A DNA stretch of 64,000 nt from Salinivirgaceae bacterium. Its GTDB lineage: Bacteria; Bacteroidota; Bacteroidia; Bacteroidales; SZUA-534. Under the pieces are notes generated by a model, which saw only the letters and a list, made by a program, of their open reading frames with translations, made no database searches and had not been told where the DNA came from. The position numbers and the translations under genes were made by a program. This document shows positions 1 through 64,000 of this stretch, piece by piece. The stretch lies in contig JAEEPS010000001.1 of assembly GCA_016284875.1 (NCBI GenBank), forward strand, positions 62,001 through 126,000, given 5' to 3'. Each line of letters begins with the position of its first letter. Within the stretch, counting starts at the first letter, position 1.

Positions 1-9
1 CCGCTGCGT

Positions 10-2745
10 TCAACAAACTAAATCAACTCGACTTCCGCCTGTTTTATCCTTTGTTACAATCAGTTGCTTGTCAATGCGTTTGAGTTCATCGACGTGCGAG
101 ATGATGCCCACAAGTTTGCTGCCTTCGGTGAGGCTGTTGAGGGCTTTCAGCGCCTGTTCAAGCGAGTCGCTGTCGAGCGAGCCAAAGCCTTCGTCAACAA
201 ACATAGTGTCGAGCTGGATGCCGCCAGCGTTCGATTGAATCTCGTCGCTAAGGCCAAGAGCCAGCGACAGGGAAGCCTTGAACGACTCGCCACCCGATAG
301 TGTCTTGACATCGCGTTCGGTGCCGTTGTAGTGGTCAATCACGTCCAAGTCCAATCCGCTCTGCGCACCGTTGTAAGATGCTAACTCCTTGCGTTTCAAC
401 TCGTACTGGCCGTTCGACATTATCATAAAGCGAATGTTGGCGCGGTTTATTATGCGGTCGAAAAACGACATTTGAACGTACGTTTCGAATTGTATTTTCT
501 GCTTTCCGCTGATGCTTCCTGATGCTGTCTGGCTCAGCGCGTTTTTCCACTGATACTCTGACTGCAAGGCTTGCCGTTTAGCACCAGTGGCTTCGATATT
601 TTTCAGACTTTTTGAATTCGAATCAAAACGGATTTCAATCTTCTGTTTGTGTTGGTTCTTTGTATTTATTTCAGATTCAACCTGTTGCTTGGCGGTTTGC
701 AATTCCTCTTTGTTGATTTTGCTGCCGTCTTTAGTTTGGTCTTGCAGCCCTTTAATTATGCCGTTCAGTTCCCGAATTTCACTGTCGCATTTGTTGTAAT
801 TTTCTGTAGCAGTGGATATTGCTTTGTCAATGGCTGTGCGCTCATTTTCGAGTTTCTGAATCTCGTTTTGGGCGGCTTGCTTGTTGGCGAATTCTAAATC
901 TTTCTTTAGCGCTGCAATGGCTTCGGCAGATGCATTGCGCTGCGCCTCAAGTCCCGAAATCTGCGCAGTCAAATCGGATACGCGTTTTTTCTCGGTATCG
1001 GTTTGGCTTTGCAGTTGAGGTAAAATCTCATCGTTTAGTTTTTTGCGACGTTCAATTGCCGATTGCATTTTCACAATATCGTTTTTTATGTTTTGCAATC
1101 GCCGTGATGCCGCATTTTTCTCATCGTTAATCGTTTCATTAGCAACGCTTTGCGTTTCGTTTTCAAAAATTTCAGCAATCTGCTTTTTCACATTATCAGC
1201 CAGCGTCTCGCATTTAGTTTTTTGCTGACTGCACTTTATTTGCCCATTGTTGACACGTGCGTCACACTCGTCAAACTTGCTTTTCAACTCCTTTACTTCC
1301 TCTTTTGTAGGCGCATTTTCGGGCATCACGGCAATTTGGGGATGATGAGTTGAGCCACACACTGGACACGGCTGCCAGTCTTTCAACTCTTGCGCCAGAA
1401 TACCCGCCTGCGAGAGTAGAAAAAGTTCGTTTTTACTCTCATATTCAGCAAGTTTGCCTTTTCTCTCTAAAATGAGTCTTTCCAGTCCTTCTTGCCATTT
1501 TTTCAGGTTGTCCGATTCGAACAAAAGGTTGTTTTGCGCCTCAATCAAATCCGTCAGTTGAGTAAGTTTGCGCTCTACTTCCTTTTGCTCCGATTCCAAC
1601 TTGGCTTTCTGCTCCGCTGCGTTTTCCAATTGTGCAAATTCGGCTTTCAGCGTTTCGAGTTTGGTCGCATAGTCAGTTGCGTTCTTTTCTGCTGCTGCCT
1701 TTCCGTTTGTGGCTGCCTGCAAATCTGTTTCGAACTTTTTGAGTTGATTTTCAGCGTTTTCAAGTTCGTCATATTTGTTCAATACGGCTTTTATCTGTGC
1801 AATGCGACCTGTTTTTGTTTCCTGCTCGGGTTTGCGGGCTTCCGCCGCTTGCTTTTGGCTTTCCAAATCTTTCAGCAACTGAGTCTTTTGTTCAAGTTGT
1901 ATTTTGCTTTCGTTAAGCGATTTAACATCGGTTTCGTATTTCTCCTGAACGGCTAATTTTTCGGCAATCGCAATCCGTTTCTTGTCCAACTCGGTCAGTT
2001 CGGCATCAATAGTTGTCTTGGTTTCGGCGTCGCGCTGAATCTGTAGGCGCAACTGCTCAACAACCAACTCAACGGGCTGGTTTTCAGTGTCGAAATCTTC
2101 AACAACAACATCCTTGATATACTGGCTGACACTTTGTTTTGCGTTGTTGAGCTCGCCCAATACTTTTTTCGCTTCGTCTTGAAGCTCCTCCTGAAAATGC
2201 TTGTAGATGTCGGTCTTGAAAATCTCACGGAATATTTCGATGCGTTCTTTAGTCGATGTTGTTATCATCTTCATAAAATCGCCTTGAGCAATCATTGAAA
2301 TACTTTTGAACTGGTCGCAATCCACGCCCATTATTTCCTTGATTTTAGCATCGACTTCTTTCGACTTGGTAATAATCTGTCCGTCTGGTGTTTTAAGAAC
2401 GACGCTCTCGTTTTCCGTGATGACTCCCTCGCCGCGTATTTTCGGGCGCTCGTATGGCGGATTGCGGCGTATGCAGTATTGCCGGCCAGCATATTCAAAT
2501 TCCAACTCGACGAATGTTTCCGTGTCATTATCAGCGTATTTCGAGCGCATCATTTTGGGGTCGCGGTTCGAACCGCTTGCTTCACCATAAAGCGCGTAAA
2601 CTATGGCATCGAAGATGGTTGTCTTGCCTGCGCCGGTGTTTCCGGTTATCAGATACAGGCCGTTTCGCCCAAGTTTTGAAAAATCGATGACTGTAGCGGT
2701 GGCGTATGGCCCGAAGGCCGATATTGTGAGTTTACGTGGTAGCAT
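10..2745 (-). CDS. sbcC: SbcC-type exonuclease subunit (Rad50-like ATPase)
   Basis: SMC-like ATPase that partners SbcD to process double-strand ends and hairpins in the cytoplasm. Seen in the 911 residues: a Walker A motif GNTGAGKT at 35-42, two long coiled-coil arms, a zinc-hook CPVC with cysteines 460 and 463 near the middle, an ABC signature LSGGE at 816-820, and Walker B/D-loop FVDEGFGSLD at about 849-858. Length and order fit the SbcC family. It follows sbcD after a gap of only 5 bases, so the two are almost certainly co-transcribed and made as a complex. The gene is complete; its TGA stop lies at the window edge. Very sure of family; nothing in the sequence is odd. Confidence 0.97.
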   Translation of the reverse strand: MLPRKLTISAFGPYATATVIDFSKLGRNGLYLITGNTGAGKTTIFDAIVYALYGEASGSNRDPKMMRSKYADNDTETFVELEFEYAGRQYCIRRNPPYERPKIRGEGVITENESVVLKTPDGQIITKSKEVDAKIKEIMGVDCDQFKSISMIAQGDFMKMITTSTKERIEIFREIFKTDIYKHFQEELQDEAKKVLGELNNAKQSVSQYIKDVVVEDFDTENQPVELVVEQLRLQIQRDAETKTTIDAELTELDKKRIAIAEKLAVQEKYETDVKSLNESKIQLEQKTQLLKDLESQKQAAEARKPEQETKTGRIAQIKAVLNKYDELENAENQLKKFETDLQAATNGKAAAEKNATDYATKLETLKAEFAQLENAAEQKAKLESEQKEVERKLTQLTDLIEAQNNLLFESDNLKKWQEGLERLILERKGKLAEYESKNELFLLSQAGILAQELKDWQPCPVCGSTHHPQIAVMPENAPTKEEVKELKSKFDECDARVNNGQIKCSQQKTKCETLADNVKKQIAEIFENETQSVANETINDEKNAASRRLQNIKNDIVKMQSAIERRKKLNDEILPQLQSQTDTEKKRVSDLTAQISGLEAQRNASAEAIAALKKDLEFANKQAAQNEIQKLENERTAIDKAISTATENYNKCDSEIRELNGIIKGLQDQTKDGSKINKEELQTAKQQVESEINTKNQHKQKIEIRFDSNSKSLKNIEATGAKRQALQSEYQWKNALSQTASGSISGKQKIQFETYVQMSFFDRIINRANIRFMIMSNGQYELKRKELASYNGAQSGLDLDVIDHYNGTERDVKTLSGGESFKASLSLALGLSDEIQSNAGGIQLDTMFVDEGFGSLDSDSLEQALKALNSLTEGSKLVGIISHVDELKRIDKQLIVTKDKTGGSRVDLVC

Positions 2746-2750
2746 ATCGT

Positions 2751-3905
2751 TTATTCTCGGTTTTTTACTCTTTCCATTATCTCTTTTATAAACGACTGTT
2801 GTTCAGCCGTTAGCGACGATTCGCCGTTCTGCATCTCATAAAATTCGGCAAACAGTTCCGTGGGTGTCTTCTGCTTTGTGGCGTCGATGTTGTTCACCAC
2901 AATGCTTTTGGTTCGCGTGCGCTTGTTGTCGTAGTGCACCTCCATAATGTTACGGTAGATAGTGCGCAACTTGTTTATGGCGTCTGGAATGTCATTTTCG
3001 TCGGTGAGGGTTACCCGCACGTAGTTTTCGCGCAGTTCAGGCCTGCTATCGTAGTATTGAAGAGCCGTCAGTTCGTTGTATGTGCCTCGCAAATCAACCC
3101 AGTCGCGCAGTGGCGAGGTGGGTACAAAATTAAATTCAACACCGCCATTCTCTCCCATATCGGCTATTGTGATTGTTTTATCATCATTCACTTCGGAGAA
3201 CGAATATTTGAGCGGACTGCCGCTGTATCTAATTGTCGGCCGTTCGCAACTCTGCGGGCGGTGCAGATGGCCGAGAGCCACATAATCGAAATCGGCAAAC
3301 ACCTGTGCATCAACATTATCCAATCCGCCGACAATAGTTTCCTCCGATTCGGAGCGTTCGGCGTTGGTTACAAACTGATGGCAGATGAGCACGTTGCGTA
3401 TGCTTTTGTCAATATTCATTTTGGCAATGGCCAGGCGCATAGCATCGGTGTAGGAGTTAATCTCTTCGTTCTCAAAGAAATGACGGACAAGCACAGGCTT
3501 GATAAACGGCAGCATATAGAATGCAACTGGTCCGTCTTTATCGCTGATAATCACTGGTTTGACGGTGCCGTTGTAAACCGGAGACAGATGTATGTTCTGG
3601 CGGCCCATTATCTGCGCACCGAAGGCTATTCGCTCGGCCGAATCGTGATTGCCGCTGATGATGAAGATGTGCGCAGCGGGAGTTGCTGATTCTGAAAGGT
3701 TTGTGAGAAACTCGTCGAACAGTTGCACCGCTTCAGCCGATGGCACGCTTTTGTCATAAACATCGCCTGCTATCAGCACAGCGTCAGGCTTTTGCTGCCG
3801 CACAACATCGCAAATTTGGCCAAGAACGTGCCGCTGCTCGTCAATCATCGAAAAGCCGTTCACATTCTTGCCAATATGCAAATCGGAGGTGTGGATAATC
3901 TTCAT
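2751..3905 (-). CDS. sbcD: SbcD-type nuclease subunit (Mre11-like)
   Basis: Calcineurin-like metallophosphoesterase, the nuclease half of SbcCD. Seen: the phosphoesterase motifs in order, DLHIGKN near the N terminus, GDVYDKS, GNHDSAER and GHLHRPQ, which supply the metal-binding Asp, His and Asn residues; then a C-terminal capping region. I chose the ATG at 3905, giving 384 residues, because MKIIHTSDLHIG is the usual N terminus of the family; an ATG seven codons earlier adds residues not expected in the family. It lies directly upstream of sbcC with a 5-base gap, so the pair forms an operon. Confidence 0.96.
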   Translation of the reverse strand: MKIIHTSDLHIGKNVNGFSMIDEQRHVLGQICDVVRQQKPDAVLIAGDVYDKSVPSAEAVQLFDEFLTNLSESATPAAHIFIISGNHDSAERIAFGAQIMGRQNIHLSPVYNGTVKPVIISDKDGPVAFYMLPFIKPVLVRHFFENEEINSYTDAMRLAIAKMNIDKSIRNVLICHQFVTNAERSESEETIVGGLDNVDAQVFADFDYVALGHLHRPQSCERPTIRYSGSPLKYSFSEVNDDKTITIADMGENGGVEFNFVPTSPLRDWVDLRGTYNELTALQYYDSRPELRENYVRVTLTDENDIPDAINKLRTIYRNIMEVHYDNKRTRTKSIVVNNIDATKQKTPTELFAEFYEMQNGESSLTAEQQSFIKEIMERVKNRE

Positions 3906-3993
3906 AGTAAACGTTATTGTTGCCAACTAAACTAATGGAAAAAACGATGGGAGCAGCGCCATATCGACTGATTTTTTCAACGATTGACAGCAA

Positions 3994-4024
3994 AATAAAA
4001 AAGGTGCAGCGATTAAACCGCACC
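3994..4024 (-). terminator. Intrinsic terminator after recA
   Basis: On the minus strand the bases GGTGC and GCACC (4020-4024 and 4003-4007) pair around a 12-base loop, and the stem is followed directly by a TTTTTTATTTT run. It lies about 85 bases past the recA stop and ahead of sbcD, so sbcDC is probably transcribed separately. Confidence 0.7.
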
Positions 4025-4108
4025 CTTCATTTATAAACATTTAAAAATAAATTAATTAAGCCTATTTAATTAAAGCATTGTTTGAAGTTCGGGGCAAACC
4101 CTTCACTT

Positions 4109-5173
4109 TTAATCCTCCTCCGCCTCACTGTCAGCAGATGTTTCGAGCGATGGAGCGTCGGACTTGCTCATTATCTCCATGATTTTGGCCTCGATTTCGC
4201 CTGCAAGTTCCTTATTGTCAACAAGCATCTGGCGCACATAGTCGCGACCCTGGCCAAGTTTGGTGTCGCCGTAACTGAACCACGAGCCCGATTTCTTGAC
4301 AATGTTCAACTCAACGGCCATGTCAATCAATTCGCCCGACTTGCAGATGCCCTCGCCGTACATGATGTCGAACTCGGCCTTGCGGAACGGAGCGGCCAGT
4401 TTGTTCTTGACAATCTTCACCTTGACGTGGTTGCCGATTGACTCCTCGCCGTCTTTCAGAGTTGATGTGCGACGGATGTCGATGCGGATTGAGGCATAGA
4501 ACTTCAGCGCGTTACCGCCCGTGGTTGTCTCGGGGTTGCCGAACATCACGCCAATCTTCTCGCGCAACTGGTTGATGAAGATGCAGCAAGTGTTTGTCTT
4601 GTTGATATTTGCGGTGAGTTTGCGCAAAGCCTGCGACATCAGTCGAGCCTGAAGGCCCATCTTTGAATCGCCCATCTCGCCCTCAATCTCGGCCTTAGGT
4701 GTCAGGGCGGCGACAGAGTCGATGACAATGATGTCGATGGCGCCCGAGCGAATCAGATGGTCGGCAATCTCGAGAGCCTGTTCACCGTTATCGGGCTGAG
4801 AGATAAGCAGTTCGTTGATGTTGACGCCCAACTTCTGCGCATAGAAGCGGTCGAAGGCGTGCTCGGCGTCGATGAAGGCAGCAATGCCGCCGTTCTTCTG
4901 CGCCTCGGCAATGGCATGGATGGCAAGAGTGGTCTTACCTGACGACTCGGGGCCGTAAATTTCGATGACGCGGCCGCGCGGATAGCCGCCGATGCCCAGC
5001 GCCAAATCGAGGCCGATGGAACCCGATGAAATGACAGGCACATCCTCAATGGCATGGTCGCCCATGCGCATTATCGAACCTTTGCCGAAATTCTTCTCAA
5101 TTTTGTCGATTGTGAGTTGCAAGGCTTTCAACTTCTCGCTGTTGGCACTTGTATTTGCTTGTTCTTTAGCCAT
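4109..5173 (-). CDS. recA: Recombinase RecA
   Basis: ATP-dependent strand-exchange protein of homologous recombination. Seen: 354 residues, Walker [10 protein letters not shown] at 74-82, a Walker B stretch ending in VIDSVAAL, the L2/signature region [17 protein letters not shown], and the usual acidic C-terminal tail rich in Asp and Glu. Length is normal for bacterial RecA. It stands alone between a plus-strand gene and its own terminator. On the minus strand upstream, TACCTTTA near 5208 is one mismatch from the Bacteroidota TAnnTTTG box, but I am not sure of it. I saw no LexA-type palindrome. The gene is among the GC-richest in the window (34 of 60 bases in 4681-4740). Confidence 0.99.
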
Positions 5174-5414
5174 TTATGATAATTTTAAAATTTGTATTCG
5201 GATTGGCTAAAGGTAGGAAAACAATTGAAAAGTGAAAGCCCGAAAGCAGAAAGTTTCAACATAAAAGTTAACTCACGGATGATGAACGACTTGCCAAACT
5301 GCAGAAATTAAATTGTTATCGCCGCAAGCGGCAGAATGAAAAACATTTTGCGGATTCAAAATTCAATTGTTTCTTTGTTTTGACGAGTTACGGCAATTCG
5401 CCAATCTGAAAAAT

Positions 5415-6548
5415 ATGAGATTTGCAGACATTATCGGGCAGGACGACATCAAGCGGCATCTGATTGGAACCGTGAAGGAGAACCGCATCAGCCATGCGCA
5501 GATGTTTCTTGGGCGCGAGGGCTACGGCACTCTCCCGCTGGCCATCGCATATGCGCAATACATCAACTGCCAGCACCGCACCGACGACGACTCGTGCGGC
5601 GAGTGCCCCAGTTGCCGACAGATTTCGCAACTCGCCTTCCCCGACCTGCACTTCGTCTTTCCCGTGCCCGCCACAGGCACGTCGAAGGAGAAGCCCGTGA
5701 GCGACACCTTCTTCAGCAAATGGTCGGAGTTTATCCGCCAGAACCCCTACGGCAGTTATCAGCAATGGCTCGACTATGTGGAAGCGGGCAACTCGCAAGG
5801 CCTCATCCGAGTGGACGAGAGCAGCGAGATTATCCGCAAACTCACCATGAAGACCTTCAACGCCGAGTATAAGATAATGATTATCTGGCTGCCCGAAAAG
5901 ATGAACGCCGACGCGTCGAACAAACTGCTCAAACTGATTGAGGAGCCTTATCCGAAGACGCTCTTCCTGCTGGTGGCCGAAAATTCGGAGAACATCATCT
6001 CCACCATCATTTCGCGAACGCAACTTGTGCGTGTGCCACGCATTGCCGATGCCGACCTCCGTGCGGGACTTCAGCGCACGAAAGGCCTGGGCAGCGCCGA
6101 TGCCGAAAAAATATCGCACATCAGCGAGGGCGACTTCAACAAGGCACTCGAATACAGCAGCCAGACCGCCGACCTCTCGCAGAACCTTGACATGTTCATC
6201 AAACTCATGCGCGTGAGTTACGCGTTCAGGGCCCCTGAAATGATTGCTCTGGCCGAGGAACTGGGCGCTCTTGGGCGCGAGAAGCAGAAGGCCTTCCTGA
6301 CCTACTGCGAGCGCATGATACGCGAGAACCTGATTATGAACCGCAACCTCAACAGCCTCACCCGCTTCACCGACGACGAAGGCAATTTTGCGCAGAAATT
6401 CTCACGGTTCATCCATCCGCAAAACTCTGGGCTGATTATCGAGACCATCGACAAGGCTTTCTACCACATATCGCGCAACGCAAGCGCCAAAATCGTATTC
6501 ATGGATACCATCATCACGCTGGCGCGATGCCTGCGGATGGCCTCATAA
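5415..6548 (+). CDS. holB: DNA polymerase III, delta-prime subunit
   Basis: Clamp-loader subunit of the replicative polymerase. Seen in the 377 residues: an N-terminal AAA+ module starting FADIIGQDDIKRHL, a Walker A position that reads GREGYGTLP and so lacks the GK[ST] needed for ATP hydrolysis (normal for delta-prime), a four-cysteine zinc module CQHRTDDDSCGECPSC at about residues 54-69, and the LLKLIEEP segment typical of clamp-loader subunits, with an SRT-like motif ISRTQLV after it. I start at the ATG at 5415 because upstream codons do not look like this family. A 4-TM protein gene follows 9 bases after the stop, so both are probably on one transcript. Confidence 0.93.
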   Translation: MRFADIIGQDDIKRHLIGTVKENRISHAQMFLGREGYGTLPLAIAYAQYINCQHRTDDDSCGECPSCRQISQLAFPDLHFVFPVPATGTSKEKPVSDTFFSKWSEFIRQNPYGSYQQWLDYVEAGNSQGLIRVDESSEIIRKLTMKTFNAEYKIMIIWLPEKMNADASNKLLKLIEEPYPKTLFLLVAENSENIISTIISRTQLVRVPRIADADLRAGLQRTKGLGSADAEKISHISEGDFNKALEYSSQTADLSQNLDMFIKLMRVSYAFRAPEMIALAEELGALGREKQKAFLTYCERMIRENLIMNRNLNSLTRFTDDEGNFAQKFSRFIHPQNSGLIIETIDKAFYHISRNASAKIVFMDTIITLARCLRMAS

Positions 6549-6557
6549 CTCACAACT

Positions 6558-6926
6558 ATGGTCAACTTTCTGAAATCGCTCTCATTCACACTTCTCTTGC
6601 CGTTCATCCACCTTACGGCGACGCTGCTCTGGCCCAATTTTGTGAGAGTTGCGCTGCCGCACGTGCTGCTCATCTACGGCATCCTCACCGTGCTCACCAT
6701 TGCGCACCTGCTTGTTGTGAGGGTTATAGTGCTCCGCCACCGCCAGCAGGCTCCGCTGATTGTGATGGCACTGAACATGCTCAAAATGCTGTTGAGCATT
6801 GTGCTGCTGTTTGTGGTGGTTGTTCCCTTCACGGGGAAAGACGCCGCCGTGGGCATCAACTTTGCCGTGGGCTATGTTTTCTTCCTCATTTTCGATTCGC
6901 AGATGGTGATTTGGATGATGAAGTAA
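6558..6926 (+). CDS. Small integral membrane protein, about four TM segments
   Basis: Function not recognised. The 122 residues are almost entirely hydrophobic and form about four membrane segments, roughly 8-26, 33-54, 65-85 and 96-117, separated by a basic loop (RVIVLRHRQQ) and a short loop with GKD. No catalytic motif is visible. Size and layout resemble the small AtpI-like or DUF6168-type proteins of Bacteroidota, but this is only a resemblance. It follows holB by 9 bases and probably shares its transcript. Confidence 0.6.
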   Translation: MVNFLKSLSFTLLLPFIHLTATLLWPNFVRVALPHVLLIYGILTVLTIAHLLVVRVIVLRHRQQAPLIVMALNMLKMLLSIVLLFVVVVPFTGKDAAVGINFAVGYVFFLIFDSQMVIWMMK

Positions 6927-6975
6927 TGATTTAATTGACTTCGCTTATCATTCAAAAATTCAATCGCTTATTTTT

Positions 6976-6992
6976 TGGCGTCCGCATGGCGG
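6976..6992. repeat. Short GC-rich hairpin between genes
   Basis: TCCGC-ATG-GCGGA forms a perfect 5-bp stem in the 150-base gap before ricT. The preceding TTTGGCGTCC is shared with the right arm of the hairpin at 9476-9496, so it may be a decayed copy of the same repeat. There is no T-run on either side that would make it a normal terminator. Confidence 0.35.
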
Positions 6993-7038
6993 AAAATTAA
7001 ATTGACGGCCTTTTCGGTGGATTTTTAGAACTTCTCTA

Positions 7039-7046
7039 TATATTTA
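7039..7046 (+). promoter_or_regulatory. Possible -7 box of the ricT operon
   Basis: TATATTTA is one mismatch from the TAnnTTTG box of the Bacteroidota primary sigma factor and lies about 30 bases before the ricT ATG. No convincing -33 TTTG is visible, so this is weak. Confidence 0.3.
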
Positions 7047-7076
7047 CCCGATTTTTTGGTTTGAACTACATATAAT

Positions 7077-8282
7077 ATGAGCGAAGATATATCAAGAGGC
7101 TGCCCAATTAAAAACATCGACCCCGAGGCAACAAACTGCCGCATAATTTATTCGGGGAAACTCAATGTTTTCGACTGGCTGAACGACGTTCCCGAGGGAA
7201 TCGACAAAAATGAAATTTACGAGGTGCGGTTCAAAAACACCCGTAAAGGATACTACTATAATCAGAACGGACTGCGCCTCACGACGGGCGACATTGTGGC
7301 TGTTGAGGCCTCGCCGGGCCACGACATCGGCATCATATCTCTCAAAGGTCCGCTGGTTCTGTGCCAACTGCGCAAGCACAACATCAATCCGCAAAGCGAA
7401 TTCAAGACCATCTACCGCAAGGTTAAACCAGTTGATATCGAGAAGTGGAAAGAGGCGATTGCGCTGGAGATTGACACAATGATTGAATCGCGCAAAATTG
7501 CCGCCGACCTCAAACTTGATATGAAGATTGGCGATGTTGAGTATCAGGGCGATAAGACCAAAGCCATATTCTATTATATTGCCGACGACCGCGTGGATTT
7601 CCGCCAACTCATCAAGGTGCTGGCCGACAGGTTCCACATTCGCGTGGAGATGCGCCAGATTGGAGCACGTCAGGAGGCTGGGCGCATTGGCGGCATCGGC
7701 TCGTGCGGACGCGAACTTTGCTGCTCAACATGGATGACCAACTTTGTGTCGGTGACAACCACGGCAGCGCGCTATCAGGAACTCTCACCCAACCCGCAGA
7801 AACTGGCCGGACAATGCTGCAAACTCAAATGCTGCCTCAACTACGAGGTGGATTCGTATATTGATGAGCGGAAAGATTTTCCGCCCTCGGATGTTCCGCT
7901 GCTCACCGAGACGGGCAAGGCCTACTATCAGAAAACCGATGTCTTCCGCCGCGTGATGTGGTACTCGGTGGGCGATGCAAACAGCCTCGACCTCATTCCA
8001 ATATCGGTTGAAAAGGTGAAGGAGTATATCCAGATGAACAAGCGCGGGCAAAAGGTGCAACTTGAGGCTACGGTGAATGAGTCGGAGTCGCAGGAAGAAT
8101 CAATAGACTTCAGCCAGGTGGTTGGTCAGGACAGTCTGACGCGATTCGACCAGTCGAAGCGGAAAAAGAAAAAGCACAACCGCGGTCGCGACCGAAACAA
8201 CCAAAGGCCACAACAGGGACAAAACCCCAAAAACAATCAAAGAAATGATTCGGGCAATAGCGAAAACGGTGGCGGTAATTAG
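7077..8282 (+). CDS. ricT: PSP1-domain protein, RicT/YaaT homologue
   Basis: Homologue of RicT, which in Bacillus works with RicA and RicF on RNase Y-dependent mRNA processing and is iron-sulfur linked; the role in Bacteroidota is not established. Seen in the 401 residues: a PSP1 domain at roughly 50-290, with the cysteine clusters SCGRELCC and GQCCKLKCC that mark the family, and a low-complexity tail rich in Lys, Arg, Asn and Gln from about residue 360. The last 38 bases also encode the start of gldH in another frame. The gldH and trmB genes follow, an arrangement that fits one operon. Confidence 0.88.
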   Translation: MSEDISRGCPIKNIDPEATNCRIIYSGKLNVFDWLNDVPEGIDKNEIYEVRFKNTRKGYYYNQNGLRLTTGDIVAVEASPGHDIGIISLKGPLVLCQLRKHNINPQSEFKTIYRKVKPVDIEKWKEAIALEIDTMIESRKIAADLKLDMKIGDVEYQGDKTKAIFYYIADDRVDFRQLIKVLADRFHIRVEMRQIGARQEAGRIGGIGSCGRELCCSTWMTNFVSVTTTAARYQELSPNPQKLAGQCCKLKCCLNYEVDSYIDERKDFPPSDVPLLTETGKAYYQKTDVFRRVMWYSVGDANSLDLIPISVEKVKEYIQMNKRGQKVQLEATVNESESQEESIDFSQVVGQDSLTRFDQSKRKKKKHNRGRDRNNQRPQQGQNPKNNQRNDSGNSENGGGN

Positions 8283-8718
8283 TGCGCTGTGGCTTGCCGC
8301 ATCGTGCACCAACAGCGCCATGTACGATTGCAGTTTCGACATGCCTGGCGAGCAATGGAATCGCGACAGCGTACTTGCTTTCAAGGTTGAAGTAACTGAT
8401 ACGGTGACTCCCTATAACATTTTGTTCTGCAATCGAATAACAGGGCAATATCCGTATAGCAACATGTTTCTGTTCATCACGATCGTAGCGCCAGACCGTT
8501 CGCGTCAGACCGACACTTTGGAGTGCATCCTGGCCGACAAGAAAGGCAAATGGCTCGGCAAAGGGTTCGGCAGCGTGTGGTCGAACACCGTCAACTACAA
8601 ACAAAACATCATCTTTCCGCAGAGCGGCGCATACACCTTCTATATTGAGCAGGCAATGCGCATTGAGAACCTTCCGCACGTGCTCGACGCGGGACTGAAA
8701 ATCGAAAAAACCAAATAA
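8245..8718 (+). CDS. gldH: GldH-like lipoprotein
   Basis: Outer-envelope lipoprotein of the GldH family, first described in Flavobacterium gliding and widely kept in non-gliding Bacteroidota. Seen: 157 residues, a signal peptide with lipobox LAASC (Cys 21), and a beta-rich body with the segments SNMFLFITI and GKGFGSVW typical of the family. The start lies inside ricT, a 38-base overlap in a different frame, which implies translational coupling. The exact role is inferred only from family. I saw no other gld genes in the window. Confidence 0.82.
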   Translation: MIRAIAKTVAVISALWLAASCTNSAMYDCSFDMPGEQWNRDSVLAFKVEVTDTVTPYNILFCNRITGQYPYSNMFLFITIVAPDRSRQTDTLECILADKKGKWLGKGFGSVWSNTVNYKQNIIFPQSGAYTFYIEQAMRIENLPHVLDAGLKIEKTK

Positions 8719-8726
8719 CAAATATT

Positions 8727-9437
8727 GTGGGAAAAGGCAAACTCGCAAAATTCCGTGAGAATGAGACTTTTGGCAATGTGATTCAGCCGGAAGTGACTGA
8801 TTTTATGAATTTTTCTCATCCGCTCAAAGGCAGATGGAACGCTGACGTGTTCAAAAACGACAATCCGATTGTGCTGGAACTTGGCTGCGGCAAGGGCGAA
8901 TACACAGTGGGCCTTGCACGCATGTTCCCCGACAAGAATTTCATCGGTGTTGACATTAAAGGCGCCCGCATCTGGACTGGAGCCAAGGAGTCGAATCTGG
9001 AGCAGATGACGAATGTGGCTTTCCTCCGCACCCGCATCGAAATCGTGAGCGCGTTTTTTGCGCCCGACGAGGTGAGCGAAATCTGGATAACCTTTCCCGA
9101 CCCGCAGATGAAGAAACGCCGCGCCAAAAAGCGCCTTACATCGAGTCTTTTCCTCACATCGTATCAGAAATTCCTGACCAATGGCGGCTGCATCAACTTG
9201 AAGACTGACAGCCGTTTCCTATACCATTACTCGCTGAAAGTGGCTCAACTCAACAACTTCGAAATCGAGCGCCAGACAGCCGACCTCTATGCCGAGCCAT
9301 GGGTTGACGATGTGCTTCGGATTAAAACCTACTACGAGCAGTTGCACATCGACGACGGCAACACTATCCACTACCTGAAATATCATCTGCCTCACAACAA
9401 GCAACTTGTGGAGCCGGAGGAGGATGAGGAGTTTTAA
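8727..9437 (+). CDS. trmB: tRNA (guanine-N7-)-methyltransferase
   Basis: SAM-dependent enzyme that makes m7G46 in tRNA. Seen in 236 residues: the SAM site VLELGCGKGEYTVG at about 49-62 followed by IGVDIKGARIW, and the family motif TFPDPQMKKRRAKKRL at about 121-136. The start is a GTG at 8727, eight bases after gldH; no ATG gives a complete N terminus. The last residues are acidic. The gene ends the ricT-gldH-trmB unit. Confidence 0.94.
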   Translation: MGKGKLAKFRENETFGNVIQPEVTDFMNFSHPLKGRWNADVFKNDNPIVLELGCGKGEYTVGLARMFPDKNFIGVDIKGARIWTGAKESNLEQMTNVAFLRTRIEIVSAFFAPDEVSEIWITFPDPQMKKRRAKKRLTSSLFLTSYQKFLTNGGCINLKTDSRFLYHYSLKVAQLNNFEIERQTADLYAEPWVDDVLRIKTYYEQLHIDDGNTIHYLKYHLPHNKQLVEPEEDEEF

Positions 9438-9475
9438 GTTATAAGTTTTTGAAGTTTTAAGTTATAAGTTTGTAG

Positions 9476-9496
9476 GGACGTCACAATTTGGCGTCC
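9476..9496. repeat. REP-like short palindrome
   Basis: GGACGTC and GGCGTCC form a 7-bp stem (one G-T pair) around the loop ACAATTT. It is preceded by TTTGTAG, as is the longer palindrome at 35409-35438 (TTTGTAGAGACG against TTTGTAGGGACG). No T-run follows on either strand, so it is more likely a dispersed palindromic repeat than a terminator. Confidence 0.55.
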
Positions 9497-9655
9497 GAAA
9501 AAAATATCTATGTTTTAAGTTTAGAGGGTTTAGTGCTTCGCAGTTGAGAGAGTTGAGAAATTGATTTCTCGCAAAGAGGCATCATCATTTTGGTTGTATG
9601 CCCTGACGGGCAGAAATTATTAGAAAATTTATAAGAAAATTGTTCAAAATATATG

Positions 9656-9721
9656 TCTAACCAAACTTATCCAAACAAAACCCGAATCGCGTTTTGGTTA
9701 ATTTGGGTTCGTTTGGTTAGA
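9656..9721. repeat. 66-base inverted repeat
   Basis: The ends TCTAACCAAAC (9656-9666) and GTTTGGTTAGA (9711-9721) are perfect 11-base inverted repeats. The interior also pairs imperfectly: CCAAACAAAACCCGAAT on the left against ATTTGGGTTCGTTTGG on the right. It could fold as one long hairpin or be a small non-autonomous element. It lies about 220 bases before trpS. Confidence 0.6.
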
Positions 9722-9917
9722 GATAAAAAACTAAAAATCAATTTTTTATAAATTTTTAAAATCGATTTTCTTAAAATTTCTCGCGAAGCGAAAACCGTTT
9801 TATGTGGAATTATGTGGTCTTCATGTAGAGATTTGGCTTGCCTCAACAGAAGAATATCGTTAATTCGGCTTATCTTGTTGATATAAAACATCTTTCAAAA
9901 AAATGGCATCAGAAATC

Positions 9918-9946
9918 GTTTTTTTATAGAAATCGCTTTAAGTTTG
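9918..9946 (+). promoter_or_regulatory. Likely trpS promoter
   Basis: TAAGTTTG at 9939-9946 is an exact TAnnTTTG box, 17 bases before the trpS ATG, with a T-rich stretch at 9919-9926 at about the -33 position. The leader would be very short. Confidence 0.55.
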
Positions 9947-9963
9947 CGCACAAATAGAAATAT

Positions 9964-10953
9964 ATGGAAACAGTAGTTAGCGGAATCCGGCCGACCGGAA
10001 ACCTTCATTTGGGAAATTATTATGGTGCTGTCAAAAGTTTTGTGAAGATGCAGGACGAATATAACTGCCTCTATTTCATTGCCGACTGGCACTCACTCAC
10101 AACACACCCGAAACCCGAGAACATTCAGAACAGCGTCAAGACAATTCTGGCCGAATATCTGGCTTGCGGAATCGACCCCGACAAGGCGACAATATATGTG
10201 CAAAGCGATGTGCCTGAGACAGTTGAATTGTATCTCTACCTGAATATGAACACCTACATTGGCGAACTCGGCCGCGTGACCACTTTCAAAGAGAAGGCCC
10301 GCAAGCAGCCCGACAACGTGAACGCAGGACTCTTCACCTACCCCACGCTGATGGCCGCCGACATTCTGCAACACCGCGCCATCAAGGTGCCAGTGGGCAA
10401 AGACCAGGAGCAGAATATGGAGATGGCCCGCAAGTGCGCCCGCCGCTTCAACAACATCTACGGCGTGGAATACTTCCCCGAGCCAAAGAATTTCTATTTC
10501 AGTGACCATGCTGTGAAGGTTCCTGGACTCGACGGCAGCGGCAAGATGGGCAAGAGCGAAGGCAACTGCATCTATCTTTTTGAGGACGCTAAAACGATAA
10601 CCAAAAAGGTGATGCGCGCCGTGACCGATGCAGGACCGCAAACACCGAACAGCGAGAAACCCGAGGTAATCCAGAACCTGTTCACACTGATGGAAATTGC
10701 CAGCACGCCAGACACTTACGAATATTTCAACAGCAAGTGGAATGACTGCACCCTGCGCTACGGCGACATGAAAAAGCAGTTGGCCGAGGATATTGTCAAA
10801 ACAATTGCGCCAATCCGCGAGCGTATTCTTGAGTATTCGTCGAACACCGATTTACTCAACAAAATTGCCCGCCAAGGTGCCGAAAAGGCTCGCGAAAGCG
10901 CAGCAAAAACACTTAACGAAGTGCGTAAGATAATCGGCTTCAGAGTGTACTGA
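9964..10953 (+). CDS. trpS: Tryptophanyl-tRNA synthetase
   Basis: Class I aminoacyl-tRNA synthetase that charges tRNA-Trp. Seen in 329 residues: the HIGH-type motif PTGNLHLGNYYG at about 10-21 and the KMSKS-type motif GKMGKSEGN at about 195-203, with normal length for the bacterial enzyme. It has its own promoter box just upstream. A propeller protein follows after 36 bases, perhaps on the same transcript. Confidence 0.98.
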   Translation: METVVSGIRPTGNLHLGNYYGAVKSFVKMQDEYNCLYFIADWHSLTTHPKPENIQNSVKTILAEYLACGIDPDKATIYVQSDVPETVELYLYLNMNTYIGELGRVTTFKEKARKQPDNVNAGLFTYPTLMAADILQHRAIKVPVGKDQEQNMEMARKCARRFNNIYGVEYFPEPKNFYFSDHAVKVPGLDGSGKMGKSEGNCIYLFEDAKTITKKVMRAVTDAGPQTPNSEKPEVIQNLFTLMEIASTPDTYEYFNSKWNDCTLRYGDMKKQLAEDIVKTIAPIRERILEYSSNTDLLNKIARQGAEKARESAAKTLNEVRKIIGFRVY

Positions 10954-10989
10954 ATAAGCCATTTATGACAATAAAGCCAACATTGTGAT

Positions 10990-12114
10990 ATGCCATTCAA
11001 GAAAACGCGCCGATTAGCAACAACGCTCCTGACTTGTCTGGCACTGACCGCTGCAGGTGGCGAAAAAGGCTCTGTGGTTGTCAAAATTGATGGGAAGTTC
11101 TACTCAACACCCATCGTCACAACCGACGGCAACGTGGTCATAGCCTCGCACAACAAGACAATCTACCTCTTCAACAGCAACGGACAGTTGCAAAACTCAT
11201 TCACCGCGGGAGGATGGATTCACGCCACTCCGCGCCAACTCTCAAACGGACAGATTGCCTTTGGCTGCTACGACAAGTATTTCTATTTTCTCGACAAGGA
11301 CGGCAACTTTCTGAGCCGTATAAAGCCTGGAGGCCGCATTTTCACCGAGCCAGCCGAGATGGGCGATGTTATTGCCTTCGGCACGAGCAAGGGCAAGGTG
11401 GCTTTCTACAACCTCCGCACGGGCGAAACGCGCTACGCGAAACTTGGCGGCCGAGTGATTCACGGCTCTCCGCTGGCATTGAGCAACGGCAGTGTGGCCA
11501 TTGGCGGAAACAGCCGTCGGTTCTGCATCATCGACACGTGCGCCAACATTCAGGCACGGCTCAAAACCAAAGGCTGGATTATGCACGCCAAGCCTGCCGA
11601 AACATCTGAAAACCAGATAACTATCGGCACCTACGGCAAACGGCTCTACTCTGTTGACACACTCTGCAACAAACTCTGGACATACAAAGTTGACGGACGG
11701 ATTCACAGTTCGATAATGGCGACACCCGATAACAATTTGATTTTCGGCTCGTTCGATGGCAACATCTACAGCATAAGTTCAAATGGTTCGCTCACAGGCA
11801 AATACAACGCTGGCAAGAGGGTGGTTTCATCGCCCTGCATGGTCAACGACACCGCATTCGCCATCTGCGGAATGGACAACAATTTATATCTGTTTAATAC
11901 TCAATGTCGAAAGTTGGGTCATATAAAGTGCAACGGTAAGTTCTTCTCAACGCCAATCGTCATGCACGACGGCACATTGTTCTGCTGCACTATGGACGGC
12001 TTGCTCTATTTCATTGCAAAAGAGATGGTTGACGACATTTTGTCGGGCCGCGCAACCGAGATTACCATCGATGCCGAACCAGTGCCTCTGGAATCGGCCA
12101 AAAACAACCTTTAA
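10990..12114 (+). CDS. PQQ-like beta-propeller repeat protein
   Basis: Function unknown. The 374 residues consist of a basic, hydrophobic N terminus (probable signal sequence, about 1-22) followed by eight or so repeats of about 38 residues, each carrying patterns like STPIVTTDGNVVIAS, IYLFNSNG and GWIHATPRQLSNG. This is the signature of a PQQ/outer-membrane-assembly type propeller. The repeats are unusually regular. No enzymatic domain is attached. It sits between trpS and a DUF2461 gene with short gaps (36 and 11 bases). It may be a periplasmic scaffold; that is inference. Confidence 0.75.
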   Translation: MPFKKTRRLATTLLTCLALTAAGGEKGSVVVKIDGKFYSTPIVTTDGNVVIASHNKTIYLFNSNGQLQNSFTAGGWIHATPRQLSNGQIAFGCYDKYFYFLDKDGNFLSRIKPGGRIFTEPAEMGDVIAFGTSKGKVAFYNLRTGETRYAKLGGRVIHGSPLALSNGSVAIGGNSRRFCIIDTCANIQARLKTKGWIMHAKPAETSENQITIGTYGKRLYSVDTLCNKLWTYKVDGRIHSSIMATPDNNLIFGSFDGNIYSISSNGSLTGKYNAGKRVVSSPCMVNDTAFAICGMDNNLYLFNTQCRKLGHIKCNGKFFSTPIVMHDGTLFCCTMDGLLYFIAKEMVDDILSGRATEITIDAEPVPLESAKNNL

Positions 12115-12125
12115 ACGCTGCCAAA

Positions 12126-12803
12126 ATGATAAATCCTGCCGACAATATAATGCCGTTTCTTGCTGAACTGCAAGTGAATAACAACAAGCCGTGGTTCGAT
12201 AAAAACCGCGACTGGTACAAACGTGCGCAGGCCGATTTTGTCCAACTGATTGCCGATATTATTGAAATAATGGCCGACACGGAACGCGATTTGGCAGGGC
12301 TTGCTGCCAAAGACTGCATCTACCGCATCTTCCGCGACCTGCGTTTCTCGCCCGACAAGACACCCTACAAAACCCATTTCTCGGCAAACATTGCGCCAGG
12401 CGGCAAAAACAGCAAACTCTGCGGATTTTATATTCAATTGGAACCCAACAATTTATCGATGTGCGGCGGCGGTCTTTGGATTGAGGACAAAAATATTCTG
12501 AAAGCCGTCCGCGATGAACTATATGTTGTGCCTGAGGACTTGCTCGACATCCTCAATTCGGCTGATTTCAAGCGCTATTTCAGCGGTTTGTGGGATTATC
12601 AGAAACTGAAAAAGGTGCCAACTGGCTACGACAGCAATTTCGCCCATGCCGACCTTCTGAAATACAAGCACTACATCGCCTCAAACGACATGTCGGACCA
12701 TCTTGTGGCCTCGCCCAACCTCTACAGTCACATTGCCGAAGCCCACAAAACGCTTTACCCGATGTTCAGGCTGCTGAACTCCATCATTGAGGAGATGGTT
12801 TAG
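12126..12803 (+). CDS. DUF2461 family protein
   Basis: Member of the DUF2461/TIGR02453 family of unknown function. Seen in 225 residues: the typical N-terminal block NNKPWFDKNRDWYKRA, then FRDLRFSPDKTPYKTHFSA and GFYIQLEPNNLSMCGGGLW. No signal peptide or membrane segment, so probably cytoplasmic. It starts 11 bases after the propeller gene, and so may be translated from the same message. It converges on a rubrerythrin gene. Confidence 0.87.
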   Translation: MINPADNIMPFLAELQVNNNKPWFDKNRDWYKRAQADFVQLIADIIEIMADTERDLAGLAAKDCIYRIFRDLRFSPDKTPYKTHFSANIAPGGKNSKLCGFYIQLEPNNLSMCGGGLWIEDKNILKAVRDELYVVPEDLLDILNSADFKRYFSGLWDYQKLKKVPTGYDSNFAHADLLKYKHYIASNDMSDHLVASPNLYSHIAEAHKTLYPMFRLLNSIIEEMV

Positions 12804-12852
12804 GGGGAAAAAACAAGCGCGACTGCACATTGGCAACCGCGCCCGCTTTCAT

Positions 12853-12868
12853 TTGAGCAGAGGCTCAA
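12853..12868. terminator. Possible hairpin between convergent genes
   Basis: TTGAGC-AGAG-GCTCAA is a perfect 6-bp stem just past the rubrerythrin stop, and an imperfect GC-rich stem (AAGCGCG with CGCGCCCGCTT) lies at about 12816-12847. Neither has a strong T-run, so termination is plausible but not proven. Confidence 0.35.
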
Positions 12869-13423
12869 TTACTTACCAAAATAGCGTTTGAACAGCCCCG
12901 CAAAGCCTTGGCCGTGGCGAGCCTCGTCTTTGGCCATCTCGTGAACGGTGTCGTGGATGGCATCGAGATTGAGTTCTTTGGCGCGTTTGGCGATGCGCAT
13001 CTTGTCCTCGCAGGCGCCAGCCTCGGCGTGCATACGTTTTTCAAGATTGGTCTTGGTGTCCCAGACAACCTCACCCAGCAACTCGGCAAATTTGGCGCAG
13101 TGCTCAGCCTCCTCAAAGGCGTAGCGCTTGAAAGCCTCGGCAATCTCGGGATAGCCTTCACGGTCGGCTTGGCGGCTCATAGCCAGATACATGCCAACCT
13201 CGGTGGCCTCACCCATAAAGTGCGCGTTCAGGTCTTTCTTCATCTGATCGTCGGTATCTTTGGCAACACCAAGAACATGCTCGGTAACAAAGTTCAAATC
13301 AGCGTCGGCGGCAAGTTCCTTCCATTTGCCTGCAACAAGTTGTTTACACTGCGGGCAACGCTCGGGGGCCTCCTCGCCTTCATACACAAATCCGCATATC
13401 GGACAAACAAATTTCTTCTTCAT
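12869..13423 (-). CDS. Reverse rubrerythrin (rubredoxin domain first)
   Basis: Peroxide-reducing non-haem iron protein of anaerobes. Seen in 184 residues: a rubredoxin-type centre CPICG ... CPQCK at about 7-25 at the N terminus, then a ferritin-like four-helix domain with the Glu/His ligands in [29 protein letters not shown] and MAKDEARHG. Rubredoxin-before-diiron is the reverse order of classical rubrerythrin, as in the NADH peroxidase component of clostridia. The classical form is the next gene upstream, 185 bases away; they probably have overlapping jobs against hydrogen peroxide. Inferred from domains only. Confidence 0.92.
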
Positions 13424-13481
13424 AATCGAAAGAATTTTAAAGATTTATTGATTTTAAAGCCTATTCTGTTGTTTAACTGGT

Positions 13482-13523
13482 GAATCGGTGAATTGTTTAA
13501 AAGTTTAGTCGCTTCGCTGTTTA
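13482..13523. repeat. Copy 1 of a roughly 40-bp intergenic repeat
   Basis: This stretch, beginning GAATCGGTGAATTGTTTAAA and ending GTCGCTTCGCTGTT, is nearly identical to 30251-30292 between rodA and prfB (about four mismatches in 42). Both copies are between genes, and shorter GGTGAATC pieces occur at 16423-16490 and 21277-21297. Confidence 0.6.
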
Positions 13524-13607
13524 GATAACTTACCATTCTCAACTTCTTAACCTCTTAACGCTTAACTCTCAACTTTTTCAACCTTCCAATCCTAATTCCT
13601 AAATAAC

Positions 13608-14147
13608 TTAATAATTTTCCGCCTTCACCTGGAAATACGACTGTGGGTGGTCGCAGACGGGGCAAACCTCGGGGGCTTTTTTGCCAACCACAATGTGGCC
13701 GCAGTTCGAGCACTGCCAGATGGTGTCGTTGTCTTTCGAGAAGACCAGACCGCCCTCAATGTTGGCCAGCAGTTTGCGGTAGCGCTCCTCGTGCTCGCGC
13801 TCAATCTTGCCCACCTCCTCAAACAGCGTGGCAATCTTGTCGAAGCCCTCGGCACGGGCGTCTTCGGCAAACTTGGCGTACATATCGGTCCACTCGTAGT
13901 TCTCGCCGTCGGCAGCGTCTTTCAGATTTTCGATGGTGCTTGGCACAGCGCCGTCGTGCAGCAGTTTGAACCAGATTTTGGCGTGCTCTTTCTCGTTGGC
14001 CGCCGTCTCCTCAAAAATGTTGGCAATCTGCACGTAGCCGTCTTTCTTGGCCTTCGATGCATAGTAAGTGTATTTGTTGCGGGCTTGCGATTCGCCTGCA
14101 AAAGCGGCCTGAAGATTGGCCTCGGTCTTTGTTCCTTTCAGATTCAT
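13608..14147 (-). CDS. rbr: Rubrerythrin (classical domain order)
   Basis: Diiron peroxidase that protects anaerobes from hydrogen peroxide. Seen in 179 residues: a ferritin-like domain with ligand motifs [19 protein letters not shown] and [14 protein letters not shown], then a C-terminal rubredoxin centre CSNCGH ... CPVCDHP at about 143-164. Length is normal. It begins only 18 bases after the stop of the lipoprotein gene upstream and no terminator lies between, so it may be read from that message or from a promoter within it. Confidence 0.96.
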
Positions 14148-14165
14148 AGTCGTTTAGTGTTATGA

Positions 14166-15305
14166 TTATTGTCGTGTAAATGTGGCACCGTTCATATTGA
14201 ATGATGCCCAATTATCGGTGGTGCTTATTGTTGCAAATGATGTCTCCACAATATCCATCACCAATTCGGCAGTATTGCCAGAAACCGTGTAGGTGCCAGT
14301 CATGGTTCGTGCTTCGTGGTTTGGTGTTGAATATGTTGCAACATAAGTGAAAGTGTTATCGGTGAATGAGATAGCATCGGTATAACCATCCAGAGTCCAC
14401 GAATATGTTCCGCCCGAAAGCGTGCCCGCTCCGGCTTGCGATTCACCGCCTTGTGAGCCACCATTGCCGTTTTCAGCACCTTTCTTATAATAAGTGCCTG
14501 TCATACCCTTGTTGTTGGTGAAGGTTGCGCTTGTGGCCGTAAGATCAGTCACCGTGAGTGTTCCCTGCAGCACGCCATTGAAAGTTATTGTAGCAGTGTA
14601 ACTGTCGCCCGACTTTTCGACCTTGTAGGCATAGCCGGTTATGTTCGAGAGTTCGGTGCCGTTTGAATAGACAATGTAGGTAGCACCGCCATCGTTATCG
14701 AAAATCCATTCAATATACGAACTCTCTTTCTCTCCAGCATACCATGTTGTTTCGCCAAACGGAGCGTTCAGCCCTGTCGGAATGTTTGCCGATGAGCCTG
14801 CGTTCTGCTTGGTGAACGAAATACCCTCCAATTTGAACTTGCCGCCGGCAATTTTCAGAATGACAGTGCCAGTGGCAGAAAGCGGACTCCAGTTGTTGGT
14901 TCCATTGTCCCACTGCATGTTTATCAGGATGGTGATATCGCCGTTAGAGAAATCGCCTGTAACATTGGTGTACGAACCCTTCCAAATACCCTTCTCGATT
15001 GGTGTTTTAGTGTCGGTTTTGGTGTTCGTATAAATGCCTTTGTAAGTCTCGGCAAATGTCCCATCTTCAAATAGATAGATGGCATAAACACCCTCCTCCT
15101 TGAAACCTTGCGAGGAGGATGAGTTGTCGTAGTTGCCGGTGTAAACCGCTGCGGGATTCTTCTTGTTCAAATCGCCAGGAACGAATACCGAATTCCATTC
15201 AAAGGTGTTGTCGTCATCTTCTTCATCATCGTCTTTTTGGCACGATGGAAGAGCAAGGCACACGCTCAAAACCGCTGCCATTACTGCAAAAAAATGTTTT
15301 TTCAT
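14166..15305 (-). CDS. Secreted lipoprotein with beta-rich repeats
   Basis: Function not recognised. From the ATG at 15305 it has 379 residues: a signal peptide MKKHFFAVMAAVLSVCLALP with lipobox LPSC, an acidic linker QKDDDEEDDDN that fits export to the Bacteroidota cell surface, and a body of several similar beta-rich units (YSWTLDGYTDAISF, GTYTVSGN and others). A Gly/Ser/Gln-rich linker (NGNGGSQGGESQAG) splits the body in two. The look is lipocalin-like. It is followed after 18 bases by rubrerythrin. Confidence 0.65.
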   Translation of the reverse strand: MKKHFFAVMAAVLSVCLALPSCQKDDDEEDDDNTFEWNSVFVPGDLNKKNPAAVYTGNYDNSSSSQGFKEEGVYAIYLFEDGTFAETYKGIYTNTKTDTKTPIEKGIWKGSYTNVTGDFSNGDITILINMQWDNGTNNWSPLSATGTVILKIAGGKFKLEGISFTKQNAGSSANIPTGLNAPFGETTWYAGEKESSYIEWIFDNDGGATYIVYSNGTELSNITGYAYKVEKSGDSYTATITFNGVLQGTLTVTDLTATSATFTNNKGMTGTYYKKGAENGNGGSQGGESQAGAGTLSGGTYSWTLDGYTDAISFTDNTFTYVATYSTPNHEARTMTGTYTVSGNTAELVMDIVETSFATISTTDNWASFNMNGATFTRQ

Positions 15306-15433
15306 AGTCATTAGGTTTAAGTTAAACAATTCATTATCACTCTATTGCTTTTGATTGACCGCAAAGCAGGCTTATTTCCGCCTCACTTTTAAGTCATTCA
15401 TTTGTAAGCCTATAAAGTTATGGTTTTTTACAT

Positions 15434-15475
15434 AAAAACAAACCGGCTGTCTGTTTTTTTACAGATGCTGGTTTG
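15434..15475 (-). terminator. Intrinsic terminator after deoC
   Basis: On the minus strand CAAACC (15475-15470) pairs with GGTTTG (15444-15439), with an inner TCTGT/ACAGA stem, and is followed by GTTTTTATG. It lies 25 bases past the deoC stop and separates deoC from the lipoprotein gene. Confidence 0.8.
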
Positions 15476-15499
15476 CTGAAAAATAAGAAAAGGTATGTA

Positions 15500-16375
15500 T
15501 CAGAAATATTTCACCGTCTGAACCTTGCCCGACTCAATGCTTACGATGTCTGACAGAATGTTGTTGGCCATACGGCTTGCACCTAGGCGGAACATACGGT
15601 TGTTGAGCCATTCGTTGCCCAATGTGGCCTCAACAATAGCCATATAGAGCAGAGCGTCTTCCGAAACGGTCATTCCGCCGGCAGGTTTGATGCCCACCTT
15701 GCGGCCGGTCTTTGCGGCGTAGGCTTTGATGGCCTCGCACATCACGCTTATGGCCTCAGGTGTGGCGGCAGGCTCAAGTTTGCCCGTCGATGTCTTGATG
15801 AAATCGGCGCCAGCCTCCATTGCCACAATGCTTGCGTTCCAGATGTCCTCAACCGAGCGCAGAACGCCAGTTTCCAGTATCACCTTCAGATGCGCCTTGC
15901 CCACGGCCTTGCGGATGGCGCAAATCTCGTCGAAGACGGTCTGCACATCGCCTGCAAGCCAAGCGCCTTGCGAGATTACAATGTCGATGTCGGTGGCACC
16001 GGCCTCAACGGCCATCTTGCACTCTAACTCCTTCACCTCAATGAACGACTGCGATGCGGGGAAGCACGCAGCAACCGAAGCCACGCCAACGCCCTCGCAT
16101 TTGAGCGTGGTGGCCACAGTCTTCACCAGCGACGGATAGACGCAGATGGCGGCCACGTTGGGCAGGTCGGGGAAGTTGCTCTTGAAGTTGTTCACGTTCT
16201 CGGCAAACTTCGCGCCTTTGGCCTGCGTGTCAACCGAGTTGAGCGTTGTCAAATCGATAAGGCTGAGAGCCAGTTTCAGGTGCTCAACATCGAACAGTTG
16301 GCGGGCACGAGTTTTGGCATCGAACACTTTTTGCTCAATGTCGGCCGCGGTGAATGGCATTGGGAGAGATAGCAT
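15500..16375 (-). CDS. deoC: Deoxyribose-phosphate aldolase
   Basis: Class I aldolase that splits 2-deoxyribose-5-phosphate into glyceraldehyde-3-phosphate and acetaldehyde in deoxynucleoside salvage. Seen in 291 residues: DFIKTSTGK with the Schiff-base lysine near 190, VGIKPAGGM with the second active-site lysine near 224, and the upstream ICVYPSLV and IDIVISQGAWL blocks. The protein is somewhat longer than E. coli DeoC, with an extra N-terminal helix region. It stands alone, with its own terminator. Confidence 0.95.
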   Translation of the reverse strand: MLSLPMPFTAADIEQKVFDAKTRARQLFDVEHLKLALSLIDLTTLNSVDTQAKGAKFAENVNNFKSNFPDLPNVAAICVYPSLVKTVATTLKCEGVGVASVAACFPASQSFIEVKELECKMAVEAGATDIDIVISQGAWLAGDVQTVFDEICAIRKAVGKAHLKVILETGVLRSVEDIWNASIVAMEAGADFIKTSTGKLEPAATPEAISVMCEAIKAYAAKTGRKVGIKPAGGMTVSEDALLYMAIVEATLGNEWLNNRMFRLGASRMANNILSDIVSIESGKVQTVKYF

Positions 16376-16510
16376 AGTTTTAAGTTTTTGGAGTTATAAG
16401 TTTTAAGTTATTAGGTGTTTTTGTTGAATCGGTGAATTGTATAATCGTCTAATCGATTGACCGATTCACCGATTCACCAGTTCACCAAATGTCCGTTGTC
16501 TGATGCCCTT
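16376..16510. repeat. Intergenic low-complexity repeats
   Basis: The gap before deoC holds AAGTTTTTGGAGTTATAAG-type units like those at 9431-9471, then a run of GAATCGGTGAATTG, GATTGACCGATTCACC and GATTCACCAG in both orientations, which can pair. No gene is visible. Confidence 0.55.
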
Positions 16511-17536
16511 TTAGTTCGTTTCCAAAATTCTGAAAATCTCGTCGAGTTTCGGTGTCAGGATGATTTCGGTGCGGCGGTTTTTGGCGCGGGCCTCGGCGGT
16601 TTTGGCCGGGTCGATGGGCGCGTACTGCGAACGTCCGGCAGCCGACACTCGTTTAGGCTCGATTTTGCCGTCGGCGATGAGTAACTTCACAATGGCTGTG
16701 GCACGTTTGGCACTCAAATCCCAGTTGTCCTGAATGTCGCCAGTGCCTTTCATTGGCACGTCGTCGGTGTGGCCTTCAATCAGGATGTTAACATCGGTGT
16801 TGTTGGCCAGAACGCCTGCTATCTGCTTGATGGCCGATTGTCCTTTGGGGTCGACGTCCCACTTGCCCGATTTGAAGAGCAGTTTCTCGTCCATCGTCAC
16901 GTAAACCTTGCCGTTGCGCTGCTCCACGGTCAGACCTTTGTCCTCGAAACCGAGCAGAGCCTGACTGATTTTCTGCTTCAGCGCGCGCACCGATGAGTCT
17001 TTCTGATTCAGAATATTCTCCAACTCCTGCACGCGGCGGTTCTTCTCGGCCAGCTCGCGACGTTGGGCGTTCAGGTTCGAGTCGAGAGCAACCAGAATGG
17101 CATCGCGCTCCTCAAGTTCCTGCTGCTTGGCTTTCAGGTCGCGCTCCTTCTCAAGCAAATCCTGCTTCGACACCTGAAGGTCGGCCATCAGTTGGCGAAG
17201 TTCGGCCTCGTTGTTTGTGGTCTGCTTGTCGGTCTCGTCGCTCAAGTCGTCGTACATGGTTTTGAACACCTTGTACTGCTTCTTGTAGAACTGCGCCGAG
17301 TCGCGGATGGTGGTTTTGTTGTTGGCTTCTTTCTCAAGTTTCTTGTTGAGTTCCTCAACCTTTGCCTCAAGTTCGGTTGTCTGCACGGTAAGGTCCTCAT
17401 TCAGGCTTTTGATTGAATCGCGCTCGTTGCAGATGGCCACGTTCTTCTCTTTCAACTCCTGAAACTGTTTCGACGGCACGCACGCTGTGAGTCCTGCAAG
17501 TGCTGTAGCCATCACCATTTTGCTAAATTTCGACAT
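16511..17536 (-). CDS. OmpA-family lipoprotein with coiled coil
   Basis: Likely an outer-membrane lipoprotein that grips peptidoglycan. Seen in 341 residues: signal peptide with lipobox LTAC (Cys 19), a long coiled coil from about 22 to 190 (KLEKEANNK, KERDLKAKQQELEERD, LAEKNRRVQELENI), then an OmpA C-terminal domain with NILIEGHTDDVPM, NWDLSAKRA and the peptidoglycan-contact block RAKNRRTEIIL. Family known, individual role unknown. A strong terminator sits just upstream, so it has its own promoter. Confidence 0.9.
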   Translation of the reverse strand: MSKFSKMVMATALAGLTACVPSKQFQELKEKNVAICNERDSIKSLNEDLTVQTTELEAKVEELNKKLEKEANNKTTIRDSAQFYKKQYKVFKTMYDDLSDETDKQTTNNEAELRQLMADLQVSKQDLLEKERDLKAKQQELEERDAILVALDSNLNAQRRELAEKNRRVQELENILNQKDSSVRALKQKISQALLGFEDKGLTVEQRNGKVYVTMDEKLLFKSGKWDVDPKGQSAIKQIAGVLANNTDVNILIEGHTDDVPMKGTGDIQDNWDLSAKRATAIVKLLIADGKIEPKRVSAAGRSQYAPIDPAKTAEARAKNRRTEIILTPKLDEIFRILETN

Positions 17537-17589
17537 AGATATGTTTGATAGTTAAACGGTCCGGCCAAACGGTCGAATCCAACCATAAA

Positions 17590-17626
17590 AATAAAGCGGC
17601 GGAAAAGCGCTTTTCGCTCCCGCCGC
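17590..17626 (-). terminator. Intrinsic terminator of the S46 peptidase unit
   Basis: On the minus strand GCGGCGG (17626-17620) pairs with CCGCCGC (17602-17596), with an inner self-complementary GAAAAGCGCTTTTC that can extend the stem, followed by TTTATTTTTATGG. It lies about 45 bases past the small membrane-protein gene. Confidence 0.85.
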
Positions 17627-17672
17627 AGAATTTATCAACCGATGGTTGTTTATCGATGAATCGACCCAAAAA

Positions 17673-17834
17673 TTATTGCTGGTTTCTATAATGCATATAA
17701 AAGCGAAGCACGATTGGTATTATCAAACAAAGCATAGATAAAGCAACAAGCCACGCTCCGACACATATGGAGAAAACCAATATAATCAACTCTAGAATCA
17801 AGAATACAATATTAACAACCATCCATTTCCCCAT
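17673..17834 (-). CDS. 53-residue membrane protein
   Basis: Short open frame, not recognised. From the ATG at 17834 it reads MGKWMVVNIVFLILELIILV and on to a basic, aromatic end RFYMHYRNQQ with a TAA stop. Two membrane helices can be drawn, about 6-24 and 26-45, with the basic tail probably in the cytoplasm. It begins 15 bases after the S46 peptidase stop on the same strand and ends just before a strong terminator, which makes it likely to be a real gene on the peptidase message. No homologue comes to mind. Confidence 0.55.
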   Translation of the reverse strand: MGKWMVVNIVFLILELIILVFSICVGAWLVALSMLCLIIPIVLRFYMHYRNQQ

Positions 17835-17849
17835 ATTCCAATCCTTCAA

Positions 17850-20003
17850 TTAATTGCTAAACTTCATCTCTCCAATCAAGTTTTGCGCATTAAAATACTT
17901 GTCGAGAATAAGCAGCACGTAGCGGATGTCGACAACAATGCACTTCTGCAGTTCGGGTTCAAAGATGATGTCGCCGCTCATCGACTCCCAGTTGCCATCG
18001 AAGGCAAGGCCGATGAGTTCGCCGCGAGCGTTCATGACGGGGCTGCCCGAGTTACCGCCGGTGATATCGTTGTTGGTTGTAAAGCAGACGTTCAGCGTGC
18101 CGTCAGGGTTGGCGTAGCGGCCGTAATCTTTCTTCTGCCAAATCTCTTTAAGTTTGGCCGGAACGTTGAACTCGCGCACTGTCGGGTCCTCCTTCTCCAT
18201 CACGCCGTCGAGTGTTGTTTTATAATCGTAAGTGACGGCATCGGCAGGATGGTAGCCGCCTATGGTGCCGTAGGTCAAGCGCATGGTGCTATTGGCGTCG
18301 GGGCTGAAGAGTTTGTCGGGCTGCATTTCCATCAGTCCGGCCACAAACAAGCGCATTCCTTCAGACAGTTTATCCTCGCCGTTATAGCAGAGGCCGCTAA
18401 TAAAGCCGTATTTTTCGTAGATATCATTTCCTGCCTGCAGAATCGGGTCGTTTTTCATTGCACTCTCATTCGGTTTGTTCATGAAAGCATCGAATTTGGC
18501 CTTATCGCAGAAAACTGACTTTGCAAAGGCATCATCAACAAACTTGTCAATATTCCCTTTGTATTTACCTAATACTGTTTTGGTTATGTATTCGGGATAG
18601 AATTCTGGCTGCACTTTTTTAATGAACAACCGAATCATCTCTTTAGTTGTCTGGCGGTCAACCTCGCGGTTATAATCCTTGAAGAAATCGTTGGCTCTTT
18701 CCACAACCATTTCTCTTATTTCGGCGGCATTTTCGGTTTTAGGGTTTGAAAGTTTCTTCAAACCCGATGCTAGCCTAACGGCGAAATATGCCGATTCAAA
18801 ACCATACAACTGCGATTCAACCAAATATGTAATAGCCTCATTGTAAGCGCGATTCTGCATCACTCCGTCCTCAATAAGGTCGAGAGCACGGCCGTATTTG
18901 GCTTTGCGGGCAGCATCGGCATTCACCCATTTCGTGAATTCAGCCTCCTGCTCGCGTTTCTTGTCGACAACGTGCAGGCGCTTTAGGCTGCGGTTCTGGC
19001 CGATGGAGTATTTCCAATAGTTCGACGACCTTGCATATTTCGACGCATACTGAATGCGGATTTTCTCGTCGTTATCCATGAATTTTGCCCAAGAGTCTTG
19101 TTTTACGCCACGCACCGTAGCACGCGCGTCGTTTACGGCTGTCATCTCCGATTCGGTCTCCCACGACGAGAAATAGCGGTCGGTTGAGCCGGGATAGCCC
19201 ATCACAAAGGCAAAATCGTTCTCTTTGTATCCGCCAAGCGATATGGGCAGAAAATGCTTCGGATGGTAAGGAATGTTCTCTTCGGAATAATCAGCCGGAG
19301 TGCTGTCGGGAGCGCAGTAGACACGGAACATTGAGAAATCGCCCGTGTGGCGCGGCCACATCCAGTTGTCGGTGTCGGCACCATATTTTCCAACCGACTC
19401 GGGCGGAGCGGCAACAAGCCGAACATCGTTATAAATCTCATACACAAACAGATAGTAATAATTACCATGCAGCATTCCTTCCACTTCGGCCGAGAAGAGC
19501 GTGCTGTCGGTGGCAAGAGTGATAATGGAATCGCACATTACATCGACGATTGAGTCGCGTGTCTCCTCATTTGTGCCATCGGGTATCTGGCTCAGAATCT
19601 TCTCGGTAACATCCTCAACTCTGACCAGCAACCATGCCGACTTGCCGGGATTTGGCAGTTCTTCGGCTTTGGTTCGAGCCACGAATCCATTGGTCAGCAG
19701 GTCGTTCTCAACTGTGCTGTGGCTCTGAATCTCGTCGTATCCACAGTGGTGGTTGGTCATTATCAGACCGTCGGCCGAAACGAACGATGCCGTGCAACTG
19801 CCGCCATCGAGAGCAATAATGGCGTCTTTTACACAAGCATGGTTGATGCTGTAAATGTCGTCGGCTGTGAGTTTGAAGCCAAGATCGGTCATTGTGGCCA
19901 TATTTTTTTCAAGAAGAACGGGCAGCCACATTCCCTCATCGGCGCGCGACAGAAGCGGGCTTGCCATCAATGCTGAAATCAGCAGAAAAGATAATTTTCG
20001 CAT
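17850..20003 (-). CDS. S46 family dipeptidyl-peptidase, DPP7-like
   Basis: Periplasmic serine peptidase that releases dipeptides from oligopeptides, used by asaccharolytic and gut Bacteroidota. Seen in 717 residues: signal peptide (about 1-21), the His block TNHHCGYDEIQSHS with catalytic His near 86, the Asp block DNWMWPRHTGDF near 225, and GGNSGSP with the catalytic Ser at 652. Eighteen residues after that Ser, at the position that decides specificity, is Gly 670 (AFDGNWE); in Porphyromonas this is Gly in DPP7 (hydrophobic P1) and Arg in DPP11 (acidic P1). I therefore infer DPP7-type specificity. Length fits the family. Confidence 0.93.
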   Translation of the reverse strand: MRKLSFLLISALMASPLLSRADEGMWLPVLLEKNMATMTDLGFKLTADDIYSINHACVKDAIIALDGGSCTASFVSADGLIMTNHHCGYDEIQSHSTVENDLLTNGFVARTKAEELPNPGKSAWLLVRVEDVTEKILSQIPDGTNEETRDSIVDVMCDSIITLATDSTLFSAEVEGMLHGNYYYLFVYEIYNDVRLVAAPPESVGKYGADTDNWMWPRHTGDFSMFRVYCAPDSTPADYSEENIPYHPKHFLPISLGGYKENDFAFVMGYPGSTDRYFSSWETESEMTAVNDARATVRGVKQDSWAKFMDNDEKIRIQYASKYARSSNYWKYSIGQNRSLKRLHVVDKKREQEAEFTKWVNADAARKAKYGRALDLIEDGVMQNRAYNEAITYLVESQLYGFESAYFAVRLASGLKKLSNPKTENAAEIREMVVERANDFFKDYNREVDRQTTKEMIRLFIKKVQPEFYPEYITKTVLGKYKGNIDKFVDDAFAKSVFCDKAKFDAFMNKPNESAMKNDPILQAGNDIYEKYGFISGLCYNGEDKLSEGMRLFVAGLMEMQPDKLFSPDANSTMRLTYGTIGGYHPADAVTYDYKTTLDGVMEKEDPTVREFNVPAKLKEIWQKKDYGRYANPDGTLNVCFTTNNDITGGNSGSPVMNARGELIGLAFDGNWESMSGDIIFEPELQKCIVVDIRYVLLILDKYFNAQNLIGEMKFSN

Positions 20004-20025
20004 AATTTTAGTATAAATTTTGCGC

Positions 20026-20033
20026 CAAATGTA
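20026..20033 (-). promoter_or_regulatory. Likely promoter of the S46 peptidase
   Basis: TACATTTG on the minus strand is an exact TAnnTTTG box 22 bases before the peptidase ATG. No clear -33 element. It stands back to back with the queF promoter. Confidence 0.5.
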
Positions 20034-20045
20034 GGGATTTTTGGT

Positions 20046-20081
20046 GTTGGATGGCTGTTTAAGTAAATCTTCCTATCTTTG
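20046..20081 (+). promoter_or_regulatory. queF-queCDE promoter
   Basis: TATCTTTG at 20074-20081 is an exact and typical Bacteroidota -7 box. A GTTGG at 20047-20051 is a fair -33 element. Transcription would start near 20088 and give a leader of about 40 bases before queF. Confidence 0.7.
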
Positions 20082-20092
20082 CACCCGCAAAA

Positions 20093-20120
20093 AGAGCTTT
20101 CAGTTTTTCCTCTAAAACTA
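20093..20120 (+). promoter_or_regulatory. Possible preQ1-like leader of queF
   Basis: The short leader can form AGAG/CTCT (20093-20096 with 20110-20113), and the loop AGTTTT (20102-20107) is exactly complementary to AAAACT (20114-20119) in the A-rich tail. A hairpin whose loop pairs with an A-rich tail just before the start codon is the layout of a class I preQ1 riboswitch, and the genes make preQ1. The known loop consensus (GGUUC ... ACCC) is not clearly matched, so this is a suggestion only. Confidence 0.25.
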
Positions 20121-20128
20121 AAAACGAT

Positions 20129-20599
20129 ATGAGAACACAAGAAGAATTGGCAGGTGTAACCCTGTTGGGCGACAAACGGACGGAATATCCGACCGACTAC
20201 GCGCCGCAAATGCTTGAGACGTTCGTCAACAAGCACCCCGAGAACGATTATCTGGTAACGCTGAACTGCCCCGAGTTCACCACGCTCTGCCCCAAAACCG
20301 GGCAGCCCGATTTCGCGCACATTGTCATCAACTACATTCCCGGCGAGCGAATGGTTGAGAGCAAGTCGCTGAAACTCTATCTGTTCAGTTTCCGCAACCA
20401 CGGCGATTTTCACGAGGACTGCATCAACATTATTATGAAAGACCTTGTGGCGCTGATGCAGCCGCGATACCTTGAGGTTTACGGCATTTTCACGCCGCGC
20501 GGCGGAATATCAATCTACCCGTTCGCCAACTACGCCGATGATGCTCATCAAGCATTGAAGCAGCAGCGTTTGCTGGCGCAGATGAATCGTACATTTTAA
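20129..20599 (+). CDS. queF: NADPH-dependent preQ0 reductase
   Basis: Reduces 7-cyano-7-deazaguanine (preQ0) to preQ1 in queuosine synthesis. Seen in 156 residues, the short single-domain form: the nucleophile Cys 54 in [11 protein letters not shown], the family motif [13 protein letters not shown], and the following HGDFHEDC block. It heads the queF-queC-queD-queE cluster, with its own promoter and short leader. GTP cyclohydrolase and the later steps (tgt, queA) are not in the window. Confidence 0.97.
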
Positions 20600-20611
20600 A
20601 CCGCCATTGCT

Positions 20612-21277
20612 ATGAAAGACAGCCTTCTGATACTGTCCGGCGGAATGGACAGCACAACGTTACTATATGAGTATCAAAACGATATAGCGCTTGCAGTATC
20701 GTTCGACTATGGCAGCAATCACAACGCCGACGAGATACCGTTTGCCGAATATCACTGCAAAAAGTTGGGAATCAAGCACACAACCGTGCGGCTCGATTTC
20801 TTCAAGCAGTATTTCCGCAGTTCGCTGCTCGAGGGCGCCGATGCCATTCCCGAGGGTACTTACGCCGATGAGAATATGAAATCGACAGTGGTGCCGTTCC
20901 GTAACGGAATAATGCTTGCGGTGGCCGCCGGAATGGCCGAGACTGCCGGGCTCAAGCATGTGATGATGGCCAACCACAGCGGCGACCACGCCATCTATCC
21001 CGACTGCCGTCCGCAGTTTGCCGACGCTATGAGCCGCGCCATCGAGGCTGGAACCTACGAGGGCATAACGCTGCTCACGCCGTACACCAACATCTCGAAG
21101 GCCGACATCTCCCGAAAGGGTAAACTTTTGGGTGTCGATTACTCGAAAACGTGGAGTTGCTACAAGGGCGGTGCCGTTCACTGCGGCCGCTGCGCCACCT
21201 GCATCGAGCGCAAAGAGGCTCTACGACTGGCGGGAATTGAAGATACAACGGAGTATGAAGATTCGGTGAATCGTTAA
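20612..21277 (+). CDS. queC: 7-cyano-7-deazaguanine synthase
   Basis: ATP- and ammonia-dependent enzyme making preQ0 from 7-carboxy-7-deazaguanine. Seen in 221 residues: the PP-loop LSGGMDSTT near the N terminus and the zinc-binding cysteines SCYKGGAVHCGRCATC at about 188-203. Starts 12 bases after queF. Length normal. Confidence 0.97.
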   Translation: MKDSLLILSGGMDSTTLLYEYQNDIALAVSFDYGSNHNADEIPFAEYHCKKLGIKHTTVRLDFFKQYFRSSLLEGADAIPEGTYADENMKSTVVPFRNGIMLAVAAGMAETAGLKHVMMANHSGDHAIYPDCRPQFADAMSRAIEAGTYEGITLLTPYTNISKADISRKGKLLGVDYSKTWSCYKGGAVHCGRCATCIERKEALRLAGIEDTTEYEDSVNR

Positions 21278-21365
21278 ACTGGTGAATTGGTGAATCGACT
21301 ATAAAAAACTAACACCACATTTAACTTAAAACTTTAAATCATATAACTTAAAAACCATTTTTCCA
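21278..21365. repeat. Gap with GGTGAATC repeat pieces
   Basis: Between queC and queD lie AACTGGTGAATTGGTGAATC and AACTTAAAACTTTAAATC-type units like those in the gaps at 9.4, 13.5, 16.4 and 30.3 kb. No gene and no clear terminator. Confidence 0.5.
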
Positions 21366-21701
21366 ATGTTTTATGTATCGAAACGACTAGAAATTTCATC
21401 GGCCCACAAGTTGAGCCTGCCATATCAGAGCAAGTGCACAAGTCTGCACGGCCACAACTGGATTGTAACCGTTTATTGCAAGGCTGAAAAACTGAACGCC
21501 GACGGTATGGTTGTCGATTTTTCACGCATCAAAAGCGTCATCGTCGATCAACTCGACCACAAGGTGATTAACGACGTGCTGGGCGACATCAACCCGACGG
21601 CCGAGAATCTGGCCTATTGGATTTGTCAGCAGATTGAGAACTGCTACAAGGTGACCGTGCAGGAAACCGAAGGGAACATTGCCACATATGAGAAGGATTA
21701 A
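21366..21701 (+). CDS. queD: 6-carboxytetrahydropterin synthase
   Basis: Converts dihydroneopterin triphosphate to 6-carboxytetrahydropterin, the second step of queuosine synthesis. Seen in 111 residues: SSAHKLSLP with the first zinc His, CTSLHGHNW with the catalytic Cys and two more zinc His, LDHKVIND, and the C-terminal PTAENLAYWI with Glu. Length is that of the short bacterial QueD. The end overlaps queE by 14 bases. Confidence 0.95.
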   Translation: MFYVSKRLEISSAHKLSLPYQSKCTSLHGHNWIVTVYCKAEKLNADGMVVDFSRIKSVIVDQLDHKVINDVLGDINPTAENLAYWICQQIENCYKVTVQETEGNIATYEKD

Positions 21702-22239
21702 CGAGATTTTCGAAAGCCTTCAGGGCGAGGGATTCCACACAGGCACGCCGGCTGTTTTTGTGCGCTTCTCGGGCTGCAATCTTGCCTGCCCCTTCTGCGA
21801 CACCGACCACAGCGCCTTCACCACTATGACCGACGAGCAGATAGCCGCCGCTGTGGCGCAGTTCAAGCCCGAATTGGTGGTGCTCACTGGCGGCGAACCC
21901 GGACTGCAAGTGTCTGACCGGCTGATTGATTTGCTGCACGCTGAAGGTCGCATGGTTGCCATCGAAACCAACGGCACCTGTCCGTTGCCCGCCGGAATCG
22001 ACTGGGTGACGGTTTCGCCAAAAGAGGGCAGCACCCCCGTGCTCACCGCAGCCAACGAGGTGAAAGTTGTATTTCAGGCTGATACCGATGTTGAGAAATG
22101 GCTCGCACAAATTGCTGCCGACCATTATTTCCTTCAACCTTGCTCGTGCAAGAACACAACAGAGACTATAGCCTACATTATGGAACACCCGCATTGGCGG
22201 CTCTCGGTGCAGACACATAAATATTTGGGAATTCAATAG
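21688..22239 (+). CDS. queE: 7-carboxy-7-deazaguanine synthase
   Basis: Radical SAM enzyme that turns carboxytetrahydropterin into 7-carboxy-7-deazaguanine. Seen: the cluster motif CNLACPFC (C-x3-C-x2-C) and TGGEPGLQ, with the conserved N terminus INEIFESLQGEG. I start at the ATG at 21688 (183 residues), inside the end of queD, rather than the TTG three codons earlier. It is the last gene of the que cluster. Confidence 0.96.
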   Translation: MRRINEIFESLQGEGFHTGTPAVFVRFSGCNLACPFCDTDHSAFTTMTDEQIAAAVAQFKPELVVLTGGEPGLQVSDRLIDLLHAEGRMVAIETNGTCPLPAGIDWVTVSPKEGSTPVLTAANEVKVVFQADTDVEKWLAQIAADHYFLQPCSCKNTTETIAYIMEHPHWRLSVQTHKYLGIQ

Positions 22240-22267
22240 TAGCTATTGAGATAGCAAGCGGCTATTT

Positions 22268-22987
22268 TCAATAGAAATCCTCGTCCATTCCTTCTTTCGG
22301 AATGTAGTATTCTTTCTCTTCTTCAGTGCGTTGCGGCCTAATATTGAAAATCAAACCAACAGAACAACTTAATTCCGAAATACGCGACGCTTGAATGCCG
22401 TTAGGCTGTTTTTTGAAAATATTCTGTCCTCCGGCAAGTTGCAAATCGTAGCGCACATCGGTAAGAACCGAAAAACGACTGTTCATATTTATTCTGAAAC
22501 CCAATCCCACTTTATTGCCAAAATCAAGTTTACGGATTTTTTGATTGTACATGTCGTAAAGATCATGTTCGATTATAAAGTTATAGTTCAAATTAGTGGT
22601 CTTTTCGTTTTGTTTTACAGCAAAGTATGGACCAAAACATCCGTAAACGCGAAACTTACCACGACCTATTTCAAAATGCGTCATTAAAGGTATTTCGAGA
22701 TAGGAGATTTCGTGCTTATAGCGTATTGTGTCGCAATCTTTTTCCTTCTCCCGCCAGCCCTTTACTGCATAGTTGATTTCAAGTTGCGCACCGGCATTGC
22801 ACTTATCGTTGAAAATAGCCACCAATCCGAAATTAGGCTCATAGAGATTCACTTGGTTGCCATTGAGTGAGGGCGGTTCGAAATAAACACCATACGCACC
22901 GTAGCCGGCTCTTACTCCGACTGACAACTGACCGAAAACCTGTATGGTGGTCAGAATCGCTATTGCAAGTATGATGGTGCGCTTCAT
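22268..22987 (-). CDS. Outer membrane beta-barrel protein (PorT-like fold)
   Basis: Probably an eight-stranded outer-membrane barrel. From the ATG at 22987 it has 239 residues with a signal peptide MKRTIILAIAILTTIQVFG, and alternating strands such as LSVGVRAGYGAYG, GKFRVYGCFGPYFAV, KVGLGFRINMNSRFSVL and SCSVGLIFNI. The family resembles porin-like/PorT domains of Bacteroidota. It ends with an acidic tail. It is convergent with queE and separated from the sensor upstream by a terminator. Confidence 0.75.
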   Translation of the reverse strand: MKRTIILAIAILTTIQVFGQLSVGVRAGYGAYGVYFEPPSLNGNQVNLYEPNFGLVAIFNDKCNAGAQLEINYAVKGWREKEKDCDTIRYKHEISYLEIPLMTHFEIGRGKFRVYGCFGPYFAVKQNEKTTNLNYNFIIEHDLYDMYNQKIRKLDFGNKVGLGFRINMNSRFSVLTDVRYDLQLAGGQNIFKKQPNGIQASRISELSCSVGLIFNIRPQRTEEEKEYYIPKEGMDEDFY

Positions 22988-23016
22988 TGTCAAATAAACG
23001 TGCCAAAACTACAAGA

Positions 23017-23059
23017 AAAAACGGCATCTGCCAATGTTTTGTTGCGCAGTGCCGTTTTT
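23017..23059. terminator. Strong bidirectional terminator
   Basis: AAAAACGGCA (23017-23026) pairs with TGCCGTTTTT (23050-23059) and an inner CTGC/GCAG extends the stem. It lies 30 bases past the stop of the sensor gene on the minus strand, before the outer-membrane barrel gene. Confidence 0.88.
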
Positions 23060-23089
23060 GTGGTCATTTACCTTTGGCAACAACTCTTT

Positions 23090-25456
23090 TTATTGTGCCG
23101 TAATATCATCAACATTATGTTCCTTCATGTATGCCTGAAGTTCAAGTTTGAGTCTTTCTTTGAGGTCGTCTTCCTTGTTTTTACTGATCGACACAACTAT
23201 CACTCGATACGGCTCCTCATCTTTATACACTACTTTGTAATATTCCTCAGTATGGAAAACATTGCCTCTGATTGTCGAAATCTGCTGCCGTTGGCCCTTG
23301 CCGCTTGCCAGCACTTTCTTCCAGAAGGTGCCGAATGCATCGGCCACTGAATCGTCCTGAGCAACAACGGTAATATATGGGAACCCGGCAAGATTATCGC
23401 TGTTGATGCCGTAGAACGACGACATCTGGCCAGACATGCTAATAATGTTGCCTTCCAAATCCAACTCTGCTGTCATCAGGCCATCGCGGAATGCGTTAAT
23501 CTGCGAGTCGAGCGCCTCCTGCCGTTTTGTGGCCTCCTCCTGGGTGGCTTGCATCTCTTCCAGATTCTGACGCATCTCCTCCTCGTGCTGCGACAACTCT
23601 TCGGCCTGCTCGTTCGACTGTTCAAGCAGGTGCGCGTTGTGAATGTTGGTGTTGACACTTGATATAACCGAAGCAATATTCTCACATAGTTTTTCGATGA
23701 ACTCTATCTTATATTGCTCAATGTGGTTATACGACACAAGTTCCAATATGCCATAAATCTCATCGTTTACAACCATAGGCACAATCAGCAGGTTGCTTGG
23801 CTTGTGCGCTTCCTTCTTACCTTGCGTAAACGAAACATAACTTTCCGGAATGTCTTCAAGATAGATGCACTTCTGCTCGTCTATCACACGGCCAAATATG
23901 CCGTCCCGGTCAGTTATTGTACTATCGAGCATTATTTGTTTGCCATAGGCTATGGCAGCCTTGTTCTCGAACTTCAACTCTTCGCTATACTGCTCCTCAA
24001 CCTTGAAATACATGGCACCCTGCACAATATCAACATACTGCAGAAGTTGCGAAAGCAGATTGTAGGCGAAATCATTAATGTTATCGTTATCCTGACGAAT
24101 AATCTCGCCAAAGTTTGCCAGACCATGAGTAACCCAGTTGCGCTGGCCGTCCAATATTTTTTTCTTGTCCTCCTCCTCTTTTGCCAGAATAAGACTTTTC
24201 TGCATGGTTTTCAACGATTCGCCAAGAGTGTCGCCATCGCTAAGCAAATTATATTCTGTTTCGAGATTGCCCTTTCCGATTTCACCAGCAAAGTCCACTG
24301 ATGCCTGAAGGCTGTCGAACAGATTGTCGAGCGAATTTGTAAGGTCGGTTATCTCGCTTTCAAACACCACGTCCTTCTTTTCTTCCTTATCAATAATACC
24401 GAGCGAAAGATGGGCCAACTTGTTGTTGATCTGTACAATAGAGTTCGATATGTTTCGTGCCACAATCGATATTACAATCGACAGCAGAATAAAGCCCGCA
24501 AGAATCAATAAAACCACATTGATAAACGACTTGTTAGCCTGTGCCGTTACCAAAGACACCGGTGTTGTTGAAAATGCATACCATGCAGTATTAGGCATGG
24601 CCATTTTCTTGAAAGAACAAATTACGCGTTTTTTGTTGGTGTCATGGCCCACAAAAGTAGTATCGGCAGGCATGCTGTCGAGCGGCATGCTGATGGATGT
24701 TTGTATTGTCCCGATAAGGCTTGCGTCAGAAGAGTAAATATAACGTCCGTTGTTCGAGATGAGGTTTAATACCTCCCCCTCCTCATTTTCTATTTCTGAC
24801 ATTTTCTCCTGAACATAATCAAGAGAAAAATCGATGCCGATAACGCCCACACATTCATCCCAAACAATAATCGGGGCTACGACTGATGTTACAAGCATTG
24901 AATCGCCCGAATTGTAACTGTAAAAATACGGATCAAGCATGGATACGGCCTTCGTGCTACGCGGAATGGTATAAAACTCCTTCTCATAAGGCGGCATTCC
25001 TGTGTTCACCTCTGCTTTAATTTCATCGCCGTCGCGATAGAATGATGGCGAATAACTACCGGTGGCAGTGGCGTCTTCAGCAAGAACATTGTTTTCGTCG
25101 AGTTCGTCGATAGAGTTTGGCTCCCAAATTGACCAGATTGATAAAATGCTGCTGTTTCCGCTTATCACCTCATGAAGCATATTGGTGAAAAACGGGCGTC
25201 GTGCCTCCTCTTCAATGTTCTCATAATCCTGCATGGTTGTGGCAAGAGCCGAAACTATTCTTGTTTTGCTTTCAACCATTCCTTTAGCTCTATTCGACAA
25301 ATTGTTGGTTTTCTGCAGAATATCGGCACTACTCATTTCTTTGGTTATGTCTCTCACCTCAAATCCAACGTATCCGAGTGAAGCCACATATACTAATAGC
25401 GATGCTCCCAAGAAATAGAACATCATTTTTCGGTGTATGCGTTTTTTGAAATTCAT
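23090..25456 (-). CDS. Membrane sensor: Cache, HAMP, GAF, coiled coil, PAS; no output domain
   Basis: Probable signal-sensing protein at the inner membrane. Seen in 788 residues: TM at about 12-33, a double-Cache type periplasmic domain to about 305 (with TGSYSPSFYRDGDEI, IIVWDECVGVIGIDFSLDYV), second TM about 308-332, HAMP-like region with SLGIIDKEEKKDVVFESE, a GAF domain at about 455-605, a coiled coil QHEEEMRQNLEEMQATQEEATKRQ, and a C-terminal PAS domain (about 650-770). No histidine kinase, GGDEF, EAL or methyl-accepting domain follows. It lies 28 bases behind a paralogue of the same layout, so both are likely on one message. Which signal it reads is unknown. Confidence 0.8.
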   Translation of the reverse strand: MNFKKRIHRKMMFYFLGASLLVYVASLGYVGFEVRDITKEMSSADILQKTNNLSNRAKGMVESKTRIVSALATTMQDYENIEEEARRPFFTNMLHEVISGNSSILSIWSIWEPNSIDELDENNVLAEDATATGSYSPSFYRDGDEIKAEVNTGMPPYEKEFYTIPRSTKAVSMLDPYFYSYNSGDSMLVTSVVAPIIVWDECVGVIGIDFSLDYVQEKMSEIENEEGEVLNLISNNGRYIYSSDASLIGTIQTSISMPLDSMPADTTFVGHDTNKKRVICSFKKMAMPNTAWYAFSTTPVSLVTAQANKSFINVVLLILAGFILLSIVISIVARNISNSIVQINNKLAHLSLGIIDKEEKKDVVFESEITDLTNSLDNLFDSLQASVDFAGEIGKGNLETEYNLLSDGDTLGESLKTMQKSLILAKEEEDKKKILDGQRNWVTHGLANFGEIIRQDNDNINDFAYNLLSQLLQYVDIVQGAMYFKVEEQYSEELKFENKAAIAYGKQIMLDSTITDRDGIFGRVIDEQKCIYLEDIPESYVSFTQGKKEAHKPSNLLIVPMVVNDEIYGILELVSYNHIEQYKIEFIEKLCENIASVISSVNTNIHNAHLLEQSNEQAEELSQHEEEMRQNLEEMQATQEEATKRQEALDSQINAFRDGLMTAELDLEGNIISMSGQMSSFYGINSDNLAGFPYITVVAQDDSVADAFGTFWKKVLASGKGQRQQISTIRGNVFHTEEYYKVVYKDEEPYRVIVVSISKNKEDDLKERLKLELQAYMKEHNVDDITAQ

Positions 25457-25484
25457 TGCTGTTCTTTTTTAATGTTTTCGAGAG

Positions 25485-28199
25485 TTATGCCTCTTTGTTA
25501 AGAATCTCGTTTATCTCCTTGCTTGCTATTTCCCAATCTGACTTAACCGAATCAAAAATCTTCGGAATAGAAGTCAGGTTTCTGTCTTCGTCAATCAGTT
25601 TTATAATTGTATCCAAAGAATTGTACATCTGTTTCAAATCCAAATAGTTGGCTTTAGTCATCAGAGATTTTGCTTCAACCTTCAAAACCTTGTAATTGCG
25701 GTTTTTGATGAAGTCGCTCATGTCGGCTATTTGCTTTGGAATCTGCTCGTTGTAGCGCTTAAGAATGGTCTCGATTTTTTCAGTGTCGTTTTTATACACC
25801 AAGTTCAAATGCGCCAGATTCACAAGCCGCTGGTCTTCCTCACTTTCCGTTTTATTCAATTGTTTCTTTATCTCGTCAGGAATGAATCCGTCTTGAATCA
25901 TTTGAATCTGATTCTCAATCTTTTTCTCTTCAGTTATATCAATGAACACCACCAAAACTTCGGTAACCGTATTAGTGGATGAATCAGTGACTGGTATCAT
26001 TTTTTCACGAAGCCATTTTTCCTTTTTGCCATCGTTTACCAGTTCCTCTGTCTCCATGGTTTTGCCTCCAAGCAGGTCTTCCCAAAGACGATTATGATAA
26101 AGCTGCTCTTTTTCATTCATAATCAAAGAGCCCTTGTGGCGCTTGCCTATAACATTTTCGCGTTTGGCTTTTGTCAGTTTCAAATATTCGTCGTTGACTT
26201 CAGTGATGCGCTGGTTTGTGTCGAAAATGGCCATCGGGACGGTATCGTGATAACCTTCGATGATGGATGTCAGTTCCTCCTCTTTCTGAGTCTGCTCCTC
26301 TTGGGTGGCCTGCATTTCCTCCATGTTCTGCCGGATTTCTTCCTCCTGCTGCTCAAGCACTTCGGCCTGATGTTTCGATTTCTCGAGCAACCGCGCTGTC
26401 TGTCCGTTGATTTCAACTGTTGATATGGTCGACGCTATATTCTCCGCCAGTTTTTCAACAAACGCAATCTGATAAGGTTGGATAATCTTGAACGAGTATA
26501 ATTCAATGATTCCTGCCAGGTTCTTGTTGTAGATGAGCGGCACAACTAATACAGATTTAGGCAGTGCCTTGCCCAATCCCGAACTAATTTTGTCAGTATC
26601 TGTCGGTATTTCGCTAATGAAAATTGTTTCTTTTTCAAGGTATGCACGGCCGACAATTCCTTCGCCCGGAGCCACAAAATGAGTTTCCAGTTTTTCCTTG
26701 TCGAATCCCATAGAAGCAATCATCTCCACTCCCTCTCGGTCATTGGGCACGATGTAGAACGCTCCCATTTGAGAATCGAGATATAGGATAAGATTCTTGA
26801 TTATCTCTTCGGCAAGCACTTTCATGTTGTCGTTGTCGACACGTAAAACCTTGTTGAACAAGTTGATGCCGCTTGATGCCCAGTTAAGTTCCTCTTCTTC
26901 TGTTTTGCGAAGTTTTTCCTCTTCTTTGGCGTGGTCAAGGCTGTTCTTCATTTCGATGATGGCGTTTCCGAGGACATCTTTGTCGCTCAATGGCGAGAAT
27001 TTATAGTCGGAATTGCCGTTACCAATGTTCTCGGCAAATTTGGTTACCTGCAAAAGTCCGTCGACCACTTTGTTCGACGAGTCGGCCATCTGCCCAAGTT
27101 CATCATCGCTATTGATATCCATCTTCAATGCATCGTCGACCTGACCGAGTGAAAGTTTGTTGATGATGGCATTCACATTCTTTATCGGTGTTACTATCTT
27201 AACAGACAAGATGAAGATGATGATAGCCAGAATAATAAGACCGAAGATGATTACACGTGTAACGAATTTAAGCGATGTTCCAATTTGTGCATCTATCTCA
27301 CCCGCCGTGTGAGAAGTTATGAGTCTCCACTCGTTGTTCAGACCGGCAGGCGAAACGGTGATTGTAGAGAAATAAACACTGTCTAATCCTTTAGTGTTTT
27401 TCAAAACAAAATTGTCGCTATTCTTAACTGTCGCTCTGTATAATACTGAATCGATTTCTTCAAATTTTAAACCAACCAAATCGGCATTGGGGTAACCGAT
27501 AATTGTGTTTCCGCCCGAAACAATAACAATGTTTTGCTGATTTTTCGTGATAGTTGTGTCAATAAACTGACAAATGGCGTTAAGGTTCACATCGGCGCTC
27601 AACACTCCAACGAATCCGCTTTCATCTTCAATAGGAACGGCTATTGATGATTTTACGTAACGCTTTGTTGATGAGCCGTCGGGAATAAAAAGTTCCGGTT
27701 CAGAAAGAATGGCTTTTTCACTATTTTTCACCTCGTAAAAGGTTCCAACAGGATTCTCAAAATCATAATCATAGTCTTTAATATCCAGCCTTGTTCCCAA
27801 CGACGTGTTTTGCGCAATTATCGAGCGGCGTCCGTTGACTGAGGATGAAGGAATGAACTTGTTGTCGAAACTTACCCACGCATAAGACAGCAATTGATTG
27901 CTGCCGCATATGCTCCGCATCATGTTTTTGTAGATTTCCTCATTGTTGTCATATCCATTGGACAACGATGATTCAATAGACGATTTCAGCGTAAGAAGTT
28001 CCTGATATTCGCTGCTCATAATATTTGAAACAGATACGGCAATATTGCCCAGCATGCTGGCATCACGCTTTGATACGTTCTCAATTATTGACGCCTTGAA
28101 TTGTTTGTTAATTATGTTTGCAGCAAAAAATATTACCAAAAATACGGTACTCAGCACCAGCGCAAGAACTCTGTAACTTAAACGAACCCTAATTTTCAT
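25485..28199 (-). CDS. Membrane sensor: Cache, HAMP, GAF, coiled coil, PAS and a degenerate HPt-like end
   Basis: Paralogue of the next gene. From the ATG at 28199 (904 residues; numbering here counts from the longer frame start at 28226): TM about 17-38, Cache domain, TM about 318-342, HAMP, GAF about 455-600, coiled coil EEEIRQNMEEMQATQEEQTQKEE, PAS about 640-765. After it come about 110 helical residues, NLVYKNDTEKIETILKRY ... LKVEAKSLMTKANYLDLKQM, which match the layout of an HPt domain (AHxLKGxxxxLG) but with Lys 853 where the phosphorylated His would be. No kinase domain. I infer a non-phosphorylatable HPt fold that may bind a response regulator. The start at 28199 is supported by the basic-then-hydrophobic N terminus. 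Confidence 0.78.
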   Translation of the reverse strand: MKIRVRLSYRVLALVLSTVFLVIFFAANIINKQFKASIIENVSKRDASMLGNIAVSVSNIMSSEYQELLTLKSSIESSLSNGYDNNEEIYKNMMRSICGSNQLLSYAWVSFDNKFIPSSSVNGRRSIIAQNTSLGTRLDIKDYDYDFENPVGTFYEVKNSEKAILSEPELFIPDGSSTKRYVKSSIAVPIEDESGFVGVLSADVNLNAICQFIDTTITKNQQNIVIVSGGNTIIGYPNADLVGLKFEEIDSVLYRATVKNSDNFVLKNTKGLDSVYFSTITVSPAGLNNEWRLITSHTAGEIDAQIGTSLKFVTRVIIFGLIILAIIIFILSVKIVTPIKNVNAIINKLSLGQVDDALKMDINSDDELGQMADSSNKVVDGLLQVTKFAENIGNGNSDYKFSPLSDKDVLGNAIIEMKNSLDHAKEEEKLRKTEEEELNWASSGINLFNKVLRVDNDNMKVLAEEIIKNLILYLDSQMGAFYIVPNDREGVEMIASMGFDKEKLETHFVAPGEGIVGRAYLEKETIFISEIPTDTDKISSGLGKALPKSVLVVPLIYNKNLAGIIELYSFKIIQPYQIAFVEKLAENIASTISTVEINGQTARLLEKSKHQAEVLEQQEEEIRQNMEEMQATQEEQTQKEEELTSIIEGYHDTVPMAIFDTNQRITEVNDEYLKLTKAKRENVIGKRHKGSLIMNEKEQLYHNRLWEDLLGGKTMETEELVNDGKKEKWLREKMIPVTDSSTNTVTEVLVVFIDITEEKKIENQIQMIQDGFIPDEIKKQLNKTESEEDQRLVNLAHLNLVYKNDTEKIETILKRYNEQIPKQIADMSDFIKNRNYKVLKVEAKSLMTKANYLDLKQMYNSLDTIIKLIDEDRNLTSIPKIFDSVKSDWEIASKEINEILNKEA

Positions 28200-28236
28200 A
28201 ATCCTGTTTTTATCCTTATAACACAACGCAGAATTG

Positions 28237-28255
28237 CTTTTGCAACGCGCAAAAG
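28237..28255. promoter_or_regulatory. Inverted repeat before the sensor pair
   Basis: CTTTTGC-AACGC-GCAAAAG is a perfect 7-bp inverted repeat about 38 bases upstream of the sensor start. No T-run follows, so it may be an operator or a leader hairpin rather than a terminator. Confidence 0.3.
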
Positions 28256-28481
28256 TCTCCTACCAAACCAAAAAATAAATATGAACATTTTTTTTAAACA
28301 ACCACTCAAAAAAACAATGTTTTTTTTGTCTCGATCAACAATATCTATGAATTGCCATATCGTGGCAAAAACATTGCTTTTACCTTTACTTGCAATGATT
28401 TACTATAATAGTTTGGAAAAGTGGCTGTTATGTGAAATAAAATGAGAGAAGGCTGTGTTTAACACTTGACAACCTCAACCA

Positions 28482-28952
28482 TCAATAGTTTCCTACAAAG
28501 GAAATCACTGCGGCAGCGCAACCCTCTTTGCCATCGGCGAATGAGAGCGATATGTAGTAAACCTGCGTCTTGGCGCAGAAGAAGTCGAAACTGTTGTATG
28601 ACATTCCGTCCGACTCATCGTAATTGCTGCCGTAGAATTTGGTGAAATCGTAGAGTTTCAGCACAATCTGATCAGTGCAAGCCGAATCGGACCTAACTGT
28701 GAAACGGTAATGCGAGCCTTTATTGAGAAGGATTGAGAATTCCTCTTTTTTCTTTTTCGCGGTGGCCACAGGCTCCAGGCGCACGCGGAAATCTTTCAGA
28801 TAAGTGGTATTTTCAACATCCTTCATCTTCATCACCTCATCTTTCAGTGCCAATCCGCATTGTGCCGATGCTGACTTCGCACCTGCGCACATAAGCACGC
28901 AAACACCTGCTACTGCGCACAATCTGAATATCGTTTTTCTGATGCTGACCAT
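28482..28952 (-). CDS. Small secreted protein of unknown function
   Basis: Not recognised. The 156 residues have a signal peptide (basic start, hydrophobic core to about residue 31, ending GAKSASAQ), and a mature part with three to four cysteines, a Lys-rich stretch TAKKKKEEF and beta-strand patterns (HYRFTVRS, IVLKLYDF, VYYISLSFADG). This could be a small beta-sandwich domain. It has its own promoter. Confidence 0.6.
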   Translation of the reverse strand: MVSIRKTIFRLCAVAGVCVLMCAGAKSASAQCGLALKDEVMKMKDVENTTYLKDFRVRLEPVATAKKKKEEFSILLNKGSHYRFTVRSDSACTDQIVLKLYDFTKFYGSNYDESDGMSYNSFDFFCAKTQVYYISLSFADGKEGCAAAVISFVGNY

Positions 28953-28973
28953 TACTCTGGTTTATTTCGGCCG

Positions 28974-28981
28974 CAAAGGTA
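28974..28981 (-). promoter_or_regulatory. Promoter box of the small secreted protein
   Basis: TACCTTTG on the minus strand is an exact TAnnTTTG box, 21 bases before the ATG at 28952, with GTTTC about 17 bases further upstream at the -33 position. Confidence 0.6.
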
Positions 28982-29117
28982 CAAAAAAGATATTTGCCTG
29001 AAACGCTCTTTTGAGTGAAAAATTGGCGCTGAATTTCGACGGAAATTTACCGCCGCTTCCAAACACAAATCCAACACCTATCCACTAGTGCCTAGTGCCT
29101 GATTCCTAATGCCTCAC

Positions 29118-30230
29118 CTACTCATCCCCAAACTCCCTCAGATAAGCCTTGATGAAATCGTTGAGTTCGCCATCCAAGACGGCCTGCACGTTTGATGTTT
29201 CGTAGCCTGTGCGCACGTCTTTCACCAGTTTGTAGGGGTGCAGCACGTATGAGCGGATTTGCGAGCCCCACTCAATTTTCTTCTTGCCAGCCTCAACTTT
29301 GTTGGTCTCGATGCGGCGCTTCTCCAACTCCAGATTGTAGAGTTGCGATTTGAGCAGTCGCAGGGCGTTCTCACGGTTCTTCGGTTGGTCGCGGGTTTCG
29401 GTGTTCTCGATTGAAATCTCGTCGTCCTCACCTGTGACAGGGTTTTTGAACTTGTAGTGCAGGCGCACGCCCGACTCCACCTTGTTCACGTTCTGACCGC
29501 CAGCGCCGCTTGAGCGGAAGGTGTCCCACGACAGGTTTGCGGGGTTGATGTTTATCTCAATATCGTCGTCGATTGACGGGGTTACAAACACCGATGAGAA
29601 CGATGTCTGCCGCTTGCCCTGCGCGTTGAATGGCGATATGCGCACCAGGCGGTGCACGCCGTTCTCGCTCTTCAGGTAGCCGTAGGCGTACTCGCCCTCG
29701 AACTCCAGAGTGACGGTTTTCACGCCAGCCTCATCGCCAGGCAGGAAGTTCTGCTCGCGCACCTTGTAGCCGTTTTTCTCGCCCCAGCGGATGTACATTC
29801 GCATCAGCATCTCGGTCCAGTCCTGACTCTCGGTGCCGCCCGCGCCCGCGTTCAGTTTCACAATGGCGCTCATCTTGTCCTCCTCGCGGCGCAGCATATT
29901 GCGTGATTCAGCCGACTCCACTTTTTCCAAAGCCGCGGCGTATTGCGCGTCAACTTCCTCCTCGGTGCTCTCGCCCAAAGCGTAGAAATCCATCAGCACC
30001 TGAAGGTCGTCGGTGGCCGATTTGGCGTCGTTGTAGCAGGCAATCCAACTCTTGATGCCGTTGATTTTCTTCAGTTGGGCCTCCGCCTTTTTGGGGTCGT
30101 CCCAGAAATCGGGCGCCTGACTTTTCTGCTGCTCCTCGTCGAGTTCCACAAGACGGCTGTCGATGTCGAGATGCTTGCGCAGTGCCTCAACGCGGCTGAT
30201 AAGGTCTTTTTGTTGTTCGGGTAGTACCAT
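29118..30230 (-). CDS. prfB: Peptide chain release factor 2, read without a frameshift
   Basis: Recognises UGA and UAA stop codons and frees the peptide. Seen in 370 residues: the GGQ loop RSSGAGGQNVNKVESG at about 237-252, and the stop-recognition SPF motif in RISPFNAQGKRQ. Many prfB genes need a +1 frameshift at an in-frame UGA after the LRxxL helix. Here the same place reads LRKHLDIDS with CTC GAC and no TGA, so the protein is made in one frame and that autoregulation is absent. The gene's own stop is TAG, which RF2 does not read. It follows rodA after a gap with intergenic repeats. Confidence 0.95.
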   Translation of the reverse strand: MVLPEQQKDLISRVEALRKHLDIDSRLVELDEEQQKSQAPDFWDDPKKAEAQLKKINGIKSWIACYNDAKSATDDLQVLMDFYALGESTEEEVDAQYAAALEKVESAESRNMLRREEDKMSAIVKLNAGAGGTESQDWTEMLMRMYIRWGEKNGYKVREQNFLPGDEAGVKTVTLEFEGEYAYGYLKSENGVHRLVRISPFNAQGKRQTSFSSVFVTPSIDDDIEININPANLSWDTFRSSGAGGQNVNKVESGVRLHYKFKNPVTGEDDEISIENTETRDQPKNRENALRLLKSQLYNLELEKRRIETNKVEAGKKKIEWGSQIRSYVLHPYKLVKDVRTGYETSNVQAVLDGELNDFIKAYLREFGDE

Positions 30231-30250
30231 TGTATTTTTGTTTAATTGTT

Positions 30251-30292
30251 TAATCGGTGAATCGTTTAAAAGTTGAGTCGCTTCGCTGTTGA
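30251..30292. repeat. Copy 2 of a roughly 40-bp intergenic repeat
   Basis: TAATCGGTGAATCGTTTAAA followed by AGTTGAGTCGCTTCGCTGTT matches 13482-13523 with about four differences, same orientation. Followed by runs of CTAAACTTTCTAAACC-type sequence to 30345. No gene lies between rodA and prfB. Confidence 0.6.
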
Positions 30293-30375
30293 GTTTTCCT
30301 AATATCTAAACTTTCTAAACCTTCTAAACTTTCTCAACATTCTATTTCCAACTCATAACTCCTAATTCCTAACTG

Positions 30376-31800
30376 TCACGTTATCAACTCCATCCTATTG
30401 CAATCCAACTTCAGGAAGATGAACAGCAGCATTGTGAAGCCCCAGAGCGACGAGCCGCCGTAACTGAAGAACGGCAGCGGAATGCCGATGACGGGCGCAA
30501 TGCCGATGGTCATCCCGACGTTCACCGCAATGTGGAAGAAGAATATCGACGCCACACAATAGCCGTAGATTCGGCTGAACTTTGATTTCTGCCGTTCGGC
30601 CAGCACCAAGAGCCGCACAAGCAGCGTCAGGAACAAAAGCAGCAGCAGCGTGGTGCCCATAAAGCCCCATTCCTCGCCAATGGTGCAGAAGATGAAGTCG
30701 GTGCTCTGCTCGGGCACGAACTTGAATTTGGTCTGCGTGCCTTGCAGATAGCCCTTGCCCGTCAGGCCGCCCGAGCCGATGGCAATCATTGATTGGTTCA
30801 CGTTGTAGCCCGCGCCCTGAAGGTCAACCTCGATGCCCAGCAGGTGGTTGATGCGGGCGCGTTGGTGAGCGGCCAGCACGTTGTCGAAGAAATATCCCAC
30901 CGAGAAAGTGAAGCCGATTGAAGCCACGGCAATGCCGATGACGGCCGCAATCTTGCCCAGTTTGTGGCGGTAGGTGTAGTAGAGATAGTACGGAATGGCC
31001 AGCCCGAAACCGATGAGCAGCGGCACGTATTTAGGCCACTGCGGCGCAAGCCATCGACACAGACCGAAAGCGGCGGCGGTGGTTACGAGCAGTATCAGGA
31101 AACTGATTCCCAACTCTTTATGGTTGTCGCGAAGCACAAAGAACGCCACAAACGCCAGCGCCTCAATCACAATCAGAATAATGTGCAACTCAAACAGCAG
31201 CGACAGCACAAACAGCAGCGCCATCAGCAGCCCAAGAATGAACAGAATCGGCTTCATCCCCTCGCGGAAATAGGCAATCAGCAGCGCCGCGAACACCAGC
31301 GCCGAGCCCGTGTCGTTCTGCAAAAGAATGAACGCCGACGGCAGAAAGCAGATGCCGAAAACAATCATCATCGACTTGAAACTCTCGGGCCTGAAATGGT
31401 AGCGCGACATATATTTTGCCAGCGTGAGCGATGCCGCTATTTTGGCGAACTCGGCAGGCTGCACCTGAATGGGGCCCAGCACAATCCACGATTTGGCGCC
31501 GTTCACCGTCGAGCCGAAGAGCAGCACCGAGAGCAGAATGAGCATCAGCGCGCCATAGATGAGTTCGGCGAACGTTGAGTAGAACTTGCTGTCGATGACC
31601 AGCACCACAATGGCGATGACCACCGCCGCGCCAATCCAAATCATTTGGCGGCCGTAACGCGTTGCCATACTGAAACTTGCGTGGTCGGCCGAGTACGACG
31701 CCGAGTAGATGTTGAACCAGCCCAGGGTGATGAGCACCAGATAGAGTATCACCGTGAACCAATCGATGTTTTGTAATATGCTGCTACCTCGTTGTTCCAT
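30376..31800 (-). CDS. rodA: Rod-shape SEDS glycosyltransferase RodA
   Basis: Polymerises lipid II into glycan strands for cell elongation, paired with PBP2. Seen in 474 residues: about ten membrane segments, the SEDS motifs QPAEFAKIA, NDTGSALVF, GIEVDLQGAGYNVNQSMIAIGSGGLTGKG region, TDFIFCTIGEEWGF and the end block PVIGIPLPFFSYGGSS. Longer than E. coli RodA because of extra residues between central helices (about 215-290). Overlaps the end of mrdA by 17 bases, so they are translationally coupled. Last gene of the mre operon. Confidence 0.96.
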   Translation of the reverse strand: MEQRGSSILQNIDWFTVILYLVLITLGWFNIYSASYSADHASFSMATRYGRQMIWIGAAVVIAIVVLVIDSKFYSTFAELIYGALMLILLSVLLFGSTVNGAKSWIVLGPIQVQPAEFAKIAASLTLAKYMSRYHFRPESFKSMMIVFGICFLPSAFILLQNDTGSALVFAALLIAYFREGMKPILFILGLLMALLFVLSLLFELHIILIVIEALAFVAFFVLRDNHKELGISFLILLVTTAAAFGLCRWLAPQWPKYVPLLIGFGLAIPYYLYYTYRHKLGKIAAVIGIAVASIGFTFSVGYFFDNVLAAHQRARINHLLGIEVDLQGAGYNVNQSMIAIGSGGLTGKGYLQGTQTKFKFVPEQSTDFIFCTIGEEWGFMGTTLLLLLFLTLLVRLLVLAERQKSKFSRIYGYCVASIFFFHIAVNVGMTIGIAPVIGIPLPFFSYGGSSLWGFTMLLFIFLKLDCNRMELIT

Positions 31801-33619
31801 TGATTAAATCCATTGATAACATTCGTTTTTCGAGCCACGGCCGCGTCACAGTGTCGGTCAGATAGCGTTCAATCATCAGACTTGCTATTGGCGCCGCGTA
31901 CGAAGCGCCGAAACCAGCGTTCTCAACATACACGGCGATGGCAATCTGCGGATTCTCGCGCGGGGCGAAGGCCATAAAAATCGAGTGGTCCTTGCCGTGC
32001 GGGTTCTCGGCCGTGCCCGTCTTTCCGCACACGTCGATTCCGCGGATGGCAGCCACACCAGCCGTGCCGCCCGTGGGCGAGTTCACAGCGCGGTACATTC
32101 CCTCGATTATAATCGGGAAGTAGGTTGTGTCGATGTCGGTGTAGTGCGGCTCGCGGAAGCGGTCAAGAATGCTGTTGTCGCCTTCGCGAATCTCTTTCAC
32201 AATGTGCGGCGTGAAGTAGTGGCCGCAGTTGGCGATGGTCGATGCCAGATTGGCAATCTGCACAGGCGTGAGCAGTAATTCGCCTTGTCCGATTGCATTT
32301 GAAACAATATAACTCGATTTCAAACGTCCCTTGCCATACACGCGGTCGTAGAAACTCAATGTGGGCACGTAGCCAGCCACCTCGTATGGCAGGTCAACGC
32401 CCAACTTCGAGCCGAAGCCGAATGATGTGGCGTGTTTGCGCCAAACGTTGAAAGCAGAGTCGATGTTCGGAAACTTTGGATTGTCGAGAAGTGCGCGGTA
32501 ATCAGCCGCAAAAAACGCGTTGCACGAGTGCTGCAGTGCCGACACCACGTTCAGCGGACTCTCGTGCCCGTGGCAGTTCATATGGACACGCCCGACGTGG
32601 TATCCGTAATGACAACCGTAATAGGTATACAAACCGTTTATTGTTCCTTCCTGAAGTCCAATCAGCGCGTTTACGGTTTTGAATGTCGAACCAGGCGGAT
32701 AGCGCGCCTGCAGCGGGCGGCAGAAGAGCGGGTTCAGTGAGTCGGCGCGAAGTTGCTTGTAGTTGGCCGAGCGCTCACGCCCCACAAGCAGCCCAGGGTC
32801 GTAGGTGGGGGCCGAAACAATGGCCAGAATCTCGCCCGTGGCAGGTTCAATGGCCACAATCGAGCCAATCTTGTTCTGCATCAGGCGCTCGCCGTACTCT
32901 TGCAGGCGGGCGTCGAGCGTGAGTGTTATGTCGTGGCCGTTGACAGCCAGAGTGTCGTAGATGCCGTTTTTGTATTGTCCCTTGATGCGGTTGTGCACGT
33001 CCACCATAAAAATCTCGACGCCCTTCTTGCCGCGCAGTTGTTCCTCATACATTCTTTCCACGCCGCTGATGCCGATGTAGTCGCCCGACTTGTAGTAACT
33101 GTCGTTCTGCGCCGTCTTGTCGTCAACCTCGCCCACATAGCCGAACGTGTGCGCGGCAATGTTGTGCGGATAGATGCGCAGACTTCGCGTTTGAGCGTAG
33201 AAGCCCTTGAATTGGTACAGATTCTCTTGGAAAGCGCCGTACTGCTCGGCCGAAATCTGCTCAAGAAACGTCGATGGCTTGTAGTAAGAGTAGCGTTTCG
33301 CTTTGCGCAGACGCTTGTCAACCTGCTCTTTGTCGATGCCCAGAAGTTGGCAGAACAGCGCTGTGTCGAACTCGTGCAGTTGGTTGGGCGTCACCATCAG
33401 GTCGTAGGCCGCCTGATTGTGCACCAGAAGCACGCCGTTGCGGTCGTACATCAGGCCGCGGGCGGGATATTGCGTCACATAGCGCAGCACGTTGTTCGAA
33501 GCCGACATCTTATACGATTGGTCAACCACCTGAAGAAAGAACAATCGGCCTATGTAGATGAGAATGATTAAAGCAAACAAACCACCTACCACGAAACATC
33601 GCTGACGGAACGGGTTCAT
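31784..33619 (-). CDS. mrdA: Penicillin-binding protein 2 (transpeptidase)
   Basis: Class B PBP that crosslinks peptidoglycan in elongation. Seen in 611 residues: an N-terminal TM (about 9-29), the PBP dimer domain from RGLMYDRNGVLLVHNQA, and the transpeptidase domain with SxxK in PGSTFKTV (Ser about 313), SCN in LQHSCNAFF and the KTG motif CGKTGTAENPHG at about 528-539. Overlaps mreD by 4 bases and rodA by 17. Confidence 0.96.
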   Translation of the reverse strand: MNPFRQRCFVVGGLFALIILIYIGRLFFLQVVDQSYKMSASNNVLRYVTQYPARGLMYDRNGVLLVHNQAAYDLMVTPNQLHEFDTALFCQLLGIDKEQVDKRLRKAKRYSYYKPSTFLEQISAEQYGAFQENLYQFKGFYAQTRSLRIYPHNIAAHTFGYVGEVDDKTAQNDSYYKSGDYIGISGVERMYEEQLRGKKGVEIFMVDVHNRIKGQYKNGIYDTLAVNGHDITLTLDARLQEYGERLMQNKIGSIVAIEPATGEILAIVSAPTYDPGLLVGRERSANYKQLRADSLNPLFCRPLQARYPPGSTFKTVNALIGLQEGTINGLYTYYGCHYGYHVGRVHMNCHGHESPLNVVSALQHSCNAFFAADYRALLDNPKFPNIDSAFNVWRKHATSFGFGSKLGVDLPYEVAGYVPTLSFYDRVYGKGRLKSSYIVSNAIGQGELLLTPVQIANLASTIANCGHYFTPHIVKEIREGDNSILDRFREPHYTDIDTTYFPIIIEGMYRAVNSPTGGTAGVAAIRGIDVCGKTGTAENPHGKDHSIFMAFAPRENPQIAIAVYVENAGFGASYAAPIASLMIERYLTDTVTRPWLEKRMLSMDLINGTTR

Positions 33620-34128
33620 TTGTTGCTACGTGTGAACAGAAATTGACTCAAAATGATAAGCAGCATTGTGAAGACGATGCTCAACAGAGCGCGCCACAGA
33701 ATCAGGTGCAGACTGCTGAATTTGAACGCCTCAACCACAAACAGGAACACGTGGTGGATGAGAACCACCATTAGGCTGTATTTCACAAACCAGCCCGTGC
33801 CGAAGATGCGGATATTGGGTGTGTCGGTCGGCTCAACCGTCTCGCGCGGCATCAGCGAGTCGAGCAGATATGGGCGCAGGAAACCAGCGAACACCGTTGC
33901 CGACGTATGAATACCAGGCGAGTTGCAGAACATATCAACGCTCAAACCCAGCGCAAACGAGAGCACGAGCGTCAGCCAGCCAGGCGTGCCGAACGGCAGC
34001 ATAATCACAAACAGAATGTAGAGATAGGGGTTGATGAAGCCGCCCAGTTGAACCTGATTCAGCACGCCCACCTGAAGCAGCACCAGCACCACAAAACGGA
34101 TAATATTTCGTATCAGCACGTTATTCAT
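33616..34128 (-). CDS. mreD: Rod shape-determining protein MreD
   Basis: Small membrane component of the elongasome. Seen in 170 residues: about five hydrophobic segments, with the helices VLLQVGVLNQVQLGG, PYLYILFVIMLPFG and LVLSFALGLSVDMFCNSPG characteristic of MreD in Bacteroidota. Its 3' end overlaps mrdA by 4 bases and its start overlaps mreC by 8. Position between mreC and mrdA supports the call as much as the sequence does. Confidence 0.92.
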   Translation of the reverse strand: MNNVLIRNIIRFVVLVLLQVGVLNQVQLGGFINPYLYILFVIMLPFGTPGWLTLVLSFALGLSVDMFCNSPGIHTSATVFAGFLRPYLLDSLMPRETVEPTDTPNIRIFGTGWFVKYSLMVVLIHHVFLFVVEAFKFSSLHLILWRALLSIVFTMLLIILSQFLFTRSNK

Positions 34129-34951
34129 TTTCCGACATTTCCTGTAGTTCCAACTGTTCCTTTTTCAGCAGATTGCGCACCACCTGAACGTTCGACAGCC
34201 GCTTGAAATCGACCGACAGCCGCACGCTTGCCGACATAAAGCCGTTCACGCCGTGCGCCGTCACCGATTCAACATTGCCAATCATCACCCCTTTCGGGAA
34301 AATGGTTGAGTAGCCGCTTGTTATCACCACATCGCCCTTGCGCACCGTGATGTGCCCAGGCAGGTCCTCAAGATTGGCAATGCGGTAGTCGCCGCCTTCC
34401 CAGCCCAGCGAGCCGAAGTAGCCGCTCTTTTCGAGCATTGCGCTGATTTTTAGGTTTTGGTTCAGCAGGCTGATGACCGACGAGAAATTGGGCGACACAG
34501 CCTTGACAACGCCCACCGCGCCCATTGCCGACACCACCGCCATTCCAGGCTCAACGCCGTGCTTGCTGCCGATGTCGAGCGTCAGAAAGTTATTGGCGCT
34601 CTTCACAGAGTTGCTGATGACGCGGCACGGCAGATACTCATACTGCTGCGTGTAAACCGAGTCGAAAGCCGTCTGCGCGGCCAGCGTGTCGATTTTCGAA
34701 CTTTCGGGCATCATTGTGCGCAGCCGCGCCAGTTCGTCGTTCAGTTCCTGATTGCGTTGGTTCAGGCTCAAGTAGTTGTTCACCGATGAGAAGACCGTGT
34801 TCACACGCCCCGCCACCGCCGCCGACGAGTTGATGAAACTCGTGTGTTGGTAACTGTTGTAGCGCACAACCATCACAAACGACACACTCTCAAGCAGTAT
34901 GAAGAGCAGCACGTAATGGTTTCGCAATATGAACAGAATCAGGTTTTTCAT
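34121..34951 (-). CDS. mreC: Rod shape-determining protein MreC
   Basis: Periplasmic bitopic protein that links MreB to the cell-wall enzymes. Seen in 276 residues: one TM (about 8-28), a coiled coil (LSLNQRNQELNDELARL), then two beta domains with VISNSVKSANNFLTLDIGSKHGVEPGMAVVSA-type motifs and a GDVVITSGYSTIFPKG block. In most Bacteroidota it follows mreB directly, but here a lipoprotein gene lies in between. Confidence 0.95.
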   Translation of the reverse strand: MKNLILFILRNHYVLLFILLESVSFVMVVRYNSYQHTSFINSSAAVAGRVNTVFSSVNNYLSLNQRNQELNDELARLRTMMPESSKIDTLAAQTAFDSVYTQQYEYLPCRVISNSVKSANNFLTLDIGSKHGVEPGMAVVSAMGAVGVVKAVSPNFSSVISLLNQNLKISAMLEKSGYFGSLGWEGGDYRIANLEDLPGHITVRKGDVVITSGYSTIFPKGVMIGNVESVTAHGVNGFMSASVRLSVDFKRLSNVQVVRNLLKKEQLELQEMSENE

Positions 34952-34972
34952 TTGCTTCGGTGCTTCAGAGAA

Positions 34973-35380
34973 TCATTTATCTTCAAAAAAATCTATAAAA
35001 ACAGATTGACAATCTTTATCAGTAACATTAAATACACCCGTGCAAACCATATTTTCATTTTTCACACACACGGCTTTAAACTTATGCTCTCCTTGAGTTA
35101 CATTAGCAATAATAATCCAACCATCAAGAACCTCATTACTATCGTCTTTTATATCACAAGGAATATCCGTTTCTGTGGGAGAGTAGGCTCCTCGCAATGT
35201 TCCACATAATTCATCGTCCAAATATACATTTACATCGTAATCGACTTTCCAGTTATTTATTAAGGCTTGAATATTTGTGTAAAACATCACTTTTGTTGTT
35301 TTAGTGGTGTCTTGTCCGTTTTCTTTTTTACAACCTATAAAGGCAACCAGAACTAATAATACAAATAAAATCTTCTTCAT
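34973..35380 (-). CDS. Small lipoprotein inserted between mreB and mreC
   Basis: Not recognised. From the ATG at 35380 it has 135 residues: signal peptide MKKILFVLLVLVAFIGC with Cys 17 as lipid anchor, a short KKENGQDTTK linker, and one beta-rich domain with four cysteines (two in LCGTLRGAYSPTETDIPC, two later). It lies in the same direction as the mre genes, 21 bases before mreC, and is clearly more AT-rich than its neighbours. A 30-base perfect palindrome sits 28 bases upstream. This looks like a late insertion into a conserved operon. The longer frame start at 35446 would read through the palindrome and is unlikely. Confidence 0.65.
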   Translation of the reverse strand: MKKILFVLLVLVAFIGCKKENGQDTTKTTKVMFYTNIQALINNWKVDYDVNVYLDDELCGTLRGAYSPTETDIPCDIKDDSNEVLDGWIIIANVTQGEHKFKAVCVKNENMVCTGVFNVTDKDCQSVFIDFFEDK

Positions 35381-35408
35381 AATTTGTAGCATTTTTGTGG
35401 TTCTTGTT

Positions 35409-35438
35409 TGTAGAGACGATGTGCACATCGTCTCTACA
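35409..35438. repeat. 30-base perfect palindrome
   Basis: TGTAGAGACGATGTG is followed directly by its exact reverse complement, with no spacer. The TTTGTAGAGACG start matches TTTGTAGGGACG at 9470-9480. Palindromes of the GTAGAGACG type are dispersed repeats in several Bacteroidota. It lies between mreB and the inserted lipoprotein gene. Confidence 0.8.
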
Positions 35439-35523
35439 CCACACATTCTCCCCTTCAGTTATTCAATCCTTCAATCCTTCAAAAAGATTGTGCCCATCAG
35501 AAACCGACAGGCACAATCGCTAA

Positions 35524-36549
35524 TTATTTAATCAAGAATTTGAATCGGTGCGAGTTTTTCAGCGCGATGCCTGTGCCGCGTGCCACGCAGTGCAGCGGGT
35601 CTTCGGCAACGTGGAACGGAATCTTTGTCTTTTCAGTCAGACGCTTGTCCAATCCGCGCAGCAGTGCGCCGCCGCCAGCAAGGAAGATGCCCTTGCGGTA
35701 GATGTCGGCGTACAACTCAGGTGGTGTGTGCTCGAGTGTTGCCAGAATGGCCGTCTCAATCTTGCTGATAGAGCGGTCAAGGCAGTGAGCGATTTCCTGA
35801 TACGAGATTGGAATCTCAATCGGCAGGGCCGTCATTTGGTGCGGTCCGCGAACCAGGTAGTCTGCGGGCGGCTCGTCCAAGTCGGGCAGCGCCGAGCCAA
35901 CCTTGATTTTGATGTCCTCGGCCGTGCGCTCACCAATCTTAATATTGTGCTGATGGCGCATATACTCGCGGATGTCTTCCGTGAACTCATCGCCAGCAAT
36001 GCGGATTGACTCGTTCGAAACAATGCCGCCCAGCGATATGACTGCAATCTCGGTGGTACCACCGCCAATATCGACAACCATATGGCCCTCGGGCGCCTCA
36101 ACATCAACGCCCATACCAAGCGCGGCGGCCATCGGCTCGTAAATCATCAGCACCTCGCGGCCACCAGCGTGTTCCGACGAGTCGCGCACGGCACGCAGTT
36201 CAACCTCGGTTGAGCCCGACGGCACGCAGATGACGATTTTCAAAGCAGGCGAGAAAAGTTGAGTCTTCTTCTCGTTCACCATTCTGATAAGGCCGCGAAT
36301 CATCTTCTCGGCAGCGTCGAAGTCGGCAATCACACCATCGCGCAGCGGGCGGATGGTTTTGATGTTCTCGTGCGTCTTGCCGTGCATCATTCGTGCCTTT
36401 TCGCCAATGGCAATCACCTTTTGTGTGTTGTTGTCAACGGCCACAATCGACGGCTCGTCAACCACAATCTTGTCGTTATGGATGATTATGGAATTGGCTG
36501 TGCCAAGGTCGATTGCAAGTTCTTGTGTTAAAAACGAAAACAATCCCAT
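35524..36549 (-). CDS. mreB: Rod shape-determining actin homologue MreB
   Basis: Cytoskeletal ATPase that guides the elongasome. Seen in 341 residues: the actin phosphate-1 block IDLGTANSIIIH, phosphate-2 VVDIGGGTTEIAVISLGG at about 164-181, and adenosine block GIFLAGGGALLRGLD at about 292-306. Length typical. It follows purH by 15 bases. Confidence 0.98.
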   Translation of the reverse strand: MGLFSFLTQELAIDLGTANSIIIHNDKIVVDEPSIVAVDNNTQKVIAIGEKARMMHGKTHENIKTIRPLRDGVIADFDAAEKMIRGLIRMVNEKKTQLFSPALKIVICVPSGSTEVELRAVRDSSEHAGGREVLMIYEPMAAALGMGVDVEAPEGHMVVDIGGGTTEIAVISLGGIVSNESIRIAGDEFTEDIREYMRHQHNIKIGERTAEDIKIKVGSALPDLDEPPADYLVRGPHQMTALPIEIPISYQEIAHCLDRSISKIETAILATLEHTPPELYADIYRKGIFLAGGGALLRGLDKRLTEKTKIPFHVAEDPLHCVARGTGIALKNSHRFKFLIK

Positions 36550-36564
36550 TGTTCTATCTATTTT

Positions 36565-38148
36565 CTAGTGTTTAAAATGTCTGATTCCTGTGAACACCAT
36601 TGCGATGCCGTATTTGTTGCAGGCCTCGATGACCTCGGGGTCGTGGATGCTGCCGCCAGGTGTTACAATGTACTTGATGCCGAACTCGTTGCAGGCCTCA
36701 ACGCTGTCGCTGAACGGGAAGAACGCGTCAGAGATGAGCACGCTCTCGCCGATTGTGCAGCCTTGTTTCAGGTTGAAGCGCGGCACTGTCAGGCGTTGCA
36801 GACTGTCGATGCGGTTGGGTTGGCCCATTCCCGCGCCAGTGAGCCAGTACGACCCGTCGGCGGCTTGCGACACAAGCGCCATTGAGTTGCTCTTCAGGTA
36901 TTTGCAGGCCTGTGTGCCGAATTTTGCAAGGTCAATCTGCTTGTCGGTGAACTTGCAGTCGGTAACAGGGCGGTACTCTTTGTCCATTCCCTCGTCCTCG
37001 TCCTGAACCAGCAGGCCGCCGTTCACCGAGCGGTACATTTTCTCGCCAGTGATTGTCGGCTTGACAGGCGTTACCAGCACGCGCAGGTTCTTCTTCTTTG
37101 CCAGAACTTCTTTTGCCTCTTCGGTGTACGCAGGGGCGATGATTATCTCGATGAACTTGCCCGTGAACCATTCGGCAATCTGCTTGTCAACCTCGCAGGT
37201 GAAGCAGACAATGCCGCCGTAGGCGCTCACAGGGTCGCCCGCCCAAGCCAACTCAAGGGCTTTCATCGGGCTGTCGGCCACGGCCAGACCGCAAGGGTTC
37301 AGGTGCTTAACAACCGCCACGCCAACTTTGTTCTTGATGTTGTCAACAGCGTTGTAGGCGTCGCTTGCGGCCTTCCAGGCGGCGTCGGCGTCGAGCATAT
37401 TGTTGTATGAAATCTCTTTGCCCTGCAGACAAGGTGAGCCTGCCAGCGTGTGCTCGAGATTGGTGTTCTTGAACGGATAGAAGACGGCTTTTTGGTGCGG
37501 GTTCTCGCCGTAGCGAAGCACCTTGCCGCCAGTCAGGCTGATTTTCTCTGACTCTTCGTTGTCTTTGTTGAAGTAGTTGAAGATGGCCGAGTCGTAGTGC
37601 GACGATGTGTCGAAAGCCTTGCGTGCGAACTCGCGGCGCTGCTCAAGCGTTGTCTCGGCGCCCTGTTTCTGCAGGATTTCGAGCAGTTCGCCGTATTGCT
37701 CGCGCGAACTTACAATAACCACGTCTTTGAAATTCTTTGCAGCCGCGCGGATGAGCGATATGCCGCCAATGTCAATCTTCTCGATGATGTCGGCTTCGGG
37801 TGCGCCGCTTGCCACGGTCTGCTCAAACGGGTAAAGGTCGACAATCACCAGGTCGATGTTGTCAATCTCGTACTGCTTCATCTGCTCGTTGTCCTGCGCA
37901 TTGTCGCGACGGCCCAGAATGCCGCCGAAAATCTTCGGGTGCAGCGTCTTCACGCGTCCGCCCAGAATCGACGGGTAAGTGGTGAGCGACTCAACGGTCT
38001 GCACATTCACGCCCAATTTTTTGATGAAATCGTAGGTTCCGCCTGTCGAGATGAGATTAACGCCCAGTTTGTCGAGTTCCTTCACAATCGGTTCCAACTG
38101 GTCTTTGTAAAAAACCGATATGAGTGCATTCTTAATTTTTGTTGCCAT
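36565..38148 (-). CDS. purH: Bifunctional AICAR transformylase / IMP cyclohydrolase
   Basis: Performs the last two steps of IMP synthesis. Seen in 527 residues from the ATG at 38148: an N-terminal methylglyoxal-synthase-like cyclohydrolase domain (ALISVFYKDQ, LISTGGTYDFIKKLG, TLHPKIFGGILGRR) and the C-terminal transformylase domain (LRYGENPHQKAVFYP, VKHLNPCGLAVAD, SDAFFPFSDSVEACNEFG). It heads the mre operon, an arrangement usual in Bacteroidales; only transcription, not function, connects them. Confidence 0.98.
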   Translation of the reverse strand: MATKIKNALISVFYKDQLEPIVKELDKLGVNLISTGGTYDFIKKLGVNVQTVESLTTYPSILGGRVKTLHPKIFGGILGRRDNAQDNEQMKQYEIDNIDLVIVDLYPFEQTVASGAPEADIIEKIDIGGISLIRAAAKNFKDVVIVSSREQYGELLEILQKQGAETTLEQRREFARKAFDTSSHYDSAIFNYFNKDNEESEKISLTGGKVLRYGENPHQKAVFYPFKNTNLEHTLAGSPCLQGKEISYNNMLDADAAWKAASDAYNAVDNIKNKVGVAVVKHLNPCGLAVADSPMKALELAWAGDPVSAYGGIVCFTCEVDKQIAEWFTGKFIEIIIAPAYTEEAKEVLAKKKNLRVLVTPVKPTITGEKMYRSVNGGLLVQDEDEGMDKEYRPVTDCKFTDKQIDLAKFGTQACKYLKSNSMALVSQAADGSYWLTGAGMGQPNRIDSLQRLTVPRFNLKQGCTIGESVLISDAFFPFSDSVEACNEFGIKYIVTPGGSIHDPEVIEACNKYGIAMVFTGIRHFKH

Positions 38149-38213
38149 CAACAATTCATTTTAATTTGAATATCTGTAAGATATGGTTGGTGAAAATCCA
38201 CCATGCCACCGTA

Positions 38214-38243
38214 CAAATATATATTATTTGACTGCTTACAAAA
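38214..38243 (-). promoter_or_regulatory. Promoter of the purH-mre operon
   Basis: On the minus strand TTTTG (38243-38239), a 17-base spacer and TATATTTG (38221-38214): both boxes of the Bacteroidota promoter are exact. Transcription should start near 38207, leaving a leader of about 60 bases that can form a small GGTGGATTTTCACC hairpin. Confidence 0.75.
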
Positions 38244-38561
38244 GTAGCAAATACCTTATTTGTAAACAACATTTTAAACAAGCGTTTTTTCTTTTTTGGT
38301 TGAAGCAAACAAGGGTATAGTCCATCATTTTTATGAATCTATAACTTCAGAACAGAAGTTCGTTTTGAATTTTCGTGGAACATTACTTCACAACCAAACT
38401 CTTCTTTTTATTCAAACAACCAAGTTTCTGAAGGCTTTTTGTGTTTTTCTAATTCAGTCAGCCTAACGGCTTTTATGTGGAACAATTTGAGTTGATTTTT
38501 ATTAGTTAAATAAATATAGATTATTGATTATTAGCGAGATAACCTATATTATATAAACCAA

Positions 38562-38577
38562 TGTTCCACGTGAAACA
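38562..38577. promoter_or_regulatory. parS centromere-like site
   Basis: TGTTCCACGTGAAACA is an exact match to the ParB-binding consensus TGTTNCACGTGAAACA described in Bacillus and predicted across many phyla. It touches the mnmG stop codon. Only one copy was seen in this window, and parA/parB are not present here. mnmG is a frequent neighbour of oriC in bacteria, which supports a position in the origin half. Confidence 0.85.
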
Positions 38578-40440
38578 TTACCTTCCGAAGTAAACCAGTA
38601 GCACGTTGATGTCGTTCGGACTGACGCCTGAAATGCGTGCAGCATGGCCGATTGTGGCTGGTTGGTATTTGGCTAATTTGCTTCGCGCCTCGGTGGTTAT
38701 CGACTGCAACTTCGAGTAATCGAAGCCTTCTGGTATCTTCAAGTCCTCAAGTTTCTTGAGTTTTTCGGCATTATTCTTCTCGCGCTCAATATAGCCGGAG
38801 TATTTGATGTTGAACTCCGCTCCTTCAACGACTTCACGGCTTGCATCGGAATATTGGTTTAGTTGCGGCAATTCTTTTATCATATCAGCAAGAGTGATGT
38901 CTGGCCGCGACAAGATTTGCGCATATTTGACGCTTTCACTGATTTTCGAACTTCCATGTTCCTCGAGGAACGGATTGGCATGTTCTGCACGAATGTTTGT
39001 TGTGGAAAGATGCTCAACAAGAGAATTTATTGCATCACGCTTTTTAAAGTAACGTTCCAACTGTTCACGACGAGCCAAACCAATATTGAAGGATTTTTCA
39101 GTCAGGCGCTCATCAGCATTGTCCTGACGGAGAAGCATACGATACTCGGCACGACTGGTAAACATTCGATAAGGCTCATCAACACCTTTGCAGATAAGGT
39201 CATCAATAAGAACACCAATGTAGGCTTCATCGCGCTTCAAAACGAATGGTTCCTTGCCCGCGCATTGCAAATGAGCATTGATTCCGGCCATCAATCCTTG
39301 CGCTGCGGCTTCCTCATAACCAGTTGTTCCGTTAATCTGACCTGCAAAAAACAAACCATTGATGATTTTTGTTTCAAGTGTTGCTTTCAGTTGAGTAGGC
39401 TGAAAGTAGTCATATTCAATTGCATATCCCGGACGGAATATCTTGCAATTTTCGAGTCCTGGTATCTTGTGAATGGCATTATACTGCACCTCCCACGGCA
39501 ACGATGATGAAAAACCGTTGATGTAATATTCGTGGGTTGTAAAGCCTTCTGGCTCCAAAAACAACTGGTGCGAATCTTTATCGCTAAATGTAACAAGTTT
39601 GCTCTCTATACTTGGACAGTAGCGCGGTCCTACTCCAACAATCGTGTGATTGAAAATAGGAGAATCTACAAATCCTTTACGTAACTCATCGTGTACTTCT
39701 GTATTTGTGCGAGTTATGTAACAAGGAATCTGATGGTCGTGATATGGTTTTTCAGTTGAATAACTGAAGAAATACGGTTCTTCATCACCATATTGAATGC
39801 TGCATTTTTCAAAATCAATTGTCCGGCCGTCAATACGCGCAGGTGTTCCTGTTTTCATCCTTCCGGTCTCAAAACCCAAATAGACCAGGTTCTCGGTCAA
39901 CCCTACTGATGGCAATTCTGAAAAACGTCCGCCCACAAATTGTGTTCGGCCAATATGCATCAAACCATTTAAAAATGTTCCGTTTGTAAGAACAACAGTG
40001 CGCGATTTGAATTCAAAACCTATCTGTGTTTTTACTCCAACAACTCTGTCTGATTGAGTTAGCAAACCAACAACATTATCCTGAAATAAATCAAGATTAG
40101 GTGTGTTCTCAAGCATCTCGCGCCAAGCAAGTGAAAAAAGAGCACGGTCGCATTGCGCACGCGGACTCCACATGGCAGGACCTTTCGAGCGATTCAGCAT
40201 TCGGTATTGAATGGCTGATTTGTCAGTAACAATACCTGTATAACCGCCCATTGCGTCAATCTCTTTAACAATTTGGCCTTTGGCAATTCCACCAATAGCG
40301 GGATTACACGACATACAACCAAATTTGGTCATATCCATCGTTATCAAAAGAGTGTGAGAACCCATATTAGCAGCAGCGGCAGCAGCCTCACATCCTGCAT
40401 GTCCGCCTCCCACTACAATAACATCGTATTCAGGAAGCAT
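38578..40440 (-). CDS. mnmG: tRNA uridine-5-carboxymethylaminomethyl modification enzyme MnmG
   Basis: FAD-dependent half of the MnmE-MnmG complex that makes cmnm5U34 in tRNA. Seen in 620 residues from the ATG at 40440: the FAD dinucleotide fold VIVVGGGHAGCEAA at about 7-20, NPAIGGIAKGQIVKEID, the family signature GGRFSELPSVGLTE ... GRMKTGTPARIDGR, and the C-terminal helical domain ending RISGVSPNDINVLLVYFGR. Last gene of a ten-gene run, directly followed by parS. The frame also has an ATG three codons earlier that overlaps ybeY. Confidence 0.98.
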   Translation of the reverse strand: MLPEYDVIVVGGGHAGCEAAAAAANMGSHTLLITMDMTKFGCMSCNPAIGGIAKGQIVKEIDAMGGYTGIVTDKSAIQYRMLNRSKGPAMWSPRAQCDRALFSLAWREMLENTPNLDLFQDNVVGLLTQSDRVVGVKTQIGFEFKSRTVVLTNGTFLNGLMHIGRTQFVGGRFSELPSVGLTENLVYLGFETGRMKTGTPARIDGRTIDFEKCSIQYGDEEPYFFSYSTEKPYHDHQIPCYITRTNTEVHDELRKGFVDSPIFNHTIVGVGPRYCPSIESKLVTFSDKDSHQLFLEPEGFTTHEYYINGFSSSLPWEVQYNAIHKIPGLENCKIFRPGYAIEYDYFQPTQLKATLETKIINGLFFAGQINGTTGYEEAAAQGLMAGINAHLQCAGKEPFVLKRDEAYIGVLIDDLICKGVDEPYRMFTSRAEYRMLLRQDNADERLTEKSFNIGLARREQLERYFKKRDAINSLVEHLSTTNIRAEHANPFLEEHGSSKISESVKYAQILSRPDITLADMIKELPQLNQYSDASREVVEGAEFNIKYSGYIEREKNNAEKLKKLEDLKIPEGFDYSKLQSITTEARSKLAKYQPATIGHAARISGVSPNDINVLLVYFGR

Positions 40441-40441
40441 C

Positions 40442-40855
40442 TTAATCAAATAAAGAAAGGTACTGGTTTTCTTTTGCGCGCATTACTGGCACTTCTTCGT
40501 CAGACTTATCGTTGTAGCCAACAAAATGAAGTACTCCGTGTATCATCACGCGCGCAAGTTCTTTTTCAAATGTCACTCCGTATTCTTTGGCATTATCGGC
40601 AACAGTGTCAACACTAATGAAAATGTCACCAGAAATCACATTGTCTTCGCAGTAATCGAACGAAATAACATCGGTATAATAGTCATGATTCAAATATTGG
40701 CGATTGATGTCGAGAAGGTAGGCATCAGAACAAAGAATGTAATTTACATCGCCAAGCGTTTTGTTCTCGTTGGTAACAAGTTTTTCAATGTTTGACTCAA
40801 TATTGAATTTTGAGAGGTCAAACTCGTCGGTGTCTTCAAAAAATACGTTTATCAC
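40442..40855 (-). CDS. ybeY: Endoribonuclease YbeY / rRNA maturation factor
   Basis: Metal-dependent protein for 16S rRNA 3' maturation and ribosome quality control. Seen in 137 residues: the UPF0054 motif near the C terminus reads HGVLHFVGYND, keeping the first two zinc His; the third His of E. coli (H-G-x-L-H-x5-H) is Asp here, as in some Bacteroidota homologues. N-terminal half matches the family (RQYLNHDYYTDVISFDY, GDIFISVDTV). It is 1 base from the next gene and overlaps the possible longer start of mnmG. Confidence 0.9.
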   Translation of the reverse strand: MINVFFEDTDEFDLSKFNIESNIEKLVTNENKTLGDVNYILCSDAYLLDINRQYLNHDYYTDVISFDYCEDNVISGDIFISVDTVADNAKEYGVTFEKELARVMIHGVLHFVGYNDKSDEEVPVMRAKENQYLSLFD

Positions 40856-40856
40856 C

Positions 40857-41252
40857 TTACATATTGAATATTAGTTTGACAATGGCTCCGTTTTTTTCAA
40901 ACTCCACATCATCGGTAAGATTTTTCATAAGAAATATACCGCGTCCGTCTGGTTTTTCAATATAGTCAGGTTTGGTTGGATCTGGTACCATATTCAAATC
41001 AAATCCATTTCCCTCATCTTCAACAATAATGGTAAGTTTTTTATCGTCCTTTACAACTTCAATGGTTACTTTCTTTTCAGGATCATTGTTGTTTCCGTGA
41101 ACAATGGCATTTGTCACGGCTTCGATTGTAGAGATTAAGACATTTCCGTACATGTCGGAAATGATTGACAACTCGATTGCAACCTCATCGATAAGATTCT
41201 CGACAAGTGATACATTCTCAATTTTCGACTGTATGACTAATTTCTTATTCAT
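40857..41252 (-). CDS. Small HATPase, anti-sigma-factor kinase type (RsbW/SpoIIAB-like)
   Basis: Stand-alone ATP-binding domain like the switch kinases that hold sigma factors or antagonise STAS proteins. Seen in 131 residues: N box AVTNAIVHGNN at about 49-59, G1 box VEDEGNGFD at about 85-93, and G2 box GRGIFLMKNLTD. No partner gene (STAS or sigma factor) is adjacent. A SpoIIE-type phosphatase of the kind that opposes such kinases is encoded 13 kb away at 54.4 kb; a link is only a guess. Between ybeY and the large coiled-coil gene, as in many Bacteroidota. Confidence 0.85.
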   Translation of the reverse strand: MNKKLVIQSKIENVSLVENLIDEVAIELSIISDMYGNVLISTIEAVTNAIVHGNNNDPEKKVTIEVVKDDKKLTIIVEDEGNGFDLNMVPDPTKPDYIEKPDGRGIFLMKNLTDDVEFEKNGAIVKLIFNM

Positions 41253-44200
41253 TGTTTATACCATTAATATACTTGTCAAAGATAACTTTATAAACGGAAT
41301 TTAATCTAAGATTACCCTGTTTCAAAAATTCAATATTCTTTTCAAATTTAATGTCTTCTATCGAATTATCAGTTTTATTTCTACTAATATTTTTTCCGGT
41401 TGTGGCAATTCTTTTGTCTTCCGTTTCTCTCTCATTTTCAGCATTTTCTGCCTGCAATAATTTATTTACAATGTTTTGCTGGCGCATAACTGTCTGAATC
41501 GATAACTTCTTATTGGCCAAATCAGAGTGATTTTTTTCCATTAGTTCTTTCACTTCGCGAAGCAGTTTTGACATTCCATCATCTATTTCACTATTATTTG
41601 ACATTTTTTGAATCATCTGCTGATAGATCTCATTTTGCATCAATGATTTAGCAATCTGTTTATTGATTTGTTCAGAATCGCCTGATTTCATTTGATTGAG
41701 CAATTCGCGCAACTGGTCTTTCATGGACTCTTGAGCACTACGCATTTCTGACAAAGAATCCTCATTTTTCTTAGGTTTCTGCTTACGGTTTTTAATTTGT
41801 TTTCCGCTTGCGCCAGATGCAGAAGCATTATCCATATTCTTTAAAGATTCTGATAAGATAAGTATTAGATCGTTCATTTGGCTAAGTGCGTCACGTTGAC
41901 ACAAAGTTCCCCTAGATGAAGACCTCTCTTGAAAATAAGTAGAAGCCTTAATCATATTATCCTCAATCAAGAAAGATGCTTTTGAAATGTGACGGCCAAG
42001 AAAAAGTGTTCGTTTAGACAAAGAATAAAGACTATCTCTGATTAGTTTAAAATTTTCTACCAATTCAGATTGTTCAACTATTTGATCAAGATAAGCAGAA
42101 CTGCTAAATTCAACTCTTTCAAATTTAACAATCATACTTTCCTGACGAAAAGACAATTCAAACAAGTTATCGAGTATTTGTCTTAAATCATCAGCATTTT
42201 CAGCCTCTTGTTCAGAAGAAGAACTTTTAATATTTTCTTTGATTTTCTTTGCCAATTCACTTATTTTTTTTGAATTGTCCTCAGATTCCTTTTTAAATGA
42301 ATCAAAATCATTGTTTTCCAGTTGGTTTTTCTCTTTATCGAAACTTGATTGGATATCATCAAATTCATTTTTAAAGTCTTCAATATTTAAAGGTTTGTCA
42401 AGCAGACTATTATCGGTCTTTATTTGATCATATTGTTTAGATAAATCATCAAATACATCCTGTTGTAAATTAAGTTTATCAAGTGAATTGTCTGAGGGTT
42501 TTTCAGAGAGTTCTTTTTGATTTTGAGAAAGTAACTCAAGATTATTGGATAATTGTTGTAAGTCTTCTTCAAATTTAACTTTCTTAAGCAATTCAAGATT
42601 ACGATCGATCGATTTTCTGAAATCTTCAAAATCTTTCTTCGTAGTTTCTGGATTAACATCTTGCTTATTTTGATTTGCCAAGTCAGATATTTCTTGAAGA
42701 ATTTGTTTTAATTCATCATCAACAAGACTATTAATGATTTCAGAAATCATGTTCTGTTTTTCAAGCAATTCTGAATCGAAAGAATTGTTATTTGATAATT
42801 GGTTTTGTGATTTAGAAATCTCTTCAAGAAGATTTTCAAGAGTATTGGTTTTGTTTTTTATTTGTTGAAGAAGGTTTTGTTTCTCCCATTCTGATAAATT
42901 ATTATCAATACTTTTCTTACGCAATTCATTTAAGTCGTTCTTAATTTCTTCAGACAATTGTTTTGACAGTTCGAATTTATTAAACACTGACTCATACTGC
43001 AGTTCTTTATCGACTGCTTGATTAATTATAGACTTAATTACATAAGAAAATGTTTCAGACACTGTTTTCTTAGGGCCATGAATAGCGTCATTGTCAAATA
43101 TTTCAAAATGACAGGTGATTAATTTATCTTCCAAATCAGAAGAAGACGGTTTTTCAAAAGTGTAGAAAATACGTTGTGAAGTAATATTATAATAGATAGG
43201 AATATTGATTGTATCTTTTTTCTTTTCATCCTCAAAGCAGAAGACAAGTTTTGAAAAACCATAATCATCACTTATAACACCATCGAAAACCAAGTCATGA
43301 CCGGACAATTCATCAATCTTGGAAACTTTAATTTCCGGGTAATTGTCAGGAATAGAATATATTTTAAAGATCATGTATTCTTTAGATGAGTTCAGATTTG
43401 AAACTTTAACGTCCAAGAACTCATTATTTAATATTTTCTCTCGAACATAAACTGTGTCAGAAAATGAAAATTTCAATAGCGATGAATCTGATATTTTTCT
43501 AATAGTTAAAGTATCAAAATATCTACCAATAAAGGCATATTTCAAAGATGTTCCTTGTGGAACATTTAAAATGTTTTGGTTATAAACAATAGTGTCATGC
43601 TTATTAACATATCTAGGATAATCGATTAATACATGATAATCAGTTATTAATGGTGAATTAAAAACATTGATAGTAAATTGCTTAGAACGATATTGTTCAG
43701 TTTCTAAGGTAAAATTAAATGCATTATTTATGTTCTTGAAAATATAATTAAAGGTTGAATCATCAGTTCGTTGCATTTGATATCGGTTGTTACTGAAGCA
43801 AACGAAAAGATCATAAATGTCAAAATTAGAAATGACTTTTGCGCTGATTAGTAAATCTCCACCTTTTTCAACCAACAAACCATTATTTATCAGAACATCA
43901 AATGAATAATTTGGTTGATTATCAGAAGAATAATATAGAATATTTCTAAATCCATTATAATAAAGAGAAGGAAAACAAAATAATAATCCGAATAGAAGTA
44001 TTATTGAAAGTAAAATTGAGGAAATTTTTGATTTCCAATCATATAGTATAGTTTTACTAAAATCAAAACCGTCTAGTTTCTCTATTTTTTGATAAATACT
44101 TGCTTTAACTAGAGTGTTATCATCAACAGTAGATAATTGATAAATATTAATCAAATAATCTTGAAAGTCAGGATTAGACAACTGGATTCGCCGGCATGCA

Positions 44201-44478
44201 ACATCATAAGACATTCTCTTTATAACAGAAAATAGTCTTAGAAAATTGATAAGTATCTTAGAAATAAAGAAATAAAGGTTTGACAATAAGAAAGTTAAAA
44301 AGAGCAATAATCTTAAAGAAGAAGAAAATCTAAAAGAGAACTCTAAGAATGACAAAAATAGAACAGATAGAGAAAAAAAAACAGAACAGAAAACAACCCC
44401 TTCTAACAACAAGTATTTATAATACTTATTGATATAAACATCTATACGTTCAAGAAATGATTTATAGGTATCATTCAT
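41245..44478 (-). CDS. Large coiled-coil membrane protein, DUF4175-like
   Basis: Function unknown. The 1077 residues start with two or three membrane segments (about 20-42, 52-75, 150-172), followed by a beta-rich stretch to about 490, then long coiled coils rich in Asn, Ser, Lys, Glu and Leu (for example LSEEIKNDLNELRKKS, KEKNQLENNDFDSF) and a basic block GKQIKNRKQKPKKNEDS near 855. The layout fits the DUF4175 family found next to the HATPase and ybeY in Bacteroidota. It is very AT-rich (16 of 60 G+C in 42241-42300). Its end overlaps the HATPase gene by 8 bases and its start overlaps the M23 gene by 8. Confidence 0.75.
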   Translation of the reverse strand: MNDTYKSFLERIDVYINKYYKYLLLEGVVFCSVFFSLSVLFLSFLEFSFRFSSSLRLLLFLTFLLSNLYFFISKILINFLRLFSVIKRMSYDVACRRIQLSNPDFQDYLINIYQLSTVDDNTLVKASIYQKIEKLDGFDFSKTILYDWKSKISSILLSIILLFGLLFCFPSLYYNGFRNILYYSSDNQPNYSFDVLINNGLLVEKGGDLLISAKVISNFDIYDLFVCFSNNRYQMQRTDDSTFNYIFKNINNAFNFTLETEQYRSKQFTINVFNSPLITDYHVLIDYPRYVNKHDTIVYNQNILNVPQGTSLKYAFIGRYFDTLTIRKISDSSLLKFSFSDTVYVREKILNNEFLDVKVSNLNSSKEYMIFKIYSIPDNYPEIKVSKIDELSGHDLVFDGVISDDYGFSKLVFCFEDEKKKDTINIPIYYNITSQRIFYTFEKPSSSDLEDKLITCHFEIFDNDAIHGPKKTVSETFSYVIKSIINQAVDKELQYESVFNKFELSKQLSEEIKNDLNELRKKSIDNNLSEWEKQNLLQQIKNKTNTLENLLEEISKSQNQLSNNNSFDSELLEKQNMISEIINSLVDDELKQILQEISDLANQNKQDVNPETTKKDFEDFRKSIDRNLELLKKVKFEEDLQQLSNNLELLSQNQKELSEKPSDNSLDKLNLQQDVFDDLSKQYDQIKTDNSLLDKPLNIEDFKNEFDDIQSSFDKEKNQLENNDFDSFKKESEDNSKKISELAKKIKENIKSSSSEQEAENADDLRQILDNLFELSFRQESMIVKFERVEFSSSAYLDQIVEQSELVENFKLIRDSLYSLSKRTLFLGRHISKASFLIEDNMIKASTYFQERSSSRGTLCQRDALSQMNDLILILSESLKNMDNASASGASGKQIKNRKQKPKKNEDSLSEMRSAQESMKDQLRELLNQMKSGDSEQINKQIAKSLMQNEIYQQMIQKMSNNSEIDDGMSKLLREVKELMEKNHSDLANKKLSIQTVMRQQNIVNKLLQAENAENERETEDKRIATTGKNISRNKTDNSIEDIKFEKNIEFLKQGNLRLNSVYKVIFDKYINGINNE

Positions 44479-45673
44479 TTTTAGAAGAAGCTAACCAGTC
44501 TTGAGGGTTAAGTTTCACGTTCTCTTTCCAAATTTGAAATTGTAAAACTGATTTATCCTCATCTGTGAAAATCTTGCCTATAGACTGCTTGGTTTTAACT
44601 TTATCTCCTTGTTTAACAAATACTTCGGAAAGATTAGAATAAACAGAAAGATAATTACCGTGGCGAATAATAACTGTAGTATGGGCACCAGGGATAACAA
44701 AAACTCGTGTTACGACACCATCAAAAACAGATCTGATGAAAGAACCATCGGTAGTAGAAATATCAATTCCATCATTTCTAACCATTATACCTTTTAAAAC
44801 AGGATGAGGATTTTCTCCGAAATATCCTGTAACCACACCTCTTTCAGTTGGCCATGGCAATTTGTTTTTGTTGCTAGCAAAATTGTCAGCAAGTTTCTTT
44901 TCTTCAGGGGTAAGTTGGAAAACATTAGGTCCTTTCTTTTTATTAGCTTTAGCAAGTTCTTCGACAATTACTTTTTCTATCTCTCTCTGTAAATCATTAG
45001 CGAGTTTAATTTGCTGATCCAATTTTTTTCTTAATTCAGCCTTTTGATTTTCAAGGTTTTGAATAATCTTATTCTGATCCGCTTTTTCTTTACGAAGTTC
45101 ATTTGCTTCAGATTGCTGGTCTTTTAAAAGAAGTTGCTTTTCTGACTTCATATTTTCCAATTCAGCCAACTGAAGTTCTATTTCAGACTTTGTTTCAAGC
45201 AATTTATTAACCTGATTAGTACGATATTCGCTGTATTGCTGTAAATATTTTATTCGTTTAAATGCCGTATTAATATCGGCAGATGCTAAAATGAACATTA
45301 TACGATCATAGTGACTGCGGTTCTTATAATAGAACATTACAACCTTTGCATATTCATTTTTAAGGTTTTCATAATCTTTATTAAGAGTAGTAATTAACTC
45401 GTGCTGGGTTTCAATATTAGAATTAAGAAGAGTAATTTCAGAATTAATATCCTTTATCAGTTTTTCGCGGTTTGATATTTTGCTATTAATCAGTAATAGT
45501 TTGTTGAAAGAATCGGTTTTATTTTTTTCAGTCTTCTTAATAAGTTCATTTGTATAACTAATGTCTTTTTCGTTTTGCAATTTTCGTTTTTCAAGTTCCT
45601 GCCTTGATTGCGGAAAAGCAAAAGAAAAGATAAATATAAATATAAATATGAATAAAACTTTGTATTTTAACAT
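44471..45673 (-). CDS. EnvC-like murein hydrolase activator with degenerate M23 domain
   Basis: Likely a periplasmic activator of amidases rather than a peptidase. Seen in 400 residues: signal peptide (MLKYKVLFIFIFIFIFSFAF), a long coiled coil about 22-235, then a LytM/M23 fold from about 275. Of the zinc ligands, the first His is Asn 300 (NDGIDI; Asp 304 is kept), and the final HxH is Val-Leu-Gln in SVLQFQIW. This loss pattern is that of EnvC/NlpD-type activators. Overlaps the large coiled-coil gene by 8 bases. Confidence 0.9.
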   Translation of the reverse strand: MLKYKVLFIFIFIFIFSFAFPQSRQELEKRKLQNEKDISYTNELIKKTEKNKTDSFNKLLLINSKISNREKLIKDINSEITLLNSNIETQHELITTLNKDYENLKNEYAKVVMFYYKNRSHYDRIMFILASADINTAFKRIKYLQQYSEYRTNQVNKLLETKSEIELQLAELENMKSEKQLLLKDQQSEANELRKEKADQNKIIQNLENQKAELRKKLDQQIKLANDLQREIEKVIVEELAKANKKKGPNVFQLTPEEKKLADNFASNKNKLPWPTERGVVTGYFGENPHPVLKGIMVRNDGIDISTTDGSFIRSVFDGVVTRVFVIPGAHTTVIIRHGNYLSVYSNLSEVFVKQGDKVKTKQSIGKIFTDEDKSVLQFQIWKENVKLNPQDWLASSKNE

Positions 45674-45674
45674 T

Positions 45675-46451
45675 TTACAAACTAATACGACTATAATTAT
45701 TCAAAGAAGAAATCTTAACAACAGGCCTTTCCTCCTTCAAAAATTCAACTGAATTTATTTTCAAATCCAAACTAACTTTTTCCTTCTTAATCGTTGTACT
45801 TAACGATATAGTTTCTGGAAAACTAAAATTATTAGCAAAATTAGAATAATTAACCCTTAAAAAATTGCTACGAGCGGATTTAAACTCAATCTTATCAACA
45901 CTACCATACTGATTAAATTCAGTAGTAACATATGATTTCAATCCATCATACAAATAAAGATCATTAACCATAAAACGCTTAACTTCGGCAAAATAGAATG
46001 CTTTATTTAAATTAAAATCTATGGAGTCAGAACGTATGTAAGAGTTTGTAAGAATTGAAAAGACAGACTTATAATTAACATCAACAAGTTTTACAAAATC
46101 ATCATATGACCCAGAATAATAATTCTTATCCATCTTATTTACAAACAAGACAGAATCATTAGTAAAGCGTATCTGCGCAACTTCAATACCTAAAGATGAA
46201 GAAATGACATTGATGAAAACACAAGTATCAATAGTAATGAGTATTTTACCACTCAATTTGTTGTCTTTTCCTTCATGTCTAACCACAGTAGAAAATTTCA
46301 TCTTAATATTATTAGATGAAACTAGTTTATATCTATCAGATACAATGTTACTTAAGGCAGAAAAATCAGAAACGCTACGCGTGTTGGTTGTGTAGCGAGA
46401 ACATGAGAATAAGAGTAAAAGCAAAAAGCAAACGGCTGCTTTACTCAACAT
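45675..46451 (-). CDS. DUF4292 lipoprotein
   Basis: Member of DUF4292, a Bacteroidota lipoprotein family of unknown role, similar in fold to LolA/LolB-like lipid carriers. From the ATG at 46451 there are 258 residues: signal peptide with lipobox LLFSC, then repeated beta-strand units (NIKMKFSTVVRH, KLSGKILITIDTCVFINVISS, KVSLDLKINSVEFL). The start overlaps the TPR gene by 11 bases. Probably helps outer-membrane biogenesis; inferred from family and neighbours. Confidence 0.8.
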   Translation of the reverse strand: MLSKAAVCFLLLLLFSCSRYTTNTRSVSDFSALSNIVSDRYKLVSSNNIKMKFSTVVRHEGKDNKLSGKILITIDTCVFINVISSSLGIEVAQIRFTNDSVLFVNKMDKNYYSGSYDDFVKLVDVNYKSVFSILTNSYIRSDSIDFNLNKAFYFAEVKRFMVNDLYLYDGLKSYVTTEFNQYGSVDKIEFKSARSNFLRVNYSNFANNFSFPETISLSTTIKKEKVSLDLKINSVEFLKEERPVVKISSLNNYSRISL

Positions 46452-48159
46452 ACTTTTTTGATTCAATCTTCTCATCTATTTTATCACCGCCTTTGCCTAA
46501 GGTTTTAACTCTCTTCCATTGTTCCAATGCACCATCAATGTCACCATTAAAGTACAATATATCGCCATAGTGCTCTATTAGAACATCACTTCGGGTTTTA
46601 TCAAGATCAACTGCTTTTTTGATATACTTGAGTGACTCGGAATAATTCTTCATTTCAAAAAGAATCCAGGCATAAGTATCAAGATAAGTTGGGTTTTCCG
46701 GTTCCATCATAATGGTCGAATACGACATGTTTTTAGCTCGTTCTAGATTCTTCTTGTCGAGTGAAAGATAATAACTGTAATTATTAAGAACCATAATGTT
46801 ATTAGGATCAATTTCAATGATTTTATCGAAATAATCATATGCTTTTTCCTTATCACCAAGGTTATAATTTGCTTCACCTAAAAACGTCAAGAAATCAGTT
46901 TGCAACTTGTCATTCTTAGGCAAAATATTGTATCCAAATTCAAGAGATTTTTTTGCCTGATCATACTTTGAAAGTTGAAATGCGCTAAATCCGTTTAAAA
47001 AATAAAACACAGGTATATTAGGAAAATATTCAATAGCCTCATTACTGTGCTTAAAAAGAGAAATCCAATCATTTAACTGATTATCAATAAGCAATAATTG
47101 CTCCCAAATTGTATATTTATCTTTTCTACTTTGAATGACATTTTCGAGTGCAAGCCTAGCAATATCAATATTACCCTTATTCATCTGAAAATCGGCATAA
47201 ATAGTGTTGACATCTGGATTATCAGGGTAATTCTTTAAAAGAATTTCAGAAAGATTGAAAACTCTGTCAAAATCTCGGTTATTACTCTTTAAATTACCGA
47301 GTAGATCGATAAGAATACCAACCTTAACATCGCATTGAACGCTAGAAGAAGAAAATCCAGCCTCTAATTCGTTATAGAAATTATCAATTTCTCCCAAATG
47401 TTGATAACAAGATGCCAAACCAAGATGAGAATAACCATCGGAATGATTTTTAACCATTTCATTAAAAATTGAAATAGCCTTATTAATGTTTCCTATCTGC
47501 AGATAAAAATCGGCAAGAACACGCTTGAATTGTAATTCTTCTGGAAAAGACTCAACAAGTTTCAACAATTCAGATTCTGCTTTCTTCTTATTGTTGAGTT
47601 TTAGATAGATATTCTTTTTTTGGATTAGCAGAGTCTCGTCAATACCGAACTTTTGCTCTACAAAATCATACACTTTGATGGCCTTTTTTAACTGATTTTC
47701 TTGTATATAAACATCAGCTAAACAAATATAAAAGTCAAATTCATTAGGATTTTTCTCAATCAATGAGTTAAAAACAGATTCTGCCTTGGGGTATTTTTTA
47801 GCAATATTAAAAATGTTACCTGCTAGATAGAGATACCATTCATTAGAATTATCTAATTGAATACAACGGTCGATATACTCTTCAGCACGAGCCAAATCGT
47901 TATTATTCAAATATATTGATGCAAGTCTATATAAGACGAATGCATTGTTAGGCTTCATACTAAGGCAAAACTGGTAGTAATTTTCTGCCAAATCGAAATT
48001 GTTTTGCAAAAAATATCTATCTGCTTCAAAGAGGTTAAAAGTATAACTTACGTCGGCATCATTCAAAAAATAAACAGAATCAACCTTTTCTTGAGATGAA
48101 GCAACATAACATACTAATGTTGAATATAATATGAGACCGTATTTTAAAAATTTACGCAT
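46441..48159 (-). CDS. TPR repeat protein
   Basis: The 572 residues carry a signal sequence (about 1-22) and some twelve tetratricopeptide repeats, such as AENYYQFCLSMKPNNAFVLYRLA and EKAYDYFDKIIEIDPNNIMVLN. No catalytic domain. It lies between dut and the DUF4292 lipoprotein gene with overlaps at both ends, an order widespread in Bacteroidota, and is probably a periplasmic protein-protein scaffold for outer-membrane assembly; that is inference. Confidence 0.85.
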   Translation of the reverse strand: MRKFLKYGLILYSTLVCYVASSQEKVDSVYFLNDADVSYTFNLFEADRYFLQNNFDLAENYYQFCLSMKPNNAFVLYRLASIYLNNNDLARAEEYIDRCIQLDNSNEWYLYLAGNIFNIAKKYPKAESVFNSLIEKNPNEFDFYICLADVYIQENQLKKAIKVYDFVEQKFGIDETLLIQKKNIYLKLNNKKKAESELLKLVESFPEELQFKRVLADFYLQIGNINKAISIFNEMVKNHSDGYSHLGLASCYQHLGEIDNFYNELEAGFSSSSVQCDVKVGILIDLLGNLKSNNRDFDRVFNLSEILLKNYPDNPDVNTIYADFQMNKGNIDIARLALENVIQSRKDKYTIWEQLLLIDNQLNDWISLFKHSNEAIEYFPNIPVFYFLNGFSAFQLSKYDQAKKSLEFGYNILPKNDKLQTDFLTFLGEANYNLGDKEKAYDYFDKIIEIDPNNIMVLNNYSYYLSLDKKNLERAKNMSYSTIMMEPENPTYLDTYAWILFEMKNYSESLKYIKKAVDLDKTRSDVLIEHYGDILYFNGDIDGALEQWKRVKTLGKGGDKIDEKIESKKYVE

Positions 48160-48590
48160 TACTTTCCTGTATGACCAAAACCGCCTGCGCCGCGCTCTGT
48201 TTCACTAATCTCTTCAACTTCAATAAACTCTGCCTTTTCGTGCTTGGCAATCACCATTTGGCAAATGCGCTCGCCTGACTTAATTGTAAATTCTTGATTA
48301 CTAAGATTGATTAGAATAACCTTAATCTCGCCACGGTAATCAGCATCGATGGTTCCTGGTGAATTAAGAACTGTAATTCCACTCTTGATGGCCAGGCCGC
48401 TGCGGGGACGAATCTGTGCTTCGTAGCCATCGGGTAACTCAATATAAAGACCGGTAGGAATGAGTTTACGTTCGAAAGGTTTAAGCACAACATCTGCATC
48501 AATAAAAGCACGCAAATCCATTCCGGCCGAACTTACAGTCTCGTAAGCAGGTAGAGCGTTATTCGATTTGTTTATAATTTTTACACGCAT
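48159..48590 (-). CDS. dut: dUTP diphosphatase
   Basis: Trimeric enzyme that hydrolyses dUTP to dUMP. Seen in 143 residues: the five dUTPase motifs [42 protein letters not shown] and [11 protein letters not shown] in order. The gene overlaps its neighbours by 1 and 10 bases. Confidence 0.97.
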
Positions 48591-50053
48591 AATAGTTTCT
48601 TTATGTTTTTCCGCTCAAAGTAATATAAAATGCCAATATATGACAGCATAAACAATGTACTAACTGTATATGAAAGCAAACTATTGTCCATAGCAAAACA
48701 ATTCCGACAGTAAAGTGTCGCTAAAGCAAGCAGAGTATAGGCTGTTAGTTTGCCAACATTGTAGTTAACGGGATAAACTTTGTGGCCCCAAAGATAGCAT
48801 ATCACAACCATCACAAAGTAGCAGGCGATTGTTGCAATTGCACAACCCCAGTAACCCAAAATAGGTATAAGTAAAATATTAAGTATCAGCGTCAAAACAG
48901 CACCAATGACGGAAATAACCGCGCCACAGATTGTTTTATTGCATATCTTGTACCAAACTGAAAGATTATAATAGATACCGAGAAACATATTGGCAAGCAA
49001 AATGACTGTAACAATATCGAGACCACCATGAAAATCTTTGCCAATGAAGTGTTTAAAGAGATCTATATACATTGTTACCATTAAGAAAATAAGCAGACAA
49101 AAAATCACAAAATAGTCCATCACAATGCGGTACGACTCTTTGGCATCAGAAGCAACTGACTTTTTGAAAAAGAAAGGTTCGGCCGCATAGTTGAACATCT
49201 GTATGAAAATGGTCATCAAGACGGCGATCTTGTAGTTTGCTGAGTAAATTCCAACCTGCTCCAAAGGATTCATTCCTTCGCAATGAATGAATTTGAGGAA
49301 AATCTTATCGAACACTTCGTTAATCATTCCAGAAGCCCCTATCAAAATGAAAGGCCATGTGTATTTAAGCATCGATTTATAAAAATCGAATGAAATTTCG
49401 GGGCGGAAAGTCTTGAATTCAGGAAGAAGAAGTAAAAACGAAACAAAAGAAGCAACAAGGTTGCTAAAAAAAGCATATCCAACGTTGACTTCAGGATTGT
49501 AAAGAGACGAAAGGAAAGAATTATCGCTGTTTCGGCATACAACATAAAAGAAAATGTTTAGTGAAATGCTGATTGAAACATTGATAAGTTTTATAATCGA
49601 AAACTTCAGCGCTTTGTTTTGATTTCGCAAACGAGCAAAAGGAATTGCTGTAATTACATCGAAAAATATGATAAAGCCAAAGCAAACAATGTAGTTGACA
49701 TTGTTTGGGTATTCAATCCAGCCAGCAACTTGGTTTCTGAAAAGCAAAATAAAAATCAAGAAGGCGCTTGCGAAAAGTGTAGTACTGAAAAGAGCGTGAT
49801 TGTAGGTTTTCTGTTCGTCGTTGTGGACACTGAACCTAAAATAGGTTGTTTCCATACCGTGAAGCAGCATCACCAAAGAAAAAGAAGAAAAAGCATAAAA
49901 CACTGAAAATGTGCCATATGCTTCAGTATTGAAAACACGGGTAAAAAAAGGCGTCAACAAAAGATAATTCAACAACCGCGGCACAATAGTGCCCAAACCG
50001 TAAATCATTGTCTGACCGGCAAGACCGTTGAACAAACTCTTAATTGACTTCAT
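48581..50053 (-). CDS. Oligosaccharide flippase (MATE/Wzx family)
   Basis: Membrane transporter of the polysaccharide-biosynthesis superfamily. The 490 residues have about fourteen membrane helices, with an N terminus [27 protein letters not shown] and a middle block [13 protein letters not shown] as in Wzx/RfbX and Bacteroidota homologues. The substrate is unknown. No glycosyltransferase genes are next to it; the run with nadA and dut is a standard order in this group. Confidence 0.85.
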
Positions 50054-50054
50054 C

Positions 50055-51029
50055 TTAAATTCCTAATTTACTTGAAATTTCGAGCATTCGCTGAACTGGC
50101 CGCAAAGCAGCATCGCGAATCTTTGCATCAACATTCACTTCAGGATTTTCATTCAAAAGAGCCTGATAAATATTTTCCAACGTTATCATCTTCATATACT
50201 CGCACTCGTTGCACGACATCGTCGCATCGTCGGGTGGGGCAGGGATGAACTGCTTTTCGGGATTCGACTTTTGCATCTGATGAAGAATGCCAGGCTCAGT
50301 TGAAATTATAAACTGCTTGCAATCAGAGTTTTTCACATAATTCAAGATTGCTGCGGTGCTTCCAACAAAATCAGAAATATCGAGCACATCGGCTTGACAT
50401 TCAGGATGGGCAAGCACCAAAGCAGCAGGATATTTACTTTTTAGTTCAGCAATTCTCGCTGCCGAAAAGCGGCGATGAACATGGCAGGCACCATTCCACA
50501 GCAGCATCTGCCGGCCTGTCTGCTTGCTAACGAAAGTTCCCAAATTCCTATCGGGACCGAAAATTATCTTTTCGTCAGCAGGAAGGCTATTGACAATCTG
50601 CACAGCATTTGAAGACGTACAAATTATATCGCTCAAAGCCTTTATCTCATTTGTTGTGTTCACATAAGAAATGACCGTGTGGCCAGGATTCTCATCAATA
50701 AACTTTTTCAAGTCGGTTGCTTTGCAACTATCGGCCAGAGAACAGCCGGCATCGGTGCACGGAATCAAAACCTTCTTGTCAGGATTGAGAAGTTTGACAG
50801 TCTCTGCCATGAAATGCACACCAGCCATCAGAATAATGTCGGCCGAAGTGTTGACCGCCTTTTGCGCAAGTGCCAGACTGTCGCCGATGAAGTCAGAAAC
50901 TTCTTGCACTTCAGGCCGTTGGTAAAAGTGACCTAAAATGATTGCATTTTTCTTTTTCTTCAGAGCATTGATTTTTTCAATCAAATCGCTTTGGTTTTCT
51001 GTCAATTGATTAAGCAAAGAAGTTTCCAT
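50055..51029 (-). CDS. nadA: Quinolinate synthase
   Basis: Fe-S enzyme that condenses iminoaspartate and dihydroxyacetone phosphate to quinolinate in NAD synthesis. Seen in 324 residues: the cluster cysteines in IPCTDAGC near 105, AHPECQAD near 207 and SCNECEYM near 292, plus ILGHFYQRPEVQEVSDFIGDSL at the start. First gene of the ten-gene run; the flippase starts 1 base after it. nadB and nadC are not in the window. Confidence 0.97.
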   Translation of the reverse strand: METSLLNQLTENQSDLIEKINALKKKKNAIILGHFYQRPEVQEVSDFIGDSLALAQKAVNTSADIILMAGVHFMAETVKLLNPDKKVLIPCTDAGCSLADSCKATDLKKFIDENPGHTVISYVNTTNEIKALSDIICTSSNAVQIVNSLPADEKIIFGPDRNLGTFVSKQTGRQMLLWNGACHVHRRFSAARIAELKSKYPAALVLAHPECQADVLDISDFVGSTAAILNYVKNSDCKQFIISTEPGILHQMQKSNPEKQFIPAPPDDATMSCNECEYMKMITLENIYQALLNENPEVNVDAKIRDAALRPVQRMLEISSKLGI

Positions 51030-51652
51030 AAAAATTTTTTTGCGAAATTAAGAAAAGGCAAGCACTAATTAAACAGAAACAACGATTACTTTTGAAGCAA
51101 GAAAAAATTAAAAATCTGTAACGAAAAGTGTAACCATTTTCACTGAATATCATATAAAATATAATTTTAATTGATTGAAAAAATATGATGATAATGTTAA
51201 GGCGGTGAAAAGGTTGATAGTTTTTGAGACAGCATCTTGTAAATTTAAATACTTGGAAAAAGATAAGTAGTATTTAACAAAAGGCACAAAAAGCAGCATT
51301 TAATTATCAATGGATTAAAGCACTTTATAAACACTATGTTAAAAACCAAAATGTTTTAAAATCGAACCGCTGAAGCGATTGTTTAAAACCCAAGCCTGTG
51401 TTGATTTTTATTAGGGTCAAAACAAAAAATAAAATTTGAATTTCTGATTTTTTGTATATGCACGCAGAGGACGAAAAATGCAACAAAAAGATGAATATTA
51501 TTTTCAACACAGAGGAAAAATAGAAATTAACAATTTAACATAATATTTGAGATTTGATAATCAGTACAGTAAGAATTCCAGATTATTTAAATATTAGAAA
51601 ATTTGAGAGATAACAATTGTTAATAAGTATAAATACCTGATTATAAACAAAT
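51030..51652. other. 623-base AT-rich gap
   Basis: I see no gene, RNA or clear hairpin in this stretch. The nadA promoter should lie at its left end: TAATTTCG (minus, about 51041-51048) is one base off TAnnTTTG. The right end precedes the DUF3108 stop, so genes on both sides are in the same direction. A 21-codon frame at 51458 is too short to support. Confidence 0.5.
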
Positions 51653-52459
51653 TTAATCAAGTGATTTAAGAGGCCAGCGATTACCTTTTATATCAACCAA
51701 AAAAGCCTTGACCGAACCGACGGCAATTTTTGCTTCAAGTAATATAGGAACACAGTTTTTGTCATCTGTGAACCAAGCAGTAAGGTCTTCTCCGCCACTG
51801 AATATTGTTCCATCAACCATCATTACGGCAAATTTACGGCAACGATAGGTTTTTCCTGTGCGAGTAGTCACAGGGTCAATACCTAAATATCTGAAATGGA
51901 GATTGTGAATTTTGTTTCCAACAACCACAGGAATAGGAACCTTATCTCCAGCCTTTATTTTTTCAAAATCGGCGGAGCGACAAACATAAATAGCAGAAAT
52001 CAAATCAGTTATTTCAGGTGTGATTTTCAGAGTATCGATGCGGAAAGGCTGTTTTGAATTTTCGGTTTTTGTAATTGCCATGCTGTCGCGATAATTAAAA
52101 AAGTCTTCTTCCTGGTCCCAAAAACCGCCTTCATAAGTATTGCACCTGAACCAAAAAGGCCTAAAATTGTCAGGCTCAACAATAGCCTCGTAGGTATCAC
52201 GAACTTTATAGAACCAGTCATATCCTGTATTTGTGGCTCCTTGACTAAAAAGATGATAGGCAGGTTTATTGTTCCAAGAAGTATCGCGGATTTCAAAAGT
52301 TACCCAACCAGCGTTAAGCCAAATAAATTGCCAGTTATAGTAAATATCAAGTTTGATTTTTTCACCAACTCCAAATTTGTCATAAGTGTAGGTTGGTAGA
52401 TTTTGCCCTAACACGGTGCTTTGACACAGCATTAACAATATGATGAGCAGGCAGCGCAT
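51653..52459 (-). CDS. DUF3108 periplasmic protein
   Basis: Member of DUF3108, secreted proteins of unknown role. Seen in 268 residues: signal peptide MRCLLIILLMLCQSTVLGQ, then FGVGEKIKLDIYYNWQFIWLNAGWVTFEI, the family's opening, and GEDLTAWFTDDKNCVPILLEAKIAVGSVKA near the end. Its start codon shares a base with the stop of the Ig-like lipoprotein gene, so they are coupled. Confidence 0.85.
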   Translation of the reverse strand: MRCLLIILLMLCQSTVLGQNLPTYTYDKFGVGEKIKLDIYYNWQFIWLNAGWVTFEIRDTSWNNKPAYHLFSQGATNTGYDWFYKVRDTYEAIVEPDNFRPFWFRCNTYEGGFWDQEEDFFNYRDSMAITKTENSKQPFRIDTLKITPEITDLISAIYVCRSADFEKIKAGDKVPIPVVVGNKIHNLHFRYLGIDPVTTRTGKTYRCRKFAVMMVDGTIFSGGEDLTAWFTDDKNCVPILLEAKIAVGSVKAFLVDIKGNRWPLKSLD

Positions 52460-54291
52460 TACTCAATAGTCCAAGAAAACTCCATGTCCCAACCCGACTT
52501 GGTTTCGATTATCTGATCAAAGTAATAAACCTTTTCAGGTTGAAGGCGCTGATTGAAATTACCAGTATCCCATTTACCATTTTTATTGTCGTCACAAATG
52601 AGTTTGAAGATATATGATGAAGGATCCAAGTTATTAATAGTCAGTTTAGTGTCACCATCAATGGTGAATTCTTTAAGCACTTTTTCCTTTTCATCGAGAA
52701 GTTGGACGATTGAATTGCTACAAGGAACACCAGATATATTGATAATAATACTGCTATAGAATTCGCTACTTAGTGTCTCAAAATTATTGAGAAGAGAATC
52801 GTTGATATTTCCATATATGTCAGTGAAAGCACCGGAAGGAATCAGCAATTTGTATTTAGTTGACTCTGTACGTTTGAAATCAATATTGAACTTTCGTTGA
52901 GTTCCTTCAACACGGCTAATTTTTAAGTTAACGGGAGTTTCTTTTCCTTCCTCATCGAGTTTTGATGAAGAAAAAAGAGAATCATTATAGTTTTTAATCG
53001 GATAGTTTGTTTGAATAGTAATAGGTTTAATAAGATCAAAAGGAGGCTCAATGTTATGAGAAAGAACCAATTCCGACACTTTCTTCTCCTCCTCTTTCTT
53101 TTCTTCTTCCCCTTTCAGTCTGGATAATAAACCACTCGTTTTTTTCTTTTGGTTTTTAGGTGCGGCTTTTGCAATGAATTCAAGAGTATCAGTTTTTAGA
53201 TAATCCGTTTGGGAAGAATCCTTCATTGTATAACTTACTTGCATCCGCAGTGTATCGCGTTTGTAAAGAACAGAATCTGCAATCCACATAACCACAGAAT
53301 CAGTTGGCAGAGGACTTTCCAAAACACACCAATTTTCAGAAAACGATGTATCAATAATTGGAGAAATTGAAAAAGCACTATCGACTTTATCGTTGAATGC
53401 AACCACTAATTGGCGTCTGTTAGGGCGGTAAACCTCATGAAGATACTGAACATGATTATCTTCAGTAAAAAGATGAAGTTTTAGATTGTCAATTGTGGTA
53501 ACCATGGCAGTATATGAGTGTATAGAGTCACGGAAGAGAGTATCTTTCTTATCACGTGATATCTTATCAATCAAGCGAATAGTATCGTACATGATTGTTG
53601 GTTTGAAAGATGGGCAAATAGTGCTGTCGCAAAAAGCAATAGCCTCATTTGGCATATCAAACAAGTAGTTATTGTTCAAATCGCGCAAAGCAAACAAATA
53701 ATATTTAACGCCTTCTTTCATATTAGGAACGATGAACATACCATCTTGGTTTGTACGTCCCACACATTCAGGCATTTGAGTGCGAGGAGTAGAGTCATCG
53801 AGATGACGATAGAGCATAACGGTAACCCCGCTAATTGGAAGATCATTGAACGCATCGGTCAAATAACCACCGGCGTATGTGGAGTCGAAAGTGTCGCCGG
53901 TTGAGAATTCAAATTGGAAATTAGGAAGAATGTTGCCTTCATTCAAGTCGGTTATCGAATTGAAAAAGTTGAAGTTATAAGTAGTGCTATCAGCAAGTTT
54001 GTTATTTACTCTTACAACCATTTTTTTACCGCGCATCACCACTTTCGGCTTATTCTTCACTGGTGGTGACACCAACAACTCCTGACTGACATTCTTCAGG
54101 TCGATGAATTCATTGAATTCAACAATGAACTTTTTGCCTTTGAAATTGGTTGAATAATTGACGGGCGAACTGCGTAGCGCAACTGGTGGTTCGATGTCCT
54201 TTGGTCCGCCAGTAGGAGCCGACACTTTTGCGCAACCAAAAACCGCCAAGGCCGCCAAACCAAAAACAAACCGTCTGCCAATCAATTTCAT
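52459..54291 (-). CDS. Ig-like domain lipoprotein
   Basis: Surface or periplasmic lipoprotein of a family common in Bacteroidota. From the ATG at 54291 it has 610 residues: signal peptide with lipobox VFGC, an Ig-like (SbsA-type) domain in PPVALRSSPVNYSTNFKGKK, then further beta domains and a Lys/Glu-rich linker (LKGEEEKKEEEKK) at about 398-411. The promoter box at 54322-54329 lies downstream of an earlier ATG at 54324, which is why I use the later one. Function unknown; followed by the DUF3108 gene. Confidence 0.8.
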   Translation of the reverse strand: MKLIGRRFVFGLAALAVFGCAKVSAPTGGPKDIEPPVALRSSPVNYSTNFKGKKFIVEFNEFIDLKNVSQELLVSPPVKNKPKVVMRGKKMVVRVNNKLADSTTYNFNFFNSITDLNEGNILPNFQFEFSTGDTFDSTYAGGYLTDAFNDLPISGVTVMLYRHLDDSTPRTQMPECVGRTNQDGMFIVPNMKEGVKYYLFALRDLNNNYLFDMPNEAIAFCDSTICPSFKPTIMYDTIRLIDKISRDKKDTLFRDSIHSYTAMVTTIDNLKLHLFTEDNHVQYLHEVYRPNRRQLVVAFNDKVDSAFSISPIIDTSFSENWCVLESPLPTDSVVMWIADSVLYKRDTLRMQVSYTMKDSSQTDYLKTDTLEFIAKAAPKNQKKKTSGLLSRLKGEEEKKEEEKKVSELVLSHNIEPPFDLIKPITIQTNYPIKNYNDSLFSSSKLDEEGKETPVNLKISRVEGTQRKFNIDFKRTESTKYKLLIPSGAFTDIYGNINDSLLNNFETLSSEFYSSIIINISGVPCSNSIVQLLDEKEKVLKEFTIDGDTKLTINNLDPSSYIFKLICDDNKNGKWDTGNFNQRLQPEKVYYFDQIIETKSGWDMEFSWTIE

Positions 54292-54321
54292 TTGTCCGAA
54301 ACAATTATTAAAACCAATTTG

Positions 54322-54329
54322 CAAACATA
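54322..54329 (-). promoter_or_regulatory. Likely promoter box of the Ig-like lipoprotein
   Basis: TATGTTTG on the minus strand is an exact TAnnTTTG box, 30 bases before the ATG at 54291. No good -33 box. Confidence 0.5.
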
Positions 54330-54387
54330 CAAATTACGGCTCAATTAACTTTTTTTGAAACGTTGAATTTACGTGCCAAATTTTGTG

Positions 54388-54395
54388 CATATTTG
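54388..54395 (+). promoter_or_regulatory. Possible promoter box of the SpoIIE sensor
   Basis: CATATTTG is one base off TAnnTTTG and is followed by an A/T-rich leader to the ATG at 54416. A TTG at 54363-54365 may be the -33 element. Confidence 0.35.
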
Positions 54396-54415
54396 AAATA
54401 ATTAAATTTCAGAAA

Positions 54416-57400
54416 ATGAGAGCACTCAAAAAAATGCTTCTGGCAACGGCTGTTGCAATGGCATTCGGAGCATCGGCGCAAATTAAAAACTATTCGCCTG
54501 TAAATTACGGGCCAAAGCAATACGGAACGCTTTACGACCCTAATAACAACGCCATAGCGCAAGATTCACGCGGAATAATGTATTTTGGAACGACCAATGC
54601 CGTCTGGCAATTCGACGGCCATGATTGGAAGCGCATCGAAATAAAGGCAGGAATCAGCGTAAGTTCGATTTTGGTTTCAGAGTCGTGCGACACAATTTTC
54701 ATTGGAGCACAAAATGAGTTTGGTTTTCTTGTGTCGAACGGCACAAGTTACGATTATGTGTCTCTTTATGAGGCTGTTAAAGATGTTTTATTTCCGTTTT
54801 CTGATATTTGGAAAATATTCAGTATAAACGGCAAAATCTATTATCAGTGCTACGATTACATTTTCATGTACGATGGAGAGAATGTTCATATTTTCGAACC
54901 TGAAACTGTTTTTCATAATTCATTCTGCATTGATAATCAGTTGTATGTGCGTCAGCGCGAGATAGGTTTGTGCCGTCTGGACAGCACGAAATTTAAACTT
55001 GTGCCAGGGGGTGAGATATTCGCTAACATCGGTATTTTCGGTATAGAAAAAATCGGAGAAGACAAACTATTGATTATCAGTTATGAAGATGGTTCGTGGA
55101 TAATGGATGGAAATAGCATTACTCGCAACACATCAGACTTCGACAAAACACTGAAAAACATAGGTTTCAATGTTACAAGTTGCGTAATGCTGAGCGACAG
55201 CACGCTTGCATTGGGATCATACGACAATGGAATATTGGTGGTAACCACAGACGGCAAAGTTGTAACTCATAAAACAATTGAAAACGGATTAAATGAAAAT
55301 TTGATAAACAAAATATTCTGCGACCGTGAGCGAAATCTTTGGTTAACAACCAGTAAGGGAATAACATTGTTACCCAACAACGATTACATCTCACATTTTT
55401 CGGCCGAAAGCGGAATTGATGGCAGCGTGTTTGCCGTTCAGGAATTCAAGGGAAAACTTTATTTAGGTACTTCCAATGGTCTGCTTGTGCAGAATAAGAA
55501 TTTGAAAACATTCGATGAACCACTCTATTTGCCATTGACAAAAATGAACCGCAAGGTGTCGAGTTTGACTGTTTGTTTAGGAGAGTTGCTTGTAGGAACT
55601 GATGACGGAGTGTACCAGATGACCGATAAAAACACATTTGAAAAGATATTTCCCTTAAATTCAACACTTTGTGATGTATCATGCATGGCTTATGATGACT
55701 ATTCAAAAACTCTGCTAGTTGGATTCAACAACGGATTGGCTGTGTTGAAGAGAGAAGTGAGTGAGTGGAAGCATGTGGTTACAATGTGGAAACATATTGA
55801 AACCTGGGCAGAATATTTTGACATTAAAAAGATTGAAACTGAAATAAATAGCGATGGATTGTTGGTTGCGTGGTTGGGAACAACCAATCAGGGAGTTATA
55901 AGAATAACCTTTAACGGAGCCGATACCAAACCAGTGTTATTCTCTTCTGGCGAAAACAACGGACTTGAACGTGGTCTTGCTTTTCCGACTAAAATAGATG
56001 GAAAAATATGTTTGGTAAACCAAGGAGCATTGTTGAAATTCGTACGCGATACCGTTGAAAACCAAGAATTTGAAGGATTTCAGAATTACGAAGAAAATCC
56101 GTGGTGTTTTGATATTTACCAGATGTTTACACTCGACAGCGTGTCGTGGGTTTCGAACGGAACAAACATTGCCTACCATCTAAAAGGTGAAAAAGAAAGT
56201 CACAGCACGCAGTTCCGCGGACTTGACGCCGGACGTGTAAACACCATCTATACTACTGACAATAATATTGTTTGGTTGGGAACAACAGAAGGACTTGTAA
56301 TGTGCGTCAATGCGCCGTACAAACCGCAGGAATTTCCCGGACTCATTCGAGAATTGAAGTTGAAAACCAACAATCAAGTTGTAAATCTCGAAACAGAAAA
56401 CTTGAAAATACCTTATAAGGACAATTCGCTGACAATCAGTTTTTCGGCCTCGTGGTACAGCATTTCTGACAGCGTCAAGTTCAAGTATTATTTGAGCAGC
56501 GCATCGTATCGAGATTCTTCGGCTTGGACGCGGCAGACGTTTGTGGATTTCAACCATTTACATGAGGGTACTTATACCTTTACTATAAAGGCTCGCAACG
56601 CTTACGGCATTGAGAGCGAAGAGGCCAGTTGTACGTTCAAGATAGCACCGCCGTGGTATCGCACAGTTGTGGCGTATATTGTTTATGTTCTGCTACTTGT
56701 GGCTATAGTTTACGGAATCATCAAATATTACACTTACCAACTGAAAGAGCGCAACCGCTTGCTTGACCTTGAAGTTAAACGGCAGACTAAACAAATTGAA
56801 GAACAGTTGGTTAAGATTGAAGAACAGAACCATTCACTGACCGACAGTATTAACTATGCCGCGCGAATTCAGCGAATGTCGCTGCCAAATACAGATTTTG
56901 TAAATAAGTATGTGAGTGAGTCGTTCATTCTTTTCAAGCCGCGCGACATTGTGAGTGGCGACTTCTACTGGTGTGCCGAGGCCGATAACAAACTGGTAAT
57001 CACGGCTGCCGACTGCACAGGCCATGGTGTTCCTGGTGCCATGATGAGTATGTTGGGTATGAACTCACTTAACACAATTGTGAAAGTCCGTGGCACAATT
57101 AATCCAGGAGCCATACTGAACGATTTGCGTGCTAGCGTTGTGCGTTCGTTTGCCGACAAAGGACCGAATGCAGCAAAAGACGGCATGGACATTTGTTTGC
57201 TGACCGTTGACAAAGAAAACAATAAACTAATGTTTGCTGGTGCCTACAATTCTCTGATTCAAATCCGCAATGGTGAACTGACTGAATTCAAGGTAGATAG
57301 ATTTCCTTGTGCATTGTCGGATCAATATGAGAAAGGAATCATGTTCACGACTCAGACCATAGAAATGCAGAAGGGTGACTGCTACTATTTCTTATCAGAT

Positions 57401-57592
57401 GGCTACTGCGACCAGTTTGGTGGCGAAGATGGGCAGAAAAAATTTATGAAGGCTCGTTTCAAACGTCATTTGCTCGAAATATGGAACAAACCGATGGAAG
57501 AGCAAGGAGAGATACTTAACAAAATACATCTTGAATTTAAAGGAGCAGCAAGCCAGATTGACGACATTCTTGTAATAGGAATCAGAATTTAG
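54416..57592 (+). CDS. Propeller sensor fused to SpoIIE/PP2C phosphatase
   Basis: One-piece signalling protein. From the ATG at 54416 it has 1058 residues: signal peptide (to GASAQ), a large periplasmic part of two-component-regulator propeller repeats up to about 640 (GILVVTTDGKVV, NLWLTTSKGITLL, LVGTDDGVYQM), a Y_Y_Y domain about 650-755 (GTYTFTIKARNAYGIE), one TM about 760-782, a coiled coil (KRQTKQIEEQLVKIEEQNHSL), and a C-terminal SpoIIE/PP2C domain with FKPRDIVSGDFYW and TAADCTGHGVPGAMMSMLG. The usual partner of this sensor type is a histidine kinase; here a serine phosphatase takes its place, a combination known in Bacteroidota. Target unknown. Confidence 0.9.
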   Translation: MRALKKMLLATAVAMAFGASAQIKNYSPVNYGPKQYGTLYDPNNNAIAQDSRGIMYFGTTNAVWQFDGHDWKRIEIKAGISVSSILVSESCDTIFIGAQNEFGFLVSNGTSYDYVSLYEAVKDVLFPFSDIWKIFSINGKIYYQCYDYIFMYDGENVHIFEPETVFHNSFCIDNQLYVRQREIGLCRLDSTKFKLVPGGEIFANIGIFGIEKIGEDKLLIISYEDGSWIMDGNSITRNTSDFDKTLKNIGFNVTSCVMLSDSTLALGSYDNGILVVTTDGKVVTHKTIENGLNENLINKIFCDRERNLWLTTSKGITLLPNNDYISHFSAESGIDGSVFAVQEFKGKLYLGTSNGLLVQNKNLKTFDEPLYLPLTKMNRKVSSLTVCLGELLVGTDDGVYQMTDKNTFEKIFPLNSTLCDVSCMAYDDYSKTLLVGFNNGLAVLKREVSEWKHVVTMWKHIETWAEYFDIKKIETEINSDGLLVAWLGTTNQGVIRITFNGADTKPVLFSSGENNGLERGLAFPTKIDGKICLVNQGALLKFVRDTVENQEFEGFQNYEENPWCFDIYQMFTLDSVSWVSNGTNIAYHLKGEKESHSTQFRGLDAGRVNTIYTTDNNIVWLGTTEGLVMCVNAPYKPQEFPGLIRELKLKTNNQVVNLETENLKIPYKDNSLTISFSASWYSISDSVKFKYYLSSASYRDSSAWTRQTFVDFNHLHEGTYTFTIKARNAYGIESEEASCTFKIAPPWYRTVVAYIVYVLLLVAIVYGIIKYYTYQLKERNRLLDLEVKRQTKQIEEQLVKIEEQNHSLTDSINYAARIQRMSLPNTDFVNKYVSESFILFKPRDIVSGDFYWCAEADNKLVITAADCTGHGVPGAMMSMLGMNSLNTIVKVRGTINPGAILNDLRASVVRSFADKGPNAAKDGMDICLLTVDKENNKLMFAGAYNSLIQIRNGELTEFKVDRFPCALSDQYEKGIMFTTQTIEMQKGDCYYFLSDGYCDQFGGEDGQKKFMKARFKRHLLEIWNKPMEEQGEILNKIHLEFKGAASQIDDILVIGIRI

Positions 57593-57610
57593 AAGAGAGA
57601 AAACAAAATA

Positions 57611-57640
57611 AAAAAAGTCGGAAAAACATCCGACTTTTTT
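57611..57640. terminator. Bidirectional terminator between convergent genes
   Basis: AAAAAAGTCGG (57611-57621) and CCGACTTTTTT (57630-57640) form an 11-bp stem around an 8-base loop; T-runs lie on both strands. It serves both the SpoIIE gene and the minus-strand CHAT operon. Confidence 0.92.
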
Positions 57641-57664
57641 GTTTTTTGGATTGCGACAAACTGT

Positions 57665-59863
57665 TTATTTCGATGGTTTGTCGATGCTGTTGTAAGTTTC
57701 CTTACCATCGAATGTAAACCTCATGTAGGAGGCTTTTATTTTGTTATCAGCCGTTGCTTTTTGAGGTTCGTTGTCGAGAGCCGACACAACTTCGAAAGTT
57801 GTGTTGTCGCATTTCGAAATCCACATAGGATAAATTGAGCGGTTGGGTTTGTAGTTTTCTCCGTCAATCCAGTTTCCTTCGGCATCAATTGAATAAATGA
57901 AAAGGCCCGAATCGCCGTTCAGGTTAACTTCATCATTATCAAGATCCAACATTTTGCTGAAAGAACCAATGATGTAATAGATGTTGTCGGTTTTCAGGAT
58001 GTTGCAGGTGTAGCCGTCGAATTTGAGTTGTTTGTTCCAAAGGGTTTTGAATTTGGAATCCAAACAGCAAATGTGCATGTCGCACGTTTCACTAATAAAC
58101 GGCTTAATGCTTGTGCCACAGAACAATACAACATATTTATTATCGATGTCATCAACTAAAAGTTTACGCGGCAGAGCCTTTATTTTAATTTCAGTAGTTT
58201 GCTTTTGGTTTCCTGCCTTATCGAGCAAAATCATGAAATTGCGAATTACACCAGTTTTTGTGGTTGAGGTTACAAGGGCTGCAATCTCATCGTTCAGCGA
58301 AGTCACAAATAGGCAAGAGCGGTTTCCTTCGCCAGGCTTGAAGGTTTTAAGCCATTTAACGTTGTGCAGTGTGTCGATGCTTGCAACAAAGGCAGAATGA
58401 TCACCACTTTTGCCAACAAACGTTCCTGCCAACAATATCTGATTTTTATCGGCATCTTGTTTAGAATGAACAAAATAACCTTTTTTAGACAATTTTTCAG
58501 CAGTAACTATTTGTGCAAAAATGGTGTCACCATTGTAGAGCAAGAAGTGTTTGTTTACGGGATTCAACTTGCTGCCCATTTTTAAAAGATGGTCGGCATA
58601 ATCGTCGATTGCACCATCAAAATACTTATTATCAAATGTTTGTTGGTTCAAAACGTACTCTTGCAATCCTTTTTCGCCTTTGTATTTTTTCTCAAAAATG
58701 TTGCTGTACTTCTTTATGCCCTCATCGCTGATGTTGCCATAAAGCAGAGTAAGCAGTGAGTCAGTCGCCTTGCGGTACTCAAGCGCTTTTGTAAAATGGT
58801 TGTTTGAAGGATAGTTGAAACCGAACGCAAAGAAGTTAGTATCAGTGCGATACGAAGACAATTGGTACATATAGTTAATCTGCGACTCCTGAAACAAAAG
58901 CAATGAATTTGCCAGCGACTCGTAGTCGTATTTGTAAATCTTATTAATAAGATAAGGCGGAACGCGGTAGTTTTCAGGAACACCATCAATATTTTTCTCA
59001 GTAAGAAGGCTCACATATTTTTTGTTCAGCGTTTCGGTCTCATCAATGTTTTTGTATAAGTAAGTTATATCGTTCTTATACACATCTTTAAATGTATTGA
59101 TCCAACTGTTGAAATCCCAGAGTTCGATGTTTTGCGCCAAAAAATTTGCAGGAGTGAGGCCATGCATTCGGTAAATCTGAATGGGATTCAACGTGTAGTT
59201 GAATGTATAGTTGAACATTGGGTGTTTTTTCAGAGAAATCTGAAGTTTTTCAAGATAATAGAGTGTTGAGTCGAAATTGATTTTTAACGCATCGAGTTGT
59301 GATGTTAAATTGTTGTCAACCAAAAAGTAAAGGTCTTTCAACTTGCTGTTTTTGCGATTTATTTCGTTGTAGATGCTGATACACTCGTTGTATTTTGTGG
59401 CAGCGTTGTAGAGGTTGGTTCGGTTTTCGGTAAACACCTCTTTGAAATTCTTGATTTTAACGATGTGATTGTTGATGGATTCCGTTATCTCTTCGAGTGT
59501 CGGGCCTTTTTTCGGATTGGCAGGAACTACATCGTCAAAATAACGACCGTCTTGTCGAGCCACCTTTTCGTCCAAATGCAGTTTGGCTAACGAAATATAA
59601 AGTTCAGCATTGTAAACATTCTGATTGATAGCCTTTTCCTGCAAAAACGGGTCGTAAGTGTCGAGACGTTTTTCAATGATCAGAGCCATTTTGTATAGAG
59701 AAGCCGAGTGAGCATTTTTCTTGCTTTGCGAGAACTCCTGAAGAGTTTGGTAGGCTTCATTATCCGACATTGTAGTTAAACTCTCGTACACATCCTTATA
59801 CTTCTGCGAAAAGGAAGTGTAACCGATTAACAAACTGACAATTAGTGTTATATAACGTTTCAT
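57665..59863 (-). CDS. Secreted protein of unknown function, CHAT operon
   Basis: Not recognised. From the ATG at 59863 it has 732 residues: signal peptide MKRYITLIVSLLIGYTSFSQ, a helical first half of TPR-like character (about 30-430), and a second half that reads like a beta-propeller of transport-type repeats (ILLAGTFVGKSGDHSAFVAS, NIYYIIGSFSKMLDLDND, GLFIYSIDAEGNW). Starts 20 bases after the stop of the PD40/OmpA gene; third gene of the operon, closed by the strong terminator. Confidence 0.7.
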   Translation of the reverse strand: MKRYITLIVSLLIGYTSFSQKYKDVYESLTTMSDNEAYQTLQEFSQSKKNAHSASLYKMALIIEKRLDTYDPFLQEKAINQNVYNAELYISLAKLHLDEKVARQDGRYFDDVVPANPKKGPTLEEITESINNHIVKIKNFKEVFTENRTNLYNAATKYNECISIYNEINRKNSKLKDLYFLVDNNLTSQLDALKINFDSTLYYLEKLQISLKKHPMFNYTFNYTLNPIQIYRMHGLTPANFLAQNIELWDFNSWINTFKDVYKNDITYLYKNIDETETLNKKYVSLLTEKNIDGVPENYRVPPYLINKIYKYDYESLANSLLLFQESQINYMYQLSSYRTDTNFFAFGFNYPSNNHFTKALEYRKATDSLLTLLYGNISDEGIKKYSNIFEKKYKGEKGLQEYVLNQQTFDNKYFDGAIDDYADHLLKMGSKLNPVNKHFLLYNGDTIFAQIVTAEKLSKKGYFVHSKQDADKNQILLAGTFVGKSGDHSAFVASIDTLHNVKWLKTFKPGEGNRSCLFVTSLNDEIAALVTSTTKTGVIRNFMILLDKAGNQKQTTEIKIKALPRKLLVDDIDNKYVVLFCGTSIKPFISETCDMHICCLDSKFKTLWNKQLKFDGYTCNILKTDNIYYIIGSFSKMLDLDNDEVNLNGDSGLFIYSIDAEGNWIDGENYKPNRSIYPMWISKCDNTTFEVVSALDNEPQKATADNKIKASYMRFTFDGKETYNSIDKPSK

Positions 59864-59883
59864 CGTATTCAAAGGTTTAAGTG

Positions 59884-61905
59884 TTATTCAATAATTTTAA
59901 TTTCCACTCGTCGGTTCTGCGCCCGATTTTCGTCAGATGTATTAGGCAGAATCGGCTTGGTTTCGCCATAACCTTTAGCCAAAATCATACTTTCTTTTAT
60001 TCCATTATCCGTCAGATATTTGGTTGCCATCTGTGCCCGTTTTTCCGAAAGGCGCATGTTGTACCAGTCGGAGCCTAAATCGTCGGTATGGGCCGAAAGT
60101 TCTATTTTAACGTTATCGTTCAACTTGAGGAAATCAATAATTCGGTTCAGTTCGGCAAACGAAGCGGTATTCAGTTCGGCCGAGTTGACCTCAAATGTTA
60201 TATTGTTGAAAGTCATCTTGGTATCCTTTGTCAGCAGATCAAGTTTGATGTTGAGTTTTTGTGTTTTCTTCGATTTCGACATATCAACTTTGGTGCTGCT
60301 GTAGGTGTAGCCTTTTTTGGCCACATCAATCTCATAACTGTCGCCCTCACGAAGTTCTACAATCAGGTTTCCATCCTTGTCGCGTTTGGCAACCACCGAT
60401 TGAGTCTCGTTTCGGCTCAAGTTTTTAACATTAACAATTACCGAATCGCCACCTTCGCCAGCGTTAATATCAAGAATCATGGCGGTTTTCGATGGGCTCA
60501 ACTCCACATCTTCCTCAAACTCATTGTAGAAAATGTCGGCAATGGTGTTCAAGTAGATGTCGTGAGGCTTGTAGTATTTGCAGTTGATATGGACTTTATA
60601 GGTTTTGCCGATATTAAGTTTGCTTTTGAACTTGCCTTTTTCAATCGGAATCAGGCTGTCGACAAGCAGTTCGCTCGTTGCCGAGTCGTAAACAGATACT
60701 TTTGGTGACAGAGGATAATACATCTCCTCATCGAAAACGTTGAGGTCGAATTCAACAGTCGAAAACAGCGTTGTATCAAATTGTTTTTTAATGTTTTGAG
60801 TGAAATAGTTGAGTTTTTCGTAATGGTAAGAGTGTGAGTAGCCGTCTTTGAAAAAATCAATTTTGTAATTGTTGTTTTCGTTCAGATAAATTGAGTATTG
60901 GCCCTTATCGTTGGTTGAATATTCACCCAAAACAGCCGATGTAATTAGGTCGGAAACAACAACTTGTGCCAAAAGAGGCTCGTTAGTGTTCTTGTCTTTG
61001 ATGGTTCCAACGAGTCGCATTGTCGGATAGGGTTTATATTCACTGCCGACAGCATATTGATAAGTTTTGTTGGGGTGTTTTTTCGACGGTTTTTTGGGAT
61101 TGGTGTTTTTGATGAATGTAGAGCCGTCGGTTGTCATCTGCGGTGAAAGGTCATCAAATTCGGTGCTCACATCAACCATGCATTTGGGCAGAGTCCAGCC
61201 GTTTTCGAAAATCACCTCCGATTTCAACTGTGTGTGGTAGATGTTGTAAACATCATCGGGCAGTTTTTTGCCTTGCGGTGTAGTGTCGGGTCTCATTGAT
61301 GAGAAGAAAAGAGTACGGCCGTCAGCGCACAGAAAAGGAGTTTCTTGGCAACCTGTATTGAAGACTTTCGGCAGTTCGCGAGGTCCAATCCATCGTCCGT
61401 CATTCTCGCGGCTATACATTACAAGTTGCTTGCATGAAGCATCGCTTTTCGGGCGCAGGAAAAAAATAAAATTATTATCAGCCGAAATGGTTGGCGAAAA
61501 CTCATCAGCCGTTGTGTTTATCGGTTCGTCGAATTTTGTAACGTTCTGCCAATCACCATTTTCACAAGTAACATACATTATGTCGAACGAAGATTCGGTT
61601 TTAGCGTGGAAAAGGAGTTTTGTTCCATCGTGGTTAAACGAAAAACCGCCAATTTGATTGCTGAGCATTTTTGTCAGAACAGGAATGGGTTTTGGTTCAC
61701 TCCACGAATCGCCGTTTTTTTCGGATTCACAAACAACTTTACCCTCGTTTTTTTCCATAATAAAAACGATTTTATCGCCTGTGTGGGAGAGGGCAGCATT
61801 GCTCACCATACCATCAAATGAAGGGAAGAGGTCGGTTTGTGCATGTCCGGTAAACGCACCAACAATAGCAGCAAATGTGAACAACAAGTGACTTTTTCGT
61901 ATCAT
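59884..61905 (-). CDS. PD40 / carboxypeptidase-regulatory / OmpA-domain protein
   Basis: Outer-membrane associated protein that probably binds peptidoglycan. Seen in 673 residues: signal peptide (to GHAQ), a PD40/WD40-like propeller about 25-270 (FSPTISADNNFIFFLRP, ETPFLCADGRTLFFSSM, LSPQMTTDGS), a CarboxypepD_reg type domain from about 295 (LVGTIKDKNTNEPLLAQVVV), further beta domains, and a C-terminal OmpA domain about 565-673 (IELSAHTDDLGS, RLSEKRAQMATKYL, RAQNRRVEIKI). The same domain set occurs in PorE, a type IX secretion component, but paralogues are many. It starts 12 bases after the CHAT gene. Confidence 0.88.
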   Translation of the reverse strand: MIRKSHLLFTFAAIVGAFTGHAQTDLFPSFDGMVSNAALSHTGDKIVFIMEKNEGKVVCESEKNGDSWSEPKPIPVLTKMLSNQIGGFSFNHDGTKLLFHAKTESSFDIMYVTCENGDWQNVTKFDEPINTTADEFSPTISADNNFIFFLRPKSDASCKQLVMYSRENDGRWIGPRELPKVFNTGCQETPFLCADGRTLFFSSMRPDTTPQGKKLPDDVYNIYHTQLKSEVIFENGWTLPKCMVDVSTEFDDLSPQMTTDGSTFIKNTNPKKPSKKHPNKTYQYAVGSEYKPYPTMRLVGTIKDKNTNEPLLAQVVVSDLITSAVLGEYSTNDKGQYSIYLNENNNYKIDFFKDGYSHSYHYEKLNYFTQNIKKQFDTTLFSTVEFDLNVFDEEMYYPLSPKVSVYDSATSELLVDSLIPIEKGKFKSKLNIGKTYKVHINCKYYKPHDIYLNTIADIFYNEFEEDVELSPSKTAMILDINAGEGGDSVIVNVKNLSRNETQSVVAKRDKDGNLIVELREGDSYEIDVAKKGYTYSSTKVDMSKSKKTQKLNIKLDLLTKDTKMTFNNITFEVNSAELNTASFAELNRIIDFLKLNDNVKIELSAHTDDLGSDWYNMRLSEKRAQMATKYLTDNGIKESMILAKGYGETKPILPNTSDENRAQNRRVEIKIIE

Positions 61906-61917
61906 TTTTATATTGTT

Positions 61918-63999
61918 TTAATCACCAATCAGAATAAACGGCGCCCAATAATATGGACGTGAGTAATTTTTGTCCAATATTAATATCTGTTTTGCTTTTT
62001 GCAAAAGTGCGGCATAATTTAGTTCGCTGTTTTCTTTCAATAGCATCTGACGGTAGAATTCAACCATCATTTGCGAGGTTGAGTTGTCAGATACTTTCCA
62101 GAGTGAAACTAACAAGTTTGCAGCGCCCGAATAAAGGAAAGCACGCGTCAGGCCGACAATGCCTTCACCTTTCATAATCTTTCCCAAACCCGTCTCGCAG
62201 GCCGACAAGGCAAGCAAATCGCATTTCAGACTAAGGTTGTAAACATCGCCAGAATACATCACGCCATCATTTGTTGAGGAAACGCTGAACTGAATGCCCG
62301 ACAACTCCGGTTTTTCTGAATTAACGAAACCGTGGGTGGCCAAATGGATGTATTTATAACCGGAGATGGAGTCGCTTGCAAAATTATTGCGATTGGCGCA
62401 ACCCCACATGAGCGCCCGCGACGGTTGTCCCGCTTTGGCAAACATTGAGTATATGTTGCGCAATTCTTGCTCCGACGACGCCAGCGGTTCTATCTTGTTG
62501 TTAATCACATAGTCAAGATTTTGGAATGTTTTTTCTTTCTTTTGGCTGCTGTTGAGTTCAACACCGGTGAACTTTCCTTTAGTGAAGATTGGAGCCATAC
62601 CAAACCAGCCACTTGTTCCGTTGTTGCGGTTGCGAGTGATATCACGGAAATAGAGGGTTGCTGAATAGGCATAACTGATGGAATAATATTTAATCATATA
62701 GTCGTAGTTTGAATAATCAAACACAGAACCCTCTTTCTTATTGGTTATCAGCGTTTCGTATGGAATCTGGTTCAAAGCGCCATCCGGCACAATCACAAGA
62801 TTGGTAATACCATCTGGCAGAGTGTCGGGGAATAGTTTGTGATAAAGTTGACTCGACAAATTGTTGAAATCGACTGCAGAATTTTGCGATGATTGAATCA
62901 TTGAGTTCCGGTACATTTTTGCAGTATCGGCAATATTTCCGGTCATTTTGCTTGTTGCAATTTTGAAGGCATCAGCAGTGATGCAGACCACATAAATCAT
63001 CTCACCGTTAAGCATATACATCCGCAATTGGGTGTTTTTGCTGATTTTTTTCTGAATCTCGCGCAGACTGACAATGTTGTCGGCATATTTAAGTTGGTGG
63101 TATTCAGGATATTTCTTCTCGAGTTTTTTAACAAACGAATCGTGACGCTTGTTGGCATTGAAAAGGCTATCGCGCATTTGCGAAGCGTTTTTAGGTTTTT
63201 CAGCTAACTTTTGCTCAAAATAAAGAACATCAGCAGCCAAGCGGTTTTCCTCCTGCTGGAGGTCATCGGGTATTTGGGCCAGTTTCATGGCATCCTGGCT
63301 GGCCATTGATTCAAGAAGATTGTTTGATTTGCCTTTTTCAATGTAAGAAAAGGCCACCTCCTCGTATTTTTTACGTTCACCAGTGTTCAAATTGCCGATA
63401 AGCAGTTCCGCACAAACCTCAAGGGCGCCTTCGTAACATTTGATGGCCAGTGCACCCAACTCCAATTTGTCGGTTTTTGTGAATGCCGCCCGGCGCATAG
63501 AGGTTATCAATTTGTCAGACAGACTGAAATGGTCCAGAGCAAATTCCAAATCCTTACGGTCTTTTGTGGTTAAATATCTTTGTGTCAGAACATTGGCACG
63601 CGAAATGATGGAATTCACAAATACATTCTGGTCGAAAAAACCGGTCTCTGCAGGCAAACGATCTTTTTGACGATTGTAGATTTCGTGGTTAGATTCAAGT
63701 GCCTTACCATAATTGTCAATAGCATCGTCGTATTTGCCTTGTTTCACATTGATATCGCCCATACTATTGTAAACCAATGCAATGTAAGGGTGTTTGTTTC
63801 CAAACGCGTTTGTGTAGATTTTAACTGCGGAAGAATAGAAAACCTGTGCCGAGTCAAGTTTTCCGGCACGCAGATAGGCCGTGGCAATGTTGTTGTCGGT
63901 ATTGGCAATCAGAGTGGGATTGACTGATGGAATGCCGTCATAAATTTTATGTGCTGTTTTGTAGTTAGATACAGCCTCGCTGTTGTTACCATTCTTCAA
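61918..63999 (-). CDS. TPR-CHAT caspase-like peptidase, N terminus beyond the window
   Basis: Member of clan CD peptidases (caspase-like). The 693 residues seen are cut at the window edge, in the middle of TPR repeats (NTDNNIATAYLRAGKLDSAQVFYSSAVKIY-type units); a signal peptide and earlier repeats are probably missing. The CHAT domain holds the catalytic pair: His in LATHGFVN (codon 62332-62334) and Cys in LSACETGLG (codon 62197-62199), 45 codons apart. Both are intact, so it should be active. Its gene is first in sight of a three-gene operon with the PD40/OmpA protein and a 732-residue secreted protein. Substrate unknown; no gasdermin-like gene is near. Confidence 0.9.
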   Translation of the reverse strand: MKNGNNSEAVSNYKTAHKIYDGIPSVNPTLIANTDNNIATAYLRAGKLDSAQVFYSSAVKIYTNAFGNKHPYIALVYNSMGDINVKQGKYDDAIDNYGKALESNHEIYNRQKDRLPAETGFFDQNVFVNSIISRANVLTQRYLTTKDRKDLEFALDHFSLSDKLITSMRRAAFTKTDKLELGALAIKCYEGALEVCAELLIGNLNTGERKKYEEVAFSYIEKGKSNNLLESMASQDAMKLAQIPDDLQQEENRLAADVLYFEQKLAEKPKNASQMRDSLFNANKRHDSFVKKLEKKYPEYHQLKYADNIVSLREIQKKISKNTQLRMYMLNGEMIYVVCITADAFKIATSKMTGNIADTAKMYRNSMIQSSQNSAVDFNNLSSQLYHKLFPDTLPDGITNLVIVPDGALNQIPYETLITNKKEGSVFDYSNYDYMIKYYSISYAYSATLYFRDITRNRNNGTSGWFGMAPIFTKGKFTGVELNSSQKKEKTFQNLDYVINNKIEPLASSEQELRNIYSMFAKAGQPSRALMWGCANRNNFASDSISGYKYIHLATHGFVNSEKPELSGIQFSVSSTNDGVMYSGDVYNLSLKCDLLALSACETGLGKIMKGEGIVGLTRAFLYSGAANLLVSLWKVSDNSTSQMMVEFYRQMLLKENSELNYAALLQKAKQILILDKNYSRPYYWAPFILIGD

Positions 64000-64000
64000 C

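Follow-up and report, generated by a model that had tools for sequence, protein, structure and literature searches.

The neighbouring genes P0001 (P1) and P0002 (P2) encode two membrane receptors that have no enzyme domain and are conserved as a pair, and the C-terminal end of P2 is a complete HPt fold that lacks the histidine which accepts the phosphate, i.e. a pseudo-HPt. Signalling by contact is likely for these proteins, and the partner may be a phosphatase hub common to several output-less receptors and not just the other member of the pair.

The window, which is the whole stretch of 64,000 nucleotides that was analysed, comprises positions 62001-126000 of contig C66 in an assembly of 3.57 Mb and 160 contigs. 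The two genes are neighbours 28 bases apart, as stated in the preliminary description, and are found as minus-strand open reading frames at 23090-25456 and 25485-28199. They are probably co-expressed. The features of the pair are given below by position in the window.

23090..25456, minus strand: P1 (P0001), downstream gene, receptor of 788 amino acids with TM, dCache, TM, HAMP region, GAF, coil and PAS-like end (open reading frame, Pfam; orthologue in 20/20 own-family genomes)
23192..23494, minus strand: PAS-like region of P1, weak, approximately residues 655-755 (Pfam PAS 0.081; PAS in 3/20 orthologues at E<=0.001)
23534..23587, minus strand: conserved coil of P1, HEEEMRQNLEEMQATQEE, residues 624-641 (16/18 columns invariant in 20 orthologues; E/Q statistics)
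23663..24079, minus strand: GAF of P1, residues 460-598 (Pfam GAF_2 3.1e-11)
24557..25354, minus strand: periplasmic Cache sensor of P1, approximately residues 35-300 (Pfam MCP-like_PDC_1 3.8e-6, above cut-off; dCache_1 4.7e-7, below cut-off; dCache in 19/20 orthologues)
25457..25484, minus strand: intergenic gap of 28 bases, presumably within a single transcript
25485..28199, minus strand: P2 (P0002), upstream gene, 904 amino acids from ATG, with TM, dCache, TM, HAMP, GAF, coil, PAS and pseudo-HPt (Pfam, AF2, PDB matches; orthologue in 20/20 own-family genomes)
25503..25814, minus strand: pseudo-HPt four-helix bundle of P2, residues 796-899 (AF2 pLDDT 86; HptB Z 16.4, rmsd 2.0, 115 residues; HPt segments found by its own profile)
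25668..25670, minus strand: codon of Lys844 of P2, in the column where HPt segments carry His
25905..26243, minus strand: PAS of P2, residues 653-765 (Pfam PAS_4 4.5e-11)
26295..26354, minus strand: conserved coil of P2, EQQEEEIRQNMEEMQATQEE, residues 616-635, three Glu-Glu pairs with a spacing of 7
26406..26825, minus strand: GAF of P2, residues 459-598 (Pfam GAF_2 5.2e-15)
27024..27200, minus strand: HAMP region of P2, approximately residues 334-392 (Pfam HAMP 0.037 in the window protein; 11/20 orthologues at E<=0.001)
27300..28097, minus strand: periplasmic dCache sensor of P2, approximately residues 35-300 (Pfam dCache_1 6.9e-5, below cut-off; 18/20 orthologues; AF2; PDB matches, e.g. PctD, TlpQ and PctA)

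Architecture and conservation of the pair

Alignment of the two proteins confirms that they are paralogues (31% identity over 537 residues, E 3e-56). Both had been described as Cache-HAMP-GAF-coil-PAS proteins; the GAF and the Cache-type sensor are present in both and the PAS in P2, but HAMP is very weak in both and PAS is weak in P1. In the window proteins the Pfam matches to these last domains are very weak, with PAS above the cut-off for P2 only. Among the orthologues, dCache is found by Pfam at E<=0.001 in 19 of the 20 P1 and 18 of the 20 P2 sequences, HAMP in 2/20 and 11/20 and PAS in 3/20 and 20/20 respectively, and because so few P1 orthologues match, the PAS of P1 is poorly supported by sequence. 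The AlphaFold2 model of P2, constructed with the 20 orthologues, has the order TM, Cache-like domain, TM, HAMP region, GAF, coil, PAS and helical bundle; with a mean pLDDT of 77 and a pTM of 0.39 its domains are usable but their mutual arrangement is not. Comparison of this model with the PDB gives mostly ligand-binding Cache domains of chemoreceptors as best neighbours, and a sequence search of the PDB with P0002 rendered chemoreceptor, GAF and PAS matches, all weak.

The absence of kinase, cyclase and MCP signalling domains, claimed for the two proteins, holds for P1 and P2 in Pfam and NCBIfam searches and for the 20 + 20 orthologues with Pfam at E<=0.001. HisKA and HATPase were not found in any of these proteins, and the MCP signalling domain PF00015 has no match in P1, P2, their orthologues or the own genome. 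Classification of P1 and P2 as MCPs was rejected because PF00015 is absent, although a periplasmic Cache sensor is present.

Among 40 genomes drawn from relatives, 20 belong to the own family, that of the window included, and every one of these has P2 followed by P1 on one strand with a gap of 12-129 bases. Orthologous pairs are thus the rule in related genomes, in the same order and on the same strand, and neither of two findings that would speak against a functional pair was made: orthologues occur singly in 0/20 genomes, and no Pfam kinase is fused to any of the 20 orthologues of either protein. Truncation or sequencing error was rejected as well, since the orthologues have lengths of 784-798 (P1) and 903-936 amino acids (P2) with similar ends in 20/20 genomes. 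The pair is kept as a unit while the flanking genes change; the flanking genes are common to close relatives only, no conserved neighbour gene that might be a partner was found, and genes that by eye resemble tryptophanyl-tRNA synthetase and DXP synthase lie beside several of the pairs.

A search with the P1 alignment gave 25 named loci, of which 13 are titled Salinivirgaceae and eight of those come from ruminant stomachs. Twelve of the 25 were read and contain the pair in six, tandem arrays in five and a single relative in one; six of the twelve are taken as identical to L057, L058, L060, L061, L064 and L065. The deeper loci L089, L096, L097, L098 and L100 have tandem arrays of three or four receptors, and each array includes one member with a pseudo-HPt. 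These loci are cut, so the arrays may be longer, and L097 begins with the end of a further receptor. The single relative, in Shiella aurantiaca (L099), is a distant 432-aa relative of the core.

The pair had been thought to have arisen by local duplication. A simple or recent event of that kind is not supported by a FastTree phylogeny of 99 chosen sequences, which is based on the core region only, rooted at the midpoint and poorly supported at several deep nodes. In this tree the P1 orthologues form a clade with support 0.999 (0.993 together with four array members) and the P2 orthologues one with support 0.954 (0.997 together with the five pseudo-HPt array members). The two clades are not sisters; each groups with other paralogues, and the separating nodes have moderate support (0.78 and 0.85). 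P1 and P2 are apparently old, non-sister paralogues; the pairing is thus ancient, and the paralogues seem to predate it.

A pseudo-HPt at the end of P2

Both receptors had been regarded as lacking output domains. No enzyme domain was found in either, but residues 796-899 of P2 have the HPt fold without the active histidine, which had been missed. When the last ~105 residues were modelled alone with AF2, they gave a four-helix bundle with a pLDDT of 86. All of the top 28 rows of a Foldseek search with this domain (28/28) are HPt proteins or complexes containing one, with YPD1 counted as an HPt protein; the best E is 5.6e-3 and no row reaches E 0.001. Comparison with HptB by VIA-align gives Z 16.4 and an rmsd of 2.0 over 115 residues, and the best unrelated bundle Z 12.1. 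The Pfam Hpt model has weak matches in 8/20 P2 orthologues (E<=10, best 4.4e-4) and none in the P2 of the window. A profile of the 20 P2 C-termini finds 44 further matches in a sample of 296 genomes (best E 1.3e-15), including the two own-genome proteins that match Pfam Hpt. A profile of the C-terminus searched against PDB sequences reaches HPt proteins, 4euk_B being named there, at E ~0.1 beneath two CRISPR Csm5 matches. The identity of the domain is settled by the structure comparison and the genome profile search.

The column of the active site separates the two kinds of sequence. Histidine is present there in 31/31 HPt segments examined (from the 44 listed besides the window's own) and in 0/25 of the C-termini from the 20 P2 orthologues and five array relatives, where the residues are K (12), N (7), S (2) and F, T, I and V (one each).

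Two close pairs of sequences have dN of 0.007 and 0.011 in the end domain against dS of 0.46 and 0.24, so that it is under purifying selection there; the domain does not look decayed. In the more distant pair of the window and L050, pN/pS is 0.39 in the end domain and 0.15 in GAF plus coil, so the end domain is less constrained, which speaks against it being the most critical part of P2. It is very improbable that the two genes are remnants of hybrid kinases that have decayed and no longer signal. The loss of the HPt histidine would fit such an origin, as would the core that is common to the hybrid kinases of genomes G038 and G032, but the reading frames are full-length in 20/20 genomes, down to 33-34% identity, and in close pairs P1, P2 and the end domain all show purifying selection, dS being saturated in the other pairs.

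Another explanation, which we rank third and find unlikely, is that the pair talks to the two-component network. The pseudo-HPt of P2 would then bind REC domains without phosphorylating them, as a ligand-controlled decoy or anchor like plant AHP6, and P1 would be an obligate dimer partner. The complete fold from which the histidine is gone in 25/25 sequences and the purifying selection in the two close pairs agree with this, and there is a precedent in AHP6, described in the consulted part of PMC3572949 as a pseudo-HPt with a mutated histidine that inhibits cytokinin signalling. Against it, the HPt is missing from P1 and from most members of the family, comparison of the flanking genes shows none that is conserved beside the pair, and the own genome has just two Pfam HPt matches, which leaves no obvious phosphorelay as a competitor.

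The receptor family, its coil and the CheR-CheB-SpoIIE-SiaC cluster

P1 and P2 belong to a larger family. In the own genome P2 has 11 matches, namely ten core proteins and one GAF protein of the hub cluster described below. Nine of the ten are without an enzyme domain according to Pfam (P1, P2, C55, C157, C152, C102, C66b, C42 and C105, one of which is truncated at the end of its contig). The tenth has the order TM-GAF-coil-PAS-PAS-SpoIIE (Pfam SpoIIE 2.2e-18) and is a member of the hub. Of 18 members scanned, 17 of which are from other genomes, SpoIIE is present in two and Hemerythrin in one, and the other 15 show sensor and linker domains only. A Hemerythrin-like end of C55 was considered and dropped: its relative L117 has a Pfam Hemerythrin match (2.3e-9), but none was found in C55, either in the full protein or in the end fragment at E<=0.1. 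The more distant core proteins of G038 and G032, two in all, are hybrid kinases encoded next to CheR and CheB. In five che clusters (L185-L189) a core protein of 553-761 amino acids, the shortest being cut by a contig end, comes after CheB; Pfam names were assigned for L186 alone, with CheY, CheA, CheW, CheR, CheD and CheB.

A nearly identical coiled coil had been quoted for P1 and P2. A conserved coil is present in both, but the P2 version quoted was wrong by one residue; the sequences are EEEMRQNLEEMQATQEE in P1 and EEEIRQNMEEMQATQEE in P2. In P1 16/18 columns of residues 624-641 are invariant among the 20 orthologues, and across 99 members of the receptor family Glu has a frequency of 91-96% at positions 626, 627, 633, 634 and 640 and of 87% at 641. 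The coil contains three E/Q pairs 7 residues apart, which is the spacing in E. coli Tar 294-309. Tar is methylated at positions 295, 302 and 309, where it has Q, E and Q. With strict E/Q the pattern of three pairs is found in 78/99 members, and in 38/59 when the P1 and P2 orthologues are left out. It occurs in 72/97 open reading frames of the family and in 1/456 others (>=200 amino acids, from the loci used), a control that overstates the contrast because the other frames are mostly not coiled coils; the single exception is a CheR-coil-PAS fusion adjoining CheB. Coiled coils often have regularly spaced Glu pairs, and the coil may be just a signalling helix. By eye, all three Glu pairs are kept in 2/5 aligned SpoIIE members, and a shortened form of the coil is also present in the hybrid kinases.

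The hub cluster of the own genome (L016) has the order CheR, CheR-like, CheB, GAF protein, SpoIIE, DUF6272, SiaC and ABC protein, the ABC gene being named by eye; the SpoIIE gene occupies positions 8551-11178 of L016. With SpoIIE, DUF6272 and SiaC in one cluster (Pfam), and DUF6272 assumed to be SiaB-like, components of a SiaABC-type partner switch are present. The own CheR retains E. coli residues 98, 129 and 154, which we presume to have functional roles; the second CheR-like protein has Cys in place of Asp154 and is probably inactive. CheB is without a receiver (REC) domain and has kept its triad. The motif YFNTAS is present in 10/10 SiaC sequences, and a SiaC peptide with Thr68 that resembles it is given in the text excerpts of PMC7647112.

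Neighbourhoods were read in selected loci. Names such as CheR and CheB in other loci come from BLAST against the own-genome cluster, with Pfam on L016, L186 and single proteins of L191, L197 and L200. The hub cluster was read at L016, L191, L192, L193, L204, L216, L217 and L218, eight loci in all, and those from another order, L216-L218, have one CheR gene only. A receptor of the core family is found inside the hub in G033 (L191) and adjoins SpoIIE-SiaB-SiaC in G035 (L111) and G036 (L115), where the CheR-CheB-GAF part and the SpoIIE-SiaB-SiaC part are on separate contigs; in G029 only the CheR-CheB-GAF part was read. By coordinates, 4.4-4.7 kb separate the CheB match from the SiaC match in 19/20 own-family genomes, the CheB of G010 being a fragment and the exception being G019, a genome that is 65% complete.

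No CheW match was obtained in any of the 11 genomes of the genus. The own genome is without MCPsignal, as are G003, G007, G016, G033, G185 and G225; all of these have CheB, and no receptor is known on which it could act in these MCP-free genomes. MCPsignal is present in 6/12 other genomes tested (G011, G015, G017, G025, G035 and G036), so CheB may simply serve chemotaxis there.

The receptor family and SiaC tend to occur in the same genomes. When presence is defined as a P1 match at 1e-20, which counts core proteins of any architecture, each is found in 28 of 40 genomes; 27 have both, one has the family only, one SiaC only and 11 neither, so that 38/40 agree. Outside the own family the corresponding numbers are 7/1/1/11 for SiaC (Fisher p 7.7e-4), 7/1/4/8 for CheB (p 0.028) and 5/3/2/10 for CheW (p 0.062), p values that are too small because the genomes are related; the co-occurrence is clumped by descent. 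In the sample of the phylum the family is found at E<=1e-40 in 4/296 genomes, a lower bound because few candidates were scored per genome (three in the receptor-family search). All four have SiaC and three belong to one taxonomic family; SiaC is found in 18/296, and 14 of these 18 are without the receptor family at 1e-40. There are counter-examples: G023 has SiaC and CheB but no receptor-family match at 1e-20; G021, G031 and G032 have CheB but no receptor family at 1e-20; G028, a genome 88% complete, has the family and SiaC but not CheB; and G038 has the family but not SiaC, the core protein read there being a hybrid kinase.

These findings are the basis for the reading that we rank first and put forward tentatively, at somewhat less than even chances, namely that P1, P2 and other output-less receptors feed a shared CheR/CheB/SpoIIE/SiaBC hub. 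Each of the two receptors would sense a periplasmic ligand by its chemoreceptor-type Cache domain, and the signal would pass through HAMP and GAF into the conserved coil. The output would be the hub elsewhere in the genome, where a PP2C phosphatase of the SpoIIE type, which has the GAF-coil core as well, is encoded together with CheR, the REC-less CheB, the GAF protein, the SiaB-like kinase and SiaC. The receptors may pack with this phosphatase via the common coil and thereby set the rate of SiaC dephosphorylation as in a SiaABC-like partner switch, CheR and CheB might tune the sensitivity by methylation of the Glu-Glu pairs of the coil, and the pseudo-HPt of P2 might be a docking or dimer-pairing module. 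Against the hub as output stands the position of the pair, which in the own genome lies apart from the hub, on contig C66 as against C100, and none of the hub genes is conserved in the neighbourhood of the 19 orthologous pairs.

This distance is among the points that agree with the explanation ranked second, in which a P1-P2 heterodimer regulates by contact one unlinked enzyme (a kinase, a cyclase or a phosphatase other than the CheR/CheB-linked SpoIIE) and the hub is a separate pathway that shares domains. The strict pairing in 20/20 genomes would also be expected from a heterodimer, and the own genome has 20 SpoIIE matches, i.e. 19 further ones over the cut-off, and 10 SiaC matches, so another phosphatase could be the partner. 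On the other hand, the sole own-genome core member with an enzyme domain sits in the hub, receptors of the family neighbour hub genes in G033, G035 and G036, and the presence of the receptor family matches that of SiaC; we hold an unlinked enzyme to be rather unlikely.

Relation to known systems and significance

The pair resembles dCache-type MCPs such as PctA and TlpQ in its periplasmic Cache domain, two TM helices, HAMP region and coil of Glu/Gln pairs with a spacing of 7, and CheR and CheB are present in the genome. Unlike MCPs, P1 and P2 lack the PF00015 hairpin, of which the own genome has none, have GAF and PAS in the cytoplasmic part and come from a genus without CheW in 11/11 genomes. 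The hybrid histidine kinases of G038 and G032 share the HAMP-GAF-coil core and lie beside CheR and a REC-less CheB, but carry HisKA, HATPase and receiver domains that P1 and P2 do not have.

SiaABCD of Pseudomonas aeruginosa is similar to the hub in having a PP2C phosphatase, a SiaB-like kinase and a SiaC with a conserved phospho-threonine motif in one cluster, and it includes one PP2C phosphatase, SiaA, and the diguanylate cyclase SiaD, as far as the portion of PMC7647112 consulted describes it. The phosphatase of the hub differs in that it has no recognised periplasmic sensor, that its gene is grouped with those of CheR, CheB and a GAF protein, and that separate output-less receptors share its core. 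SiaABCD and a REC-less auxiliary CheB are mentioned for Campylobacterota in the sections of PMC9239204 that were available, and the present system is not mentioned in those sections.

With HPt proteins (PF01627) and AHP6, P2 has in common the HPt fold at its end, where the active histidine is replaced as in AHP6; in contrast to AHP6, the pseudo-HPt of P2 is bacterial, is part of a membrane receptor and has no linked histidine kinase that was found. A receptor-bound pseudo-HPt is not described in the accessible parts of PMC3842833 and PMC11481889, and literature searches found no description of this arrangement. The component parts are already known and the novelty lies in their combination.

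Taken as a whole, the preferred reading amounts to a chemosensory pathway free of CheA, CheW and MCPs, in which a pool of output-less receptors including P1 and P2 would share a methylation-tuned GAF-coil with one SpoIIE phosphatase, CheR and CheB would adapt the pool, the SiaB/SiaC switch would be the output and the pseudo-HPt would be a non-catalytic docking module. In this complete form the proposal is possible, and we hold it with more reserve than the shared hub itself.

Output-less receptors are usually set aside as orphans, and the family of such receptors studied here points to a single hub in which adaptation enzymes of the chemotaxis type are combined with a partner-switch phosphatase. 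If this is true, methylation-based receptor adaptation operates without a CheA array, the CheR and CheB of chemoreceptor-free genomes gain a testable substrate, and P2 provides a bacterial, receptor-bound pseudo-HPt.

The CheR-CheB-SpoIIE-SiaC cluster

The Salinivirgaceae genome carries a cluster of the type proposed as the shared output of the receptor family, on contig C100:

Locus L016 (G000:C100:2000-20000), 5539-12178: CheR - CheR-like - REC-less CheB - GAF - SpoIIE - DUF6272 - SiaC

The CheR-like protein has a cysteine at the Asp154 position, and no MCP matches were found in the genome that harbours this cluster. That genome has 20 SpoIIE matches above the cut-off and 10 SiaC matches. 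The window encodes a protein of 1069 aa (54383-57592, plus strand) that matches propeller and Y_Y_Y models and has SpoIIE at its C terminus, as well as a putative run of queuosine-precursor genes (20129-22239, plus strand), named by eye as QueF, QueC, QueD and QueE-like.

Chemotaxis-type proteins beside receptors or CheB

At locus L202 (1971-4442) a CheR-coil-PAS fusion adjoins CheB, and its coil has Glu-Glu pairs at a seven-residue repeat, as does the receptor coil. Between an output-less receptor and a SpoIIE gene in compared genome G035 lies a stand-alone protein (locus L111, 9212-9556) that resembles CZB, the zinc-binding domain of chemoreceptors; its Pfam match, at 9.9e-6, does not reach the cut-off. 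The Che cluster of genome G015 (locus L186, 1346-9813) includes a STAS protein and a 299-aa HATPase protein flanked by CheR and CheD; the 600-aa protein at its start has no Pfam match.

Further members of the receptor family

A 2654-aa member in genome G029 (locus L103, 4554-12518) lacks an output domain but contains many PAS domains, with 13 stretches assigned to PAS_4. The paralogue on contig C55 of the Salinivirgaceae genome (locus L009, 10230-13001) has an end that, by eye, resembles a degenerate hemerythrin, and its relative in genome G017 (locus L117) is matched by Pfam Hemerythrin.

Follow-up and report, generated by a model that had tools for sequence, protein, structure and literature searches.

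A predicted exported TPR-CHAT peptidase encoded beside a conserved PD40-OmpA and helical-propeller protein pair in Bacteroidales

Bacterial CHAT and caspase proteases are mostly discussed as cytoplasmic enzymes of defence or cell death, and we know of no extracytoplasmic caspase-type signalling system. The TPR-CHAT protease of Craspase (Csx29, type III-E) consists of a TPR array and a CHAT domain with a His-Cys dyad and is gated by a partner complex; the Craspase system is RNA-guided and works in the cytoplasm. HetF, a CHAT protein of filamentous cyanobacteria, is tied to envelope or cell-division biology (PMC8406250). OmpA domains were found in 14 predicted metacaspase operons in a 2012 survey (PMC3501461). 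Two further groups bear on the locus described here, namely the envelope proteins of the CHU_0125 family and PorE, which combine PD40 with a C-terminal OmpA domain, and SiaA-type receptors, which connect an outside sensor through a membrane helix to a cytoplasmic SpoIIE phosphatase.

The locus lies in a stretch of 64,000 nt (the window; positions 62001–126000 of a contig in a 3.57 Mb assembly, the contig running on to 136193) whose nearest named relatives are Salinivirgaceae MAGs, largely ruminant. Three minus-strand genes with gaps of 12 and 20 bases were located where the original prediction had placed them and were designated C (TPR-CHAT), D (PD40-CarboxypepD_reg-OmpA) and E (the third protein). 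The 3′ part of C occupies 61918–64000, and the whole gene of 1419 codons is at L006:1918-6177, corresponding to 61918–66177 if the window is extended. D (59884–61905) and E (57665–59863) encode proteins of 673 and 732 aa; a TTG at 59872 had been taken as the start of E, which is instead an ATG at 59863. As predicted, the unit closes with one terminator at 57611–57640, which has a 12-pair stem and a T-run on each strand (−16.9 kcal/mol, z −4.8) and is common to the C-D-E unit and a convergent SpoIIE gene. The cluster as first described was incomplete, since two paralogous genes upstream of C on the same strand, B2 (258 codons) and B1 (253 codons), also belong to it; both encode members of a small exported family (B) and have signal peptides. 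C, D and E each carry a signal peptide, as judged by eye from sequence and hydropathy rather than with a dedicated predictor, and export of the module proteins is a well-supported prediction. Upstream of B1, L006:7992-9155 was read by eye as a cytidylyltransferase-like and GHMP-kinase-like fusion.

The 5′ end of C was obtained from the contig beyond the window, and the protein accordingly has 1419 aa instead of the 693 aa given originally. It begins MKKAVTFFLLVSVFGMAAAQ at the likely ATG and comprises nine TPR_12 stretches, forming a long TPR array, followed by a C-terminal CHAT domain (8e-54, about 183 bits against PF12770, cut-off 24). The His and Cys that had been noted in the window sequence are kept as HLATHGF and LSACETG in all genus members read, with codons near 62332–62334 and 62197–62199, and this gives good support to the prediction that C is catalytically competent. 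With a signal peptide like the others, C does not look cytoplasmic beside its exported partners. C shares the TPR array, the CHAT domain and the His-Cys dyad with Csx29, and the proposed module would resemble Craspase in being gated by a partner complex; however, C carries a signal peptide, its TPR array is longer than that of Csx29, no CRISPR genes adjoin it, and it scored 17.9 bits against the Csx29 model (NF041237), far from the cut-off of 300. Both C and the envelope- or cell-division-linked HetF are CHAT proteins, but they differ in phylum and partners. To our knowledge no homologue of B, D or E is known for HetF.

D was found to contain an OmpA domain (7e-21), PD40 (2e-7) and a CarboxypepD_reg-like beta-sandwich (3e-7, slightly below the cut-off). 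The OmpA domain scored 74.9 bits against PF00691 (cut-off 27.2), includes the Asp...Arg motif HTDDLGSDWYNMRLSEKRA and has the HTD...KRA motif that is peptidoglycan-binding in characterised OmpA domains. The suggestion that the middle protein can bind peptidoglycan is thus upheld as a prediction with good support. E was assigned to no Pfam family at the cut-off. AlphaFold applied to 16 E sequences (mean pLDDT 86.4, pTM 0.72) confirmed the helical half and propeller half read earlier from the sequence, the well-supported predicted fold having helices to residue 431, two short strands at 222–249 and a propeller at about 440–725. Structure searches with the whole E model returned solved structures that match the propeller only generically (Foldseek, VIA-align), the best being CylK (VIA Z 19.4, rmsd 3.9 over 278 residues; Foldseek TMq 0.28), while a PDB sequence search with the E profile gave weak helical matches only. 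The original description of two envelope-anchored propeller proteins holds for D, through its OmpA domain, but not for E, which has a signal peptide but in which no lipobox or anchor domain was found. A type IX sorting signal on E was also considered, and none was seen in the domain search. Two proteins from another family of the class (L068:8875-10812 and L069:9189-10973) match the helical half of E only and have a different C-terminal part.

The genes of the module are inherited together. The order B-C-D-E was kept in 7 of 7 named MAG loci, which lie in about four different surroundings. B, CHAT and E were jointly present or absent in all 11 genus genomes, a count made with no correction for phylogeny: in nine, E is accompanied by the genome's only CHAT gene, which lies next to it, and by one or two B genes, while G004 and G008 (92 % and 98 % complete) lack all three. 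Among 20 family genomes, likewise with no correction for phylogeny, E and B always agreed (14 both, 6 neither). In 30 of 31 Bacteroidales loci the gene immediately upstream of E, on the same strand, is D, the exception being L052; 29 of these came from the neighbourhood count and one, L042, from tblastn, which placed D in another frame of a long open frame, and in L044 the D-like gene is split. This indicates that the D-E pairing is old. Of the 31 loci, 9 have a gene for CHAT or caspase no more than 9 kb from E, whereas the gene densities of these genomes predict 0.8. At the other 22 there is no peptidase within that distance, and there D-E works without one. The core is therefore D-E rather than the protease, as the pair occurs widely with no peptidase nearby. 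The earlier proposal that the three genes form a system is supported by the all-or-none presence within the genus, the conserved order and the replacement of CHAT by a caspase in the same cluster, and the genes adjoin in relatives.

The convergent gene (54383–57592, plus strand, probable start at the ATG at 54416) encodes a receptor that has a signal peptide, with its Reg_prop propeller and Y_Y_Y on the outer side, a single membrane helix (about residues 757–785) and a cytoplasmic SpoIIE domain; PF07228 scored 50.7 bits (cut-off 25) and PF07494 31.1 bits (cut-off 20.4), with the helix between them. The SiaA model matches its phosphatase end with 190 bits, far below the cut-off of 700, and the Reg_prop sensor is unlike that of SiaA-type receptors. 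Of the 31 E loci, 19 have a SpoIIE gene no more than 9 kb away, in most cases right next to E, against 4.0 expected, a figure that allows for the SpoIIE expansions in Bacteroidales (21 in this genome, up to 65 in one relative). Most of these E-adjacent receptors begin with a signal-peptide-like stretch and place about 740 aa outside, ahead of a single membrane helix and an inner SpoIIE domain. Twelve of them formed one clade in a maximum-likelihood tree (100/98); outside it were the window receptor with two close relatives, the L036 and L039 receptors and the L052 receptor. Four label changes were needed on the tree, compared with a mean of 15 for shuffled labels. The E-adjacent receptors thus appear to have been recruited from several lineages, and that this happened repeatedly at one site speaks for a functional link with E.

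The reading that we tentatively prefer, in line with the original suggestion of proteolytic envelope sensing, is that the locus encodes an exported proteolytic envelope-sensing module, anchored to peptidoglycan in the periplasm and relaying to the transmembrane phosphatase. D would be held on peptidoglycan by its OmpA domain with E as its partner, and the propellers of both, together with the helical half of E, would form a scaffold or sensor. The clan CD cysteine peptidase with its TPR array (a CHAT type in this genus, a caspase in relatives) would be held or gated by this scaffold together with B, with B and the TPR array as the gate. Upon an envelope change, the peptidase might make a limited cut in a periplasmic partner, candidate substrates being B and the outside region of the propeller-SpoIIE receptor, whose cytoplasmic phosphatase would relay the signal inward. 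Complex formation, gating or activation, the substrate and the signal are all conjectural steps here. A bolder form, which we consider doubtful, would be a periplasmic caspase-like cascade in which the D-E scaffold activates an interchangeable CHAT or caspase, restrained by excess B, and relays envelope state to the transmembrane phosphatase. No description of the B-C-D-E module was found in open-licence papers. Part of the association had been glimpsed in the OmpA domains of metacaspase operons by the 2012 survey, which does not describe E, B, SpoIIE, the exchange with CHAT or the module (PMC3501461). If CHAT and caspase do serve one exported role in the cassette, beside a peptidoglycan binder and two unassigned protein families, B and E, the function of exported bacterial caspase homologues would become testable, and these enzymes would be tied to envelope signalling in a lineage abundant in gut and rumen.

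PorE is a docking part of the type IX secretion system surface machinery, and PorU, also of clan CD, is a processing enzyme. The main rival to envelope sensing is a role in envelope assembly or maturation, in which D-E would be a peptidoglycan-outer membrane tether or docking part and the peptidase would process or quality-control exported proteins with no signalling. It ranks as the main rival because, among curated families, D comes closest to the CHU_0125 outer-membrane-integrity family (NF053607, 141 bits, cut-off 620) and PorE (NF052230, 121 bits, cut-off 600), though with scores far below the cut-off of either, and because the genome has a type IX system, as judged from 31 C-terminal sorting domains; deletion of chu_0125 harms outer membrane integrity (PMC5891637). 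However, CHU_0125 carries TPR where D has CarboxypepD_reg, and D differs from both CHU_0125 and PorE in being without a lipobox. With the E profile, 28 of 294 Bacteroidales genomes yielded 29 long matches and 392 genomes drawn across the phylum nearly none, matches outside Bacteroidales being mostly weak propeller matches. E is therefore absent from nearly all sampled genomes outside the order, where type IX systems are widespread. The loss of the whole module in 2 of 11 genus genomes and the usual neighbour, a signalling receptor and not a translocon gene, also argue against an assembly role, which we regard as rather unlikely.

Envelope sensing by the whole cluster also has to be weighed against an improbable reading in which the system consists of D-E together with SpoIIE, and the peptidase-B pair lies next to it by chance as a system of its own. 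In other families B and the peptidases do occur without E: among 31 fetched B loci, mostly without E, a SpoIIE gene adjoins B in 14 and a CHAT or caspase gene lies within about three genes of B in about eight. B proteins are predicted to be exported, are about 250 aa long and are encoded by one or two genes upstream of CHAT. In the B model (pLDDT 84.5), beta structure dominates the N-terminal part, the middle shows a weak alignment with Ig-like domains and the tail is helical; the fold search gave no convincing match (best VIA Z 5.7, the MtxA C-terminal domain), and none of 36 members received a credible Pfam assignment. An idea from sequence reading that B is FecR-like was dropped, as 0 of 36 members match Pfam FecR at E up to 1.

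Separation of B from the peptidase is also indicated by a hairpin, terminator-like and with a conserved loop, that lies between the B and CHAT genes (L006:6218-6247, or 66218–66247 if the window is extended; −17.8 kcal/mol, z −3.8). Its stem, AATGCCCG...CGGGCATTTTT, was present in 9 of 9 aligned sequences from the genus and one sister genus, at the same site in L028-L034 and L047, close before the start of C and often too close for a separate promoter. The stem is kept in L032 despite changes on both sides (CCCG/CGGG to CCTA/TTGG, one G-U pair included). The hairpin is possibly an attenuator, and transcription of B may be partly separate from that of C-D-E. Read-through past the hairpin probably yields C, D and E, so that B would exceed the protease.

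Chance adjacency fits poorly with the exchange of peptidases at the locus, which has TPR-CHAT in this genus, TPR-caspase (C14) in sister genera and, once, a caspase fused to the N-terminal part of D. The TPR-caspase adjoins a B homologue in the cluster with D and E in the sister genera (L036, L039, L040 and L041; Peptidase_C14 3e-19 to 1e-22 in the three scanned). L040 and L041 have caspase, B, D and E in that order on a single strand, whereas in L036 and L039 TPR-SpoIIE, TPR-caspase and B face D-E from the opposite strand, an arrangement more in keeping with separate systems. Another family (L050 and L103) has two TPR-CHAT genes and then B, divergent from D. The fusion, known from one genome, is a 796-aa frame (L044:12034-14424) that matches the D profile at residues 11–511 (2e-134), with the PD40/CarboxypepD part of a D-like protein, and caspase at residues 548–782 (5.5e-16); it is followed by a WD40-OmpA protein, so that the OmpA domain is on a separate protein, and then by E. 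Two peptidase types at one locus within one family, this fusion, the divergent CHAT genes beside D and the joint loss of B, CHAT and E within the genus all argue for a connection between the peptidase and D-E. All 20 peptidases inspected, CHAT or caspase, keep His and Cys and start with a signal-peptide-like stretch; the one from L067 has DACFSE instead of DACFSG.

Defence, also raised originally and taken here as an anti-phage or cell-suicide system with a caspase-like executioner, is very improbable, for although CHAT and caspase proteases act in bacterial defence, as in Craspase, all parts look exported, the loci read have no consistent defence context, and PADLOC gave generic matches (TPR, MotB/OmpA, caspase) and no system-specific anti-phage component. 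A PHROGs search found nothing. One Bacteroidales genome (G035) has 23 caspase (C14) and 12 CHAT matches. Genes upstream of D code for a SPOR-domain protein in some families and for a DUF6702 protein in others (Pfam on one each; L051:13486-14520, L057:13109-13603 and similar), which are possible alternative partners of D-E.
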